Source: Cristatella mucedo (taxonomy: Eukaryota > Bryozoa > Phylactolaemata > Cristatellidae). From it: a DNA stretch of 64,000 nt. Positions 1 through 64,000 of the stretch are shown here, piece after piece. The notes under the pieces were generated by a model. The model searched no databases, had not been told where the DNA came from, and was given only the letters and a program-made list of their open reading frames with translations. The DNA lies in NCBI GenBank assembly GCA_009760855.2, contig WPIO01000233.1, forward strand, positions 106,212 through 170,211, written 5' to 3'. Positions within the stretch are counted from its first letter, which is position 1. Every line of letters begins with the position of its first letter. The position numbers and the translations under genes are program-made.

Positions 1-515
1 AATTTCTAAAGTCCGAGTATAATAAATCCACCTTATGCATGCGGTCGCTAGCGATGGTCCCGACCCCGAAGGCAGCCGCCTACAGCACAACTAGATATGA
101 GTAGCTGAGTAGTAGGTAAACACAGCTGGGCTGTTTGTCACCATAGGTTTGTTGATGCTCTCGAAGCCTATTCTTTCTCATAAAATCCTTCAGCTGCAAG
201 CTCTCTCAGTCGTCTGCATTTTATTTTCTCCCACCTGAACTCCTGACCTCATGCATGCTGCCATTGACCAAGACGGTATTGACCATGCCTAGTCGGTTAT
301 CAGGCTTATTTATTTTAGCTGAGATGGCTTGGATAGCTCATGTGCAGCATGCAATTCTTGCCCTCTTTTTTTGCGAAGCATATTAGTCGGTACATCACAT
401 ACTGACCGCAAGAACGTCTGCACAAGCCTTCATTCTAACCTGAGCACGTCTGCACCAGGTGCCCTAGTTAAACCCACAAAGGTATCATAGCTAACCTTAG
501 AGCTGTCCTTATGCA
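1..515 (+). mobile_element. Partial LTR, relative of the solo LTR at 17608
   Basis: Aligns by eye with 17815-18410 through shared strings such as AAGTCCGAGTATAA, CTCTCAGTCGTCT, CATTCTAACCT and the ending GAGCTG...TGCA at 515. The left part is cut by the window edge. More diverged than expected for LTRs of one element, so it is probably an independent old copy. No primer-binding site was recognised after 515. Confidence 0.6.
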
Positions 516-581
516 TCTCCATATGAAGAGAGGAGATTAGGAATGGGAAAATGAGAAGACGAGAGGGGTATATGATCCAAT

Positions 582-602
582 CCTCTCTCTCTCTCTCTCT
601 CT
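582..602. repeat. (CT)n microsatellite
   Basis: About ten CT copies, which create the arginine/glutamate-rich chance frames on the minus strand. Confidence 0.9.
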
Positions 603-816
603 TTCTTCCCGTCTTTGTCAAACTTCACCATAGTGGGAGTCAGTAGTACACCAGCATCCGTATATGAGGAAATATGTAAGTTCTTTTTACTGTCGAGCAC
701 TCCAAGTGCTTATTTATCAACTGGTAGCTCACCAACTATGCGACTATTCCAATTTTCTAGCATTGGTTGGTTCGTATAACCACTTCGGAATAGAGAAGGG
801 TAGTCTCTGCACTTGT

Positions 817-1002
817 TTTGCTCCATCTTTCGGCAGCTTTTAACAATGTTGACTACCAAGCTCTTCTCGAGTGCCTCTCATCTCGTCATGGGCATCACTG
901 GCTCTGCACTGCAATGGATTAAGTATTATCTCAGTGGAAGACTCCAATGGATTGATATGAATGGAAAATAATCACACGAGGAAGTACTGAAGTATGGGGT
1001 AC
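817..1002 (+). pseudogene. LINE reverse-transcriptase fragment
   Basis: In two frames (one shift near 890) it reads LLHLSAAFNNVDYQALLECL and then ITGSALQWIKYYLSGRLQWI, the RT region with the first catalytic aspartate (family form AFDTVDH) and the YLSGR motif of CR1/L2-type LINEs. It lies head to head with the minus-strand fragment at 1050-2575, which has its own copy of the same region (2030-2090), so these are two elements. Confidence 0.72.
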
Positions 1003-1049
1003 GTTAGTCCTATTTGCTTAGCCTACTTCTTTTTCCGCTTGTTAGTTGA

Positions 1050-2575
1050 CTGGTTCGTGGCAGCATGCACAGTGTCAGCAGGCATAAGCACATTATGGAC
1101 GAATCACTGGAACCCACTAAATGCTGTCCTAAATAGGTGAGTTTTTAAGTTCTCTTTTAATGTGGGGAAACATCATACCGCCAGGTTTTCAGAATCCAAA
1201 GTCGGGGGATAATCTGACACAAGTCGGGAGGGAGTTCCAGCCTCTAGCCGGGAGGAGCATACGAACTAAATGCACAATCTCCAAAGGATTTGAGGTTTGT
1301 AGGACGTATTGGTAGACTTTTGGATTCCGAAAAGCTGGTGGTACGATGCTTGGCCTTGTGGGGGAGTAGATCTGAGAGATAGGCTGGAGACCAAGAATGA
1401 AGTGAACTAAAAGTGAGCATCAAAACCTTGAAGTCAATCCGTTTCTTGACTGGGAGCCAGTGCAGGTCGGCGAGATGTGGTGTGATGTTGTAACTGCGAT
1501 GCTTACGACAGACAAGCCTTGCTACAGAGTTTTGCACCAGCTGCAATCGTTTGATCGCACATGCCGTTAGGCCAGTAAGCAGTGAGGTGCAGAAGTCAAG
1601 ACGGGATGTTACAAATGCATGGACCAACTTAGACGTGGTTTCCTTAGATAAACAAGCCCGAATTTTAGCAATGTAATGTAGCTGAAAGTAGGCAGACTTG
1701 ACTGTGGAGCTGATGTGGTCGTCTAACGAGAGGTCACTTTGCAAAGCATGACACCTAGATTTCGAGCTGAATCGACAGGAGATACGTTGGCAGGGCCAAT
1801 TTTGAGCGTCAGCCTTTCCAATTTGTGAATCACACTGGGTTTGCCCATAACTAGTAAGTGAAAGCTTAGATTGTGCTTCTTTATCACATAGATAAGAGGG
1901 AGAGTATAAACCGTGAAAAGAACAGGGCTTAGCACGAAGCCCAGAGGTCCCCCATATCTTAGAGGTATCACTGATGATCTTTATTCATTCATGCCAATAC
2001 TCTGGAGTCTCCCACTGAGATAGGACCTGAACCGCTGCAATGCAGTGCCAATAATCCCAAGACGAGATGAGAGGCACTCAAGAAGAATCAGGTGTTTCAT
2101 AGTATCAAAAACTGTCGCAGGATCGAGCAAAGCAAGCAGACATACTCTACCAATGTCTGCATTCCTGAGTCAGTCAATGCACAAAATCCAATGCTGAAGG
2201 CATTAGATAAGTGATCAAAGTTAATGATGAAATCATATCTATTTCTTGCATACAGAATCAAAATGAGATCGGAGAAATCTGAGACAAAGGAGAATTTGTT
2301 ACTTGGTGGGCGATATACTACTGCCACCATCGGTAGCTTGTTTTATGGTGAAATCAAAACAATGGATTCGTAAGACTGCTTCGAGGGTACTGCAAACAGC
2401 TTGAAGTTGAATTTTGAGGGAGCGATAATAGCAAACCCACATCCAGTTTTGATTGACCTAGGGGTGTGAAGCATTAATTCACGAATCTTAGCAGCAGCAT
2501 TAACATTAGAAAGCCTGTCGCTGCCGCATTCCGCTTCTGTCGGCATACATTCGTGAGTTTGTTTTCGCATTGAAA
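1050..2575 (-). pseudogene. CR1/L2-like LINE, endonuclease plus reverse transcriptase, decayed
   Basis: Read on the minus strand: APE-type endonuclease pieces (AAKIRELMLHTPRSIKTG at about 2500-2430; VAVVYRPPSNKFSFVSDF at about 2325-2270), RT palm (LLECLSSRLGI near 2070), PLRYGGPLGFVLSPVLFT (1970-1910) where a functional copy has VPQGSVLGP, and a 166-codon open C-terminal part (1744-1244) with HLADLHWLPVKKRIDFKVL. The YADD box is destroyed near 1850. The 3' UTR (1050-1240) matches the LINEs at 46-59 kb. Domain order and motifs fit CR1/L2/Rex-type elements. Confidence 0.85.
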
Positions 2576-2982
2576 AGTCAATTTCCGTGATTATAAAGCT
2601 CAGGTATTCAGAAGTAATCGTTGGGCATCAGCTGGGATTATAGGGGCTATGAGGTGGGGTTTTTAGCATAGTTCTGTTTAGACATGGAAACCACTACATC
2701 CAGTTGTAAAATTTCTTTTCCAAAGTGAAATATTTTCTAAATAATCTTACCAGTCGTCTTGTGTTAGTTTGTGTATTTGTTAAAGAAATATAATTTTCAA
2801 TAGTTTTGAATACATTCGTGATAATCGCACCTGATTGATTTATATTTTAGCTTGACAGGGAAACTTCCTGACCTCAGCTCTGAGCACTTCAATACTGAAT
2901 AGTGCTACCGTCTCAGAAACGATTTATAATTAGTGACAATTAGTGTAACGTAACGATTAGTGTAATGCCTCATATATTTATG

Positions 2983-4180
2983 GCAATTATATCGGCCATT
3001 ACTCGCACCTTACTTCCGTTCTTTTGCTAGCAGCAGAATAAAAGAAGTAAAGACAGAAAGTAAATTCAAGTAATACAGAAGTAAATACTTCAGAAATATA
3101 GTTAACCAGTGCATGGTAAGTTTTTCCTCACACATCGAGACGATATACCTTAAAATACCACCCTGTCCTAGAGGTCAATTGCCCCGATCTAACGTTTCCA
3201 GTCCAGGATGCAGGCTATGTCGACCTGGCATTGTGGTGATACGGTTAGTGACCCAGTTTACTGCGTTTATCGTTTATCGAATTCACTTTCAATTTAGCCC
3301 TACGAAAAGACGTGAATAGTATACCTTTTATTAAAAATCACGATAAGGCAGGTGGACCCGTGAACAGATGGCCAAAGCTTTGGTTTCGGTTTACCGTTAC
3401 ATCCTGGTCCGACTTGCAGAGGCTGCCGATGCTGCAGCTGCTGACTGATAGAGACTAGCCCACGCGACCGAGCTATAATCAAGACCGAGATAGAGCCGGA
3501 AGGGTGGGCAGCTGCTGCTTATGCAATGCCCTCGAGCGCTTTAATAATCTTAACCGATTTGCACCTCACTTTTTAGCAGGAATTTGTGCTGCAGGAAGAT
3601 CTTTGGTCAGTAAGCAGGTCTGGCTATCGTTTTCTGTTGAAAGCATGAACAAGTACGGGACTGTTGATTCGTCAACTGTTCTTGCAGCTGGCACAAGGGC
3701 TGTTGATAAGGTGGTCTCACGGAATCACATTCCTCAGCTTAAAGACCGTTTGCGACTTAAGTGTGTGCCCTACAAAACCTAAACTGTGTAACTCACTTCC
3801 AAAACTCACTACCTCAACTGCTATCATGACTCAGCTATGCTTCCTACTTCTTCTTTGTTTTTTGAGATAAAGTGTGATGACTACCGAATGCATACTGAAT
3901 GCTGTGTTGGCTTGGAATGCACTGTGCAAAAGCCATCTTCGTTACATACACTTTCGCTTTGTGGCTTCATGGACTTACTGGCTGAGCTACATTACGTTAC
4001 GGAGTCACTCCGTTTTCGTGACGATGCAGATGTTCAGTATAATTGGATGAAACGTATAGGCAGCCGGTTAAGAAATCTTAGTTGAGATTTTGTTTGCCTA
4101 TGTCGTGTCACGAAATGCTTTAACCATGTATTCAGTCAGGCCCACATTCGTCAGTTGCATGTCAGGTTAATGAACTGGAT
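2983..4180 (+). repeat. Direct repeat, copy A
   Basis: About 1.2 kb matching 5748-7042 in the same orientation: shared strings include GAGGTCAATTGCCCCGATCTA, CTATCGTTTTCTGTTGAAA, GGTCTCACGGAATCACATTC and CATTCGTCAGTT. Contains frames of about 90 codons (3504-3782) that are broken in the other copy. No protein family is recognised. Confidence 0.8.
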
Positions 4181-4212
4181 TAACAGCTATCAGGTATTAT
4201 TTAGCTAGATTT

Positions 4213-4313
4213 CTTCAGGGACGATATCGTTATTTCATTTGCTTCCAAAGCCTGGAACTCACTCCCAACTTACGTCATAGCGTCTCATAAATTGGCATTT
4301 AAAGTACTGGTAA
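4213..4313 (+). pseudogene. Possible LINE RT C-terminal scrap
   Basis: Reads FASKAWNSLPTYV, matching the SSYAPKAWNSLPTCV motif that ends the RT of the LINEs elsewhere here. Only about 30 codons and flanked by unrelated sequence. Confidence 0.45.
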
Positions 4314-4339
4314 GAAAGGACTCGATTATCATAGCATCT

Positions 4340-5740
4340 ATTGGGGCCTTGAAATTTGTCTTTGGTGCTTACGCCCAGCCGGGGTCGGCCGGTTTCCACC
4401 CAAGGTTACCTAGAGAGCCAGGCAGAGCAGCCATGCACCTTGATGGGAAGTAATGACTCACCAGTGTGTCCTATCAGAGGTCGCGATTAGCCTCCAGTTT
4501 TTACGTGCTGGGGTAGGCAGGCCAGGCGATGCAACTCCTTGCGATTTCACCCAGCCAGACGGAACGGCCTTGTGCGACTCCAAGTGCAGTGTGGACCTTT
4601 GCCTAACTTCTTCGTAATAGCTTCGGGTATTCTGGTATTCAGCATAAAACTACCACATTCGTCTTTGATCTCGAGATCACTCACATAAAACACGGCTGTA
4701 ATAATGATGCACCAGGTAAGGGAGCTTCTCTAGCCAAAATCGAATGACAACATGACCGTTCAGTAAATGCATACAAATTGGTATTAGTCAGCCAGTCCTC
4801 GCGAGCTGCTAAACAGTACGTGCCGTCATCCTAGACAGGTTGGCAACTGTCTTCATATCTAGCAAGAGGCTAGGTAGTGGCTGCTCGGAGGAGGTGGGTG
4901 ATACCTTGGTCTTTGCGAATCTGCCGGCTATATATGGCAACAGCTTTTCCACATTACCTGGCCATGCATCCTTCCTCTGTGCCACCAGGCTACGATCTGA
5001 TGCAACTCTCTTATGCTAATATTGTCTCAACAACCTCTCGAAGTTCCCGGGAATTTGCCCTAACGACAGCCGCTGTATCGTTATTCACAGTGGAAGTCTT
5101 CTGGCCTGCAACCAGTGTCGCCTAGCCAGCCACCCGTGTGGCAGGCGCATGGGCCTTACTCTTTTTGCGAGTGCTTCGCAAGTCAATGGCGCCGAGGCAC
5201 AATTCGGCACCCTGGCCTGTGCAGCTTCTCTGGATTGAGCTGCTCCATAGTCCAGCTCCACGTTTCAAACCCGTCGCAGCTCTGCACCTCAACTTCTTGC
5301 CCCAGGTCGCTCGTCGTCTCTGCCCGTAGCACAGTAGCAACGAGTGCCTGCCACTTGTATACCTTCTCCTTCTGCCGCTCGGTAGGCCAACTGCACACCG
5401 GGTCGACGGTGTCTCACCCACCTCTTAAGCTGGAGCGTTGCTCACATCTACCGGAGCTAACACCTGAATGACCTACCTGTCCTGTTCCGTCTGTCTGGAG
5501 GAAGCCACAGCCTCTCTTCCTATGCTTCCACCCAGGTGTCAAATGTCTCCGTCTCTCTGGCTCCGAGCTCGGCCTCCTCTGGTTCACCCGTCGCCCCGAC
5601 ATAAAGTGAGTTACACATGCTAACGTTCATTCATTTGCAGTGGCTCGAAAATGAAAAGCTCATCTGGTCTAGATCAACGGGAGCGAGTTTACTATGCTTA
5701 CGATGACTGCCCAACAGAAAGAGGTGTAATACCTCCGATA
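4340..5740. other. GC-rich unidentified stretch
   Basis: Lies between the two direct repeats and is clearly richer in G and C than its surroundings, especially 4370-4620 and 5100-5600. Frames of 60-118 codons overlap on both strands. The minus-strand frame 5183-5421 (containing CSWPTERQKEKVYKWQAL) is the least repetitive but matches no family I recognise. It may be the remains of a retroelement or a foreign insertion. Confidence 0.35.
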
Positions 5741-5747
5741 TCTGTGG

Positions 5748-7042
5748 CAGTTATGTCTGCCGTTACTTTCACTTTACTTCCATTTTTTGCTAGCAGCTGA
5801 ATATATGAAGTAAATACACTTCAGAAATATAGTGAACCAGTGCGTGAGACTTTTTCGCTCACACATTGAATCGATGTACATTTAAATGCCACCCTATCCC
5901 AGAGGTCAATTGCCCCGATCTAGTGTTTCTGGTCCAGGATACAGGCTATGCCGGCTTAGCTTTGTGCTGATACGGTTAGTCACCCCGTTTACTGCTTTTG
6001 TCGTTTACCGACTCCAGTTCTAACGTAGCTCAACGAGGAGATGTGAAGAGTGTACCAACGAATTAAAGATCACGTTAACGTAGGCGGACACGTAAACAGA
6101 AAGCCAATGCGTTGGTTTCGGTTTCTCTTTACTTCTTGTTCTGAACTAAGAGGCTGCTGACGCTCCAGCAGCCCGACGGACCGAGGCTTGCCCGAGGCCG
6201 CCCTCTAATAAAATCCGAGAAAGAGCCGGAACCGTCGGCAGCCGCTGTTTGTGCGATGCCCTCACTGTGAGCACGTCGAGTACCTAAATTACCAATTAGA
6301 CCACTGCTGCAGAGACCAGTATCCTTGCCTTAACTACAGATTATGATATATCTGGAATTGCCTGCTTTAACTACAAGAACCCTATGTATTTTCATGCGGC
6401 GCTTTTGTAATCTGACCCGATTTATAACTCATCTTTTAGCAGGAAGTTGTAATGCAGGGAGATCGGTGGTCGGTAAGCATGTCTTGCTATCGTTTTCTGT
6501 TGAAACCGTGACTGAGTACGGGTTGTCGAATCTACAACGCTCCTTGCCGCTGGCGCAAAAGCTTTGATAAGCTGGTCTCACGGAATCACATTCCTCTGCT
6601 TAAAGACCGTTGGCGACAGAAGCTTGTGTCCTGCAGACCCTAGACTGTGCACCACACTTCGAAAACTCACTAGCTCAACTGTTCTCATGACTCAGCTTTG
6701 CTTCCGACTTCTTCTTTGTTTTGTGAGATAAAGTTTGATGACTACCGAACGTGTACCGAATGCTGCTTAGGCTTGGAATACATTATGCATAACCAAACAT
6801 CGTTACATCCACTTTCACTTTTTGATTGTGTGGACTTACTAGCTGAGCTACATTACACTAAATCACAGAGTCATTCCAGTGTCGAGACAATGCACTCGTT
6901 CTATATACTTAGATCAAACGTTAGGCCAACCCATTAAGAAAACTTAGTTGAGATTTTGTATGCCAATGTCGTGTCATGAAAAGCTTTAACCATGTAATCA
7001 GGGCCGCATTCGTCAGTTTCATTCCTGGTTAATGAACTAGAT
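5748..7042 (+). repeat. Direct repeat, copy B
   Basis: Second copy of 2983-4180, with indels; about 100 bp longer, including an extra stretch near 6260-6400. It ends 370 bp before the first LRR exon, so it may hold upstream regulatory sequence of the gene. No promoter motif can be called with confidence. Confidence 0.78.
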
Positions 7043-7411
7043 ATGCAGCGGCAGGCACAGAGGCGTAGAAAGGCCGTGTGGAAGAAAAATAATCAGTTGG
7101 TTGAACTTTATAGGGCAGTGACAGCCATTATTACTTGAAAGCCATTTCTGCCTGCACACGTTTAGTGAGAGCAGAGCAATGACAAGGCATGCTCGGATGC
7201 GAATCCGTGCTGTATGGCTGTGTGCATAGGCGCCTCTGCTTGTCATTGTAGCCTTTCAATGAGACTTTGGAAAGATGTTTTGCCGTCTATCTATCTTGAC
7301 ATTTACGTGTTGTTAATCTGAATGTCAGTACAAATTGATACAAGCCTGGTAATTTAGCTAATGAATAGCTGTCTTGTAGCTTGTTCTGACATTGCAGCTA
7401 AATTTTTTTAG
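7043..7411 (+). other. Region just upstream of first coding exon
   Basis: No gene or repeat recognised. It ends in GACATTGCAGCTAAATTTTTTTAG, a plausible 3' splice site, so a 5' non-coding exon probably lies further left. It is not identifiable by eye. Confidence 0.35.
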
Positions 7412-7413
7412 AT

Positions 7414-7644
7414 ATGGCTACTCATGTCACGCAGCATGAGACGGTTGACCTATCTCTTGAGAACATTGAAAGGATTCCAGATGACCTGTTGGCGAAGGCC
7501 AGTTCAGTTTTATCGCTCAATTTAAGTGGCAAAAGCAGCATGGTTTGGACTGAGGATTTAGAGAAGTTTGAAAATGTCAGGCGACTGTTTCTTCGAAACT
7601 GCAGGTTTTCAGAGCTGCCGAAGGCTATAATCTGTCTTACAAAA
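7414..7644 (+). CDS. First coding exon of LRR protein (77 codons)
   Basis: The ATG at 7414 has G at -3 and G at +4. It lies two bases after a T-rich AG (7410-7411), which suggests a non-coding exon upstream. The frame runs 231 bp to a strong donor GTAAGT at 7645. The 77 residues contain about three LRRs: one around VDLSLENIERIP (residues 11-22), one around VLSLNLSGK (32-40), and one around VRRLFLRNCRFSELP (55-69). It ends in CLTK, which joins in register to the LEEL start of the next exon type. No signal peptide is seen. The exon ends in phase 0, matching all downstream exons. The frame stays open for 14 codons beyond the donor, but the donor and LRR register favour the splice. The protein family beyond LRR is not recognisable. 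Confidence 0.75.
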
Positions 7645-9900
7645 GTAAGTTTAACGAAGTTGTGTTCAGCCATACAGCGTTCGCTATAAGCACCCTATCA
7701 TGATTTTCTGTCTGCCCAGACGATATCCTGTTAGAACGTCTATGCAAAATCACGAGCAGGTGAACGTGCTAATGAACACGTATTTGCGGGGCAGCTTCAC
7801 TGTGGCTAGTAAGAGTATATATTGAGCTAAATGAGCTACTCTGACCAGCAACGACATCACTAATGACAATTAATAATTTAACGTAAGCCTCCTGGCGTCC
7901 TGATGTTATAGGACATTTTACAGGTTTCCCAATGCTTTTAAACCAACAAGGTTTTTACTTTGCTACTGAGTGGAATTTTTATTCATGCGCGCTCGATAAG
8001 ATTTGTTGATTGTAGCATTTGAGTCATCCATGCTTCCCAGCACGACAAAGGTGTGTACCAGACAGATCATCACTTTCTCTCTTTTTAAACTGCCTGGCAT
8101 AGACAATTAGTCTACTTATTTCAAAAGGTGAAGCTCAATATATCCAGTAAATGTGGTCTAAATAGAAATCTGCCCTGCTGCCAATGGTATTGTCTTCACG
8201 TTATTCAATCAAGCCAGATTATGGCAGTGCACATTCGCTTGTCATTATTTGCTGTATCTAGTGATTCGTATTGCATCGTGCAGTGTGTACAGCTATTCGT
8301 ATGACATGATACACGATACACGTTCACATGATGTGACTCACATTGCCTACAATCGAGGGGTTCAGCAGGAAAAAGTCGAGGTGATAAGTGCACGGTTATG
8401 TAGCCTGCTTACTCCTTTCACCGGCTGTTTGTTGAAAAACTGCTTTTTACTGGCCTTTTTTAAGCCCATAGCAGCCATGTGACTGTGATGGACAGGCAGA
8501 AGCACAGTTTCGTATCCCAATGGATATTTCTTGCAGGAAGTGAAGATAGGGATACATATGTATGATTATGTAGAAACCAGTACCCGACTTGCCTACATGG
8601 CCGGTCTGATGGTGATGAGGCTGTACAGGTCCCAATCTGAAAAATGCTAGATCAATAGCTGTCTTAAACGTAGTGATGGTTTTGCACTCCTAAATGTACA
8701 GGGTTGTATTAAATTTACAGCAAGCCTTTTTTGAACGCTAAACACTTGCAAACAGGTGAATTGAGCTATGGGAAAAATTGGTCAAAGGATAATGCATTAC
8801 AGCAAATGACACCGACCATAGAGTATAGCTAAAATTCAGGCAACTGTAATTAGTTGCTGAAGCTGTGATGCTGGAAACTGTCTCTTCTCCAATTGCCAAT
8901 GTATGAGAGGTTTTCAACTCAATATCAGGTGCAATTAGCTGTGTCAAAAACTTAATTTCCAGCTGCATCGTAGTCCAGACGCTCGGGCTTCGTTTACTGG
9001 GTACATGAAGCTGTACTGAGGCAATCGCTGCCTCAGTCAGCTACATTCAAGCACATGCTGTAACAGGCCAGGCAGGCGTAGTGGTTGAGAAAATGTGTAT
9101 ATATTTACAAACTCACTCTGCACACATTAGTGGCTCATTTTTTATAGGGAGGCGTGCATCCGGGAAGGTGTTACACCTCGAGATCATGTATCATCACTTT
9201 TTTTGGATTGTGCCGCATGGCTGTGTAAATCTTTGTGCCTGTAGCTTATCATTCTGCCATATGGTTTCTCTGAAGGTAAGACGTGTTCGTTCGACTGACA
9301 GTTGTGAATTTAGAAATTATCGCATTCTTAGCTTTTTGTTGTGCAAATGAGGACAATCCAAGCAGTTTAAACTTTGAAACTAGAAATTTTTAGCTTAGGA
9401 TGTTACACTCTACAAGAGCCAACCTCAATTAGCCCAGGTGTATGTGTATGTACGTGTTTGTGTGTGAGTGAGTGAGTGTGTGTGTGTGTGCTTATGTGTG
9501 TGTGAGTGTGTGTGTGTGTGTGTGTGCCTTCTAGCTATAGAGAATGGTGTTGCTTGTGGGTTCCAGTGGGCAGTGTAAGTGTAATGGGCCTATTATAGTG
9601 GTAGCATCGTTAATTGGTTGATATGGGCGGTAATGCATGTGGGTAGGTAGTTGGTGTTTGTGCCTACGGATGTGTACTTTCATTTGAGAGATTTCGCCTT
9701 CATTCTTGTGTATGCATGTGGGTATTTCTGTGTGCACGTGTGCCGGTTTCGGGATTGTAGGGTACTGCCGAATTGCACGTAAGTATTGACTATCGGAATT
9801 ATTTCCGAGAAATACTGCTACTTATTGATGCAAAGGCATGCCTAAGATGACGTTTACGTACCTAAACTGTTAATAATAACAAACTCCAGAGTATTAATTG
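7645..9900 (+). other. Intron 1, left part
   Basis: No exon, RNA gene or clear transposon was recognised between the first exon and the start of the repeated array, apart from a TG-rich microsatellite at 9437-9529. Several frames of 60-90 codons occur on both strands but have no family resemblance and no repetition elsewhere. The array-type sequence begins near 9900. Confidence 0.4.
9437..9529. repeat. TG-rich microsatellite
   Basis: Interrupted (TG)n tract with GTGAGTGAG interruptions, seen directly. It produces no credible coding frame. Confidence 0.9.
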
Positions 9901-10260
9901 AGTGATATTGTCAAGTCGGGTTCCGATAATAATCTGTTCTAACATAAGTAATCGTACACCATGTTACGCAACTGTATCAGGTAGGGTTATTGCAATTAAA
10001 GCTGTTAAAATTGGATGCACCAAAACTGGTGAAGGCTTTGGGTATCGTCCCCATGTATATTTTCCACCTGAGTGCTTCTCGCTTGAAAGAGGACTCAGGG
10101 CATTAACCTCAATCGAACTTGTGGGGGCACTTGGGCTCAACGATTGGTGTACAAATGTGTCCGGCTGGTCAACGATGTTTCCGTCAAAAATGATAGAGCA
10201 CTTCACGACAATTGTGAACTGGAAAAGTCTTAATTTTTAATTCTTATTCCTATTTTTCGA

Positions 10261-10268
10261 TGACGTCA
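10261..10268. promoter_or_regulatory. Palindrome TGACGTCA, CRE-like
   Basis: A perfect cAMP-response-element-type octamer lies 176 bp before the intact exon at 10437. The same octamer sits 175-176 bp before five other intact 141-bp exons. Units with broken exons carry mutated forms, for example at 18884 (unit of the intact exon 19055, the one exception), 21983, 28068 and 40385. It may be an internal promoter or splicing element, or simply a part of a well-preserved duplicated block. Confidence 0.35.
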
Positions 10269-10436
10269 AACTTTTAGTGCATACCAGCCGCATTAAAATA
10301 CGATTGGTTCTATCTGAAGTTTGTGGAAGCCGTCCTTTAGGCATGCATGTGTATAGGCTAGATGTTACTTGTGGGTTTTCACCGGTGAATTTCTTATTCT
10401 TTAATGCACCTGCTATCAGCAACCGATATCGTTTAG

Positions 10437-10577
10437 CTCGAGGAGCTCAATATTGATGGGAATAAAACTCTTGGCAAGCTACCTTCATTCATATGTCAAC
10501 TAAAAGCACTGAAGAAGCTTAACATTAGGAGGTGTGGCTTGTCAAGTCTACCTGATAGTTTAGAACAGCTGACATCG
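10437..10577 (+). CDS. LRR exon, 141-bp class, intact (unit 1)
   Basis: Acceptor TCGTTTAG ends at 10436 and donor GTAAGG starts at 10578; the exon is 47 codons, open, phase 0 at both ends. It encodes two consecutive LRRs. The first (24 residues) starts LEELNIDGNKTLGKLPSF. The second (23 residues) starts LKKLNIRRCGLSSLPD. The exposed beta-strand residues are N5, D7, N29, R31 and R32. It is the first of seven intact exons of this class and belongs to an older duplication shared with the exon at 25060. Confidence 0.82.
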
Positions 10578-11200
10578 GTAAGGTTGTATAAAACACTGAA
10601 CCGTGTTAGTTTATTTCTTGCTGGAGTTGGCCTGCAGGTATAGTTTGCCAGCAGTGTTAGTACGGTTTCTGGGTTATCCAGTAAAACGATTTAAAGCATG
10701 CCTTGATAGCACGTGCTTGTATGTCCTCTGCAGACATTGCAATGACTGAATGACCTCTACTTATATTGCATACATTTGTTTTTGTAAGCTAAAGCACGGA
10801 CAAGTCAGAAATCGGTTGTCTCAAACAATCAGCTCGTTATTTGACGATACAAAATGTCAGTGAAAACATTCTTAGCAGATTACAGAATCTCTTTTGTATG
10901 GCTGCAAAGTAGGCCCATCCGCAATAACAACAGCATAAACACGTGAATACAGTGTCGTATACGGAAATAATTTGAATTCACAACCACCTCGATTGCCAGA
11001 AGGAGGTGCGTTATTCCCTCGGCCCTGAAGGAAGACGGATTAAGCCGTCGAGCAGTGATGGTACGCCGCTTAAAGTCCCTTTTAAGGAATACTCTTAAAA
11101 TTCCTGCACAAACACTAATCAAATGGTCAATGCTTCTTGGTCGCAGAGAGAATCAGAATTAAAGTGTATCTTACTGATATAATCATCTAAACTCCACAAA

Positions 11201-11342
11201 TATAGCTCATTTGTATAGCGCCCCAAGAGAACTAAATCTCAATTCAGGCGATTCACATATGCCTCAGGGCTCGAGCCCACGACCTCAGCCAGACCTTTGT
11301 CGGGGCGAGCACCTTAACCACTGGACCAACCCAGCTGAAGTC
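11201..11342 (-). mobile_element. tRNA-derived SINE
   Basis: Read on the minus strand it begins with an A-box-like TGGTCCAGTGGTTAAGG, followed by a B-box-like GTGGGCTCGAGCCC, as in a tRNA-Ser/Leu-type head. Its tail, GATTTAGTTCTCTTGGGGCGC, resembles the LINE 3' ends in this window. Comparison with unoccupied units (20320-20400, 48050-48110) shows it interrupts the intron. Other copies are at 15772, 33774 and 39286. Confidence 0.75.
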
Positions 11343-11441
11343 GGGTCCGATTTAACTAGAAGCTTAGGCTTTGATATGACAATTACGAGTGATCATTGAG
11401 TAACATTGACTTCTTAGTGTACCTAGTTCTTGCGTTTTCAG

Positions 11442-11551
11442 ACATGATGACTGTGAGGACATTTGCCAGTTGGCCAATATAATTGGGTATACTTAAATAC
11501 ACTGAGCTATCAGCAATTCCAGTAGGAGCAGTCAGAGGTGTGATAAGATTG
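11442..11551 (+). pseudogene. Class-3 LRR relic exon (110 bp)
   Basis: A pyrimidine-rich tract ending TTTTCAG precedes 110 bp with LRR-like content in two frames. One frame gives DDCEDIGQSPNLIE-type residues in the better preserved copies; the +1 frame gives ELSAIP followed by a VxAVR-like stretch. The two halves are out of frame by one base in every copy, and the donor has decayed to GTTTCC. Related copies start near 17492 (split by the LTR at 17608), 20453, 23366, 26573, 43004, 48167, 51269, 54226, 57329, 60339 and 63439. A real but already broken exon in the founder unit is the simplest reading; chance resemblance remains possible. Confidence 0.45.
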
Positions 11552-13148
11552 GTTTCCCATATTCATCTATTCTCGCGTACAAGTGACCATACAACGAGCT
11601 GCACCACTATATCACACAGGGTAATCTCTATCAAAGCTGGTGGAATTGGTTGTAATGAAACTAGTGAACGCTTACTGTTTACTCCTCACATATATTTTCT
11701 AAACTAGTGTTTCACGTTTAAAAGAGGACTCAAGGCATTACCCACAATTCAGGTTGTGGAGGTACTTGGGTGCAACGATTCGTGTGTTGAATGTGCCTTG
11801 TTGGTAACCGAAGTTTTACATAAAATATTAAAGAGCACATTGCAACGACCATTTATGGGTAAAATTTACTTTTGTGAATGTTTCAGGTATTCGGAGAGAG
11901 CTCAAAGGTGCAAGCAGTAGTTGCACGGATCGCCACCCCCTTTCAGTATCCCTTCATTGCCTCATATACTCGAACTATTTATTAGACGACTATCGTTTAC
12001 AGCAATCACGTGTACTTTCAAGACTTATTCCTACATGTACACCAGCTCCTGCTAAGCCAATACAATTACATAAGCAGACAGACTTAAACGATGCCAAACT
12101 GCTGAAGAGGTTCGTAGGTTATTGAGCTGCATCTTGGGTGAGGGGACGGCATTAACTGTGCTCTAAAGGATTTCACACCGTTCTGCTAATACTTCCAGTT
12201 TAGCTGAGGTACCAGAATGGCAGAAAGCATGCTTTTGTCTGACTGATCGAAAACCTTGAAGAATCGAGTTTTTAAACCGCACATCAAAAAAGCTCCCTCT
12301 TAGAGATGCCGGCATTATTCCTAAGTACCGGCAAGGCCTAATTATTTTGCATACTAACTTGGTTGCTGAGAGTAAGTGACCTTTGTTAAGGCTGAAGGTA
12401 AAAACTTGAAGAGTTCATTGTAAATGTATGCCAAGATTGAGCAAGCCGATTGCGTAAACAGATTACAAGCTTTATTGTTTGCTTAGTGTTTAAAAATACA
12501 GTTTTCACAGGACATTGGTTTGGTTTCTTAAAACATTTAGCGACCGCAAGTCTGAAGCATTTCAGGGTCTTAATATCAGTAAATAGTTGCGATTGCTGCA
12601 GCAGGTAAGCCGGCAGTGAGCTTAACAGCAGCTGGCACCTGATGGAATTTCTGCAAATCAGTGAGCTCCTCTTCCCCAAACCACAAAGCTGGCTTTTTCC
12701 AAAACTTTGAGCCATGACTAGATCCCTATATTTCTGCCAACAATAAATGCTAATGACCCTAAGTGTTTTTGTGTTTCAAACTGACAGCCTAAATTCGCGT
12801 TGTAAAGTATATTCGTTTTGAAACTTCTGATAGTGACCACATAACTTAAGCACGAAATCGATCAATTGTTACTAACTAGTGCTCGGTTGCTAATGACGAA
12901 ACCAGGCTATAACCGTTACTTGTATAAGAAGGGGCTGATAGTTTACAAAGAGATTCTCATCTCTAACCTTCGATGATATTCAAATCTTACCGCATACCAG
13001 CTGCATTCAAGTATGGTGGATTACACTTGAAGCTTGTGACGATCTTAATTCAGGCATGCATGTGGACGCTTAAATGATTTTAGTCGGTTTTCACCAGTAA
13101 CTTCCTTTTTCTTTTGAGTATCTTTGGTCGGCTACAGATGCCTTTCAG

Positions 13149-13199
13149 CTCGAGGAGCTCAATATCGGCAGTGATATTAATCTCGGCTTTTTGCTATAG
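13149..13199 (+). pseudogene. Decayed 141-bp LRR exon (unit 2)
   Basis: After an AG at 13147-13148 the first codons match the class (LEELNIGSD), then a stop occurs at about codon 17. Homology to the exon is lost beyond, with no LxxLP second repeat and no donor. The unit is truncated and passes into a different block near 13500. Close relatives of this relic are at 28240 and 29264. Confidence 0.7.
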
Positions 13200-13200
13200 A

Positions 13201-13499
13201 GCCTGCTAGGACTAACAATTCAACGACTGTTCCTATGCTACATACAGAGGCTGTCTTAAAAGAGATTGAGTTTTCATAGGGTGCTATGCAAACTAATTTT
13301 CTAATCCCATTCTCGTTGTCCTATTTGTCTATGCGACCCCTAAATAGAAAAACTTCATAAATTACCCGTCTGTCAAGAAGTCCTATTGCTCACTAACACA
13401 GCTAGGATCGATTCCCTGAAATAAATTTTGGCTTCTAATAATCTCGGCTTTCCTTAGCTGATGACTGATCGGTAGGTAATGTTTAAAGTTGGCCATCTT
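13201..13499 (+). other. Degenerate array intron
   Basis: Shared with 28290-28510 and 29330-29600 (GTTCCTATGCTA...AAGGCTGTCTT), so it is the sequence that replaced the rest of the exon in the relic lineage. Nothing coding is seen. Confidence 0.5.
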
Positions 13500-15398
13500 G
13501 TTTACCTTTCTTTTTCTGAAGCTTATTAGTTGTGGCTTTTCAAGTTACATGCAGAGGTAAGACCCTAACGTAGAGACTTCCTGCCGAACAAAGAATTCCA
13601 GCACTAATGTCGCTAGCTATGCTGGGACCTGAGACAGTTCAGCAATGAGCTAGTTCTTCTGACGTGCTCTTAAATAGATACGGTTCGTTGTAGGCAGTCT
13701 AAAGTTGTATTGTTCTAATTGTAATCGACATTATTGCTTATATCGGAAACCATATATCCAAGTTCTACAGTAAGACTCTTGCACAGCTACTTCTCCAGTT
13801 GGTACTATTCCTGTTTTGGAGTGCCACCTGTTGCAGGCAGCAGCCGACAGCTTGGGGTGTGTTGTTACTACTAGTCGCCATATATCCCCAGAGGCTCGAC
13901 TTTAATGTTGTGGCTACTTTTTGCGTATAGAGTGTGACCGATCCTACTAATCTCCTTTTCTTGGGCTGGGGCAAGTCTTGAACGAAGTTTCCGGCTCTTG
14001 TATGTAAAATGGGTTGTATTTTAAGCTTGCGATTGGCACACGGAAGAGAACAGTTTCTAAGTTTCACTCATGACAAGCTTTAAGAGCAAGTACCAAAATG
14101 TAAACAAAGCTGTATGAACACGAGTGCGAAGCGACTGCAAAACCACTGCTAGGAGAACATTCAAACCGAAGTACCACAGTATGAACACCGGTTCATTTTC
14201 CTTTAGTCATAATATACACGATTCCTTGCCGTGATCGGAACACAGTGCAAGTATAATTGGTTCCGTGCCGGAGATCTGAGCTCCAAAAACTCGCGTCAAA
14301 TAATTTTTCCGGTTGAAATGACTTGAAATCTTAAAAATCAGCTCCGGACGTCCAGAATCCTGCGACTTTGATATCATGCTTTAAAATAAGAAATTTACAA
14401 ATCAACAAATAATGTTATTCTCAAAAAGATACCAAAGAATGCCTTTCAAAAAACTGGTCTTATCACTCCTAATGTGCAGGAGTAAGTTGGAGATCTGACG
14501 ACTTGAAGATGCTAAAAGAGTTAGAGGAGAAATGCTAAAATGAATTTCTGAATTAAAATAATTGAATATTGCCTGTTTCGCTCGGCTTTCTTTGCTTTCT
14601 GTTCATCGGCTGGGCCTTTATGGGAACGAGTTTTTTGTTATCAGTTGTGTTATTAAATCTCACAGGATGATATTACCTACAAGGACTACAGTACATACTT
14701 AGTTGTTCCTGCCATCGTCGGATTTGACACAAGAATCTGGCAATCTTGAGCTTCCAAGCACCACGATGGCTCTTTAGAGTCTGTCTGAGAGCAAACTAAT
14801 AGGCCTGAGCTTGGCCCTACAGCCGGGTTTTAGGTCTGTGGGGGTCAACTTCGTCTTGTCACTCGGACGGTTGACGAGAAGTGCAGCTGGCACTGATGGC
14901 AGACGAAGTCACTTACCTCCTCACAGTTTATATTTACGTCGCAATTGAATTCGCGAGGCACTTCCCTCCACGGGCAGTTCAGGTAGCTGGAGACGGACGA
15001 CACATCGGGTCACGGCTGTGATAGTTGGAGAAGACTTCCGGTGGCAATGGATGACATTCCTTCCAGGCCATTCATTATTGTCTTCACCCTTTCCGCAGGA
15101 AGGAGCTGGCAGCAGAATCATAATGCACTCGGGCACTGGTCAGGCTAGGGCAGGGAAACTTAGTGAGTCCACAACGGATCTCCCGATTATTGCCATGTGA
15201 TAACGTTGAATGATAAAATCCGAAAAGCAAGGGTAAAGCAGAAGCATTGCCCGACGGCAGTTCCTGCACCATAGGTTACATTTTGGGATTGGGTACCTCT
15301 GATGAAAGCTGCAGCTCTGAAGTAGGAATAGGTGATGTCCTTGGTCCAGCCGACAGAAATTCCTGCTCAACCGAAGGCTTGCTTGTCGCCTGTTCAAT

Positions 15399-15690
15399 TT
15401 AACTACCATATACGCTTGCGGAATTCAGCTGGTCGATTGAAATATCCAGTAGGAGGCCGGTGACGTTGATGGAAAAATGTTTTTCCACCCATTCGAGCAC
15501 CATGTATTGGCCGTCGTAGGGTAGCTGGGGCGCTCTACGAGCAATGTCGTGGTGCACACAGACTTTGGTGAAATGCTGCAGGTCGTCGATAGCATTAGAT
15601 GCGCCAGCTGAATCTGGAGGCTGTATAGTGCTAAGGCGTCTCATGTGTTCGATTGGTACCTTGAAAAATAGGGCGACGTCTGATCTGCAG
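15399..15690 (-). pseudogene. Ty3/Gypsy integrase C-terminal fragment, copy a
   Basis: The minus-strand frame contains the C-terminal integrase pattern of Ty3/Gypsy polyproteins: a VCVHHDIARxxPQLPYDGQY motif followed by SINVTG and SIDQL. This corresponds to the family's H-D-A-V-x-K-P-L-Q-P-P-Y-D-G-type module at the end of Pol. Only about 80 codons remain open and upstream integrase core is absent here. The same fragment is at 33290 and 38790, each followed by a SINE, so it was copied with the host array rather than inserted three times. Confidence 0.65.
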
Positions 15691-15771
15691 GCTTGTGTCT
15701 CGGCTACACTTTAGGAAAACCCCAGGAAAGAACTGGATCATTATATACTAGCATGGCCGATGGGTGGCTAA

Positions 15772-15912
15772 TGTTAGTAAGCTGGTTTGCTCCAGCAGTT
15801 GAGGTGCTCGCCCGACCAAGGTCTTGCTGAGATCGTAGGCTCGAACCCCAAGGCGTATGTGAAGCGCCTGATAGAGTTCCCAATAGAGCGTCGGAAATCC
15901 TCTTAGGGACAA
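15772..15912 (+). mobile_element. tRNA-derived SINE
   Basis: The head CCAGCAGTTGAGGTGCTCGC and the B-box-like TAGGCTCGAACCCC match the element at 11201 in opposite orientation; the tail is degraded (CCTCTTAGGGACAATAAAC). It abuts the Gypsy fragment as at 33774 and 39286, so these three are one ancestral insertion. Confidence 0.7.
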
Positions 15913-16722
15913 TAAACAAACAAAATATAAAAGTTAGGTATATGTTAGGCTTTCAGCAATGCAGTTAAGAGAGTGCAATTCCGTCAGCCGACAGAGTCAA
16001 ATGATGCCAAACGTCTGACCCTGTTCGCAGGGTATTAAGATGCCTCTGTGTAAGTGGACGGACTAAACTAGATGATCAAGGATATGGCACTGTCCAGCTA
16101 ATGCTACCAGTTTATTCTAGTTGAATGGCCGGAGCACGTTTTCCATAATATTGTATGACAACCATGGAATTACTGACTTGTTAAGGCCCGTCAAGCTAGC
16201 TGGCTTGTCGATAAGACGGCCTTATGTCTAAGCTCGTGCATGGGTTAAAAACTATAAACCTAAAATGGGCTGCTGAGAAGAAGTAGTACATTTAGAAGGC
16301 ACAAGAAACACTTTTAGCCTTAATCGGAAGGCAGGCTATAATTTAGCAAGCTACATGGGAGAAAATATTAGAATCAGTAGTGTTTGTAAAGTGTGCCAAA
16401 AAACAGTTGTACTAGGACGTTGGTTAGGTTTAATTTGAACATTAAGCGACCTCATCCTGCAACATTTTAAGTTTTATGTGTCAGTTTAGTGGTATCAGCT
16501 CCTGCACGGCCTATGCAATTAGTAAGCTAACCAGCAGCTTGACAGATGACGTCTAACTCGTACTGCATTCCAGCTGCATCGAAATATGATTGGCTCTACC
16601 GGAAGTTTGCCGATGCCGTCCTCTAGGCGTGCATATGTATACGTTAGATGTTACATGTCGGTGTTCACCTGTTTATTTCTAATTACTTAATGTACCTTTT
16701 ATCGGAAACCGATGTCTTTTAG

Positions 16723-16861
16723 CATGACGAGCTCAAAATTGAAGGTAATAAAACTCTTAGCCAGCTATCTTTATTCCCATGTCAGCTGAAAGCTCTTAAG
16801 AAGTTTAACACTGGGGTGTAGCTTGTCACGTATACCTGATGGTTTGAAACGGCTGACAACT
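16723..16861 (+). pseudogene. Frameshifted 141-bp LRR exon (unit 3)
   Basis: After the acceptor TCTTTTAG the frame reads HDELKIEGNKTLSQL and continues to LKKFN, then a stop. The exon is 139 bp, two short of the class; the lost bases lie near the AACATTGGGAGC position, and the donor GTAAGG has become GTTAGG. Both a frameshift and a damaged donor make inclusion in a functional mRNA unlikely. Confidence 0.75.
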
Positions 16862-17603
16862 GTTAGGTTGTATAAAACACTGAAATTGGTTCGTTTACTT
16901 CTTGCTAGAGGGGGCCTGCAGGTATTGTTTGCTAGTAGGGTTAGAACGTTTTCTGGGTTTTTCTAGTAAAGCGATTTGAAGCATGCCTACAATGCATGTG
17001 CTTGCATGTCATCAGCAGATTTTGAAAGGACTGAATAACCTCTACTCATTGCATCATGTTCTTTCTAGTTTTAAGCTAATACAAAAACAAGTCAAGAATT
17101 AGTTTTTTCATTTATTCAGCTCGTTATTTTACGATAAAATGTCAGTGAAGACATTCTAAGCTGATTAAAGAGTCTCATTTGTATGGCTGCAAAGTAGGCT
17201 CATCGGCAAAAACAACCACTTTTACACGGGAATATAGTATCACGGATGGGCAGAATTTGAATAAACAACAGCCTCACTTATTAAACAGGAGGCACGTTAT
17301 TACCTCGGCTGTGAAAGAAAAACAGGCTAAATCTTTTAGCAGTGATGACATGTGGCTTAAAGTCTTGTTTCGGGTATACTCTTAAAATTCCAGCACACGC
17401 CCTAATAAAATGGTCAACTCTGTGTGCTGCGATTACGTGACAATTACGAGTGATCATTGTGTAACCTTGAATTCCAAATGTATCTTTTTCTTGTGTTTTC
17501 AGTCACGATGACTGTGAGGACACTGGCCAGTAGCCGAATCTAATTGATTATACCTAAATGCACTGAATTATCGGCGAATAAACTAAAAGCAGTCGGAGCT
17601 ATG

Positions 17604-18414
17604 GTCATGTAACCGCGTAGAGAAGCTCGTCCTCCGGCTCTCTGCCGGTGGACTGTGCGATGTGGTGCTGCGGTACGGTTAAAACACAGGCGGCCACAAA
17701 TGGGTGCCGAAAGCAATAGTTTATTGTGGGCCTGTTAGTAGTGGTTACGCGCCGGCGCAAGCGCTTTACGCGACGCGCACCGGACCGACGGAGTTAACTG
17801 TGCAAACTCCTGAAGTCCGAGTATAACTAACTACACTATGCGCGCGTTGCTACAGCACCCCAAGATACGAGCAGCTAACTAAGTAGCCGGCAGAACACAA
17901 CTGCACAGTCTAAGTTGCACTTAGCTGTCCGTCGCCGTAGGTTCGCCTCTAGTGCTCGTGAAGCGTAGTCTCGCATCGACTACCGAAGCTGCAGCCTCGA
18001 GCTCTGTCAGTCGTCTCGTTTATATCTCTCTCTCCGCCTCTTGACCTAGAGCGTAGCTGCTATTTTTGTCGGACCCTAGCTCTCGGTGTCCGTCATCGAC
18101 CTATTCGCATCTGCTTGTAATTTATTAGATGGCTCCTCCGCCAGCTCGCCATCCTTTAGCTCTTTGTCTAGTGGAGCACAGTAGTCGGACCACATCCTGA
18201 CCGCTCTTTGTCTACCCAAGCTCCATTCTAACCTAAGCGGATCTCGCTGTCAACTGACGCCTCGCTCCGCTCCCGGTTTAACTAATGTGTCCCCCTACCC
18301 AATTCTTCTTGGCTAGTCCGCCTCGCTACGGTTGCTCCAGGTACCCTAGTTGGGCCCACTAAGGCAAGGGTATCTAATATCGCGGCTAGCCTGAGAGCTG
18401 CTCCGTTGCAGTCA
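17604..18414 (+). mobile_element. Solo LTR with 4-bp target duplication
   Basis: Insertion bounded by TG...CA (TGTAACCGCG at 17608, CTCCGTTGCA ending 18410), 803 bp, flanked by GTCA on both sides (17604-17607 and 18411-18414). Removing it restores the array sequence GCTATGGTCA-TATCGG seen in every other unit. The ends TGTAAC/GTTGCA are near-inverted, as in LTR retrotransposons. No internal region is present, so it is a solo LTR. It is more GC-rich than the host and splits a class-3 relic exon. The element family (BEL/Pao or Gypsy) cannot be fixed from the LTR alone. A partial relative is at 1-515. Confidence 0.8.
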
Positions 18415-19054
18415 TATCGGTTTCATATATTCATCTCCTCTCCTGTACAAGTGACCATACAACAAGCTGCACAACTGTATCGATCAGGATAATTGCTAAT
18501 AAAGCTAGTGCAATTGGCAGCAACTAAACTAGTAAACGCTTAGGGTAACGTCCCCACATATATTCTCTGTGAGCAAATCGTTCACTATGCACGGTTTTGG
18601 CCGATACCAAATCTTTCAGCCACGAGTAGATGTCTGTATTTCCGCCCATGTCAATGCTGATAACCCTTGAGATTTCGAGCTTTTAACGGACGGCTTAAGT
18701 TAGAACTGTGAAATTTTGGCATTGAGAAACAGTAGGCACTAAGCACATTAATCTAACGGCAAACGTATCAGGTAACATGAATTAGTGCATGGTGGCGAAC
18801 GACATAACAAGCCTTTATGGTTCTCTTGATAAGATGTTGCTGATTGGTTATACAGAGATTCTCATTTCCTTTATTCGATTATGTCAAACTCTTACTGCAT
18901 ACCAGCTGAATTAAAATATGATTGGCTCTAACTGAAGTTTGTGGAAGCCGTCCTTTAGACATGCAAGTGGATACGTTAGATGTTATTTGTCGGTTTTCAC
19001 CTCTGAATTTCTTATTCTTTAATGTAGCTTTTATCGGCAATCGATGTCGTTTAG

Positions 19055-19195
19055 CTTGAGGAGCTCAATATCGGTGAGAATAACACTCTTGGCAAGCTAC
19101 CTTCATTCATATTTCAACTAAATGCACTGAAGAAGCTTAACATTGGGAGCTGTGGCTTGTCAAGTCTACCTGATGGTTTGGAACGGCTGATATCG
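19055..19195 (+). CDS. LRR exon, 141-bp class, intact (unit 4)
   Basis: Acceptor TCGTTTAG and donor GTAAGG bound 47 open codons. The first repeat begins LEELNIGENNTLGKLPSF and the second LKKLNIGSCGLSSLPD. Variable surface residues are G7, E8, N10, G31 and S32, unlike any other copy. The CRE-like octamer upstream is mutated here (TTATGTCA), the only intact exon without a perfect one. Confidence 0.8.
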
Positions 19196-20452
19196 GTAAG
19201 GTTAATACAATAATTAAAACGTGTTTGCTCATATTTTGCGGGAGTGGACATGCAGGCTTTGGTTGCTAGCAGGGTTAGTACGGTTTCTGGGATGTCTAGT
19301 AAAATGAATTAAGCATGCCTATATTGCATGTACTTGCATGTCCTCTGCAGGTATTGCCAGGACTAAACGACCTCAACTTATACAGCATGCATTTTTTGTA
19401 GTGGGAAGCCAACAAATGGACAAACCAGGAATTGGTTTTCTTAAATAATCTGCTTGTTATTCGACCATACAATTTCATTGAAAACGTTCTTAGCTGATTA
19501 AATAGTCTCATTTGTATGGCTGCAAAGTAGGCTCATCGGCAATGACAACTGCTTGCACATGGAAATATAGTATCTTGTATAGGCAGAATTAGAATACACG
19601 ACCATCTCGATACCAAAAAAGAGCTGCGTTATCCCGTCGGCCCAGAAGGACGACGGATTGAACCGTTGACCACTAATGGTATGCGGCTTAAAGTCTCGTT
19701 TGAGGAATACTTAAGAAAAATTCCAACAAAGCCCAAATAAAATGTCAACTCACACTGCTGGGTCACAGGCAGTATCAGAAATACTGTGTAGCAGGATAGG
19801 ATTAAGAATCAAGTACAGCTGCCGGTCTGCAGTATACAATCTGTATCTAGTAATGTTCTCCGGGAGGGAATCTCTTAGACCTGGGCTTAGTAAAAAAGAA
19901 ACGAATGGGCAACGTACAATCAGCATAAACAGAATGTAGTAGTCCTGCCACTACTCACCACTTGCCTCCGAGCTGCTTAATGATGAGGCAAGCTTTCGGG
20001 TAGTATAGAAATGAGCAAATAAAAGCCAGCTAAGCTGGAAAACGTGCAGTTTTAAAGTGTTCGACAGTGGAAAAGCGTTTCTCCGTGCCTGTAGCAATAG
20101 TCCGCTTCACATTTCTATTTGATCGTGAATTCAGGATTAAGCTGTACTACCGGTGTCCCACAGCTGCCCCTTTCGAATGTGCCTATGCATTTGCAGACGG
20201 TATCGCCTGATGCACGTTTTCCGTCTCGTTGAAGGTATGTCATCACTCTTATGTCAGAAATTGCATCGAGCATACATGTTGGATAAACGTATAAACTCTT
20301 GCTTTACTATGCATACTAATCTAATCATCAGACCTCCATAAATATTCAAGGTTTTTTCCGAATGAACCCAATGGGTGTACTTTGACGTGACAATTACGTG
20401 TGATCATTGTGTAACATTGACTTCCTCATATATCTTGTTCCTGTGTTCTCAG

Positions 20453-20562
20453 TCACGATGACTGTGAGGGCACTGGCCCCTAACCGAATCTAATTGAGTA
20501 TACGTAAATCCACTGAATAATCACCAATTCATTGGCAAGCAGTCGGAGCTGTGGTCATATGG
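20453..20562 (+). pseudogene. Class-3 LRR relic exon (110 bp)
   Basis: Starts after a good acceptor-like TGTTCTCAG and runs 110 bp to GTTTTC. It has the usual internal stop/frameshift (ATTGAGTATACGTAAAT), plus changes in the ELSAIP part. It sits 1.26 kb after the intact exon of unit 4. Confidence 0.4.
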
Positions 20563-22157
20563 GTTTTCTATATTTATCCCTTCTCCTGTACATGTGACAA
20601 TACAGCAAGACGCACCACTGTATTACCCAGGATAATCTTTATTTAAGTGGGTGCAATTGGCAGTAATTAAACTAGTAAACGCTTAGGATAACGTCCTACG
20701 TATCTTTTCTGCCTAAGTGTATCACGTTTGAAAGTGGACTCAAGGCATTTTAGCCAAAATTCAGGTTGTGGGGGCACTTGGGTCCAACGAGGGGTTTGTA
20801 AAATGTGCCTGGTTGGTAACCGACGGTTTTTTCACAATGACAGAGCACGTTACTACGGTCGCTTACTTGTAAAATGCAACACTTTTGAAAGTTTACTGAG
20901 TTCAGTAAGAAATCAGTGGGGTAAGAAGTAGTTGCATAGATAACGACCACCTTCCAATATCGCTTCATCGAGTCAGATTTGCGAATGACTAGCACGACGA
21001 CAATGACCTGCAGCAATCACCTATATGTTAATGATCTTCATCTTTGTGTCCACTATAACCTGTTAAGCTAGTGAAATTCCGTCAGCCGACAGAGTCAAAC
21101 GATGCCAAGCGTCTGACCCTGTTTCCAGGTTGTTGACCTGCATCTGTGTGAGTGAACGGCATTAACTAGACGCTAAAGGATATGGCATCGCGCTGCTAAT
21201 GCATTAAGTTTATGCTAGCCAAATGGCAGGAGCATGTATTTCTATAAATATGGATGAAAGACATGGATTTGCTGTATTATTTTAAGTCCTGGCGAGAGAG
21301 CTTCCTTTTCCATAAGGCTGCTTTATGCCGAACTACAGGCAAGGGCTCAATAGGATCAAGCCTAGCTGGGCTGCTTAGAAGAAGTGGTATATTTAGAAAG
21401 CAGAGGAAAAAGTTTGACCCTTGATCGGAAAGGCAGGCTGTAATTTAGCAAGCCAAATAGTTGAAAAGATTACAATCAGTAGTGTTTGTAAAGCCTTTCA
21501 AAAAATGGTTGTTATGGGACGTTGGTTTGATTTAATTTCAACATTGAGAAACCTCATGCTCCAGAATTTTAAGCTTTATGTGTCAGTTTAATGGTATTGA
21601 CTGCTGCACGACCTATGCAGTTAGTGAGCTAGCCAGCAGCTTGACACAGCATGGAAGATACAGCAAGTCAACAAACTAATCATTCACTATGCACGATTCT
21701 AGCCAGTACCAAATCATTCAGCCATGAGTAGATGTCTGTATTTCAGCCCATATCAATGCTGATAACCATAAGACATGTTGTGCTTTTAACAGACTGCTTG
21801 AATTAATACTGTGAGAATTCCACATTGAGAAACAGTAGGCACAGAACACATAACTCCAACGGCAAGCGTATTACGTAACATGAATTAGTGCATGGTGGCT
21901 AATGCCATAACAAGCCATTATGGTTCTCTTGATAATAATCTTATGCTTGGTTATACAGTGATTCTCATTTCCGTTACTAGGTGATGTCAAACTCTTACTG
22001 CATACCAGCTACATTAAAATATGATTAGTTCTAAATGAAGTTTGTGGAAGCCATTCTTTAGACATGCAAGTGCACAAGTTAGATGTTATTTGTCGGTTTT
22101 CACCTCTGAATTTCTTATTCTTTAATGTACCTTGTATCGGCAATCGATGTCGTTTAG

Positions 22158-22243
22158 CTTAAGGAGCTCAATATCGGTGGGAATGACACTCATGGCAAGC
22201 TACCTTCATTCATATGTCAGCTAGTTTAGAACGGCCGACATCA
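22158..22243 (+). pseudogene. 141-bp LRR exon with 55-bp internal deletion (unit 5)
   Basis: The start (LKELNIGGN) and the donor GTAAGG are both preserved, but the segment from the end of LRR 1 to near the end of LRR 2 is missing: 86 bp remain of 141. The 55-bp loss shifts the frame and gives a stop right after the junction. Splice sites are intact, so inclusion would truncate the protein. Confidence 0.8.
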
Positions 22244-24883
22244 GTAAGGTTAATAAAATAATTACAACGCGTTTGTTAATATTTTGCGGGAGTGGACCTG
22301 CAGGCTTTGGTTGCTAGCAGGGTTAGTACGGTTTCTGGGTTGTCCAGTAAAATGATTTAAAGCATGCCTAGATTGCATGTGCTTGCACGTCCTCTCCTGA
22401 TATTGCCAGGACTGAAAGACCTCTGGTTATATTGCATGAATTTTTTTGTAGTTGTAAGCCAACGTACGGGCAAGTCAGGAATTGGTTTTCCTAAACAATC
22501 AGCTTGTTATTCGAGGATAAAACGTCAGTGAAACAATTCTTAGCTCAATAAAGAGTTTCATTTGCATGGCTGCAAAGTAGGCTCATCGGCAGTGACAACC
22601 GCTAGCACGGAGGAATATAGTAATATGTAAAGGCTGCATTTGAATACACGACCACCTCGATGGTTAAAAAGAGCTGCCTTATTCCCTCGGCCCTGAAGGA
22701 AGACGGATTAAACCGTCGACCACTAATGGTATGCCGCTTAAAGTCTCGTTTGAAGAACATACTTTAAAAGTCCTACAAAAGCCCTAATAAAAGGTCAGCT
22801 CACACTGCTAGATCGCAGACAGTATCGGAAATACTTTATAGCAGAATAGGATTAAGAATCAAGTACAGCTGCCGGTCAGCAGTATATAAGCTGTATCTCA
22901 TAACGGCCTTCGGGAGATAATCTGTTACACCTCGGGCTTAGTAAAAAATAAAACGAATTGGCAACGTACAATCAGCATAACAAGAATGTAATAGTCCTTC
23001 CACTACTCACCACTCGCCTTCGAGATGCTCAATAGTGAGGCATGCTCGCAGGCAGTTGCAAAATGAGCGAAAATAAGCCAGCTAAGCTGGAAAACTTCAG
23101 TTTCAAAGTGTCCGACAGTGCAAAACCGTTGCTCGGTGCCTAGAGCAATATTCTTCTGTGCATATAAAATGGTTATCAATTAAGGATCAGGTGGTACTAA
23201 TGGTCTCCTACTGCTGCCCCTTTCGATATACTCATGCATCTGTAGACGGCATGGCATGGTGCACATTATCCGTCTCGTTGATGATATGTTATCACCCATA
23301 TGTCAGGAAGCTGCATCAAGCCCACTTGTTGGTTAAACGTAAAAACTGTTGACTTGTGTTCTCGGACAAGACGACTGTGAGGACATTGGCCAGTCACCCA
23401 GTCTAATTGAGTATTCTTAAATACACCGAATTATCAACAATTCCACTAGAAGCGGTCAGAGCTGTGGTCATATCAGTTTTCCGTATTCATCCCTTCTCCT
23501 GTACAAGTGACAATACATTAAGATGCACTACTGTATCGCCCAGGATAAGCTATTAAAGCTGGTGCAATTGCCAGCAATTAAACTAGTAAACTCTTAGAGT
23601 ACCGTCCTCACGTATCTTTTTTGCCTGAGTGTTTCACGTTTGAAAGTGGACTCAAAGCATTAGCCACAATTTAGGTTGTGGAGGCACTTGGGTCCAACGA
23701 TGGGTATGTATAATGTGCTGGTTGGCAACCGAAGGTTTTGTAAACGATGACGGAGCATGTCGCAACGATCAATTACTTGTAAAATGCAACACTTTTGAAA
23801 GTTTACTGTGTTCGGAGAGAGCTCAATGGGGAAAGCAGTAGTTGCACTAATCAACACTACCTTTTAGTATCGCATAATCTAATCAGATTCGCTAACGACT
23901 AGCACGATGACTATGACCTACATCAATCACCTATATGTTCGTGATCTCCGTCTTTCTATCCACTATAAACTGTCAAGCTAGTCCAATTCCGTCAGCCAAC
24001 ATAGTTAAACGATGCCAAACGTCTGAACCTTTTCGCAGGTTATTGAGCTGCATCAGCATGAGTGGACGGCTTTAAATAGGTGATACAGGATATCGTACTG
24101 TTCAGCTAATGCAGCCAGTTTATGCTAGCCGAATGGCAGGACCACATATTTATAAATTGTTTGCAGAAAACAATGTAATTATTGACTTTTTGAAAGCCTT
24201 CCAAACAAGCCCTCTTTTCAAGAAGGCGGCTTTATTCCTCAAATAGGCCTGGGCTAATACATACCTTGAATAACTGAGCTGCTGACGAGAAGTCATATAT
24301 TTAAAAGGCAGAAGAAAAAATTTAAGCATTTATCGGAAAGGAATGCTTTAATTTAGCATGCGAAATAGGTGAACAGATTACAATCAGTAGTGTTTGTAAA
24401 GCGTTTCTAAAAACTTTTTAGATATAAAGTTGGTTTGGTTTGATATGAACATTAGGCGACTTAATGCTGCAACATTTTAAGCTTTAGATGTCAGTTTAAT
24501 GGTCTTAACTTCTGCACGGCCTATGCAAGTAGCCAGCTACCTAGTAGTTTGACATAACTTGAATTTTGTAGCAAGTCGACGAACTAATTGTTCACAATGC
24601 AGTATTATAGCCTGTACAAAGCTTTTAGCGACGAATAGATGTCCGAATTTGCCCCGCATGAATCATGATAACCCTACATATTTTGTGGTTTCAACTGACT
24701 GCTTGAATTAGAACGAAAATTTCTGCATTGAGAAACGTAGGTACTAAGGTACTCACTCTAACGGAAAACGTATTACTTAATATAAACTAATGCACGATGA
24801 CTAACGACTTATCAAGCCATTACTGTTTTCTGGACCAGAAGTCGCTGATAGGTTATACAGAGATTCCTATTACTATTAATTGA

Positions 24884-24891
24884 TGACGTCA
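24884..24891. promoter_or_regulatory. CRE-like TGACGTCA before exon 25060
   Basis: Perfect octamer 176 bp upstream of the intact exon. Confidence 0.3.
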
Positions 24892-25059
24892 AACTTTTAT
24901 TGGATAACAGCAGCATTGAAATATGATTATCTTTACCTGAACTTTGTGGAAGCCGTCCTTTTGGCATGCATGTGCATACGTTAGAGGTTACGTGTCGGTT
25001 TTCACCTGTGAATTTCTTAGTCTTCAATGTACCTTTTATTGGCAACCGATGTCGTTTAG

Positions 25060-25200
25060 CTCGAGGAGCTCAATATTGGTGGGAATAGAAATCTTGGTGA
25101 CCTACCTTCATTCATCTTTCAACTTGGAACACTGAAGACGCTCAACATTGAGTGGTGTGGCTTGTCAAGTCTACCTGACGGTTTGGCTCGGCTGACATTG
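25060..25200 (+). CDS. LRR exon, 141-bp class, intact (unit 6)
   Basis: Acceptor TCGTTTAG at 25052-25059; donor GTATGG at 25201, weaker than the GTAAGG of other units. Open for 47 codons, with repeats beginning LEELNIGGNRNLGDLPSF and LKTLNIEWCGLSSLPD. It differs from all others at R10, D14, E31 and W32 and ends LTL rather than LTS. The downstream intron closely resembles that of the exon at 10437 (compare 27001-27210 with 11880-12110), showing a larger segmental duplication. Confidence 0.8.
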
Positions 25201-25300
25201 GTATGGCTGTATTAAAAAGTTAAACGTGTCTTTATTTCTTTTTGAAATGGGCCTGCAGGTATTTTTTGCTGGCAGGATTAGTACGATGTATGTGTTAATC

Positions 25301-25325
25301 ATTACATTACATTACATTACATTAC
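25301..25325. repeat. (ATTAC)5 microsatellite
   Basis: Five perfect copies of ATTAC replace the GTTTCTGGGTTATC part of the conserved intron. Confidence 0.9.
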
Positions 25326-25800
25326 ATAAACCAGTAAACCAATTTAAAGCGTGCCTAGATTGCACTGGCTTGCATGTCCTCTGCAGATCATACAATAATT
25401 CTCAACTTATGTGGCATACATTTGTTGTAGTTGTAAGCCAACGCACAGATATAGGTAGGATTCGGTTTTTATACACAATCAGCTCGTTATTAGACGATGC
25501 AATGTTCGATTAAAAATTTCTTAGCTTATTGAAGAATCTAATTTGTAATTTTCTAAAGTGGGCTTATCAGCAATGACAACTGCCAGCACGTAGGAATATA
25601 GCATTACATAAAAGCAGAATTTGAATACACGACCATATCAATGGTTAAAAGGAGTCACGTTTCTCCCTCGGCCCGGAAGGAAGAACGATTCAACCGTTGT
25701 GCTCTGCTGGTATGCTGCTGAAAGCATTGTTTAAGCTATACTCTTAAAATTCCTGCACAAGCCATATTAAAACTGTCAACTCGGCCGGCTGCATGGTAAT

Positions 25801-25883
25801 ACTAATAATAATAATTAACTTGATAAATCGCCCTCAGAGAACTTAATCTCTCTCTAGGCGCTTTAAATTTGCTGCAAAGTGAA
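25801..25883 (-). mobile_element. LINE 3' end, 5'-truncated
   Basis: On the minus strand this is the tail GATTAAGTTCTCTGAGGGCG ending in (TTA)n. The unoccupied sequence at 42545-42580 (GCTGCATGGTCGCAGAGAG) shows the insertion point. Only about 80 bp are present. Confidence 0.65.
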
Positions 25884-28239
25884 TGATCGCAGGGGGAATC
25901 AGACACACTGGGTAGCAGAATAGGATTAAAGATCAAGTACAGCGTCAGGTCAGGAGCATAAAAGCAGAAGCTTAAAATAGGCATGAAATGGAACTCTCCT
26001 AGATCTGCGACCTGTTCAAAACAAACGGATGAACGACGTACGATCAGTGTGAAAAGAGTGTAATAGTCTTGCCACCTATTGCCACTTGCCCCTCAAACTT
26101 CTCAATAGTGAGAATCTCTAGCAGCAGAGAAATGAGCAAACATAAGCCTGGTAAGCTGGAAAACTATTAGTTTCGAAGTGCCCGACAGTGCAAATGCGTT
26201 TCTCAGTGCCTGTAGCAATAGCTTGCTTCGCATTTCTTTGAGGTTATCAGATCAGCATTAGGTAAAAATAACGGTCTCCCATTGATACCTCTTTTGAATG
26301 TGCTCTGCTTTTGCCTACAGTAAGGCTGTATACACCATATCCGTCTCCCTGAAGCTATTTCGTGTCTCTTATGTGAGATAGCTGCATCGTGCAGACGTTT
26401 GAGATAAACGTAGAAACTATTGACTTACTAAGCATACTAATCCCATCACCTGACCGTCAAAAATATATAATGGTTCCTCAGATTTAACTGAATGTTCGTG
26501 AGTTGTCACCTGACAATTAGTGATCACGGCTTTACATTGACCTCCTAGTGTACCTAGTTCTTGCGTTCTCGGACACGACGACTGTTTGAACACTGGCCAG
26601 TAGGCCAATTTAATTGAGTATACTTAAATTCTCTGAATTATCAGCAATTCTACTAGAAGCAGTCGTAGCTGTGGTCATATCGGTTTTCCACATTCGTCCA
26701 TTCTCACGTATAAGTGACCATATAACAAGCTGCAGCACCATATTACTGGGTAATCGCTATTAAAGCTTGTGGAATTGGTTGTAATTAAAGTAGGGTTTAC
26801 TCCCAACGCATATTTTCCGCACTAGAGTTTCACGTTTGAAAGTTGACTCAAGGCATTAGCCACAATTCAGAATGTGGAGGCGCTTTGGTCCAACGATTCA
26901 TGTGTAGAATGTGCCGTGTTGGTCACCGACTTTGTCGTAAAATAGTACAGAGCACGTCCCAGCGACCGTTTATTGGTAAAATTTACTTGTGTGAAAGTTT
27001 CCCGTGTTCGGAGAGAGCTCAGTGGTGCAGGCAGTTGTAGCACGGATCACAACCACCTTTCAGTATCCCTTCATTGCATCGCATACTCAAACTATTACGA
27101 AGACGACGATCGTCTATGGCGATCGCATGTACTTTCATGACTCATTCCTACAGGTACATTAGCTCCTGCTAAGCCAGTGCAATTACATAAGCTGACAGAC
27201 TTCAACCCTGCCTAACTGCTGAACTGTTCATAGGTTGTGGAGCTGCATCTGAGTGAGGGGACAGCATGAACTGTGCTATAAAGGATATCGCACCGTGCTG
27301 CAAATACCCCAAGTTTAGGGGAGATACCCAAATGGAAAAAAGCATGCTTTTTTCTAAAATCAGTCAACAATCATTGAAGAATCGAAAAAGCTCCCTCTTC
27401 GAGATGCCGGCTTTATGCCTGAATATAGGCAAGGCTTAATTAATTTGCATACTAACTGGGTTGCTAAGAGTAAGTGATCTTTGTTAAGGCAGAAGAATAA
27501 AACTTGGATCGTTCATTGCAAATGCATGTTACGATTTAGCAAGCCGATTATGCGAAAAAATTACAAACATTAGTGTTCGCTTAGCGTTTTAAAACACAAT
27601 TTTCACAGAACATTGGTTTGTTTTACTTTAACATTAAGCGATCTATGGCTACAACAGTACAGGGTCTTAATATCAGTAAATTGGATCGATTGCAACAGCA
27701 CATAAGCCAGCAGTGAGCTTAACAGCAGCTGGCACCTGATGGACTTTCTGCAAGTCAGTGAGCTACTCTTACCCAAACCACAAAGCTGGCCTTTTCCAAA
27801 TCTTTGAGCCATGAGTAGATCTCGATATTTCTGCCACCAATAAATGCTGATAACCCTGAGTCGTTTTATGCTTTAAACCGACAGCCTAAATTTGCACTCT
27901 GAAATTTATTTGTTGGAAAACCGCAGGTAGCGACCACATAACAAGCCCCAAACTCATCACTCGTTACAAACTAATGCTCGGTTACTTATGCCGTAGCAAT
28001 GCCATTACCGTTACTTGTATAAGAAGGGGCTTATATGTTACAAAGAGATTCTCATCTCTAACATTCAATGACTTACAACTTTTACTGCATACCAGCTGCG
28101 TGCAAATATGGTGGGTTAAACTTGAAGCTTGAGGCAACCTTAATTCAGGCATGCCAGCGGCCATCTTAAATGATATTAGTCGGTTTTCTCCAATACATTT
28201 TCTTTTACTTATCTTTTATCTCCTACCTATGCCTTTCAG

Positions 28240-28290
28240 CTCGAGCAGCTCCATATCGCCGTAATAGCAATCTCGGCTTTTTGCCATCGA
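28240..28290 (+). pseudogene. Decayed 141-bp LRR exon (unit 7)
   Basis: An acceptor CTTTCAG is kept; the first codons read LEQLHIAV, then a frame loss and no second repeat. It resembles the relic at 13149 and lies in the matching place of the larger duplication. Confidence 0.65.
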
Positions 28291-29263
28291 GCCTGCTAGT
28301 ACTTACAATTCGACCACTGTTCCTATGCTAAATACAAAGGCTGCCTTGAAAGAGACTTAGATTTCTTAGGGTGCTATACCAACGTATTATTCTTATCCTA
28401 ATATCGTTGTCTCCTTTGTCTATGAGACCCATAAATAGCAAAGCTTAGTCAATCACCAGTCTGTGAAGCTGTCCTATTTCTCGCTAACACAACTAGGATC
28501 GATTCCCTGAAGGGCTGAAGATACTAACTTGATTAGGTCATTAAAAATGCATGTTAAGATTAAGCAAGCCGATTACGTGAAAATATTACTAACTTTAGTG
28601 TTTGCTTAGCGTTTAAGAATGCAGTTTTCACCGGACATTGGTTTGGTTTTTTATACCATCAAGCGACCTAAGGCTACAACATTTCAAGGTTTTTAAAATC
28701 AGTAAATTGTATCGATTGCTGCTGGACATAAGCCGGCAGTTACAGCATCTGGCGACCTGATGGACTTTTTGCAAGTCAGTGAGCTACTCTTCTCCAAACC
28801 AGAAAGCTTGCTTTTTCCGAAGCTTTCAGCCATGAGTAGATCCCTATATTTCTGCCACCAATAAATGCTGATGATCCAGAGTGTTTTTGTGCTTTAACCT
28901 AACAGCTTAAATTTGCACTGTACATTTTGTTCGTTTTGAAACCGCTGGTAGACTATATAACTTAAGCACCAAATTGATCACTTGTCAATAACTAGTGCTC
29001 GGTTGCTAATGACGTAACCAGGCCATTACCGTTACTTGTATAAGAAGGGGCTGATAGTTTACAAAGAGATTCTCATCTCTAACCTTCGATGATGTTCAAC
29101 TCTTACCGCATAACAGCTGCATTCAAGTATGGTGGATTACACTTGAAGCTTGTGGCAATCTTAATTATGGCATGCATGTGGACGGCTTAAATGATTTTAG
29201 TGGATTTCACTAGTAAATTTCTTTTTCATTTACGTATCTTTTATCGGCTACCGATGCCTTTCA

Positions 29264-29320
29264 ATTCGAGGAGCTCAATATCAGCCCTAATAGTAATTTC
29301 GGCTTTTTGTTATCGGGCTT
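29264..29320 (+). pseudogene. Decayed 141-bp LRR exon (unit 8)
   Basis: Acceptor lost (CAG to CAA), first codons FEELNIS-like, then homology fades as at 13149 and 28240. Only about 1 kb from unit 7, so this is an extra local duplication. Confidence 0.6.
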
Positions 29321-31321
29321 GCTAGTACTAACTATTGGACCACTGTTCCTATGCTATATACAAAGGCTGTCTTGAAAGAGATTAATATTTCTTAGGGTGC
29401 TATACCAACGTAGTATTCTTATCCTATCACCTCCGTCTCCTTTATCTCTGAAACAGCTAAATAGCAAAGCTTAATCAATCACCAGTCTGTGAAGCTGCCC
29501 TATTGCTTGCTAACCCAACTAGGATCGATTCCCTGAAATAAAATTTGGCTACTAATAAGCTCTGCTTTCCATAGCTGATCACTGGTAGGTAGGTAATACT
29601 TAAAGTTAGCTATCTTGTTTACCTTTTTGATTTTAAAACTTTGACCTTTATTGCTAGGAGAGGAAAGGTTTCACAGTGTTCTCTTGTAGAGTAACTAATT
29701 GGTCAAACGGAACTGGTTTTTGTAATTGACTTAAATTGGCCCTGGTTAGGGCGTGGTTAAGCTGAGCAATCACAGATATTTGCTAAGAAGGCCTGTGAAA
29801 TCTAAATCAATAATATATAAGCTAAGGCTTTTAAAATAGCTTGCCATCTGATGACAAGTTATAAAGGCTGAAGTTGAAGGAATATTATTTCAAGAAATGT
29901 CTTTAATACCTGAAGAGATGAGCCGTTAAGTTACAAACTGCAAGTAGAAGATATGACTGCATAGTATTTTAAAAAGTAAAGTAATTATAATAATAACGAT
30001 TTACTTTAATATTTACCTGACTTAGTCTAGCTGTCATAGTCTTTTCTTATTAGGCTACACGTTTGGTAATAACCAAGTTCCCCTTTCGAATATTCATTTT
30101 AGTAGGCTCTATTTTGGCAACATTTTGTGTTCGAACTTGCAGTCGGATTTGTATGCAGAGGCATAGTACTAAGGCACTACTAAAAACTCTTGATAATATC
30201 GATCCTACATTTAGGCTAATGTCGCTTGAATATATGCAGATGAAACAGTCCTAAATATAACGCCTTTTAACTTGTGGTCGACTGTGGGCGATTTTTAAGC
30301 TAGTAGATGGGTTTACTCCATTTAGTTTTAGTTTGATCCGATAGAAGTGGTAATGTTGTTACACCGAGAAACAGGCGTATTCGGGTGCTAAAATATGTTT
30401 TAATAGTTGTAGCATAGGTCAGCTGAATTAAAAAAATATTTTAATTAACACAATAATGAGTTTGAATCTGGCCACAGATAGAAAGATCTGTAGCTGTACT
30501 AATGTAACTGTTTCAGTGTCCTTATACCCTTAGGGTCTCCACAGACGATAACTAAGATGTGCCACTTAAATGCTTTTAGACGACAGGCAGCCGAGATTTT
30601 GGCTCTGCCTGTAACATTCTTCCTAACTCACCCACACTATTCTTACTACAGGACACATACACATTTACTCTTCTTCTCCTAAATGCAGCACACACATTGA
30701 GTCTAGCTTTAATGACCTGCTATATCGATGCCCTTCTCTATTCGCCATGCTTTCTGGGTCTCAGCAATGCTCGTGACTTCGTCATTGTGTCACAAAATGA
30801 CATTCACTGGCAATGACTTGCACACTGAAAGTTGCTTTTGCTTTTAACCTCAGTCGTTGAGCAATTTTAATTTACATATAGAAGTAAGACAGTAACTTAG
30901 AGACTACTTGTCGAATAACGACCACCGGCACTAATGTCCATCCCTACGTTGGCACCTGACACAGTTCGGCAATGAGCTAGTTATTCTGATGTGCATCAAA
31001 AGGCTGTCCAGAATGGATCTGGTTATGACTTGTGCCGTATGCTTCTGAGAGATCAATAAAAAGCAGCAGCAAAGATTCACCCCGATCCAGGCAATTATGA
31101 AGGTCGCACTTAGCCCTTAGTCGAAGGAACACAAAAGCCTAAATGTCCGTACAGCAAGTGTCTGCGATGTGATTGCCAGCTGCCACCAAATAAGGAATTA
31201 AGGCGCCTGAGACCGGTTCCCTATTGCCTGTCTCCTTCTAGTAGTCCATGAGCACTGGCTTGACTGACATTCACAGTTACCTATTTGCCAGCAGCCGTGA
31301 TTTTTGCACATATTGTTTTAG

Positions 31322-31426
31322 TTGGAGGTCTTAAAAGCTTCAAACAACGGGTGGAAATCTTACCCTGTTGTAACTTTGCATATGAAGAATATACGGGAGC
31401 TTGACCTTTCGAACCGTGGCTTATTG
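31322..31426 (+). CDS. LRR exon, 105-bp class, intact
   Basis: Strong acceptor (ATATTGTTTTAG) and perfect donor GTAAGT bound 35 open codons, phase 0 at both ends. It begins LEVLKASNNGWKSYP and ends NIRELDLSNRGLL, one LRR plus the start of the next, so it keeps LRR register with the LEEL start of a following exon. Only one homologous intact exon exists (36829). Conservation of frame and both splice sites in both copies despite clear amino-acid divergence supports function. Confidence 0.68.
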
Positions 31427-33289
31427 GTAAGTGTGCTTCATGCCTTGTATTCCTTCAGTCGTCATTTTCGGGTCCAATAGATGGAAATGGAACAGTTAGA
31501 AGGCATACTAGCGTTTGTTTATTCCGTCTCTGTATGCTAGTAGATGTTGGTTTTCACTAATAATAATAATATTATCACACCCAAGACAAAAATAAAGCAA
31601 AAAAATTTACGAACAATCCTCTCATTTTTCGCTCGCATATTTTAAAAATTACTCGACTAAGTTCTTGTAAATAGATTTGGTTCGTTGTATCCAGTCTGCA
31701 ATTTTATTGTCTAATTATAATCAACATTATTGTTTTTATCAGAAACCATATAACCCACTTTTACAATGTGGTTCTTGCGCAGCTTCTTCTTCTGTTGTTA
31801 CTTTTACGGTTTCGAAATGCCACCTGTTGCAGAAAGCAGCCGATAGCTTGGAGGTCTGTTGTTACTACCAGTCGCCATAAAGCCCTACAGGCTTGACTTA
31901 GACGTTTTGGGCTACTCTTTCCATTTGGAGTGTGACTGATCCTACTAAACTCCTCGTCTATGGCGGGAAACGCCAAGAACGAAGTTTCCGGCTCTCGCTT
32001 GTTAAATGGTTTGCATTTTAAGCTCGCGCGAAACACAGAGAAGTCAACAGTTACCAGGTTACACTCATGACAAGGTTTTAGAGTTAGTGGCATAGGGTAA
32101 ACAAAGCTGTATGGACGCGAGTGCCAAGCGAAAGCAAGACCAATGCAACGTTGACAGTCATACTGGAGCACCACGGTATGAACAAAAGTTAATTGTCCTT
32201 AAGTCTTAATATACACGTTTCCCTGTCGACATCCAAGTGTCTACAGGACGAGTTTAATCTATTCCGTGCTGGAGACCTTAACTAAACAAACTGGTGTCAA
32301 ATTCTTTTTCCCGATTGAAATTAATTGAAATTTAAATAATTTGCTTTTGATGTCCGGTAAACTTCGACTTTAATGAAATGCTACAAATGAATAAATTTAC
32401 TGATGAATAAATGATACTATTCAAAAGTGGATTAAAAAGATTATTTTGCAAAAAACTGGTCGTATCAATCCTAACGTACAAGAATAACGTCGAGATCAGA
32501 CGACATGAAGAGGCTGATTGAGTTGGAGGAGCAAGGCTGAAATGAATATCTGAATTTTAATAAATGACTTTTGCCTTTTTCGCCAGGTTTTCCTCGCTTT
32601 CAGTTTATTAGGTGGGCCATTATAGGAACGAGCCTAATGTTATCATTTGTGCTATGAACTCTCACAGGATGATATCGCCTAAAAGGACTACAGTACATAC
32701 TTACTTGTTCCTGTCACCGTCGGATTTGACACTGGAATCTGGCGATCTTGAGCGTCCAAGCACCCAGATGGCTGAGAGGGAACTAATAGGCCTGAGATAG
32801 GTCTCACACCCGGGTTATAGGTCTGTGGGGTAGACTTTGTCCTGTCGCTCGGAAGGCTGACGAGCAGTGCAGCTTGCACTGATGGCAAACGAAGTCACTG
32901 ACCTCCTTACAATTTATATTTACAATGTAATTGAAGTCGCGAGGCTTTTCTCTCCACGTGCAGTCTAGGGAGTGAGATACGGACGAAACGTCAGCTCACG
33001 GCTGTGAGAGCTGAACAAGATTGCCGGTGGCAAAGGATCACATCTCTTACTTGCCATTTGGTAATGTGTTCACTTATTCCGCAGGAAGGACCTGGCTTCA
33101 GAGGTCCAATGCACTCCTGTGCTGGTCATGCTAGGCCTGGGTGACTTAGTGAGTCCACAACGGTTCCCTCAAACGCCACGTAATAATGTTAAATATTATA
33201 ATCCGAAAAGCTGAGGGAAATCATAAAAACGGCCTGACGGCGTTTACTGCACGAGGGTCAAAATTTTGGGTTTAGTTGGCTCTGATGAA

Positions 33290-33690
33290 AGTCATCGCTC
33301 AGAAGTAGGCGTAGGTGATGTCCTTTGTGCAGTGCACAGAAATTCCTGCAACACCGATGGTGTGCTTGTCGCCCGTTCGGTGTAACTATCTTCGACGGTG
33401 GTGGGCATCAGCTGGTCAATTGAAATATCCAGTCGGTGGCCGGTGAAGTTGACAGAAGAGTGTTTTTTCCGCCCATTCGAGCACAATGTATTGGCCGTTG
33501 CAGGGTTGCTGTGGTGGTCCATGAGCAGGGTCGTGGTGCACAAAGACTTAGACGTAATGCTGCAGGTCGTCGGGAACGTAAGATAGGCCAGCTCAATCTA
33601 GAGGTGGTACAGTACTGAGGCTGCTTACGTGTTTGACGGGTGTCATGCAAAATAGAGTGAAGTCAAATCTGCAGGCCGATGTCTCGGCTG
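33290..33690 (-). pseudogene. Ty3/Gypsy integrase C-terminal fragment, copy b
   Basis: Same fragment as at 15399, now broken over two or three minus-strand frames. It lies next to the integrase core remnant at 33960-34640, so this is the most complete copy. Confidence 0.6.
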
Positions 33691-33699
33691 CACTTCAAA

Positions 33700-33711
33700 C
33701 CCCCCCCCCCC
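33700..33711. repeat. Poly-C run (12 bases)
   Basis: Run of 12 C, length probably unstable or error-prone. Confidence 0.85.
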
Positions 33712-33773
33712 AGGCAAGCACTAGATCTCCCCATTGACAATCTTAGTCGATCGGTGGCCGATTTTGCTTAGGT

Positions 33774-33905
33774 GCTTTTGTCCAGCAATTAAGGTGCTCA
33801 CCCGACCAAGGTCTGGCTGAGATCGTGGGCTCGAGCCCCAAGGCCTTGTGAAGCGCCTGATTGTGTTTCTTAATAGAGCATCTTAAATTCTCTTTGGGCA
33901 GTAAA
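33774..33905 (+). mobile_element. tRNA-derived SINE
   Basis: GTCCAGCAATTAAGGTGCTC head and GTGGGCTCGAGCCCC B-box-like motif. It sits between the C-terminal and core integrase remnants of the Gypsy copy, so it inserted into that element before the block was duplicated. Confidence 0.72.
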
Positions 33906-33959
33906 CAAAGCGAGTTTTACACTGTATATAAACGTCAGGATTTTCAGCAGTGCGATTTT

Positions 33960-34640
33960 GAGAAGTTTTAGGGGCTTTTACCTTTAGCCATGAATGTGGA
34001 ATGCTACTTGCCTGCAATGAGTGCTGCCTTGAGCCGTCGGCGCTGGTGCTCTATGATGCCTTTAGCGGCCTAGTAAGCCGCAGTACGGATTTGCTGCATT
34101 GCTGTGGCTTTCATGAGTTCAAGCCACAAGAACAACTCGAATCGTCCTCCCTGGTCAGAAATCTGCTACTCAGAGATGCTGTAGCTTGATATATAAACAT
34201 AAATAAATACTTGTGTGACGGTGGAAGCAGATACGGCAGTCAGAGAAAAAACTTCAGGCCAGTTAGTGAAACGATCGACAACCGTAGGTTAATATTGCAG
34301 CACCGTCGTTGTGAGGTAGTGGGCCGACGAGGTGCATGTGAAAATGATTGAATTAATACAACTCGGGGGGCGGAAACTGCCGGTCAGGTGTTGAAGTATG
34401 CCGAGCCCATTGTCAAGTGCTGCAGGTTCGGGCTAAAAAGCTCACCTCCGTATTCATATTAGCCACACCCAAGATGTGATCAGACGCTGTGTGACCTATA
34501 TTCCGAGGTGTGGAAGTCCGTGCATTTTGTCGAAGGTTCGTTTACAGAAAGCGGCCGGCACGTATGTTGCCGATCGTGGCCAGTAGAGCAGTTACGTAAA
34601 ATTACTCCCTTCGAGTTCGGTGTCGGGACTGGTTGAAGGT
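33960..34640 (-). pseudogene. Ty3/Gypsy integrase core remnant
   Basis: Minus-strand frames, with stops and shifts, show the catalytic-core landmarks of Ty3/Gypsy integrase in order: a VGPLP-type stretch, then VVDRFTNWPEVFSL with the first acidic residue, then DQGGRFE, then IRTAAY and RRLKAAL. These match family motifs (VDRFTRWPEA, DRGxQFES, RTTAYHPQANG). The third catalytic region is altered and the reading frame is interrupted, so the element is dead. Nothing from reverse transcriptase or RNase H was found nearby. Confidence 0.68.
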
Positions 34641-36365
34641 TTAGGGTTGTTTGATGAGAAAGAATTTCTTAAGATTATTATATTAATGAGGATATGCTTT
34701 AATATTTACCTCCCTGAGTCTTGCTGTCTTATTTCTTTCATATTAAACTACATGTTTGGTAATAACCAAGTTCCGCTATCGTATATTAATTTTAGTAGGC
34801 TCTATTTGGCAATATTTTTATTGAACTTGCAGTCGGACCTGCCTGCTGAGGCAAAGTACTAAGGCACTCATGAAAACTCTTTAGAATAGCTCTCCTACCA
34901 TTCCGGCTAGTGTTGCTTGAATATTGGCAGATAAAGGTGCATAAAATATGAGCTCTTTCCACTTGTGGTCGATTGTGGGCGATTTCCAAGCAGCTAGATC
35001 GGTTTGGTCTATTTAGTTTAAGTTTGATCCGATGTTATTGTTAGTGTCGTAATCCTTAAGGCGTAATCGGGTGCCAAATAATGTACTTATTAGTTGTAGC
35101 ATCGGTTAGCTAAACGAAATTAAAAGTTTCATGAACTCAAGGTTGAGCTTAGATCTGGCAACGGATAGAAAGATCTGAAGATACCAAAAATAAGGAGGCC
35201 TTAGATAAAATACTCCAATGCAAAGCTCATGGTAGTTCTTACTCTGACCAATGGGGCTACATTTGCTTGACTCCTTCATACCTTGCTGGACATATGTAAC
35301 TGTTTCAGTGTCGTCGTGCCGTTAGGGTCTCCATAGATGTTAACTTAGATGAACCATTCTAATCCTGAAGACCATAGGCAGCAGAAATCTTGGCTGTGCC
35401 GGTAACATTCTTCCCAACTAACACACACAATTTTTACTACAAGACCTTAACATATTTACTCTCCTTTTCCTGAATGCAGCACACATTGAGTCTATCTTTC
35501 ATGAGCTGCTATATCGATGCCCTTCTTTGTTTGCCTTGCTTTCTAGCTTTCAGCAATGCTCGTCACTTTTGTCATTGCCGATCAACAAGACTGACATTTG
35601 CTGGCAATGACTTGCACTGACAGTTGCTTTAGCTTTGAATCCCAGTAGTTGTGGCTTTTCAAGTTACATATAGAGTTAAGACCCTAACTTAGAGACTTCC
35701 TGGTGAACAAGGACCATCGACACCGATATCCCTAGCTACGTTGCGACCCGAGACTGGATTTTTGATGTCTACTCCAAGAAACAAGCGTAATCGGATGCCA
35801 CCTAATGTTTCAGTTAGTTTTAGCATAGGACGGCAAAATTAAATTATTGTTTAATGAACCCAATATTGAGTTCGGATCTGGCAATGGATAGAAAGATCTG
35901 TACATGCCAAAAATGAGGAGGCCTAAGATCAAATACTTCAATGCCGAGCTCCTGGTAGTTCTTACTCTGGCCTAATGGGCCTGCCATTGCCTGACTCCTT
36001 CATACCTTGCTGTACTTATGAAAGTCTTCCAGTGTCCTCGTGCCCGTAAGATCTCCATCAACGATAACTTGAATGCACCATTCCAATGCTTAAAGACCAT
36101 GGGCAGCTGAGATTTTGGCTCAGTTGGTAACATTCTGCCCATCTAACCCATACAATTCTTGCTACAGGACACACGCATATTTACTCTCCTTTTTCTGAAT
36201 GCAAAGCATTCAGTCTTGCTTTTTTGATCTGCTATATTAAGGCCCTTCTCTGTTTTCCATGCTTTCTGGGTCTCAGCAATGCTCACGACTTTGTCATTGC
36301 GGCTCAAGATGACTGAGATTTACTGGAAATGACTTGCACACTGAACGCTGCTTTCGCTTTGAACC
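34641..36365 (+). repeat. Doubled leading part of type-2 block c
   Basis: Two consecutive partial copies (34641-35756 and 35757-36365) of the sequence seen at 30000-30840. Each ends in the tail of a decayed 141-bp exon (35642-35683; 36366-36401, TAGTTGTGGCTTTTCAA plus GTAAGA-like). No coding sequence is seen. Confidence 0.5.
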
Positions 36366-36401
36366 CCAATTAGTTGTGGCTTTTCAAATTATATGCAGAG
36401 G
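36366..36401 (+). pseudogene. Tail of a decayed 141-bp LRR exon
   Basis: Resembles the CGLSS end of LRR 2 followed by a GTAAGA donor; the first three quarters of the exon are absent. Equivalent tails are at 13518, 30845 and 35642. Confidence 0.4.
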
Positions 36402-36828
36402 TAAGAACAAAACTTAGAGACTTCCTGGCGAACAATGACCACAGGCATTGATATCTCTCGCAACGTTGGGACCTGACACAAATCTCCAATGAGCAATCTA
36501 TTCTGATGTGTATCGAAAGGCTTTCCAGAATGGATCTGGTTATGACTTGTGCTATATGCTTCTGAGAGATATATAACAAGCAGCAGTAATGAATTTACCC
36601 GATCCAGACATTTCTGAAGGTCGCTTTTTCCCCTTAGTGGAACGAACGTAAAAGCCTAAATGTCAGTGAAGCAATTGTCTGTGATGCAATGGCCGACTGC
36701 CGCCACAATGATAACGGAGGACCCTGAGACTAGTCCTTCACTGCTTGTCTCTGTCTGGTAGTCCGTGAGCATTGGCTTTGCTGACATTTGCATGCCAGCA
36801 GCCGTGATTATCGCACATGTTTTCTTAG

Positions 36829-36933
36829 TTGGAATTTTTACAGTATTCGGAAAACCGGTTTAAATGTTACTCTGATGTATCTTTGGATATGAAGAATCTT
36901 CGAAAGCTTAACCTATCGAACAATGGCTCTTTG
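36829..36933 (+). CDS. LRR exon, 105-bp class, intact
   Basis: Acceptor TTTTCTTAG and donor GTAAGT enclose 35 open codons in phase 0. It begins LEFLQYSENRFKCYS and ends NLRKLNLSNNGSL. Against the copy at 31322, LE, L, the N of SENR/SNN, MKN, L and LSN are kept, while exposed positions differ. Its C-terminal LNLSNN is a better LRR consensus than the 31322 copy. Confidence 0.68.
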
Positions 36934-38789
36934 GTAAGTGTGCTTCATGCCCTATATTCCTTCAGTTGTCGTTTGCGGGTCCAATAGATGGAAATGGAAC
37001 AATTAGAATGCATACCAGCGGTTTTTCATTCTGTCTCTGTATGCTAATAGATGTTGGTTTCCACTATTAATATTATTAATAGCACATCAAAGGCAGCAAT
37101 GAAGCAACAAACTTAAAGAAAAATCGTTTCATCTGCGGCTTGCATATTTTAAAAATACATGACTAACCTCTTGTAAATAGATTCAGTTCGTTGAAGGTAG
37201 TCAAGAAATTTTGTGTTTTATTGTAATAAACTTTGTTGTTAACCTCAGAAACCACATTTCCTACTTTTCCTGTAAGTCTTTTGTGCAGCTACTTCTCCTT
37301 TTGGTACTATTTCTCTTTCTGAATGCCACCTGTTGCAGAAAGCAGCTGCTAGCTTGGGTGTCGGTTGGTACTACCAGACGCAATAAATCTTGACAGGCTT
37401 GACTTTGACGTTTTGGGCTACTTTTAACATTTAGAGTGTGACCGATCCTACTAAACTCCTCGTTTAGGGCAGGGGCACGTCACGAACGAAGTTTCCGGCT
37501 CTACTTCGTTAAATGGTTTGTATTTTAATCTTGCGATAAGCACAGAGAAGTTAACAGTTACCAGGTTGCACTCATGACAACCTTTATGAGTAAATGGCAT
37601 AGAGCCAACACAGCTGTATGCACACGAGTGCGAACTGACGGTAAAACCACTGCAGCGGTAACATTCAAACCGAAGCACCTCAGAATGAACACCAGTTCAT
37701 TTTCCTCAAGTCCTTAATACACGTTTGCCTGTCGAGATCTGAATATATGTGCAGTACGAGTTCAATTTGCTCCGTGCTGGAGATTTCCACTCCAAAAACT
37801 CGTGTCCAATAATTTTTTCCGATTGAAATAAATTGAAATTAAAATAATAAGCCCCGAGTTTCCAGAAAAGTGTGACTTTAGTCACATGCTTTAAATGGAA
37901 GAATTTTCAATAAATACATAATATTATTCTAAAAACAATAGAATAGAATTAACTGCAAAAACTGGTTGTATCAGTCCTAACGTACAGTAGTAACTTAGTG
38001 ATGAGATGAATTGCAGATGCTAGTATAGTTGAAGGAGAAAGGCTGAAATAAATATCTGAATCTAGTCAACTGACTTCAGCCTTTTTCGCCGGGTTCTCTT
38101 AGCTTTCTGTTTGTCGGCTGGGCCTTTATGGGAACGAGCCTAATGTTATAAGTTGTGCTATGAACTTTCACAGGATGATATTGCCTAAAAGAACTACAGT
38201 ACATACTTACTTGTTCCGCCTTCGTCGGATTTGACACTTGAATTTGGCGACCTTGAGCGTCCAAGCGCCACGATGTCTCACTCGAGTCTGTCTGAGAGCG
38301 AACTAATAGGCCGGAGCTCGGACTCACACCTATGTTATAGGTTTGTGGGGGTAGACTTTGTCCTGTCGCTCGGAAGGATGATGAGCAGATCAGCTTGTAA
38401 TGATAGCATTCAAAGTCACTAACCTTTCTACAATTGATATTTATAATGTAATTGAAATCGCGAGGCTCTTCTCTCCTCGTGCAAATCTGGTAGCTGGAGC
38501 CGGACCACACGTCAGCTCACGGCTGTGAGAGCTGAACAAGGCTGTCGGTAGCAAAAGATTACATGAATTCCCGGTGATTTAGTAATGTCTTCACCATTCA
38601 GCAGGAAGGACCTGTAATGTAATGTGACCTGGCCGCAAAGGCATTATGCACTCTTTCCATGGTCAGGCTAGGACTCGGCGACTTAGTGTGTCCACAAGGG
38701 TTTCCACAATTACCGAAGAGTTGATATAATCCAAAAAGCTGGGGAAAGCATAAGGGGGCCTTTCCTGAGCCAAGGCGACAATTTTGGGA

Positions 38790-39235
38790 TTAGGTGACTC
38801 TGATTAAAGAAATTGCTCTGAAGTAGGCATAGGTGATGCCCTTGGTGTAGTCGACAGAGATTCCTGCAACACCAAATACTTGCTTGTCGCCTGTTTGGTT
38901 TAGCTGTCCTCGACGTTTGTGGGCTTCAGCTGGTCGATTGAAATATCCAGTCGAAGGCCGGTGACGTTGAGGGAAAATGTTTTTTTCCGCCCCTTTGAGT
39001 GCACTGTATTGGCCGTAGTAGGGTGGCTGGGGCGGTCCACAAGCAATGTCGTGGTGCACACAGACTTAGGCGAAATGCTGCTGGTCGTCGGGAACGTAAG
39101 ATGGGCCAGCTGAATCTAGAGGTGGTACAATGCAGAGGCTGCTCATGTGCTCGATGGGTGTCCTGAAAAATATGGCGACGTTTGATCTGCGGGCCGGTGT
39201 CTCGGCTGCACTTAAGAAACCCCGTAGGCAAGCAT
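38790..39235 (-). pseudogene. Ty3/Gypsy integrase C-terminal fragment, copy c
   Basis: Same fragment as at 15399 and 33290, with further stops; upstream integrase core is missing as in copy a. On the minus strand it extends a little further upstream than copy a. Confidence 0.6.
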
Positions 39236-39285
39236 TGGATCGCCCCATTGACTAGTTTGGCCGATGGGTGGCCGATGTTTCTTAT

Positions 39286-39420
39286 GTGGTTTGGTCGAGT
39301 GGTTAAGATGCACGCCCGACCAAGGTCTGGCTGATATCGTGTGGTCGAGCCCCTAGGCATATGTTAAGCACCTGATAGAAATTAATAATGGACCACCTGA
39401 AATTGTCTTGGGGCACTTAA
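39286..39420 (+). mobile_element. tRNA-derived SINE
   Basis: Head TTTGGTCGAGTGGTTAAGAT is the most tRNA-Ser/Leu-like A-box region of the four; B-box GTGTGGTCGAGCCCC. After it the sequence returns at 39425 to the 141-bp-type unit, exactly as after the SINE at 15772. Confidence 0.7.
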
Positions 39421-40564
39421 CCAAGAAGTTATAATAGGTATAGATATGTCTTGATTATCAGTAGAGCAGTCAAGTGATTGTGATTCTGTCAGCTGACAGG
39501 GTCGATTGATGCTAAAGGTCTGACCCTTTTTGCAGGTTATTGAGCTGCATTGAGCTGTGTGATTGTATGGCTATTAATAGATGCTAAAGGATATGGTGCC
39601 ATGCAGCTAACACATTCAGTTTACACTAGCTGAACGACTGGAGCTCGTATTTCGATAAAATTAAATGACAACCATGGAATTACTAACTTTTTTGAAGTCC
39701 CGTCAAGCAAGCTCCTTTTCGATAAGACGGCTTTATGCTCAACTACTTGTATTAATTAATTATTATTAAGCTTGGGCTGCTGAGAAGAAGTGGTATATTT
39801 TGAAGATAGAAGAAAAACTTTAAGCCTTTTTAAGAAAATTAGGCTGTAATTTGGCCAGCTAAATAGGTGAACAGATTACAGTCAGTAGTGTTTGTTAAGT
39901 GTTTCAAAAAATAGTTTTCATAGAACTTGGTTTGGTTTAATTTGATCATTAAGCGACCTATTGCTGCAACATGTTAAGCTTTATGTGTCAGTTTAATGGT
40001 ATCACCTGCTGAGCGGCCTATGCAATTAGTGAGCTAGCCAGCAGTTCAACATAGCATGGATTTTACTGCAAGTCGACAAACTAATCGTTCACAACCCACT
40101 CTTTTTAGCCAGTACACTAACTTTGAGCCACGAGCAGATGTCTGTATTTCCGCCGATGTGAATGCCGATAACCCTAGAGATTTTGTGCTTTTAACGGACT
40201 GCTTGAAATAGAACTGTGAAATATCTGCATCGAAAAACAGTAGGCACTAAGCACATAACTCTAACGGCAAACGTATTACTTAATAAGAAGTAGTGCATGG
40301 TGGAAAACGAAATAGAAAGCCATTACTGTCGTCTGGATAAGAAGTTGCTGATGGGTTATACAGAGATTCTCATTACTAATATTCGATGACATCTAACTCT
40401 TACAATATATCAGTTGCACCAAACTCTGATTGGCGCCAACCTAAAGTTTGTGGATGCCGTCCTATAGGCATGCATGTGTATGCGTTCGATGTTACTTGTC
40501 TATATTAACATGTAGATTTCTGATTCTGTGATGTACCTTTTATCGGTTAACTGATGTCGCTTAA

Positions 40565-40650
40565 CACGAAGAACTTAATATAGAAGGAAATGAAACTCTT
40601 GGCAAGCTTCATTCATGTGTCAACTCAAATCACTGAATAGGCTCTGAAGG
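40565..40650 (+). pseudogene. Decayed 141-bp LRR exon (unit 9)
   Basis: Acceptor mutated (TTAG to TTAA). It reads HEELNIEGNETLGKL, then a frameshift within CTACCTTCATTC. After about 85 bp the sequence jumps to the intron block CTCATCGGCAATA that normally lies 0.5 kb later, so the end of the exon and its donor are deleted. Confidence 0.7.
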
Positions 40651-41977
40651 CTCATCGGCAATAAAAACTGCTTGTATACGGGAATATAGTAACACGCATG
40701 GGCCAAAGTTGAATACATGACCACCTTTACGGTTAAAAGGAGGCACGTTAATCCCTAGGCGTGAAAGGAAGGCGGATTCAACCGCTGAGCACCGATGATA
40801 TGTGGCTTAAAGACTTTGGAGGTATGTCATCACCCATATGTGAGAAAGCTGCATCGATCAGAACTGTAGGATAATAGTATAAACTGGCCTAGTCGTCTCA
40901 CCTCCCCAACCCTGCGTCCGATTGATGGGTGTATTTTAATTGAGTATACTTGAATCCACTGAATTATCAGCAATTCCACTAAGGGCAGTCAGAGCTGTGG
41001 TCTAATCAGTTTCCTATATTCATCCCTTCCTCTATACAAGTGACCAAACAACAAACTGCACCAGTGTATCACTCTGGGGGATTGCTATTGAAGCTGGTGC
41101 GATTGGCCTCAATTAAACTAGTAAACGCTGAGGGTGAGGGCCCCACTTATATTTTCAGCCTGAGTGTTTTACTTTTGACAGTGGACTCACGGTTTTAGCA
41201 TCAATTCAGTTTGTGGAGGCACTTGGGTCGAACGATTAGTGTGTATAATGTACGTTTTCGCAAACAATGACAAAGCACGTCACAATGATCGTTTACCGGT
41301 AAACTCCTACACTTTTGAAAGTGTATGGTGTTCGGAGTGAGCTCAGTGGGGCAAGCAGTAGGTGCATAGATCACCACCTCCTTTTTGTATCCCTTCATTC
41401 AATTAGATTCGTGAACCATTAGCTAGACGTCTATTATGTACAGCAATCACCCTCATGTTCGTCCTCCATTTCTTTATACACAATATTCCGTAAACCGAGT
41501 GCAATTACGTCAATCAACTGACTGAAACGATGCTAAACGTCCGACCCTGTTCCCAGGTTATTGAGCTGCATCCGTGTGAGTGGCCAACATTAACTATATA
41601 CAAAAGGATTTCGCACTGTGGAACTAATGGATCCAGTTTGTGCTAGCCGAGTGGCAGGAACTACGTATTTCTATAGCTTTGGATGAAAACAGTGGAATTA
41701 TCGACTTGTATGACGGCCTGTCAAATAAGCTCCCTCTTCGAGAAGGATGCATTATGCATAACTACAGGCATGTGCGAAATAATATCTAAACTAAGCTGGC
41801 TGCTGAGAAAAATTGGTATTTTAATAGCAGAAGAAATACTTTAAGCCTTCATAGGAAAGGCAAATTTTAATTAAGCAAACTAAATATTTGGAAAAATGAC
41901 AATCAGTAGTTTTTGTTCGGCATTTTAAAAACGGTTCTGATAGGACTTTGGTTTGGTTTAATTTGAACGTTAAACGA

Positions 41978-42006
41978 CAAACGCAAGACTGCTTTAGAAA
42001 CAGAAA
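41978..42006 (+). other. Exon-loss junction in unit 10
   Basis: Sequence jumps from the pre-exon block TTTGAACGTTAAACGACAA to the post-exon block GAAACGTGTCTTTTTATTTC. The segment that would hold the 141-bp exon is absent. The same junction style occurs at 46936, 52961 and 59021. Confidence 0.6.
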
Positions 42007-44429
42007 CGTGTCTTTTTATTTCTTGCTGGAATGGGCCGGCTGGTATCGTTGGCTGGCAGGGTTAGTACGGCTTCTGGGTTAACCAGTAAAGCACTTTAAA
42101 GCAGGCCTACATTACTTGCTATTGCATATATTCAGCAGATCATGCAATAACAGAATGTTCTCTACTTAAATGACATACATTTTTTGTAGTTTTAAGCCGA
42201 CTCGTGAAAGGGTAGGATGCAGTATATTTTGACAATCAGCTCGTTAGTGGACATTAGACCTTCCGTTTAAAACATTCCTTGCGTATTGAAGAGTCACATT
42301 TGTATGGTTATAAAGTGGGCTCATCTGCAATGACCACCTCTAGCACGTAGGAATATAGTATTATTTAAAGGCAGAATTTTAATACACGACCACTTTGATG
42401 GTTAAAAGGAGGCACGTTTTTCCATCGGCCCTAGAGGAAGACAGATTCAACCGTTGAGCTCTGCTGTTATGCTTCTCGAAGCCTTGTTTTAGGAATACTC
42501 GTAAAACTCCTGCACAAGCCATATTAAAACGGTCGAATCAGCACGCTGCATGGTCGCAGAGAGAATCAGAAACACTGGGTAGCAGAATAGGATTAAAGAT
42601 CAAGTACAGCGTCCGGTCAGGAGCATATAGGGAGAAGCTTATAATTAGCCGGTGAAGGAAATCCCTCGGACATAAGGCTTAATTTAAACGAGTAGATAAA
42701 CGACGTACAATCAGTGGGAAAAGACTGTAATAGTCTTGCCACCTATCACCAAAGACCGCTCGAGCTGGTCAATAGTGAGACAGTGTGTCGTGTCCCTTAT
42801 GTGAGAAAGCTACATACATTGAGCAGATACGATGGATACAATTATAAACTCTTGACTTACTATGCATACTGGTCTAATAATCTAAACTCTAGAAATATAT
42901 AACGTTGGTTCCGATTAAGCCGGACGTGTATTTTGACGTGAACATTACGAGTGATTATTGCTCGACATTGACTTCCTAGTGTACCTTGTTTTTTCGTCAT
43001 TAGACTGGACGACAGTAAGGATACTGGCCAGTCACTTAATCTGATTGAATATCCTTAAATTCACTGATATATCTGCAATTCCACTAAAAGCAGTCTGAGC
43101 TGTGGTCGTATCGGATTCCCATGTTCATCCTTTTACTGTAAAATTGACCATAAAACAAGCTGCACCAATGTATCAATCAGGATAAATGCTACTAAAGCTG
43201 GTGCAATTGGCACCATATAAACTAGTTAACGCTTAGGGTAACGTCCCCAGGTATATTTTCTGCATGAGTGTTTCACGTTTGAATGTGCACTCAAGACATT
43301 AGCCACAATTCAGGTTGTGGAGGCAGTTGGCTTCAACGATTGGTGTGAATAATGTGGCTGGTTGGTAACCACCGGTTTTGTAAACGACGACAGATCACGT
43401 CGCAATGATCGATTAATTGTAAAATCCTACACTTTCTAACGTTTACTGAGTCCCAAAAGAGCTCAAAGGGGGCAAGCAGTACAAGCATCGATCACCACCT
43501 TTTAGTATCCCTTCATCAAATCAGATTCGCGAACGACTGGCATGACGACTATTACCCACAGCAATCGCTTATATGTTCGTGATCTTCATTTTTCTGTAAA
43601 CTATAACCTGTTAAGCGAGTGCAATTCCGTCAGCTAACACAGTCAAACGATGCCAAACGTCTGGCTCAGTTTGCATGTCTATGAGCAGCATTTGTGTGAG
43701 TGGGCGGCTTTATCGAGATGCTAAAAGATATCGCACCATGCAGTTATTGCATCCAGTTTATGCTAGCCGTATTGCAGGAGCGGGTATTTCTACAATATTG
43801 GATGAAAACAGTGGAAACATTGACCTATCTGTCGGCGCTTCAGAGAAGCCCTCTTTTCTGGAAGGCGGCGTTATGCCTTAATACAGGCCTGAGTAATATA
43901 TATCTAGACTATTTGGGCTGCTGAGAAATAGTGGTATATTTAGAAGGCAGAAGGAAGCGCTTATGCACTTATCTGACAGTCAAGCTATATTTAGACAAGC
44001 TTAATAAAATAAAAGATTACAGTCAGTAGTGCTTGATAAGCGTTTGACAAAAAACGGTTAGATCCGACGTCAGTTTGGTTTGATTTAAACGATAGGCGAC
44101 CTAAGCCTGCAACGTTTTCAACTATGCGTGTCAATTTAATGGCATCAACTGCTGCACGGCTGATGCAATTAGTGACCTAGCAAGCAGCTTGATATTGAGT
44201 GAGTTTTACCACAAGTCGACGGACTAATCGTACACAACACAATTTTCTATTGTGTACAAAAACTTTGATGCACGAATAGATGACGGCATTTCCGACCCAA
44301 TGAGTGCTAATAACCCTAGGGATTTTGAGGTTCCAACTGACTGCTTTAATTAGAACTGTGGAATTTCGGCATTGAAAAACCATACGCACTAAACACATAA
44401 CTCTAACGGCAAACGTATCACTTACTATG

Positions 44430-44612
44430 CACGCCAACGCTGTACATGTCACCCATGACCATTTTATTCATCTTGTTTGTTTTTCAAGCATGATTTTACT
44501 TACCATTCAATTGCATTTCCCTAAGCAGCAAATGTGAAGCTCCTAGAAAGAGATCAAGTTCTCTGAGGGTGCTTAATCAAGTAAATTATTATTATTATTA
44601 TTATTATTAAAA
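44430..44612 (+). mobile_element. LINE 3' end with (TTA)n tail
   Basis: Starts near CTGTACATGTCACCCATGAC and ends GATCAAGTTCTCTGAGGGTG plus (ATT)n. It interrupts the ATCACTTA...AATAAACTA sequence of the array, as seen by comparison with 24770-24800. 5'-truncated in the 3' UTR, without coding sequence. Confidence 0.72.
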
Positions 44613-44713
44613 TAAACTAGTTCGTGGTGGCCAAGGACATAACAAGCCATCACTGTTCTCTGGATAAGCAGTTGCTGATATGTTATACAGTGATTCTCAT
44701 TTCTCTTATTCGA

Positions 44714-44721
44714 TGACGTCA
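44714..44721. promoter_or_regulatory. CRE-like TGACGTCA before exon 44890
   Basis: Perfect octamer 176 bp upstream of the intact exon. Confidence 0.3.
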
Positions 44722-44889
44722 TATTCCTATTGCATGCCAGCTGCATTGAAATATGATTGGCCGTACTGGAAGTTTGTGACAGCCGTTCTTTTTAGTTGCA
44801 TGTCTTTACGTTAGTTGTTATGTGTCGGTTTTGACCTGCTACTTTCTTGTTCTTTAATGTACCTTTTATCGGAAACCGACGTCGTTTAG

Positions 44890-45030
44890 CTCGAGGAGCT
44901 CGATATCAGTGGTAATAAAACTCTTGGTGAGCTACTGTCATTCATATGTCAACTGAATGCACTGAAAAAGCTCAACATCAGTTCCTGTGGCTTGTCAAGT
45001 CTACCCGATGGTATGGAACAGCTGACATCG
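44890..45030 (+). CDS. LRR exon, 141-bp class, intact (unit 11)
   Basis: Acceptor TCGTTTAG, donor GTAAGG, 47 open codons. Repeats begin LEELDISGNKTLGELLSF and LKKLNISSCGLSSLPD; the usual P16 is L here. D5 and S7 link it to the three exons further right, while T11 L12 G13 link it to those further left, so it is intermediate in the array. Confidence 0.82.
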
Positions 45031-45828
45031 GTAAGGTTGTATAGAACACAAAAACGTGTATGTTTATTTCTTGGTTAAGTGGGCTTGCAAGTATTGTTTG
45101 CTAGCAGAGTTAGTAGGGGTTCATGGTTATCCAGTAAAACGATATAAAGCTTGCCTAGATTGTATGTGCTTGCATATCATCTGCAGATCTTGCAATACCT
45201 GAATAACGTTTACTTATATCGTATACGTTTTTCGTAGTTTAGGGCCAACGCACTGACAGGGTACGATTTGATTTTCTTAAACAATCAACTCGTAATTGGA
45301 CGATAAAAGGCCCATTTAAAACTTATTTAGCTTATTGAAGAGTCTCATTTGTATCATAGTAAAGAAGGCCAATTGGCAACGACATCAGCTACCACATAGG
45401 AATAAAGTATTACGTGAAGGCAGAATTCGAATACACAACCACATCGCTGGTTAAGAGGATGCACGTTTTTCCGTTAAACCATGAGGAAGACGGATTCAAC
45501 TGTTGAGCACAGGCTGTATGCTTTTGAAAATCTTGTTTTACGAATAGTCTCAAAATTCCTGCTCAAGCCATATTGAAACGTTCAACCTTGATTGCTGCGT
45601 GGTCGGGAGAGAATCAGAAAAAGTAGGTAGCAGAATAGGATAACAATTCAAGTACAGCTGACGATCAGGAGCATATAAGGTGTAGGTACTAATGGGCTCG
45701 GGGAGAAAATCTCTTATACCTAGGACATATTTGAAACGAACGATTAAACAACGTGCAATCACCACGCAAAAAACTTGATAGTCCAGCCACTACTCTGCAC
45801 TTCGCTCCAAGCTGCTCAGCATAAATAA

Positions 45829-46359
45829 TAATAAAAATATTAGTTCACTTGATAAAGCGCCCTCAGAGGACTTAATCTCTCTCTGGGCGCTTTACATTTG
45901 CTGTAAATTGAAATGGAATTGAATGGTAAGTAGAATCATGCTTGAAAAAACAAACACAATTAATAATATGGTTAAGGGTGACATGCACAGGGTCAGCATG
46001 CAAATCTGGTTAGTGGCAGCAAGCACAGTGTCAGCATGCATAAGCACATCAAAGACGAATCACAGGGACCCACTAAATACTGTCCAAAATAGGTGTGTTT
46101 TATGTTCCTTTTAAATGTGGTCGGGTCAGGGTATGTTCTGACTCAGGTCGAAAGGGATTTCCAGGCTTTAGAAGCATGCGAATTAAATGCATGGTCTACA
46201 CAGGATTTAAGGTTTGTACGAGGTGTTTCTAGACTTTCGGATTCCGAAAATCGGGTGATACGATGCTTGGCCTGATGGGGGAGTATATCTGAGAGATAGG
46301 CTGGAGCCATAGAATTAAGGGACTAAAAAGTGAGCGACCAAACCTTGAAGTCAATCCGT
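45829..46359 (-). mobile_element. LINE remnant, minus strand (copy 1)
   Basis: On the minus strand: the end of the reverse-transcriptase ORF (SPAYLSDILPHQAKHRI-type in the better copies), the 3' UTR with GTGGGTCCCTGTGATTCG, and the GGGCGCTTTATCAAGTGAA tail. The 5' part is missing. Counterparts at 51835 and 57895. Confidence 0.7.
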
Positions 46360-46935
46360 GTTCGTGATCCGTCGATCCGCACCTCAATGATTCTTCAATC
46401 CTTTAATATATGTTCGCGATCTTTTTCTTTCCCTACACCATATTCCATTAAGCGAGTGCAATTACGTCAGCCGACAGACAGAAAAGATGCCATACGTCCT
46501 ACCCTATTTCCTGGTTGTAGAGTGGCATCTGTGAGAGAACCCTAATACATATATGCTAAAGGATACAGCACTGCTTATCTAATGCATTCAGTCTATGCTA
46601 GCAGAGTGGCAGGAACTAGGTATGTTTATAACTTTAGATGCAAACGGTGGAGTTACCGACTTTAATGACGGTATGTCAAATGAACTTCCTTTTTGAGAAG
46701 GCTGCAACATGCATAACTGCTGGCATGTGCACAATAACAGCTGAACTAACCCGACTTTTGAGAAAAATAGGCATTTTGAAAAAGCAGAAGAAAAACTTTA
46801 AGCTTTCATAGGAAAGGCCGATTTTTAATTAGCTAGCTAAATAGGTGAAAAGATTAAAAACAGTAGTGTTTGTTTAGCATTTCAAAAAACGGTTCTGATA
46901 GGACGTTGTTTTGGCTCAATTTGAACGTTAAGCGA

Positions 46936-46963
46936 CCAACACAGGCTGGTTAAAAAACAAAAA
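46936..46963 (+). other. Exon-loss junction, copy 1
   Basis: Pre-exon block (GAACGTTAAGCGACCAAC) joined directly to post-exon block (AACGTGTCTGTTTATTTC). Every 6-kb unit therefore contains two ancestral units but only one exon. Confidence 0.6.
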
Positions 46964-47086
46964 CGTGTCTGTTTATTTCTTGCTGGAATGGGACTGCAGA
47001 TATTGTTTGCTGGCTGGTTTAGTAAGGTTTCCGGGTTAACCAGTAAAGCAGTTTAAAGCATGCCTACATTGCATGCCCTTGCATAT

Positions 47087-47839
47087 CTTGGCTAATATTC
47101 GGGCTTGTTTAGATAAGCATACCACGTCCAAGTTGGTCAACGAATTCGTGACATCCCGTCTCGACTTTTGCAACTTACTGCATACTGGCCCAACAGCATG
47201 TGCGTTCAGGCGATTGCAGCTGGTGCAAAACTCTGCAGCTAGGCTTGTCTGTCGTGAGCGTCGCAGTTGCCACATTACTCCCTTTCTTGCCGACCTGCAC
47301 TGGCTACCAGTCAAGCAACGGACTGACTTCAAGGTTTTGTCGCTCACTTTTAGTTCCCTTCATTCTATGGTTCCAGCCTATCTTTCAGATATACTACCCC
47401 ATCATGCCAAGCATCGTACAATCAGCTTTTCGGAATCCAACAGTCTAGAAATACCTCATAGTAACCTTAAGTCCTTTGGAGACCGTGCATTTAGTTCATA
47501 TGCTGCCAAAGCCTGGAACTGCCTCCCTACCTGCGTCAGAACATCCCCTGACCTGACCACATTTAAAAGGAACCTAAAAACACCTATTTAGTGGGTCCCT
47601 GTGATTCTTCCTTGATGTGCTTATGGGTGCTGACACTGTACATGCTGCCACTAACCACATTTGCATGCTGACCCTGTGCATGTCACCTCTAACCATATTA
47701 TTCATTTCGTTTGTTTTTCAGGCATTATTTTACTTACCATTTAATTGCCTTACACTTTACAGCAAATGTAAAGCTTCTAGAGAGTGATTAAGTTCTCTGA
47801 GGGTGCTTTATCGAGTGAATTATTATTATTATTATTATA
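47087..47839 (+). mobile_element. CR1/L2-like LINE, 5'-truncated (copy 1)
   Basis: A 170-codon open frame (to 47591) covers the C-terminal end of a non-LTR reverse transcriptase: LVQNSAARLVCRERR, DLHWLPVKQRTDFKVL, and SSYAAKAWNCLPTCVRTSP, all hallmarks of CR1/L2/Rex-type elements. A 3' UTR and a (TTA)n tail follow, ending at 47839. The unit at 42110-42135 (TTGCATATATTCAGCAGATC) shows the unoccupied site. The insertion predates the 6-kb amplification, since all three copies carry it at the same place. No endonuclease or catalytic RT motif is present. Confidence 0.85.
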
Positions 47840-47936
47840 GCAGATCATGCAATCACAGAATATTATCTACTTACATGACATACATTGTTCATTATTTTTA
47901 GGCAGTCTCATGAAAGGGTAGGATGCAGTATATTAT

Positions 47937-48037
47937 CAATAAATAAATAAATATATATGTATATATATATAAATATGCATACAGATATATTTATATATAT
48001 ATGTTTTTTAAATATATATATACACTTGTATATATTT
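47937..48037. repeat. AT-rich microsatellite (copy 1)
   Basis: (AAAT)n then (AT)n with GCATACA interruptions. It lengthens in copies 2 and 3 (53978-54100; 60043-60218) and accounts for much of the unit length difference. Confidence 0.88.
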
Positions 48038-49687
48038 TGCTATCTAACCTCAACGAACTATATAACGTTGAGTCCGGTTTAACAGGACGTGTATTTCGAC
48101 ATTACAATTACGAGTGATTATTGCTTTACATTGACTTCCTAATGTACCTTGCTCTTATGTTGTCAGGCTAGGGGACTGTAATGACACTGGCCAGTCGCCC
48201 AATCTGTTTACTTACACTTAAATTCACTGATATATCAGCAAATCCACTAGAAGTAGTCAGAGCTGTGGTCAAATTGGCTTCCTATTTCCATACTTTTACA
48301 GTCCAAGTTACCACAGAACAAGCTGCACCAATATATCACCTAGGGTAATTGCTACTAAAGCTGGTGCAATTACTTGCAATTAAACAATTAAACGCTTAGG
48401 GCAACGTCCCCACATATATTTTCTGCCCGAGTGTTTCACGTTTGAAAGTGCACACAAGGCATTAGCCACAATTCAGGTGGTGGATGCACTTGGGCTTAAC
48501 GATTGGTGTGAATAACGTTCCTGGTTGGTGACCAATGGTTTTGTAAACAATGACAGCGCACTTCGCAATGATTGATTACTGGTAAATCCTACACTTTTGA
48601 AAGTTTACTGAGTTCGAAAAGACGTCTGTGGGGCAAGCAGCAGTTGCATAGATCACCACCTTTCAGAATCCCTTTTCATGAAACAGATTCGCGAACGACT
48701 AGCATGACCACTATTACCTTCAGCAATCGCTTACGTATTCGTAATCCTACTTTTTCTGTCCACCATAACCTGTTAAGCAAGAGAAATTTCGTCAGCCGAC
48801 TCAGTCAAACGATGCCAAACGTCTAACCCTATTGGCAGGTTATTGAGCTGCATGTTTGTGAGTTTCAGAGATTAAACTAGATGCTAAAAGTCATTTCACC
48901 ATGCTGCTAATGCATCTAGTTTATGCTAGCCGAGAGGCAGGAACGCGTATTATTTCTATAGTGTCGGATGAAAACTGTGAAAGTGTCGACCTCTTTGACG
49001 GCACTTCAAAAAAGCTCCGTTTTCGAGAAGGCAGGGTTAAGCTTTGGCACCGGCTAGAGAAATATATATCTAGACTAACTGGGCTGCTAAGAAAAAGAGG
49101 GATATTTAGACGGGAGAAGGAAAGCAATAAGCGTTTATCTTGAATTCAGGTAACAATTTAGCAAGCTAAATTAGTTAAAAGATTACAGTCAGCAGCGATC
49201 GACAGGCGTTTCAAATCGGTTACATAGGACGTTGGTTTGGTTTCATTGAAACATTAGGCGTCCTAATGGTGCACCATTTTAAGCTTTGTGTGTCAGTTTA
49301 ATGGTATCAAGCTGCACGGCCGATGCATTTAGTAAGATAGCCAGCAGCTTGACATAGAGTGAGTTTTACCACAAGTTGACGAACTAATCGTTCACAACCA
49401 ACGAATCTAGCCTGCAAAATGACTTTGAAGCACGAATTGATGTCGGTATTTCCGACCCAATGAATGCTAAAAACCCTAGGGATTTTGAGGGTCCAACTAA
49501 CTGGTTGAATTAGAACTGTAAAATTTCGGCATTGATAACTGTAGGCACTATGCACATAAGTTTAACGACAAACCTATCACTTAATATGAACTATTTCATG
49601 GGGGCTAAGGACATAACAAGCCATCACTGTTTTGTGGATAGGAAGTGGCTGATAGGCTCTACAGTGATCCTCATTCCCATTATTCGA

Positions 49688-49695
49688 TGACGTCA
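49688..49695. promoter_or_regulatory. CRE-like TGACGTCA before exon 49864
   Basis: Perfect octamer 176 bp upstream of the intact exon. Confidence 0.3.
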
Positions 49696-49863
49696 TACTA
49701 CTACTGCATACCAGCTGCATTTAAGTATGCATGGACTTACCTGAATATTGTGAAAGCCGTCTTTCAGGCGTGCATGTGTATAAGTAAGATGATGCAAGTC
49801 TGTTTTTTATCGTTACTTTTTTATTCTCCAATATATCTTTTATCGGTAACCAATGTCGTTTAG

Positions 49864-50004
49864 CTAGAGGAGCTCGAAATCAGTGGGAATACAAGTCTTT
49901 GCCAGCTACCTTCGTGCATATGTCAACTGAAAGCACTGAAGAAGCTTGCCATTAGAGAGTGCGGCTTGTCAAGTCTCCCTGACGGCTGGGGACAGCTGAC
50001 ATCG
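49864..50004 (+). CDS. LRR exon, 141-bp class, intact (young copy 1)
   Basis: Acceptor TCGTTTAG, donor GTAAGG, 47 open codons. Repeats begin LEELEISGNTSLCQLPSC and LKKLAIRECGLSSLPD, with the three-copy signature C13, C18, W42 and G43. Variable residues in this copy: E5, T10, A29, R31, E32. Its flanking introns are nearly identical to those of the copies at 55923 and 62034. Confidence 0.85.
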
Positions 50005-51834
50005 GTAAGGCTGCATAAAACACTGAAACGTGTGCGTTTAATTTTTTATGAAATGTGCATGCAAGTATTGTTTGCTAGCAGGGTTAGTACGGGTTCATGG
50101 TTATTCAGTAAAATGATTTTGGTCTTGCCTAGATTGCATGTGCTTGCATGTTCTCTGCAGATCATGCAATAACTGAATAACGTTTACTTATATCCCATAA
50201 TTTGTTCTTGTAGTTTAGGGCTAATGCACTGACAGATACAATTCTGTTTTCCTAAACAATCAGCAGTTATTCGACGATAAAACGGCCGTTTTAAACATTA
50301 TTAGCTTATAGGAGAGTCTCATTTGTCTCATTGTAAAGTTGGCTCATCGGCAATGACAACGACTACCACTTAGGGAATAAAGTATTACATAAAGGCAGAA
50401 TTCGAATACCGACCACCTCAATGGTTAAAAGGAGGCACGTTTTTCAATCGGCCCTCGAGGAAGACAGATTCAACTGCTAATCTCTACTGGAATGCTACTG
50501 AAAGTCTTGTTTTAGGGAATACTTTGAAAAAGTGCACACAAGCAACAGTGAAAGGGTCAACTCGGCTGGCTGCATAGTCGCAGAGAGAATCAGAAACACC
50601 GGGTAGCAGAATAAGAATAAAGATCATTACAGTGTCCAATCAGGAACATATAGGCAGAAGCTTCCAACATTCTTGGGAAGGAATCACTTAGACCTTCAGC
50701 CTAATTAAAACGAACGGATGAACGACGTACAGCCAGCATGAAAAGACTGAAACAGTCCTGCTGCTACTCACCACGTGCCTACGAGCTACTCAATCGCGAG
50801 GCTTGCTCTCATGCAGTGGAGAAATGAGACAACCAAAGCGAGCCATGCTGGAAAACTTGCAGTTTTGATGTGTTTGACACTGCACAAGCGTTTCTCAGTG
50901 CCTGTAGCTATTGTTTGCTTCCCATACCCATGTGGTTATCAAATCGGTATTAGGCGGTCCTAACAGTCTCCCACAGCTGCCTCTTTTGAATGTGGTCAAG
51001 CTTTTGCAGCCTGCATGGCTACGTGCACCTTATCAGTCTCGTCACATGTATGTGATCACTCTCATATGAGAATGCTGCATCAATCGAGCAGACACGTTGA
51101 ATAGGAGAATAAAATATTGATTCACTGTGCATACTGATCTAATCATCTAACCTATACGAATGTATTACAGTGGATCCGATTTAACCGGACGTGTGTTTTG
51201 ACGTGAAAATTGCCAGTGCCAATTTCGTAACATCGACTTCATAATGTACCTAGTTCTCCTGTTGTTAGACTAGACGACTGTGAGGACATTGGCCATTCGC
51301 CCAATCTAATTGAGATTACTCAAATCCTTTGAATTATCAGCAATTCCACTAGGAGCAGTCAGAGCTGTTGTCAAATCAGTTTATCATATAGATCCTTTTT
51401 TATGTACAAGTGACCAAACCAAAAGTTGCACCACTGTGTCACCCAGGGTGATTGCCATAAAAGCTGGTGCAATCGCCTCCAATTAAACAATAAACTTGTG
51501 TGGTAACGTCTGCACATATGTTTTCCGGTTGAGTGTTTCACGTTTGAAAGTGCTCTCAAGGCATTAGCCACAATTCAGGTTGTAGAGGCACTTAGGCAAA
51601 ACGATTCAAGTGTATAATGTGCCTGTTTGGTAACCGACGGTTTTGAATTTAATGACAGAGCACGTTCCAACGATCGAATACTGGTAAAATCTTACACTTT
51701 TGAAAGTTTACTGGGTTCTAAAAGACCTCAGTGGGGCAAGTAGTTGCATAGATCACCACCTTTCACTATCGCTTCATTCAATCAGATTCTTGAACAATTA
51801 GCAAGGCAACTAATATGTACAACAATCACCTACA

Positions 51835-52385
51835 TAATAATATTGATAATGCACTTGCTAAAGCTCACACAGAGAACTCATTTTTTTCTAGGCACTTTAC
51901 TTTTGCTGCAAAGTGAAATGCAATTGAATGGTAAGTATAATTATGCTTGAAAAACAAACACAATGAATAACGTAATTAGGGGTGACATGCACAGGGTCAG
52001 CATGCAAATATGGTTAGTGGCAGCAAGCACAGTGTCAGCATGCATAAGCACATCAAGGACGAATCACAGGGACCCACTAAATGCTGTCCAAAATAGGTGT
52101 GTTTTAAGTTCCTTTTAAATTTCCTTTCCTTTCCTTTTAAATGTGGTCAGGTCAGGGGATGTTCTGACGCAGGTCAGGAGGGAATTCCAGGCTTTGGGAG
52201 CATACGAACTAAATACACGGACTCCACAGGATGTAAGGTTTGTACAAGGCATTTCTAGACTTTTGGATTCCGAAAATCGGGTGATACGATGCTTGGCCTG
52301 ATGGGGGAGTATATCTGAGAGATAGGCTGGAGCCATAGAATTAAGGGACTAAAAAGTGAGCGACTAAACCTTGAAGTCAATCCGT
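51835..52385 (-). mobile_element. LINE remnant, minus strand (copy 2)
   Basis: As at 45829, but with a diverged tail (TAATAATATTGATAATGCAC) and a short TTTCC duplication near 52120-52138. It sits between CAATCACCTACA and the block that begins ATATGTTCGCGATC, the undisturbed insertion context. Confidence 0.7.
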
Positions 52386-53110
52386 GTTCGAGATCCGTCG
52401 ATCCGCACCTCAATGATTCTCCAATCCTTTAATATATGTTCGCGATCTTTTTCTTTCCCTACACCATATTCCGTTAAGCGAGTGCAATTACGTCAGCCGA
52501 CAGACAGAAACGATGCCATACGTCCTACCCTATTTCCTGGTTGTAGAGTGGCATCTGTGAGAGGACCCTAATACATATATGCTAAAGGATACAGCACTGC
52601 TTATCTAATGCATTCAGTCTATGCTAGCAGAGTGGCAGCAACTAGGTATTTTTATGACTTTAGATGAAAACGGTTGAGTTATCGACTTTAATAACGGCAT
52701 GTCAAATAAATTTCTATTTTGAGAATGCTGCGATATGCATAACATCTGGCATGTGCACAATAATAGCTGAACTAACCTGACTTTTGAGAAAAATAGGTAT
52801 TTTGAAAAAGTCGATGAAAAACTTTAAGCTTTAATAGGAAAGGCACATTTTAATTTAGCTAGCTAAATAGGTTAAAAGATTACAAACAGTAGTGTTTGTT
52901 TAGCATTTCAAAAACGGTTCTGAGAGGACGTTGTTTTGGTTAAATTTGAACGTTAAGCAACCAACACAGGCTGGTTTAGAAAAAAAACACGTCTGTTTAT
53001 TTCTTGCTGGAACGGGACTGAAGATATTTTTTGCTCACTGGTTTAGTAAGGTTTCCGGGTTAACCAGTAAAGCAGTTTAAAGCATGCCTACATTGCATGC
53101 CCTTGCATAT

Positions 53111-53877
53111 CTTTGCTAAAATTCGGGCTTGTTTAGATAAACATACCACGTCCAAGTTGGTCAATGGATGCATTACATCCCGTCTCGACTTTTGCAACTG
53201 ACTGCTTACTGGCCCACCAACATGTGCGATCAGGCGATTGCAGCTGGTGCAAAACTCTGCAGCTAGGCTTGTCTGTCGTGAGCGTCGCAGTTGCCACATT
53301 ACTCCCTTTCTCGCCGACCTGCACTGGCTACCAGTCAAGCAACGGATTGACTTCAAGGTTTTGTCGCTCACTTTTAGGTCCCTTCATTCTATGGCTCCAG
53401 CCTATCTTACAGATATACTACCCCATCAGGCCAAGCGTCATACCATCCGCTTTTCGGAATCCAACAGTCTAGAAATACCTCATACTAACCCTAAATCCTT
53501 TGGAGACCGTCATTTAGTTCATATGCTCCCAAAGCCTGGAACTGCCTCCCTACCTGCGTCAGAACATCCCCTGACCTGACCACATTTAAAAGGAACCTAA
53601 AAACACACCTATTTAGGACAGCATTTAGTGGGTCCCTGTGATTCATCCTTGATGTGCTCATGGGTGCTGACACTGTGCATGCTGCCACTAACCACATTTG
53701 CATGCTGACCCTGTGCATGTCACCCCTAACCATATTATTTATTTCGTTATTTTTTTCAAGCATGATTTTACTTACCATTTAATGCCCTTTCCCTTTACAT
53801 CAAATGTAAAGCTTCTACTACGAGATTAAGTTCTACGAGGTCGCTTTATCAAGTGAAATATTATTATTATTATTATA
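53111..53877 (+). mobile_element. CR1/L2-like LINE, 5'-truncated (copy 2)
   Basis: Same insertion as at 47087. The frame is broken near 53510 by a one-base loss in the GACCGTCATTTAG region, so it carries no full C-terminal frame. Confidence 0.82.
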
Positions 53878-53977
53878 GCAGATCATGCAATAACAGAATA
53901 TTATCTACTTAAATGACATACATTGTTTATTAGTTTTAGGCAGACTCATGACAGGGTAGAATGCAGTATATTATCAA

Positions 53978-54100
53978 TAAATGAATAAATAAATAAATAA
54001 ATAAATATATATATATATACATACATATATATATGCATATATATATATTTATATATATATGCTTAGTAAATATATATATATACACTTTTATATATTTTAT
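53978..54100. repeat. AT-rich microsatellite (copy 2)
   Basis: Longer (AAAT)n and (AT)n version of the tract in copy 1. Confidence 0.88.
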
Positions 54101-55746
54101 CATTTAACCTTAACAACTATATAACGTTGGGTCCGATTTAACCGGACGTGTATTTCGACATGACAATTACGAGTGATCATTGGTTTACATTGACTTCCTA
54201 ATGTACCTTGCTCTCTTGTTGTCAGGCTAGGTGACTGTAATGACACTGGCCAGTCGCCCAATCTGATTGATTACACTCAAATTCACTGATATATCAGCAA
54301 ATCCACTAGAAGCAGTCAGAGCTGTGGTCAAATTGGTTTCCTATTTCCATTCTTTTACAGTCCCAGTGACCATAGAACAAGCTGCACCACTTGATCACCT
54401 AGGGTAATTGCTACTAAAGCTGGTGCAATTACTTGCAACTAAACAATTAAACGCTCAGGGCAACGTCCCCACATATATTTTCTGCCCGAGTGTTTCACGT
54501 TTGAAAGTGCACACAAGGCATTAGCCACAATTAAGGTGGTAGATGCACTTGGGCTTAACGATTTGTGTGAATAACGTTCCTGGTTGGTGACCAATGGTTT
54601 TGCATGCAATGACAGAGCACTTCGCAATGATCGATTACTGGTAAATCCTACACTTTTGAAAGTTTACTGAGTTCGAAAAGACGTCAGTGGGGCAAGCAGC
54701 AGTTGCATAGATCACCACCTTTCAGAATCCCTTAAATGAAACAGATTCGCGAACGACTAGCATGACCACTATTACCTTCAGCAATCGCTTACGTATTCGT
54801 AATCCTACTTTTTCTGTCCACCATAACCTGTTAAGCAAGAGAAATTTCGTCAGCCGACTCAGTCAAACGATGCCAAACGTCTAACCCTATTGGCAGGTTA
54901 TTGAGCTGCATGTTTGTGAGTTTCACAGATTTAACTAGATGCTAAAAGATAACGCACCATGCCCCTAATGCATCTAGTTTATGCTAGCCGAAAGGCAGGA
55001 ACACGTATTATTTCTATAGTGTAGGATGAAAACAGTAAAAATGTCGACCTTTTTGACGGCACTTCAAAAAAGCTCCGTTTTCGAGAAGGCAGCTTTATGC
55101 CTTAGCACCGGCTAGGGAAATATTTATCTAGACTAACTGGGCTTCTAAGAAAAAGAGGGATATTTAGATGGGAGAAGGAAAGCAATAAGCGTTTATCTTG
55201 AATTCAGGTAACAATTTAGCAAGCTAAATTAGTTAAAAGATTACAGTCAGTAGCGATTGACAGGCGTTTCAAATCTGTTACATAGGACGTTGGTTTGGTT
55301 TCATTGAAACATTAGGCGTCCTAATGGTGCACCATTTTAAGCTTTGTGTGTCAGTTTAATGGTATCAAGCTGCACGGCCGATGCATTTAGTAAGATAGCC
55401 AGCAGCTTGACATAGAGTGAGTTTTACCACAAGTTGACGAACTAATCGTTCACAACCAACGATTCTAGCCTGCAAAATGACTTTGAAGCACGAATTGATG
55501 TTCGGTATTTCCGACCCAATGAATGCTAAAAACCCTAGGGATTTTGAGGGTCCAACTAACTGGTTGAATTAGAACTGTAAAATTTCGGCATTGATAACTG
55601 TAGGCACTATGCACATTAGTATAACGACAAACCAATCACTTAATATGAAGTATTTCATGGGGGCTAAGGACATAAGAAGCCATCACTGTTTTGTGGATAG
55701 GAAGTTGCTGATAGGCTCTACAGTGATCCTCATTCCCATTATTCGA

Positions 55747-55754
55747 TGACGTCA
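55747..55754. promoter_or_regulatory. CRE-like TGACGTCA before exon 55923
   Basis: Perfect octamer 176 bp upstream of the intact exon. Confidence 0.3.
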
Positions 55755-55922
55755 TACTACTACTGCATACCAGCTGCATTTAAGTATGCATGGACTTACC
55801 TGAATATTGTGAAAGCCGTCTTTCAGGCATGCATGTGTATAAGTAAGATGATGCAAGTCTGTTTTTTATCGTTACTTTTTTATTCTCCAATATATCTTTT
55901 ATCGGTAACCAATGTCGTTTAG

Positions 55923-56063
55923 CTAGAGGAGCTCCAAATCAGTGGGAATAGAAGTCTTTGCCAGCTACCTTCGTGCATATGTCAACTGAAAGCACTGAAG
56001 AAGCTTGACATTAGCGAGTGTGGCTTGTCAAGTCTCCCTGACGGCTGGGGACAGCTGACATCG
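55923..56063 (+). CDS. LRR exon, 141-bp class, intact (young copy 2)
   Basis: Same splice sites and length as 49864. Repeats begin LEELQISGNRSLCQLPSC and LKKLDISECGLSSLPD. Against copy 1 the changes are E5Q, T10R, A29D and R31S, plus one silent change in the C33 codon. All four replacements are at or next to exposed positions of the LRR beta-strands; the leucine/isoleucine frame is untouched. Confidence 0.85.
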
Positions 56064-57894
56064 GTAAGGCTGCATAAAACACTGAAACGTGTGCGTTTAA
56101 TTTTTTTATGAAATGTGCATGCAAGTATTGTTTGCTAGCAGGGTTAGTACGGGTTCATGGTTATTCAGTAAAATGATTTTGGTCTTGCCTAGATTGCATG
56201 TGCTTGCATGTTCTCTGCAGATCATGCAATAACTGAATAACGTTTACTTATATCCCATAATTTGTTCTTGTAGTTTAGGGCTAATGCACTGACAGATACA
56301 ATTCCGTTTTGCTAAACAATCAGCAGTTATTCGACGATAAAACGGCCGTTTTAAACGTTATTAGCTTATTGGAGAGTCTCATTTGTCTCATTGTAAAGTT
56401 GGCTCATCGGCAATGACAACGACTACCACTTAGGGAATAAACTATTACGTAAAGGCAGAATTCGAATACCGACCACCTCAATGGTTAAAAGGAGGCACGT
56501 TTTTCAATCGGCCCTCGAGGAAGACAGATTCAACTGCTAATCTCTACTGGTATGCTACTGAAAGTCTTGTTGTAGGGAATACTTTTAAAAAGTGCACACA
56601 AGCAACAGTGAAAGGGTCAACTCGGTTGGCTGCATAGTCGCAGAGAGAATCAGAAACACTGGGTAGCAGAATAAGAATAAAGATCATTACAGTGTCCAAT
56701 CAGGAGCATATAGGCATAAGCTTCCAACAGGCTTGGGAAGGAATCAATTAGACGTTCAAACAAATTAAAACGAACGGATGAACGACGTACAGCCAGCATG
56801 AAAAGACTGTTACAGTCCTGCTGCTACTCACCACTTGCCTACGAGCTACTCAATCGCGTGGCTTGCTCTCATGCAGTAGAGAAATGAGACAACTAAAGCG
56901 AGCCATGCTGGAAAACTTGCAGTTTTGATGTGTTTGACACTGCACAAGCGTTTCTCAGTGCCTGCAGCTATTGTTTGCTTCCCATATCCATGTGGTTATC
57001 AAATCGGTATTAGGCGGTCCTAACAGTCTCCCACAGCTGCCTCTTTTGAATGTGGTCAAGCTTTTGCAGCCTGCATGGCTACGTGCACCTTATGAGTCTC
57101 GTCACATGTATCTGATCATTCTCATATGAGAATGCTGCATCAATAGAGCAGACACGTTGAATAGGAGAATAAAATATTGATTCACTGTGCATACTGATCT
57201 AATCATCTAACCTATACGAATGTATTACAGTGGATCCGATTTAACCGGACGTGTGTTTTGACGTGAAAATTGCCAGTGCTAATTTCGTAACATTGACTTC
57301 ATAATGTACCTAGTTCTCCTGTTGTTAGACTAGACGACTGTGAGGACATTGGCCAGTCGCCCAATCTAATTGAGATTACTCAAATCCTCTGAATTATCAG
57401 CAATTCCACTAGAAGCAGTCAGAGCTGTTGTCAAATCGGTTTCCCATATAGATCCTTTTTCATGTACAAGTGACCAAACCAAAAGTGGCACCACTGTATC
57501 ACCCAGGGTGATTGCGATAAAAGCTGGTGCAATCGCCTCCAATTAAACAATAAACATGTTTGGTAACGTCTGCACATATGTTTTCCGGTTGAGTGTTTCA
57601 CGTTTGAAAGTGCTCGCAAGGCATTAGCCACAATTCAGGTTGTAAAGGCACTTAGGCAAAACGATTCAAGTGTATAATGTGCCTGTTTGGTAACCGACGG
57701 TTTTGAATTTAATGACAGAGCACGTTCCAACGATCGAATACTGGTAAAATCTTACACTTTTTAAAGTTTACCTGGTTCTAAAAGACCTCAGAGGGGCAAG
57801 TAGTTGCATAGATCACCACCTTTCAGTATCACTTCATTCAATCAGATTCTTGAACAATTAGCAAGGCAACTAATATGTACAACAATCACCTACA

Positions 57895-58445
57895 TAATAA
57901 TATTGATAATGCACTTGCTAAAGCTCACAGAGAGAACTCATTTTTTCTAGGCACTTTAGTTTTGCTGCAAAGTGAAATGCAATTGAATGGTAAGTATAAT
58001 TGTGCTTGAAAAACAAACACAATGAATAACGTAATTAGGGGTGACATGCATAGGGTCAGCATGCAAATATGGTTAGTGGCAGCAAGCACAGTGTCAGCAT
58101 GCATAAGCACATCAAGGACGAATCACAGGGACCCACTAAATGCTGTCCAAAATAGGTGTGTTTTAAGTTCCTTTTAAATTTCCTTTCCTTTCCTTTTAAA
58201 TGTGGTCAGGTCAGGGGATGTTCTGACGCAGGTCAGGAGGGAATTCCAGGCTTTGGGAGCAAACGAACTAAATACACGGTCTCCACAGGATGTAAGGTTT
58301 GTACAGGGCATTTCTAGACTTTTGGATTCCGAAAATCGGGTGATACGATGCTTGGCCTGATGGGGGAGTATATCTGAGAGATAGGCTGGAGCCATAGAAT
58401 ATAGGGACTAAAAAGTGAGCGACCAAACCTTGAAGTCAATCCGTG
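57895..58445 (-). mobile_element. LINE remnant, minus strand (copy 3)
   Basis: As in copy 2, including the TTTCC duplication near 58180-58197, which shows copies 2 and 3 share this change against copy 1. Confidence 0.7.
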
Positions 58446-59171
58446 TTCGAGATCCGTCGATCCGCACCTCAATGATTCTTCAATCCTTTAATATATGTTC
58501 GCGATCTTTTTCTTTCCCTACACCATATTCCGTTAAGCGAGTGCAATTACGTCAGCCGACAGACAGAAACGATGCCATACGTCCTACCCTATTTCCTGGT
58601 TGTAGAGTGGCATCTGTGAGAGGACCCTAATACATATATGCTAAAGGATACAGCACTGCTTATCTAATGCATTCAGTCTATGCTAGCAGAGTGGCAGCAA
58701 CTAGGTATTTTTATGACTTTAGATGAAAACGGTTGAGTTATCGACTTTAATAACGGCATGTCAAATAGACTTCCTTTTTGAGAAGGCTGCGATATGCATA
58801 ACATCTGGCATGTGCACAATAATAGCTGAACTAACCTGACTTTTGAGAAAAATAGGTATTTTGAAAAAGCAGAAGAAAAACTTTAACCTTTAATAGGAAA
58901 GGCACATTTTAATTTAGCTAGCTAAATAGGTGAAAAGATTACAAACAATAGTGTTTGTTTAGCATTTCAATAAACGGTTCTGATAGGACGTTGTTTCGGT
59001 TCAATTTGAACGTTGAGCAACCAACACAGGCTGGTTTAAAAACAAAAACGTGTCTGTTTATTTCTTGCTGGAATGGGACTGCAGATATTGTTTGCTGGCT
59101 GGTTTAGTAAGGTTTCCGGGTTAACCAGTAAAGCAGTTTAAAGCATGCCTACATTGCATGCCCTTGCATAT

Positions 59172-59938
59172 CTTTGCTAAAATTCGGGCTTGTTTAGATA
59201 AACATACCACGTCCAAGTTGGTCAATGCATGCATTACATCCCGTCTCAACTTTTGCAACTGACTGCTTACTGGCCCACCAGCATGTGCGATCAGGCGATT
59301 GCAGCTGGTGCAAAACTCTGCAGCTAGGCTTGTCTGTCGTGAGCGTCGCAGTTGCCACATTACTCCCTTTCTCGCCGACCTGCACTGGCTACCAGTCAAG
59401 CAACGGATTGACTTCAAGGTTTTGTCGCTCACTTTTAGGTCCCTTCATTCTATGGCTCCAGCCTATCTTACAGATATACTACGACATCAGGCGAAGCATC
59501 GTACCATCAGCTTTTCGGAATCCAACAGTCTAGAAATACCTCATACTAACCCTAAATCCTTTGGAGACCATACATTTAGTTCATATGCTCCCAAAGCCGG
59601 TAACTGCCTCCCTACCTGCGTCAGAACATCCCCTGACCTGACCACATTTAAAAGGAACCTAAAAACACACCTATTTAGGACAGCATTTAGTGGGTCCCTG
59701 TGATTCTTCCTTGATGTGCTTATGGGTGCTTACACTGTGCATGCTGCCACTAACCACATTTGCATGCTGACCCTGTGCCTGTCACCTCTAACCATATTAT
59801 TCATTTCGTTTATTTTTCAGGCATTATTTTACTTACCATTTAATTGCCTTACACTTTACAGCAAATGTAAAGCTTCTAGAGAGTGATTAAGTTCTCTGTG
59901 GGTGCTTTATTGAGTGAATTATTATTATTATTATTATA
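59172..59938 (+). mobile_element. CR1/L2-like LINE, 5'-truncated (copy 3)
   Basis: Same insertion as at 47087 and 53111, with an open C-terminal frame from 59299 to 59703 reaching the natural stop (TFKRNLKTHLFRTAFSGSL end). Not mobile on its own, since the catalytic domains are missing. Confidence 0.82.
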
Positions 59939-60042
59939 GCAGATCATGCAATAACAGAATATTATCTATCTATTATCTACTTACATGACATACATTGTTT
60001 ATTAGTTTTAGGCAGACTCATGACATGGTAGGATGCAGTATA

Positions 60043-60086
60043 TTATTAATAAATGAATAAATAAATAAATAAATAAATAAATATAG

Positions 60087-60119
<33 letters not shown>

Positions 60120-60218
60120 TGCATACATATATATTTATATATATATGCATACATATTTATTTATATATATATGTTTAATAAATATATATATATACACTTT
60201 TATATATTTTATCATCTA
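60043..60218. repeat. AT-rich microsatellite (copy 3)
   Basis: Longest of the three tracts, with a further internal duplication of ATATGCATACATAT. Confidence 0.88.
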
Positions 60219-61858
60219 ACCTCAACCAACTATATAACGTTGGGTCCGATTTAACCGGACGTGTATTTCGACATGACAATTACGAGTGATCATTGCTTTA
60301 CATTGACTTCCTAATGTACCTTGCTCTTGTGTTGTCAGGCTAGGCGACTGTAATGACACAGGCCAGTCGCCCAATCTGATTGATTACACTTAAATTCACT
60401 GATATATCAGCAAATCCACTAGAAGCAGTCAGAGCTGTGGTCAAATTGGTTTCCTATTTCCATTCTTTTACAGTCCAAGTGACCATAGAACAAGTTGCAC
60501 CACTTTATCACCTAGGGTAATTGCTACTAAAGCTGGTGCAATTACTTGCAATTAAACAATTAAACGCTCAGGGCAACGTCCCCACATATATTTTCTGCCC
60601 GAGTGTTTCACGTTTAAAAGTGCACACAAGGCATTAGCCACAATTCAGGTGGTGGATCCACTTGGGCTTAACGACTGGTGTGAATAACGTTCCTGGTTGG
60701 TGACCAATGGTTTTGCAAGCAATGACAGAGCACTTCGCAATTATCGATTACTGGTAAATCCTACACTTTTGAAAGTTTACTGAGTTCGAAAAGACGTCAG
60801 TGGGGCAAGCAGCAGTTGCATAGATCACCACCTTTCAGAATCCCTTTAATGAAACAGATTCGCGAACGACTAGCATGACCACTATTACCTTCAGCAATCG
60901 CTTATGTATTCGTAATCCTACTTTTTCTGTCCACCATAACCTGTTAAGCAAGAGAAATTTCGTCAGCCGACTCAGTCAAACGATGCCAAACGTCTAACCC
61001 TATTGGCAGGTTATTGAGCTGCATGTTTGTGAGTTTCACAGATTTAACTAGATGCTAAAAGATATCCCACCATGCTGCTAATGCATCTAGTTTATGCTAG
61101 CCGAAAGGCAGGAACACGTATTATTTCTATAACGTAGGATGAAAACAGTGGAAATGTCGACTTTTTCGACGGCACTTCAAAATAGTTCCCTTTTCGAGAA
61201 GGCAGTGCTAGGCCTTAGCACCGGCCAAGGTAATATATATCTAGACTAACTGGGCTGCTAAGAAAAAGAGGGATATTTAGACGGGAGAAGGAAAGCAATA
61301 AGCGTTTATCTTGAATTCAGGTAACAATTTAGCAAGCTAAATTAGTTAAAAGATTACAGTCAGTAGCGATTGACAGGCGTTTCAAATCGGTTACATAGGA
61401 CGTTGGTTTGGTTTCATTGAAACATTAGGCGTCCTAATGGTGCACCATTTTAAGCTTTGTGTGTCAGTTTAATGGTATCAAGCTGCACGGCCGATGCATT
61501 TAGTAAGATAGCCAGCAGCTTGACATAGAGTGAGTTTTACCACAAGTTGACGAACTAATCGTTCACAACCAACGATTCTAGCCTGCAAAATGACTTTGAA
61601 GCACGAATTGATGTCGGTATTTCCGACCCAATGAATGCTAAAAACCCTAGGGATTTTGAGGGTCCAACTAACTGGTTGAATTAGAACTGTAAAATTTCGG
61701 CATTGATAACTGTAGGCACTATGCACATAAGTTTAACGACAAACCTATCACTTAATATGAACTATTTCATGGGGGCTAAGGACATAACAAGCCATCACTG
61801 TTCTGTGGATAGGAAGTTGCTGATAGGCTCTACAGTGATCCTCATTCCCATTATTCGA

Positions 61859-61866
61859 TGACGTCA
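61859..61866. promoter_or_regulatory. CRE-like TGACGTCA before exon 62034
   Basis: Perfect octamer 175 bp upstream of the intact exon (one T lost from a run between them). Confidence 0.3.
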
Positions 61867-62033
61867 TACTACTACTGCATACCAGCTGCATTTAAGTATG
61901 CATGGACTTACCTGAATATTGTGAAAGCCGTCTTTCAGGCGTGCATGTGTATAAGTAAGATGATGCAAGTCTGTTTTTTATCGTTACTTTTTATTCTCCA
62001 ATATATCTTTTATCGGTAACCAATGTCGTTTAG

Positions 62034-62174
62034 CTAGAGGAGCTCGATATCAGTGGGAATACAAGTCTTTGCCAGCTACCTTCGTGCATATGTCAACTGA
62101 AAGCACTGAAGAAGCTTGACATTAGAGGGTGCGGCTTGTCAAGTCTCCCTGACGGCTGGGGACAGCTGACATCG
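62034..62174 (+). CDS. LRR exon, 141-bp class, intact (young copy 3)
   Basis: Same splice sites and length. Repeats begin LEELDISGNTSLCQLPSC and LKKLDIRGCGLSSLPD. Against copy 1 the changes are E5D, A29D and E32G; against copy 2 they are Q5D, R10T, S31R and E32G. The donor side intron is identical to copy 1 for about 270 bases as read by eye. Confidence 0.85.
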
Positions 62175-63438
62175 GTAAGGCTGCATAAAACACTGAAACG
62201 TGTGCGTTTAATTTTTTATGAAATGTGCATGCAAGTATTGTTTGCTAGCAGGGTTAGTACGGGTTCATGGTTATTCAGTAAAATGATTTTGGTCTTGCCT
62301 AGATTGCATGTGCTTGCATGTTCTCTGCAGATCATGCAATAACTGAATAACGTTTACTTATATCCCATAATTTGTTCTTGTAGTTTAGGGCTAATGCACT
62401 GACAGATACAATTCTGTTTTCCTAAACAATCAGCAGTTATTCGACGATAAAACGGCCGTTTTAAACATTATTAGCTTATTGGAGAGTCTCATTTGTCTCA
62501 TTGTAAAGTTGGCTCATCGGCAATGACAACGACTACCACTTAGGGAATAAACTATTACGTAAAGGCAGAATTCGAATACCGACCACCTCAATGGTTAAAA
62601 GGAGGCACGTTTTTCAATCGGCCCTCGAGGAAGACAGATTCAACTGCTAATCTCTACTGGTATGCTACTGAAAGTCTTGTTTTAGGGAATACTTTTAAAA
62701 AGTGCACACAAGCAACAGTGAAAGGGTCAACTCGGCTGGCTGCGTATACACAGAGAGAATCAGAAACACCGGGTAGCAGAATAAGAATAAAGATCATTAC
62801 AGTGTCCAATCAGGAACATATAGGCATAAGCTTCCAACAGGCTTGGGAAGGAATCACTTAGACCTTCAGCCTAATTAAAACGAACGGATGAACGACGTAC
62901 AGCCAGCATGAAAAGACTGTAACAGTCCTGCTGCTACTCACCACTTGCCTACGAGCTACTCAATCGCGAGGCTTGCTCTCATGCAGTAGAGAAATGAGAC
63001 AACTAAAGCGAGCCATGCTGGAAAACTTGCAGTTTTGATGTGTTTGACACTGCACAAGCGTTTCTCAGTGCCTGTAGCTATTGTTTGCTTCCCATATCCA
63101 TGTGGTTATCAAATCGGTATTAGGCGGTCCTAACAGTCTCCCACAGCTGCCTCTTTTGAATGTGGTCAAGCTTTTGCAGCCGGCATGGCTACGTGCACCA
63201 TATCAGTCTCGTCACATGTATACGATCACTCTCATATGAGAAAGCTGCATCTATCGAGCAGACACGTTGAATAGGAGAATAACATATTGATTCACTGTGC
63301 GTACTGATCTAATCATCTAACCTATGCGAATGTATTACAGTGGATCTGATTTAACCGGACGTGTGTTTTGACGTGAAAACTGCCAGTGCTAATTTCGTAA
63401 CATTGACTTCATAATGTACCTAGTTCTCCTGTTGTTAG

Positions 63439-63548
63439 ACTAGACGACTGTGAGGACATTGGCCAGTCGCCCAATCTAATTGAGATTACTCAAATCCTCT
63501 GAATTATCAGCAATTCCACTAGAAGCAGTCAGAGCTGTTGTCAAATCG
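63439..63548 (+). pseudogene. Class-3 LRR relic exon (110 bp)
   Basis: Follows GTTGTTAG. One frame gives LDDCEDIGQSPNLIEI and the +1 frame LLKSSELSAIPLEAVRAVV. The two together fit the LRR pattern LxxLxLxxTxLxxIP if one base is discounted. It is the best preserved example of the class, yet still carries stops in every single frame across its length. Confidence 0.45.
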
Positions 63549-64000
63549 GTTTCCCATATAGATCCTTTTTTATGTACAAGTGAACAAACCAAAAGTTGCA
63601 CCACTGTATCACCCAGGGTGATTGCCATAAAAGCTGGTGCAATCGCCTCCAATTAAACAATAAACTTGTGTGGTAACGTCTGCACATATGTTTTCCGGTT
63701 GAGTGTTTCACGTTTGAAAGGGCTCGCAAGGCTTTAGCCACAATTCAGGTTGTAGAGGCACTTAGGCAAAACGACTCAATTGTATAATGTACCTGTTTGG
63801 TAACCGACGGTTTTAAATTTAATGAGAGAGCACGTTCCAACGATCGAATACTGGTAAAATCTTACACTTTTGAAAGTTTACTGGGTTCTAAAAGACCTCA
63901 GTGGGGCAAGGAGTTGCATAGATCACCACCTTTCACTATCGCTTCATTCATTCAGATTCTTGAACAATTAGCAAGGCAGCTAATATGTACAACAATCACC

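Follow-up and report, generated by a model that had tools for sequence, protein, structure and literature searches.

Tandem two-repeat LRR cassette exons with codon-specific diversification in a probable LRR-ROCO gene of the bryozoan Cristatella mucedo

The DNA analysed here, called the window below, is a stretch of 64,000 nucleotides from Cristatella mucedo. The contig on which it lies (C148) carries on one strand, in this order, a start exon, nine intact 141-bp exons and a large open frame. Each 141-bp exon encodes two leucine-rich repeats (LRRs) in phase 0, and these cassettes are spaced about 3 to 20 kb apart. The features found in the window are:

7414 to 7644, plus strand: probable first coding exon, opening with ATG and encoding 77 aa with two LRR-like repeats; followed at 7645 by a phase-0 GTAAGT donor
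10437 to 10577, plus strand: intact 141-bp two-LRR cassette exon (profile match E 4e-32; splice sites TTTAG/GTAAGG)
16726 to 16858, plus strand: decayed cassette exon with broken frame (profile search)
19055 to 19195, plus strand: intact 141-bp two-LRR cassette exon (profile search)
22158 to 22223, plus strand: truncated cassette exon (profile search)
25060 to 25200, plus strand: intact 141-bp two-LRR cassette exon (profile search; donor GTATGG)
40568 to 40621, plus strand: truncated and decayed cassette exon (profile search)
44890 to 45030, plus strand: intact 141-bp two-LRR cassette exon (profile search)
45828 to 51833, plus strand: tandem unit A, 6.0 kb, 94-95% identical to the following units
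49160 to 50559, plus strand: low-divergence stretch that surrounds exon A and has counterparts in B and C; of 1258 noncoding sites, 21 vary
49864 to 50004, plus strand: cassette exon A LEELEISGNTSLCQLPSCICQLKALKKLAIRECGLSSLPDGWGQLTS (unit alignment, profile, codon comparison)
51834 to 57893, plus strand: tandem unit B, 6.06 kb (unit alignment)
55923 to 56063, plus strand: cassette exon B LEELQISGNRSLCQLPSCICQLKALKKLDISECGLSSLPDGWGQLTS (unit alignment, profile, codon comparison)
57894 to 64000, plus strand: tandem unit C, 6.1 kb (unit alignment); copies D and E follow past the window end
62034 to 62174, plus strand: cassette exon C LEELDISGNTSLCQLPSCICQLKALKKLDIRGCGLSSLPDGWGQLTS (unit alignment, profile, codon comparison)

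The start exon lies in an open frame at 7402-7686, its end having been read from the sequence, and a homologous 231-bp start exon with its donor is present on contig C150. The large downstream frame (634 aa) holds a closing repeat together with a Roc GTPase domain, whose profile match (PF08477, residues 65-177, E 1e-9; score 38.9 bits, cut-off 27) places it in the Roc family. This frame matches LRRK1/LRRK2 structures and is 27% identical over 424 columns to an amphioxus MFHAS1 homologue; the alignments to this homologue and to LRRK1 run well beyond Roc. Pfam COR-A was absent from the Roc exon in the profile search, which genome-wide gave one sub-threshold match elsewhere. Junctions at both ends of the array, on the start-exon and the Roc side, are in phase 0 and on the same strand. 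Matching exons occur at 33 loci. At 17 of these, a Roc frame of at least 440 aa follows downstream on that strand at a distance of up to 30 kb, the length limit having been set after the list of frames had been inspected; 17 of the 21 long Roc frames come after an array, and the other 16 loci, some of them on short contigs, have no such frame. On C49 the corresponding Roc exon has diverged strongly, and its frame is broken. Judged by order, strand and phase, start exon, cassettes and Roc frame would make up one LRR-ROCO gene of about 81 kb, with the cassettes presumably spliced into Roc transcripts. With the concatenated exons as query, the homologues among the best 120 of 477 matches were general LRR proteins only, and an Rfam search of the window gave zero matches.

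A preliminary description had proposed that exons A, B and C diverge faster than their own introns, which would speak against neutral drift. Its exon coordinates were exact, and base-by-base alignment gave the same seven variable sites in 141 (two in codon 5 and one each in codons 10, 29, 31, 32 and 33), six of them replacements and the sole silent one at codon 33. Its flank count also held, with 3 of 453 ungapped columns variable over 180 bp upstream and 275 bp downstream, plus two single-T indels. The contrast with the introns stands beside the exon (Fisher p 0.0023 for the 180/275 bp flanks, 0.020 for ±300, 0.017 for ±500 and 0.09 for ±700 bp) but turns round over the 6-kb unit, where 378 of 5853 noncoding sites vary (6.5%, against 5.0% in the exon). 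Because the introns near the exon are unusually alike and the unit overall is more diverged than the exon, the argument from exon outpacing intron to an absence of drift is insufficient alone. We rejected this contrast as sole proof of selection, since an equal or stronger one is seen in 210 of 4343 noncoding 141-bp windows (forming three clusters), and likewise the 6:1 replacement ratio, which is unremarkable by chance (P 0.33-0.46).

More informative is where the changes lie. The preliminary description had put them in or beside exposed strand positions, and the ten canonical xxLxLxx codons do hold five of the six nonsynonymous changes among A, B and C (p 0.003). Variation in these ten codons is above the rate for the whole unit (5 of 30 sites, p 0.042), as it is in the six central ones (5 of 18, p 0.005). 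Eight young DNA matches were found; leaving out the decayed one at C49:984561 gives seven young copies (group Y), namely A-C, D and E on C148, and F and G on a collinear contig that is probably the other haplotype; G contains a stop codon. Adding these copies, as the preliminary description had advised, made the placement signal grow in codon counts and site models alike. Codons 5, 10, 29, 31 and 32 account for 12 of the 17 exon sites that vary, and residues 7 and 13 also vary in some copies. The central codons (5, 7, 8, 29, 31, 32) vary at 11 of 18 nucleotide sites, compared with 33 of 442 in the flank (p 3e-8), and the ten canonical codons at 11 of 30 (p 2e-5 against the flank). Without the canonical codons and codons 10-11, the remaining 105 nt of the exon, with a pi of 0.015, are less variable than the flank, whose pi is about 0.027 overall (0.014 upstream, 0.035 downstream). 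Between the probable alleles D and G, 11 of the 141 exon sites differ, spread over seven codons (5, 7, 10, 29, 31, 32, 33), all replacement or stop, compared with 13 of 443 flank sites (exon excess p 0.015). For E and F, probable alleles as well, the exon differs at 6 of 141 sites in four codons (replacements in 5, 10 and 32, silent in 17) and the flank at 3 of 455 (p 0.007). Set against the entire collinear stretch, this exon difference is unremarkable (p 0.089), with 2258 of 13384 windows differing at least as much.

Codon models M1a and M2a were compared with custom code on fixed trees rather than with PAML. The seven young copies gave 2ΔlnL 51.2, compared with a maximum of 7.5 in 40 simulations under M1a, and values of 42.9-45.6 without the stop-bearing copy, with a star tree or with an exon-only tree. 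Copies A, B and C alone gave 8.15, reached in none of 60 simulations. Such tests are open to inflation by recombination among copies, to which the star and exon-only trees are a partial answer only. As far as can be judged from the sequences, the site models strongly support positive selection at residues 5, 10, 29, 31 and 32, of which 5, 29, 31 and 32 would lie on the concave face, where the repeat horseshoe would bind its ligand, an assignment taken from the LxxLxL pattern. The diversifying selection suggested earlier thus finds strong support at certain, mostly exposed LRR codons through the additional copies and the probable second haplotype, but not for the exon as a whole.

Two other array groups were analysed in the same way, group Z (14 exons, reduced to 12 by removing two whose frame was disturbed) and group W2 (16 of 21 listed matches, on C173, C215, C263 and at C491:26168). 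Here 2ΔlnL was 35.3 and 39.7, and 62.5 and 68.6 with star trees. The whole exon is not above the flank in either group (p 0.17, 0.99), and in W2 it lies significantly below it (p 0.011). Taken by themselves, the ten canonical codons show no significant excess over the flank (p 0.13, 0.6). In W2 the six central codons have a pi of 0.41 compared with 0.18, which by site counts corresponds to p 0.064. Selected sites lie partly off the concave face (4, 13, 14, 38 and 44 in Z; 13, 17 and 37 in W2). Group W1 (18 copies on C509, C193, C470 and C491, C509:24623 and a second exon type on those contigs being excluded), judged by counts rather than a codon model, has the reverse pattern, with 13 of 141 exon sites variable and 70 of 436 in the flank: its exon is conserved.

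The preliminary description had also offered gene conversion importing variants into the exon. Older exons of the window are not a sufficient source: GAT5, AGA10 and TGT33 do occur among the four older intact copies, but CAA5, GCC29, AGC31 and GGG32 are missing from all of them, so that import from there is not well supported. Since CAA5 recurs in B and F, and AGC31 in B, E and F, exchange between young copies or recurrent mutation may account for these two. Conversion could also act purely locally, having recently homogenised the flanks and left the exon at average divergence, with no positive selection. That the exon stays below the unit mean, that equal contrasts arise in noncoding windows, that the exon sits within the least diverged 1.4 kb of the unit, that nearby intron is more alike in old copies too, and that 67 of 595 informative site pairs are incompatible among the seven copies (exchange or recurrent change) all fit such a process. 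It should, however, have homogenised the exon as well, and the remainder of the young exon is indeed as uniform as the intron, with the leftover variation clustering at particular codons in the young copies and in the two other array groups; we regard this explanation as unlikely.

Exposed LRR residues are generally tolerant of change, and the scaffold residues here are almost invariant, as expected if a strict scaffold were combined with relaxed constraint at exposed codons and no positive selection. Relaxed sites should nevertheless not outpace the intron, which the central codons do in the seven copies and also among A-C (5 of 18 against 21 of 1258 sites in the low-divergence stretch); the elevated W2 central codons point the same way, weakened by their site-count p value, and we hold this account to be very improbable. 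Scarcely better placed, and if anything slightly worse, is a directed process that places variants at the contact codons, for instance by micro-conversion that draws on donor cassettes or by mutation targeted to these codons. It would explain identical codon states in differing combinations and the three states shared with older copies, but not the four that are missing there; the changes are scattered single bases with no donor tract seen, and random mutation plus selection is enough. Assembly or sequencing error is the least credible source of the exon differences: indel errors are common in T runs, where both single-T indels sit, but the exon changes are substitutions that hit the same codons repeatedly, both in other arrays and in the seven young copies, which come from two contigs.

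We consider it likely that the cassettes in the window are interchangeable tandem exons belonging to a single LRR-ROCO gene whose contact residues are under diversifying selection in a recognition role. Unequal crossing-over and conversion would multiply and homogenise the cassettes together with flanking intron, and selection would retain and spread differences at contact residues. As every cassette is phase 0-0, any cassette number or splicing choice would remain in frame. The gene would probably recognise ligands that change over time, for example microbes or non-self, and may have an immune function. More tentatively, and with somewhat less than even confidence, we suggest an animal LRR-ROCO family (17 loci, some probably haplotype copies) with positively selected arrays of interchangeable two-repeat cassettes, serving combinatorial intracellular recognition and independent of that in brown algae.

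Clusters of recognition cassettes are known from lamprey VLR, too, which relies on gene assembly rather than ordinary introns, and the cassettes of Dscam1 are immunoglobulin exons. Arthropod Dscam1 shares the clustered alternative recognition cassettes, according to the part of PMC5465998 available to us. Vertebrate NLR proteins likewise have LRR modules on separable exons, there with alternative splicing, but are not Roc proteins, and the available sections of PMC6642158 do not mention near-identical tandem units. The animal MFHAS1/MASL1 LRR-Roc-COR proteins have their LRRs ahead of Roc, the order of our predicted gene model, in which COR-like sequence may come next; for these proteins the accessible portions of the literature mention no tandem hypervariable exon array. 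The array most resembles the shuffled LRR exons of brown-algal LRR-ROCO genes (PMC11378527; Zambounis et al. 2012, as reported in the available parts of PMC11378527 and PMC4104024), but with a different exon unit and phase. According to the sections of PMC11378527 at hand, the two have in common the LRR-Roc order, tandem in-frame LRR exons, additional exon copies in noncoding sequence, a proposed immune role and positive selection on concave-face residues, found here at positions predicted to be concave in three array groups, with some sites elsewhere in two. In contrast, each repeat of 23-24 aa in the brown algae has its own 72-bp phase-2 exon, compared with our 141-bp phase-0 exon per two repeats; the exon spacing of about 3-20 kb and the 6-kb tandem units in the window are further differences from the system described in those sections, as is amphioxus MFHAS1 as the sole Roc relative found here.

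If confirmed in an animal, this would be the same solution in two distant multicellular lineages, with swappable, fast-evolving ligand-binding repeats on ROCO proteins. According to the available text of PMC4104024, little is understood about human ROCO proteins, MFHAS1 among them. A relative strongly selected at its contact face would suggest ligand sensing as an old role. The array also provides a clean case for reading selection codon by codon beside near-identical intron.

The cassette exon measures 141 bp, is in phase 0 at both ends and encodes two leucine-rich repeats (LRRs) resembling those of SHOC2 and LRRD1. Of the nine intact cassettes on contig C148, seven lie within the window (C148:106212-170211) and one in each of two further units (D, E) beyond it; the contig also has several decayed cassettes, and C148:190000-193020 was scanned by a loose pattern only. 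The features are as follows, with positions of the window unless a contig is named.

7414-7644, start exon with phase-0 donor; a homologous exon lies on C150
45828-51833, tandem unit A (units 6.0-6.1 kb)
51834-57893, tandem unit B
57894-64000, tandem unit C
49234-49374, 55292-55432, 61405-61545 and equivalents, weak LRR-profile block
45825-47838, 51834-53873, 57894-59934, LINE remnants of the units
C148:193020-194921, Roc exon, 634-aa open frame with phase-0 acceptor upstream

A Roc GTPase domain was recognised in the 634-aa frame (Pfam E 1e-9, LRRK1/2 structures matched), at the start of which stands a closing LRR; Pfam found no COR-A in this exon. The sole relative returned for the frame, from the 7995 candidates sharing most words, was an amphioxus MFHAS1 homologue (27%), which suggests an animal source. 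In the assembly searched (572 Mb, 688 contigs) we identified at least 150 two-LRR exon matches (150 of 219 candidates scored) at 33 loci on 31 contigs; six loci are single matches, and two of the contigs were added from DNA matches to the young copies. At 17 of the 33 loci a same-strand Roc frame of ≥440 aa lies no more than 30 kb downstream, and among 106 Roc matches in the genome 21 have such a frame, 17 of them downstream of an array. The most likely reading is thus a single LRR-ROCO gene of about 81 kb that comprises the start exon, the cassettes and the Roc exon, a type most likely repeated through the genome, with some loci probably being haplotype copies of each other (C148/C49, C150/C274).

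Copies G and F, at the end of C49, are probably allelic to D and E, since that contig end aligns collinearly with C148:172.9-187.2 kb (97-98% identity); a recent segmental duplication is the less favoured reading. A third, decayed C49 copy was excluded from the seven young copies A to G. The minus strand of C49:957600-961200 matches its C148 counterpart (L026:2000-6000) at about 96-100% as far as the opening portion of the Roc exon; through the rest of the exon the two differ by about 7-32%, and a gap breaks the C49 frame. This places a breakpoint inside the exon, such as an exchange or replacement of the GTPase end would leave.

The preliminary description held that the exons of A, B and C diverge faster than their own introns. 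Its counts were reproduced exactly: 7 of 141 sites vary among the exons at 49864, 55923 and 62034 (codons 5, at two sites, 10, 29, 31, 32 and 33; six replacements and one silent change), whereas the flank has 3 variable sites in 453 columns, plus two single-T indels. The contrast is true only close to the exon, because the unit as a whole is more diverged (378 of 5853 noncoding sites, 6.5%, versus 5.0% in the exon) and the exon lies in its least diverged 1.4-kb part (49160-50559, 21 of 1258 noncoding sites variable; exon versus this stretch p 0.018). Of 4343 noncoding windows of exon size, 210 stand out from the sequence beside them at least as strongly, and the intron near the exon is relatively similar also among four old copies and A. 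Most changes do alter the amino acid as described, but a 6:1 ratio is ordinary (P 0.33-0.46). Their placement at exposed LRR positions held, with five of six replacements inside the ten canonical xxLxLxx codons (P 0.003).

Over the seven young copies pi is 0.055 in the exon, 0.014 upstream and 0.035 downstream, and the variable sites of the whole exon show no significant excess over the flank (17 of 141 versus 33 of 442, p 0.067). Codons 5, 7, 8, 29, 31 and 32 vary at 11 of 18 sites (p 3e-8 versus flank) and the ten canonical codons at 11 of 30 (p 2e-5), with a pi of 0.015 at the other 105 exon sites; amino-acid diversity in the ten-codon pattern is above all 46 shifted versions. Residues are fixed except at 5 (E, Q, D, D, Y, Q, T), 7, 10, 13, 29, 31 and 32 (E, E, G, R, R, W, A), and copy G has a stop codon at 33. 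Between the probable alleles D and G, 11 of 141 exon sites are different; these affect seven codons, each with a replacement or stop, and the count exceeds both flank (13 of 443, p 0.015) and whole collinear stretch (312 of 14293, p 0.0003). For E and F the count is 6 of 141 (replacements in three codons, a silent change in one), more than in their flank (3 of 455, p 0.007), with no significant excess over the collinear stretch (p 0.089; 2258 of 13384 windows equally high).

Diversifying selection or gene conversion had been proposed, and site models (own implementation, trees built from exon and flank) favoured M2a, with positive selection, over M1a, without it, in three array groups. For the young copies 2ΔlnL was 51.2 (43.2 without G, 45.6 with a star tree, 42.9 with an exon-only tree), the maximum of 40 simulations under M1a being 7.5; A, B and C alone gave 8.15, above all 60 simulations. 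Codons 5, 10, 31 and 32 reached posteriors of 0.99-1 in all five young-copy runs, and codon 29 exceeded 0.5 in four. M2a was likewise favoured in group Z (C150/C274, 12 exons; 35.3, star tree 62.5; posterior >0.5 at 4, 8, 10, 11, 13, 14, 29, 31, 32, 38, 44) and group W2 (C173/C215/C263/C491, 16 exons; 39.7, star tree 68.6; 5, 7, 8, 10, 11, 13, 17, 29, 31, 32, 37).

Against selection at the contact codons stands that several of these sites in Z and W2 are off the concave face, and that 6 and 2 of 46 shifted patterns, respectively, are as high as the observed one. The whole exon shows no excess over flank in Z (38 of 141 versus 102 of 452, p 0.17) or W2 (64 of 141 versus 226 of 396, p 0.99; exon lower, p 0.011), nor do the ten codons alone (p 0.13 and 0.6); a set of eight codons that takes in 10 and 11 does exceed it (p 0.004 and 0.008). 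In group W1 (C509/C193/C470/C491; 18 very similar copies, tested by counts only) the exon is more conserved than the flank (13 of 141 versus 70 of 436). W1 is a separate high-copy array of 3.8-kb period with nearly identical cassettes, unlike the array of the window. Moreover, 67 of 595 informative site pairs in the young copies are incompatible, thus copies exchange sequence or change recurrently, by which codon tests can be inflated; the stop codon in G is a further point against. The odd copy out shifts along 45828-51833 and the next units, being mostly A on the left side and in places B or C around the exon and to its right; this shift reflects a mosaic history of exchange.

Following the LxxLxL pattern, residues 5, 7, 8, 29, 31 and 32 would lie on the concave face and residue 10 just after it. 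Tandem duplication and exchange would have multiplied the cassettes and kept splice sites and scaffold uniform, with selection driving contact residues apart; gain, loss or skipping of phase-0 cassettes would leave the frame intact. Judged from sequence, the array would most likely serve recognition of changing ligands, perhaps microbial. In the LRR-ROCO genes of brown algae (PMC11378527; PMC4104024) the shuffled exons are 72 bp long, in phase 2 and code one repeat each, four concave-face sites are positively selected, and splice variants occur. Architecture and selected face are alike, whereas exon size, repeats per exon and phase differ (here 141 bp, two, phase 0); because of these three differences membership in the brown-algal system was rejected and the array is kept apart. 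Among the papers listed by searches of an open-access library, none described an array of this kind from an animal.

The block about 630 bp 5' of each young exon, which gives weak LRR-profile matches and is also present in other units, is probably repeated intron rather than exon. Every 6-kb unit carries LINE reverse-transcriptase remnants between inverted copies of about 530-550 bp, and the insertion was probably duplicated along with the unit. Among the best 120 of 1071 relatives of the LINE fragment, the named ones are from fish and brittle star and closer ones are metagenome sequences without a name. A further reverse-transcriptase-like remnant of similar sequence lies outside the array (1247-1984, minus strand).
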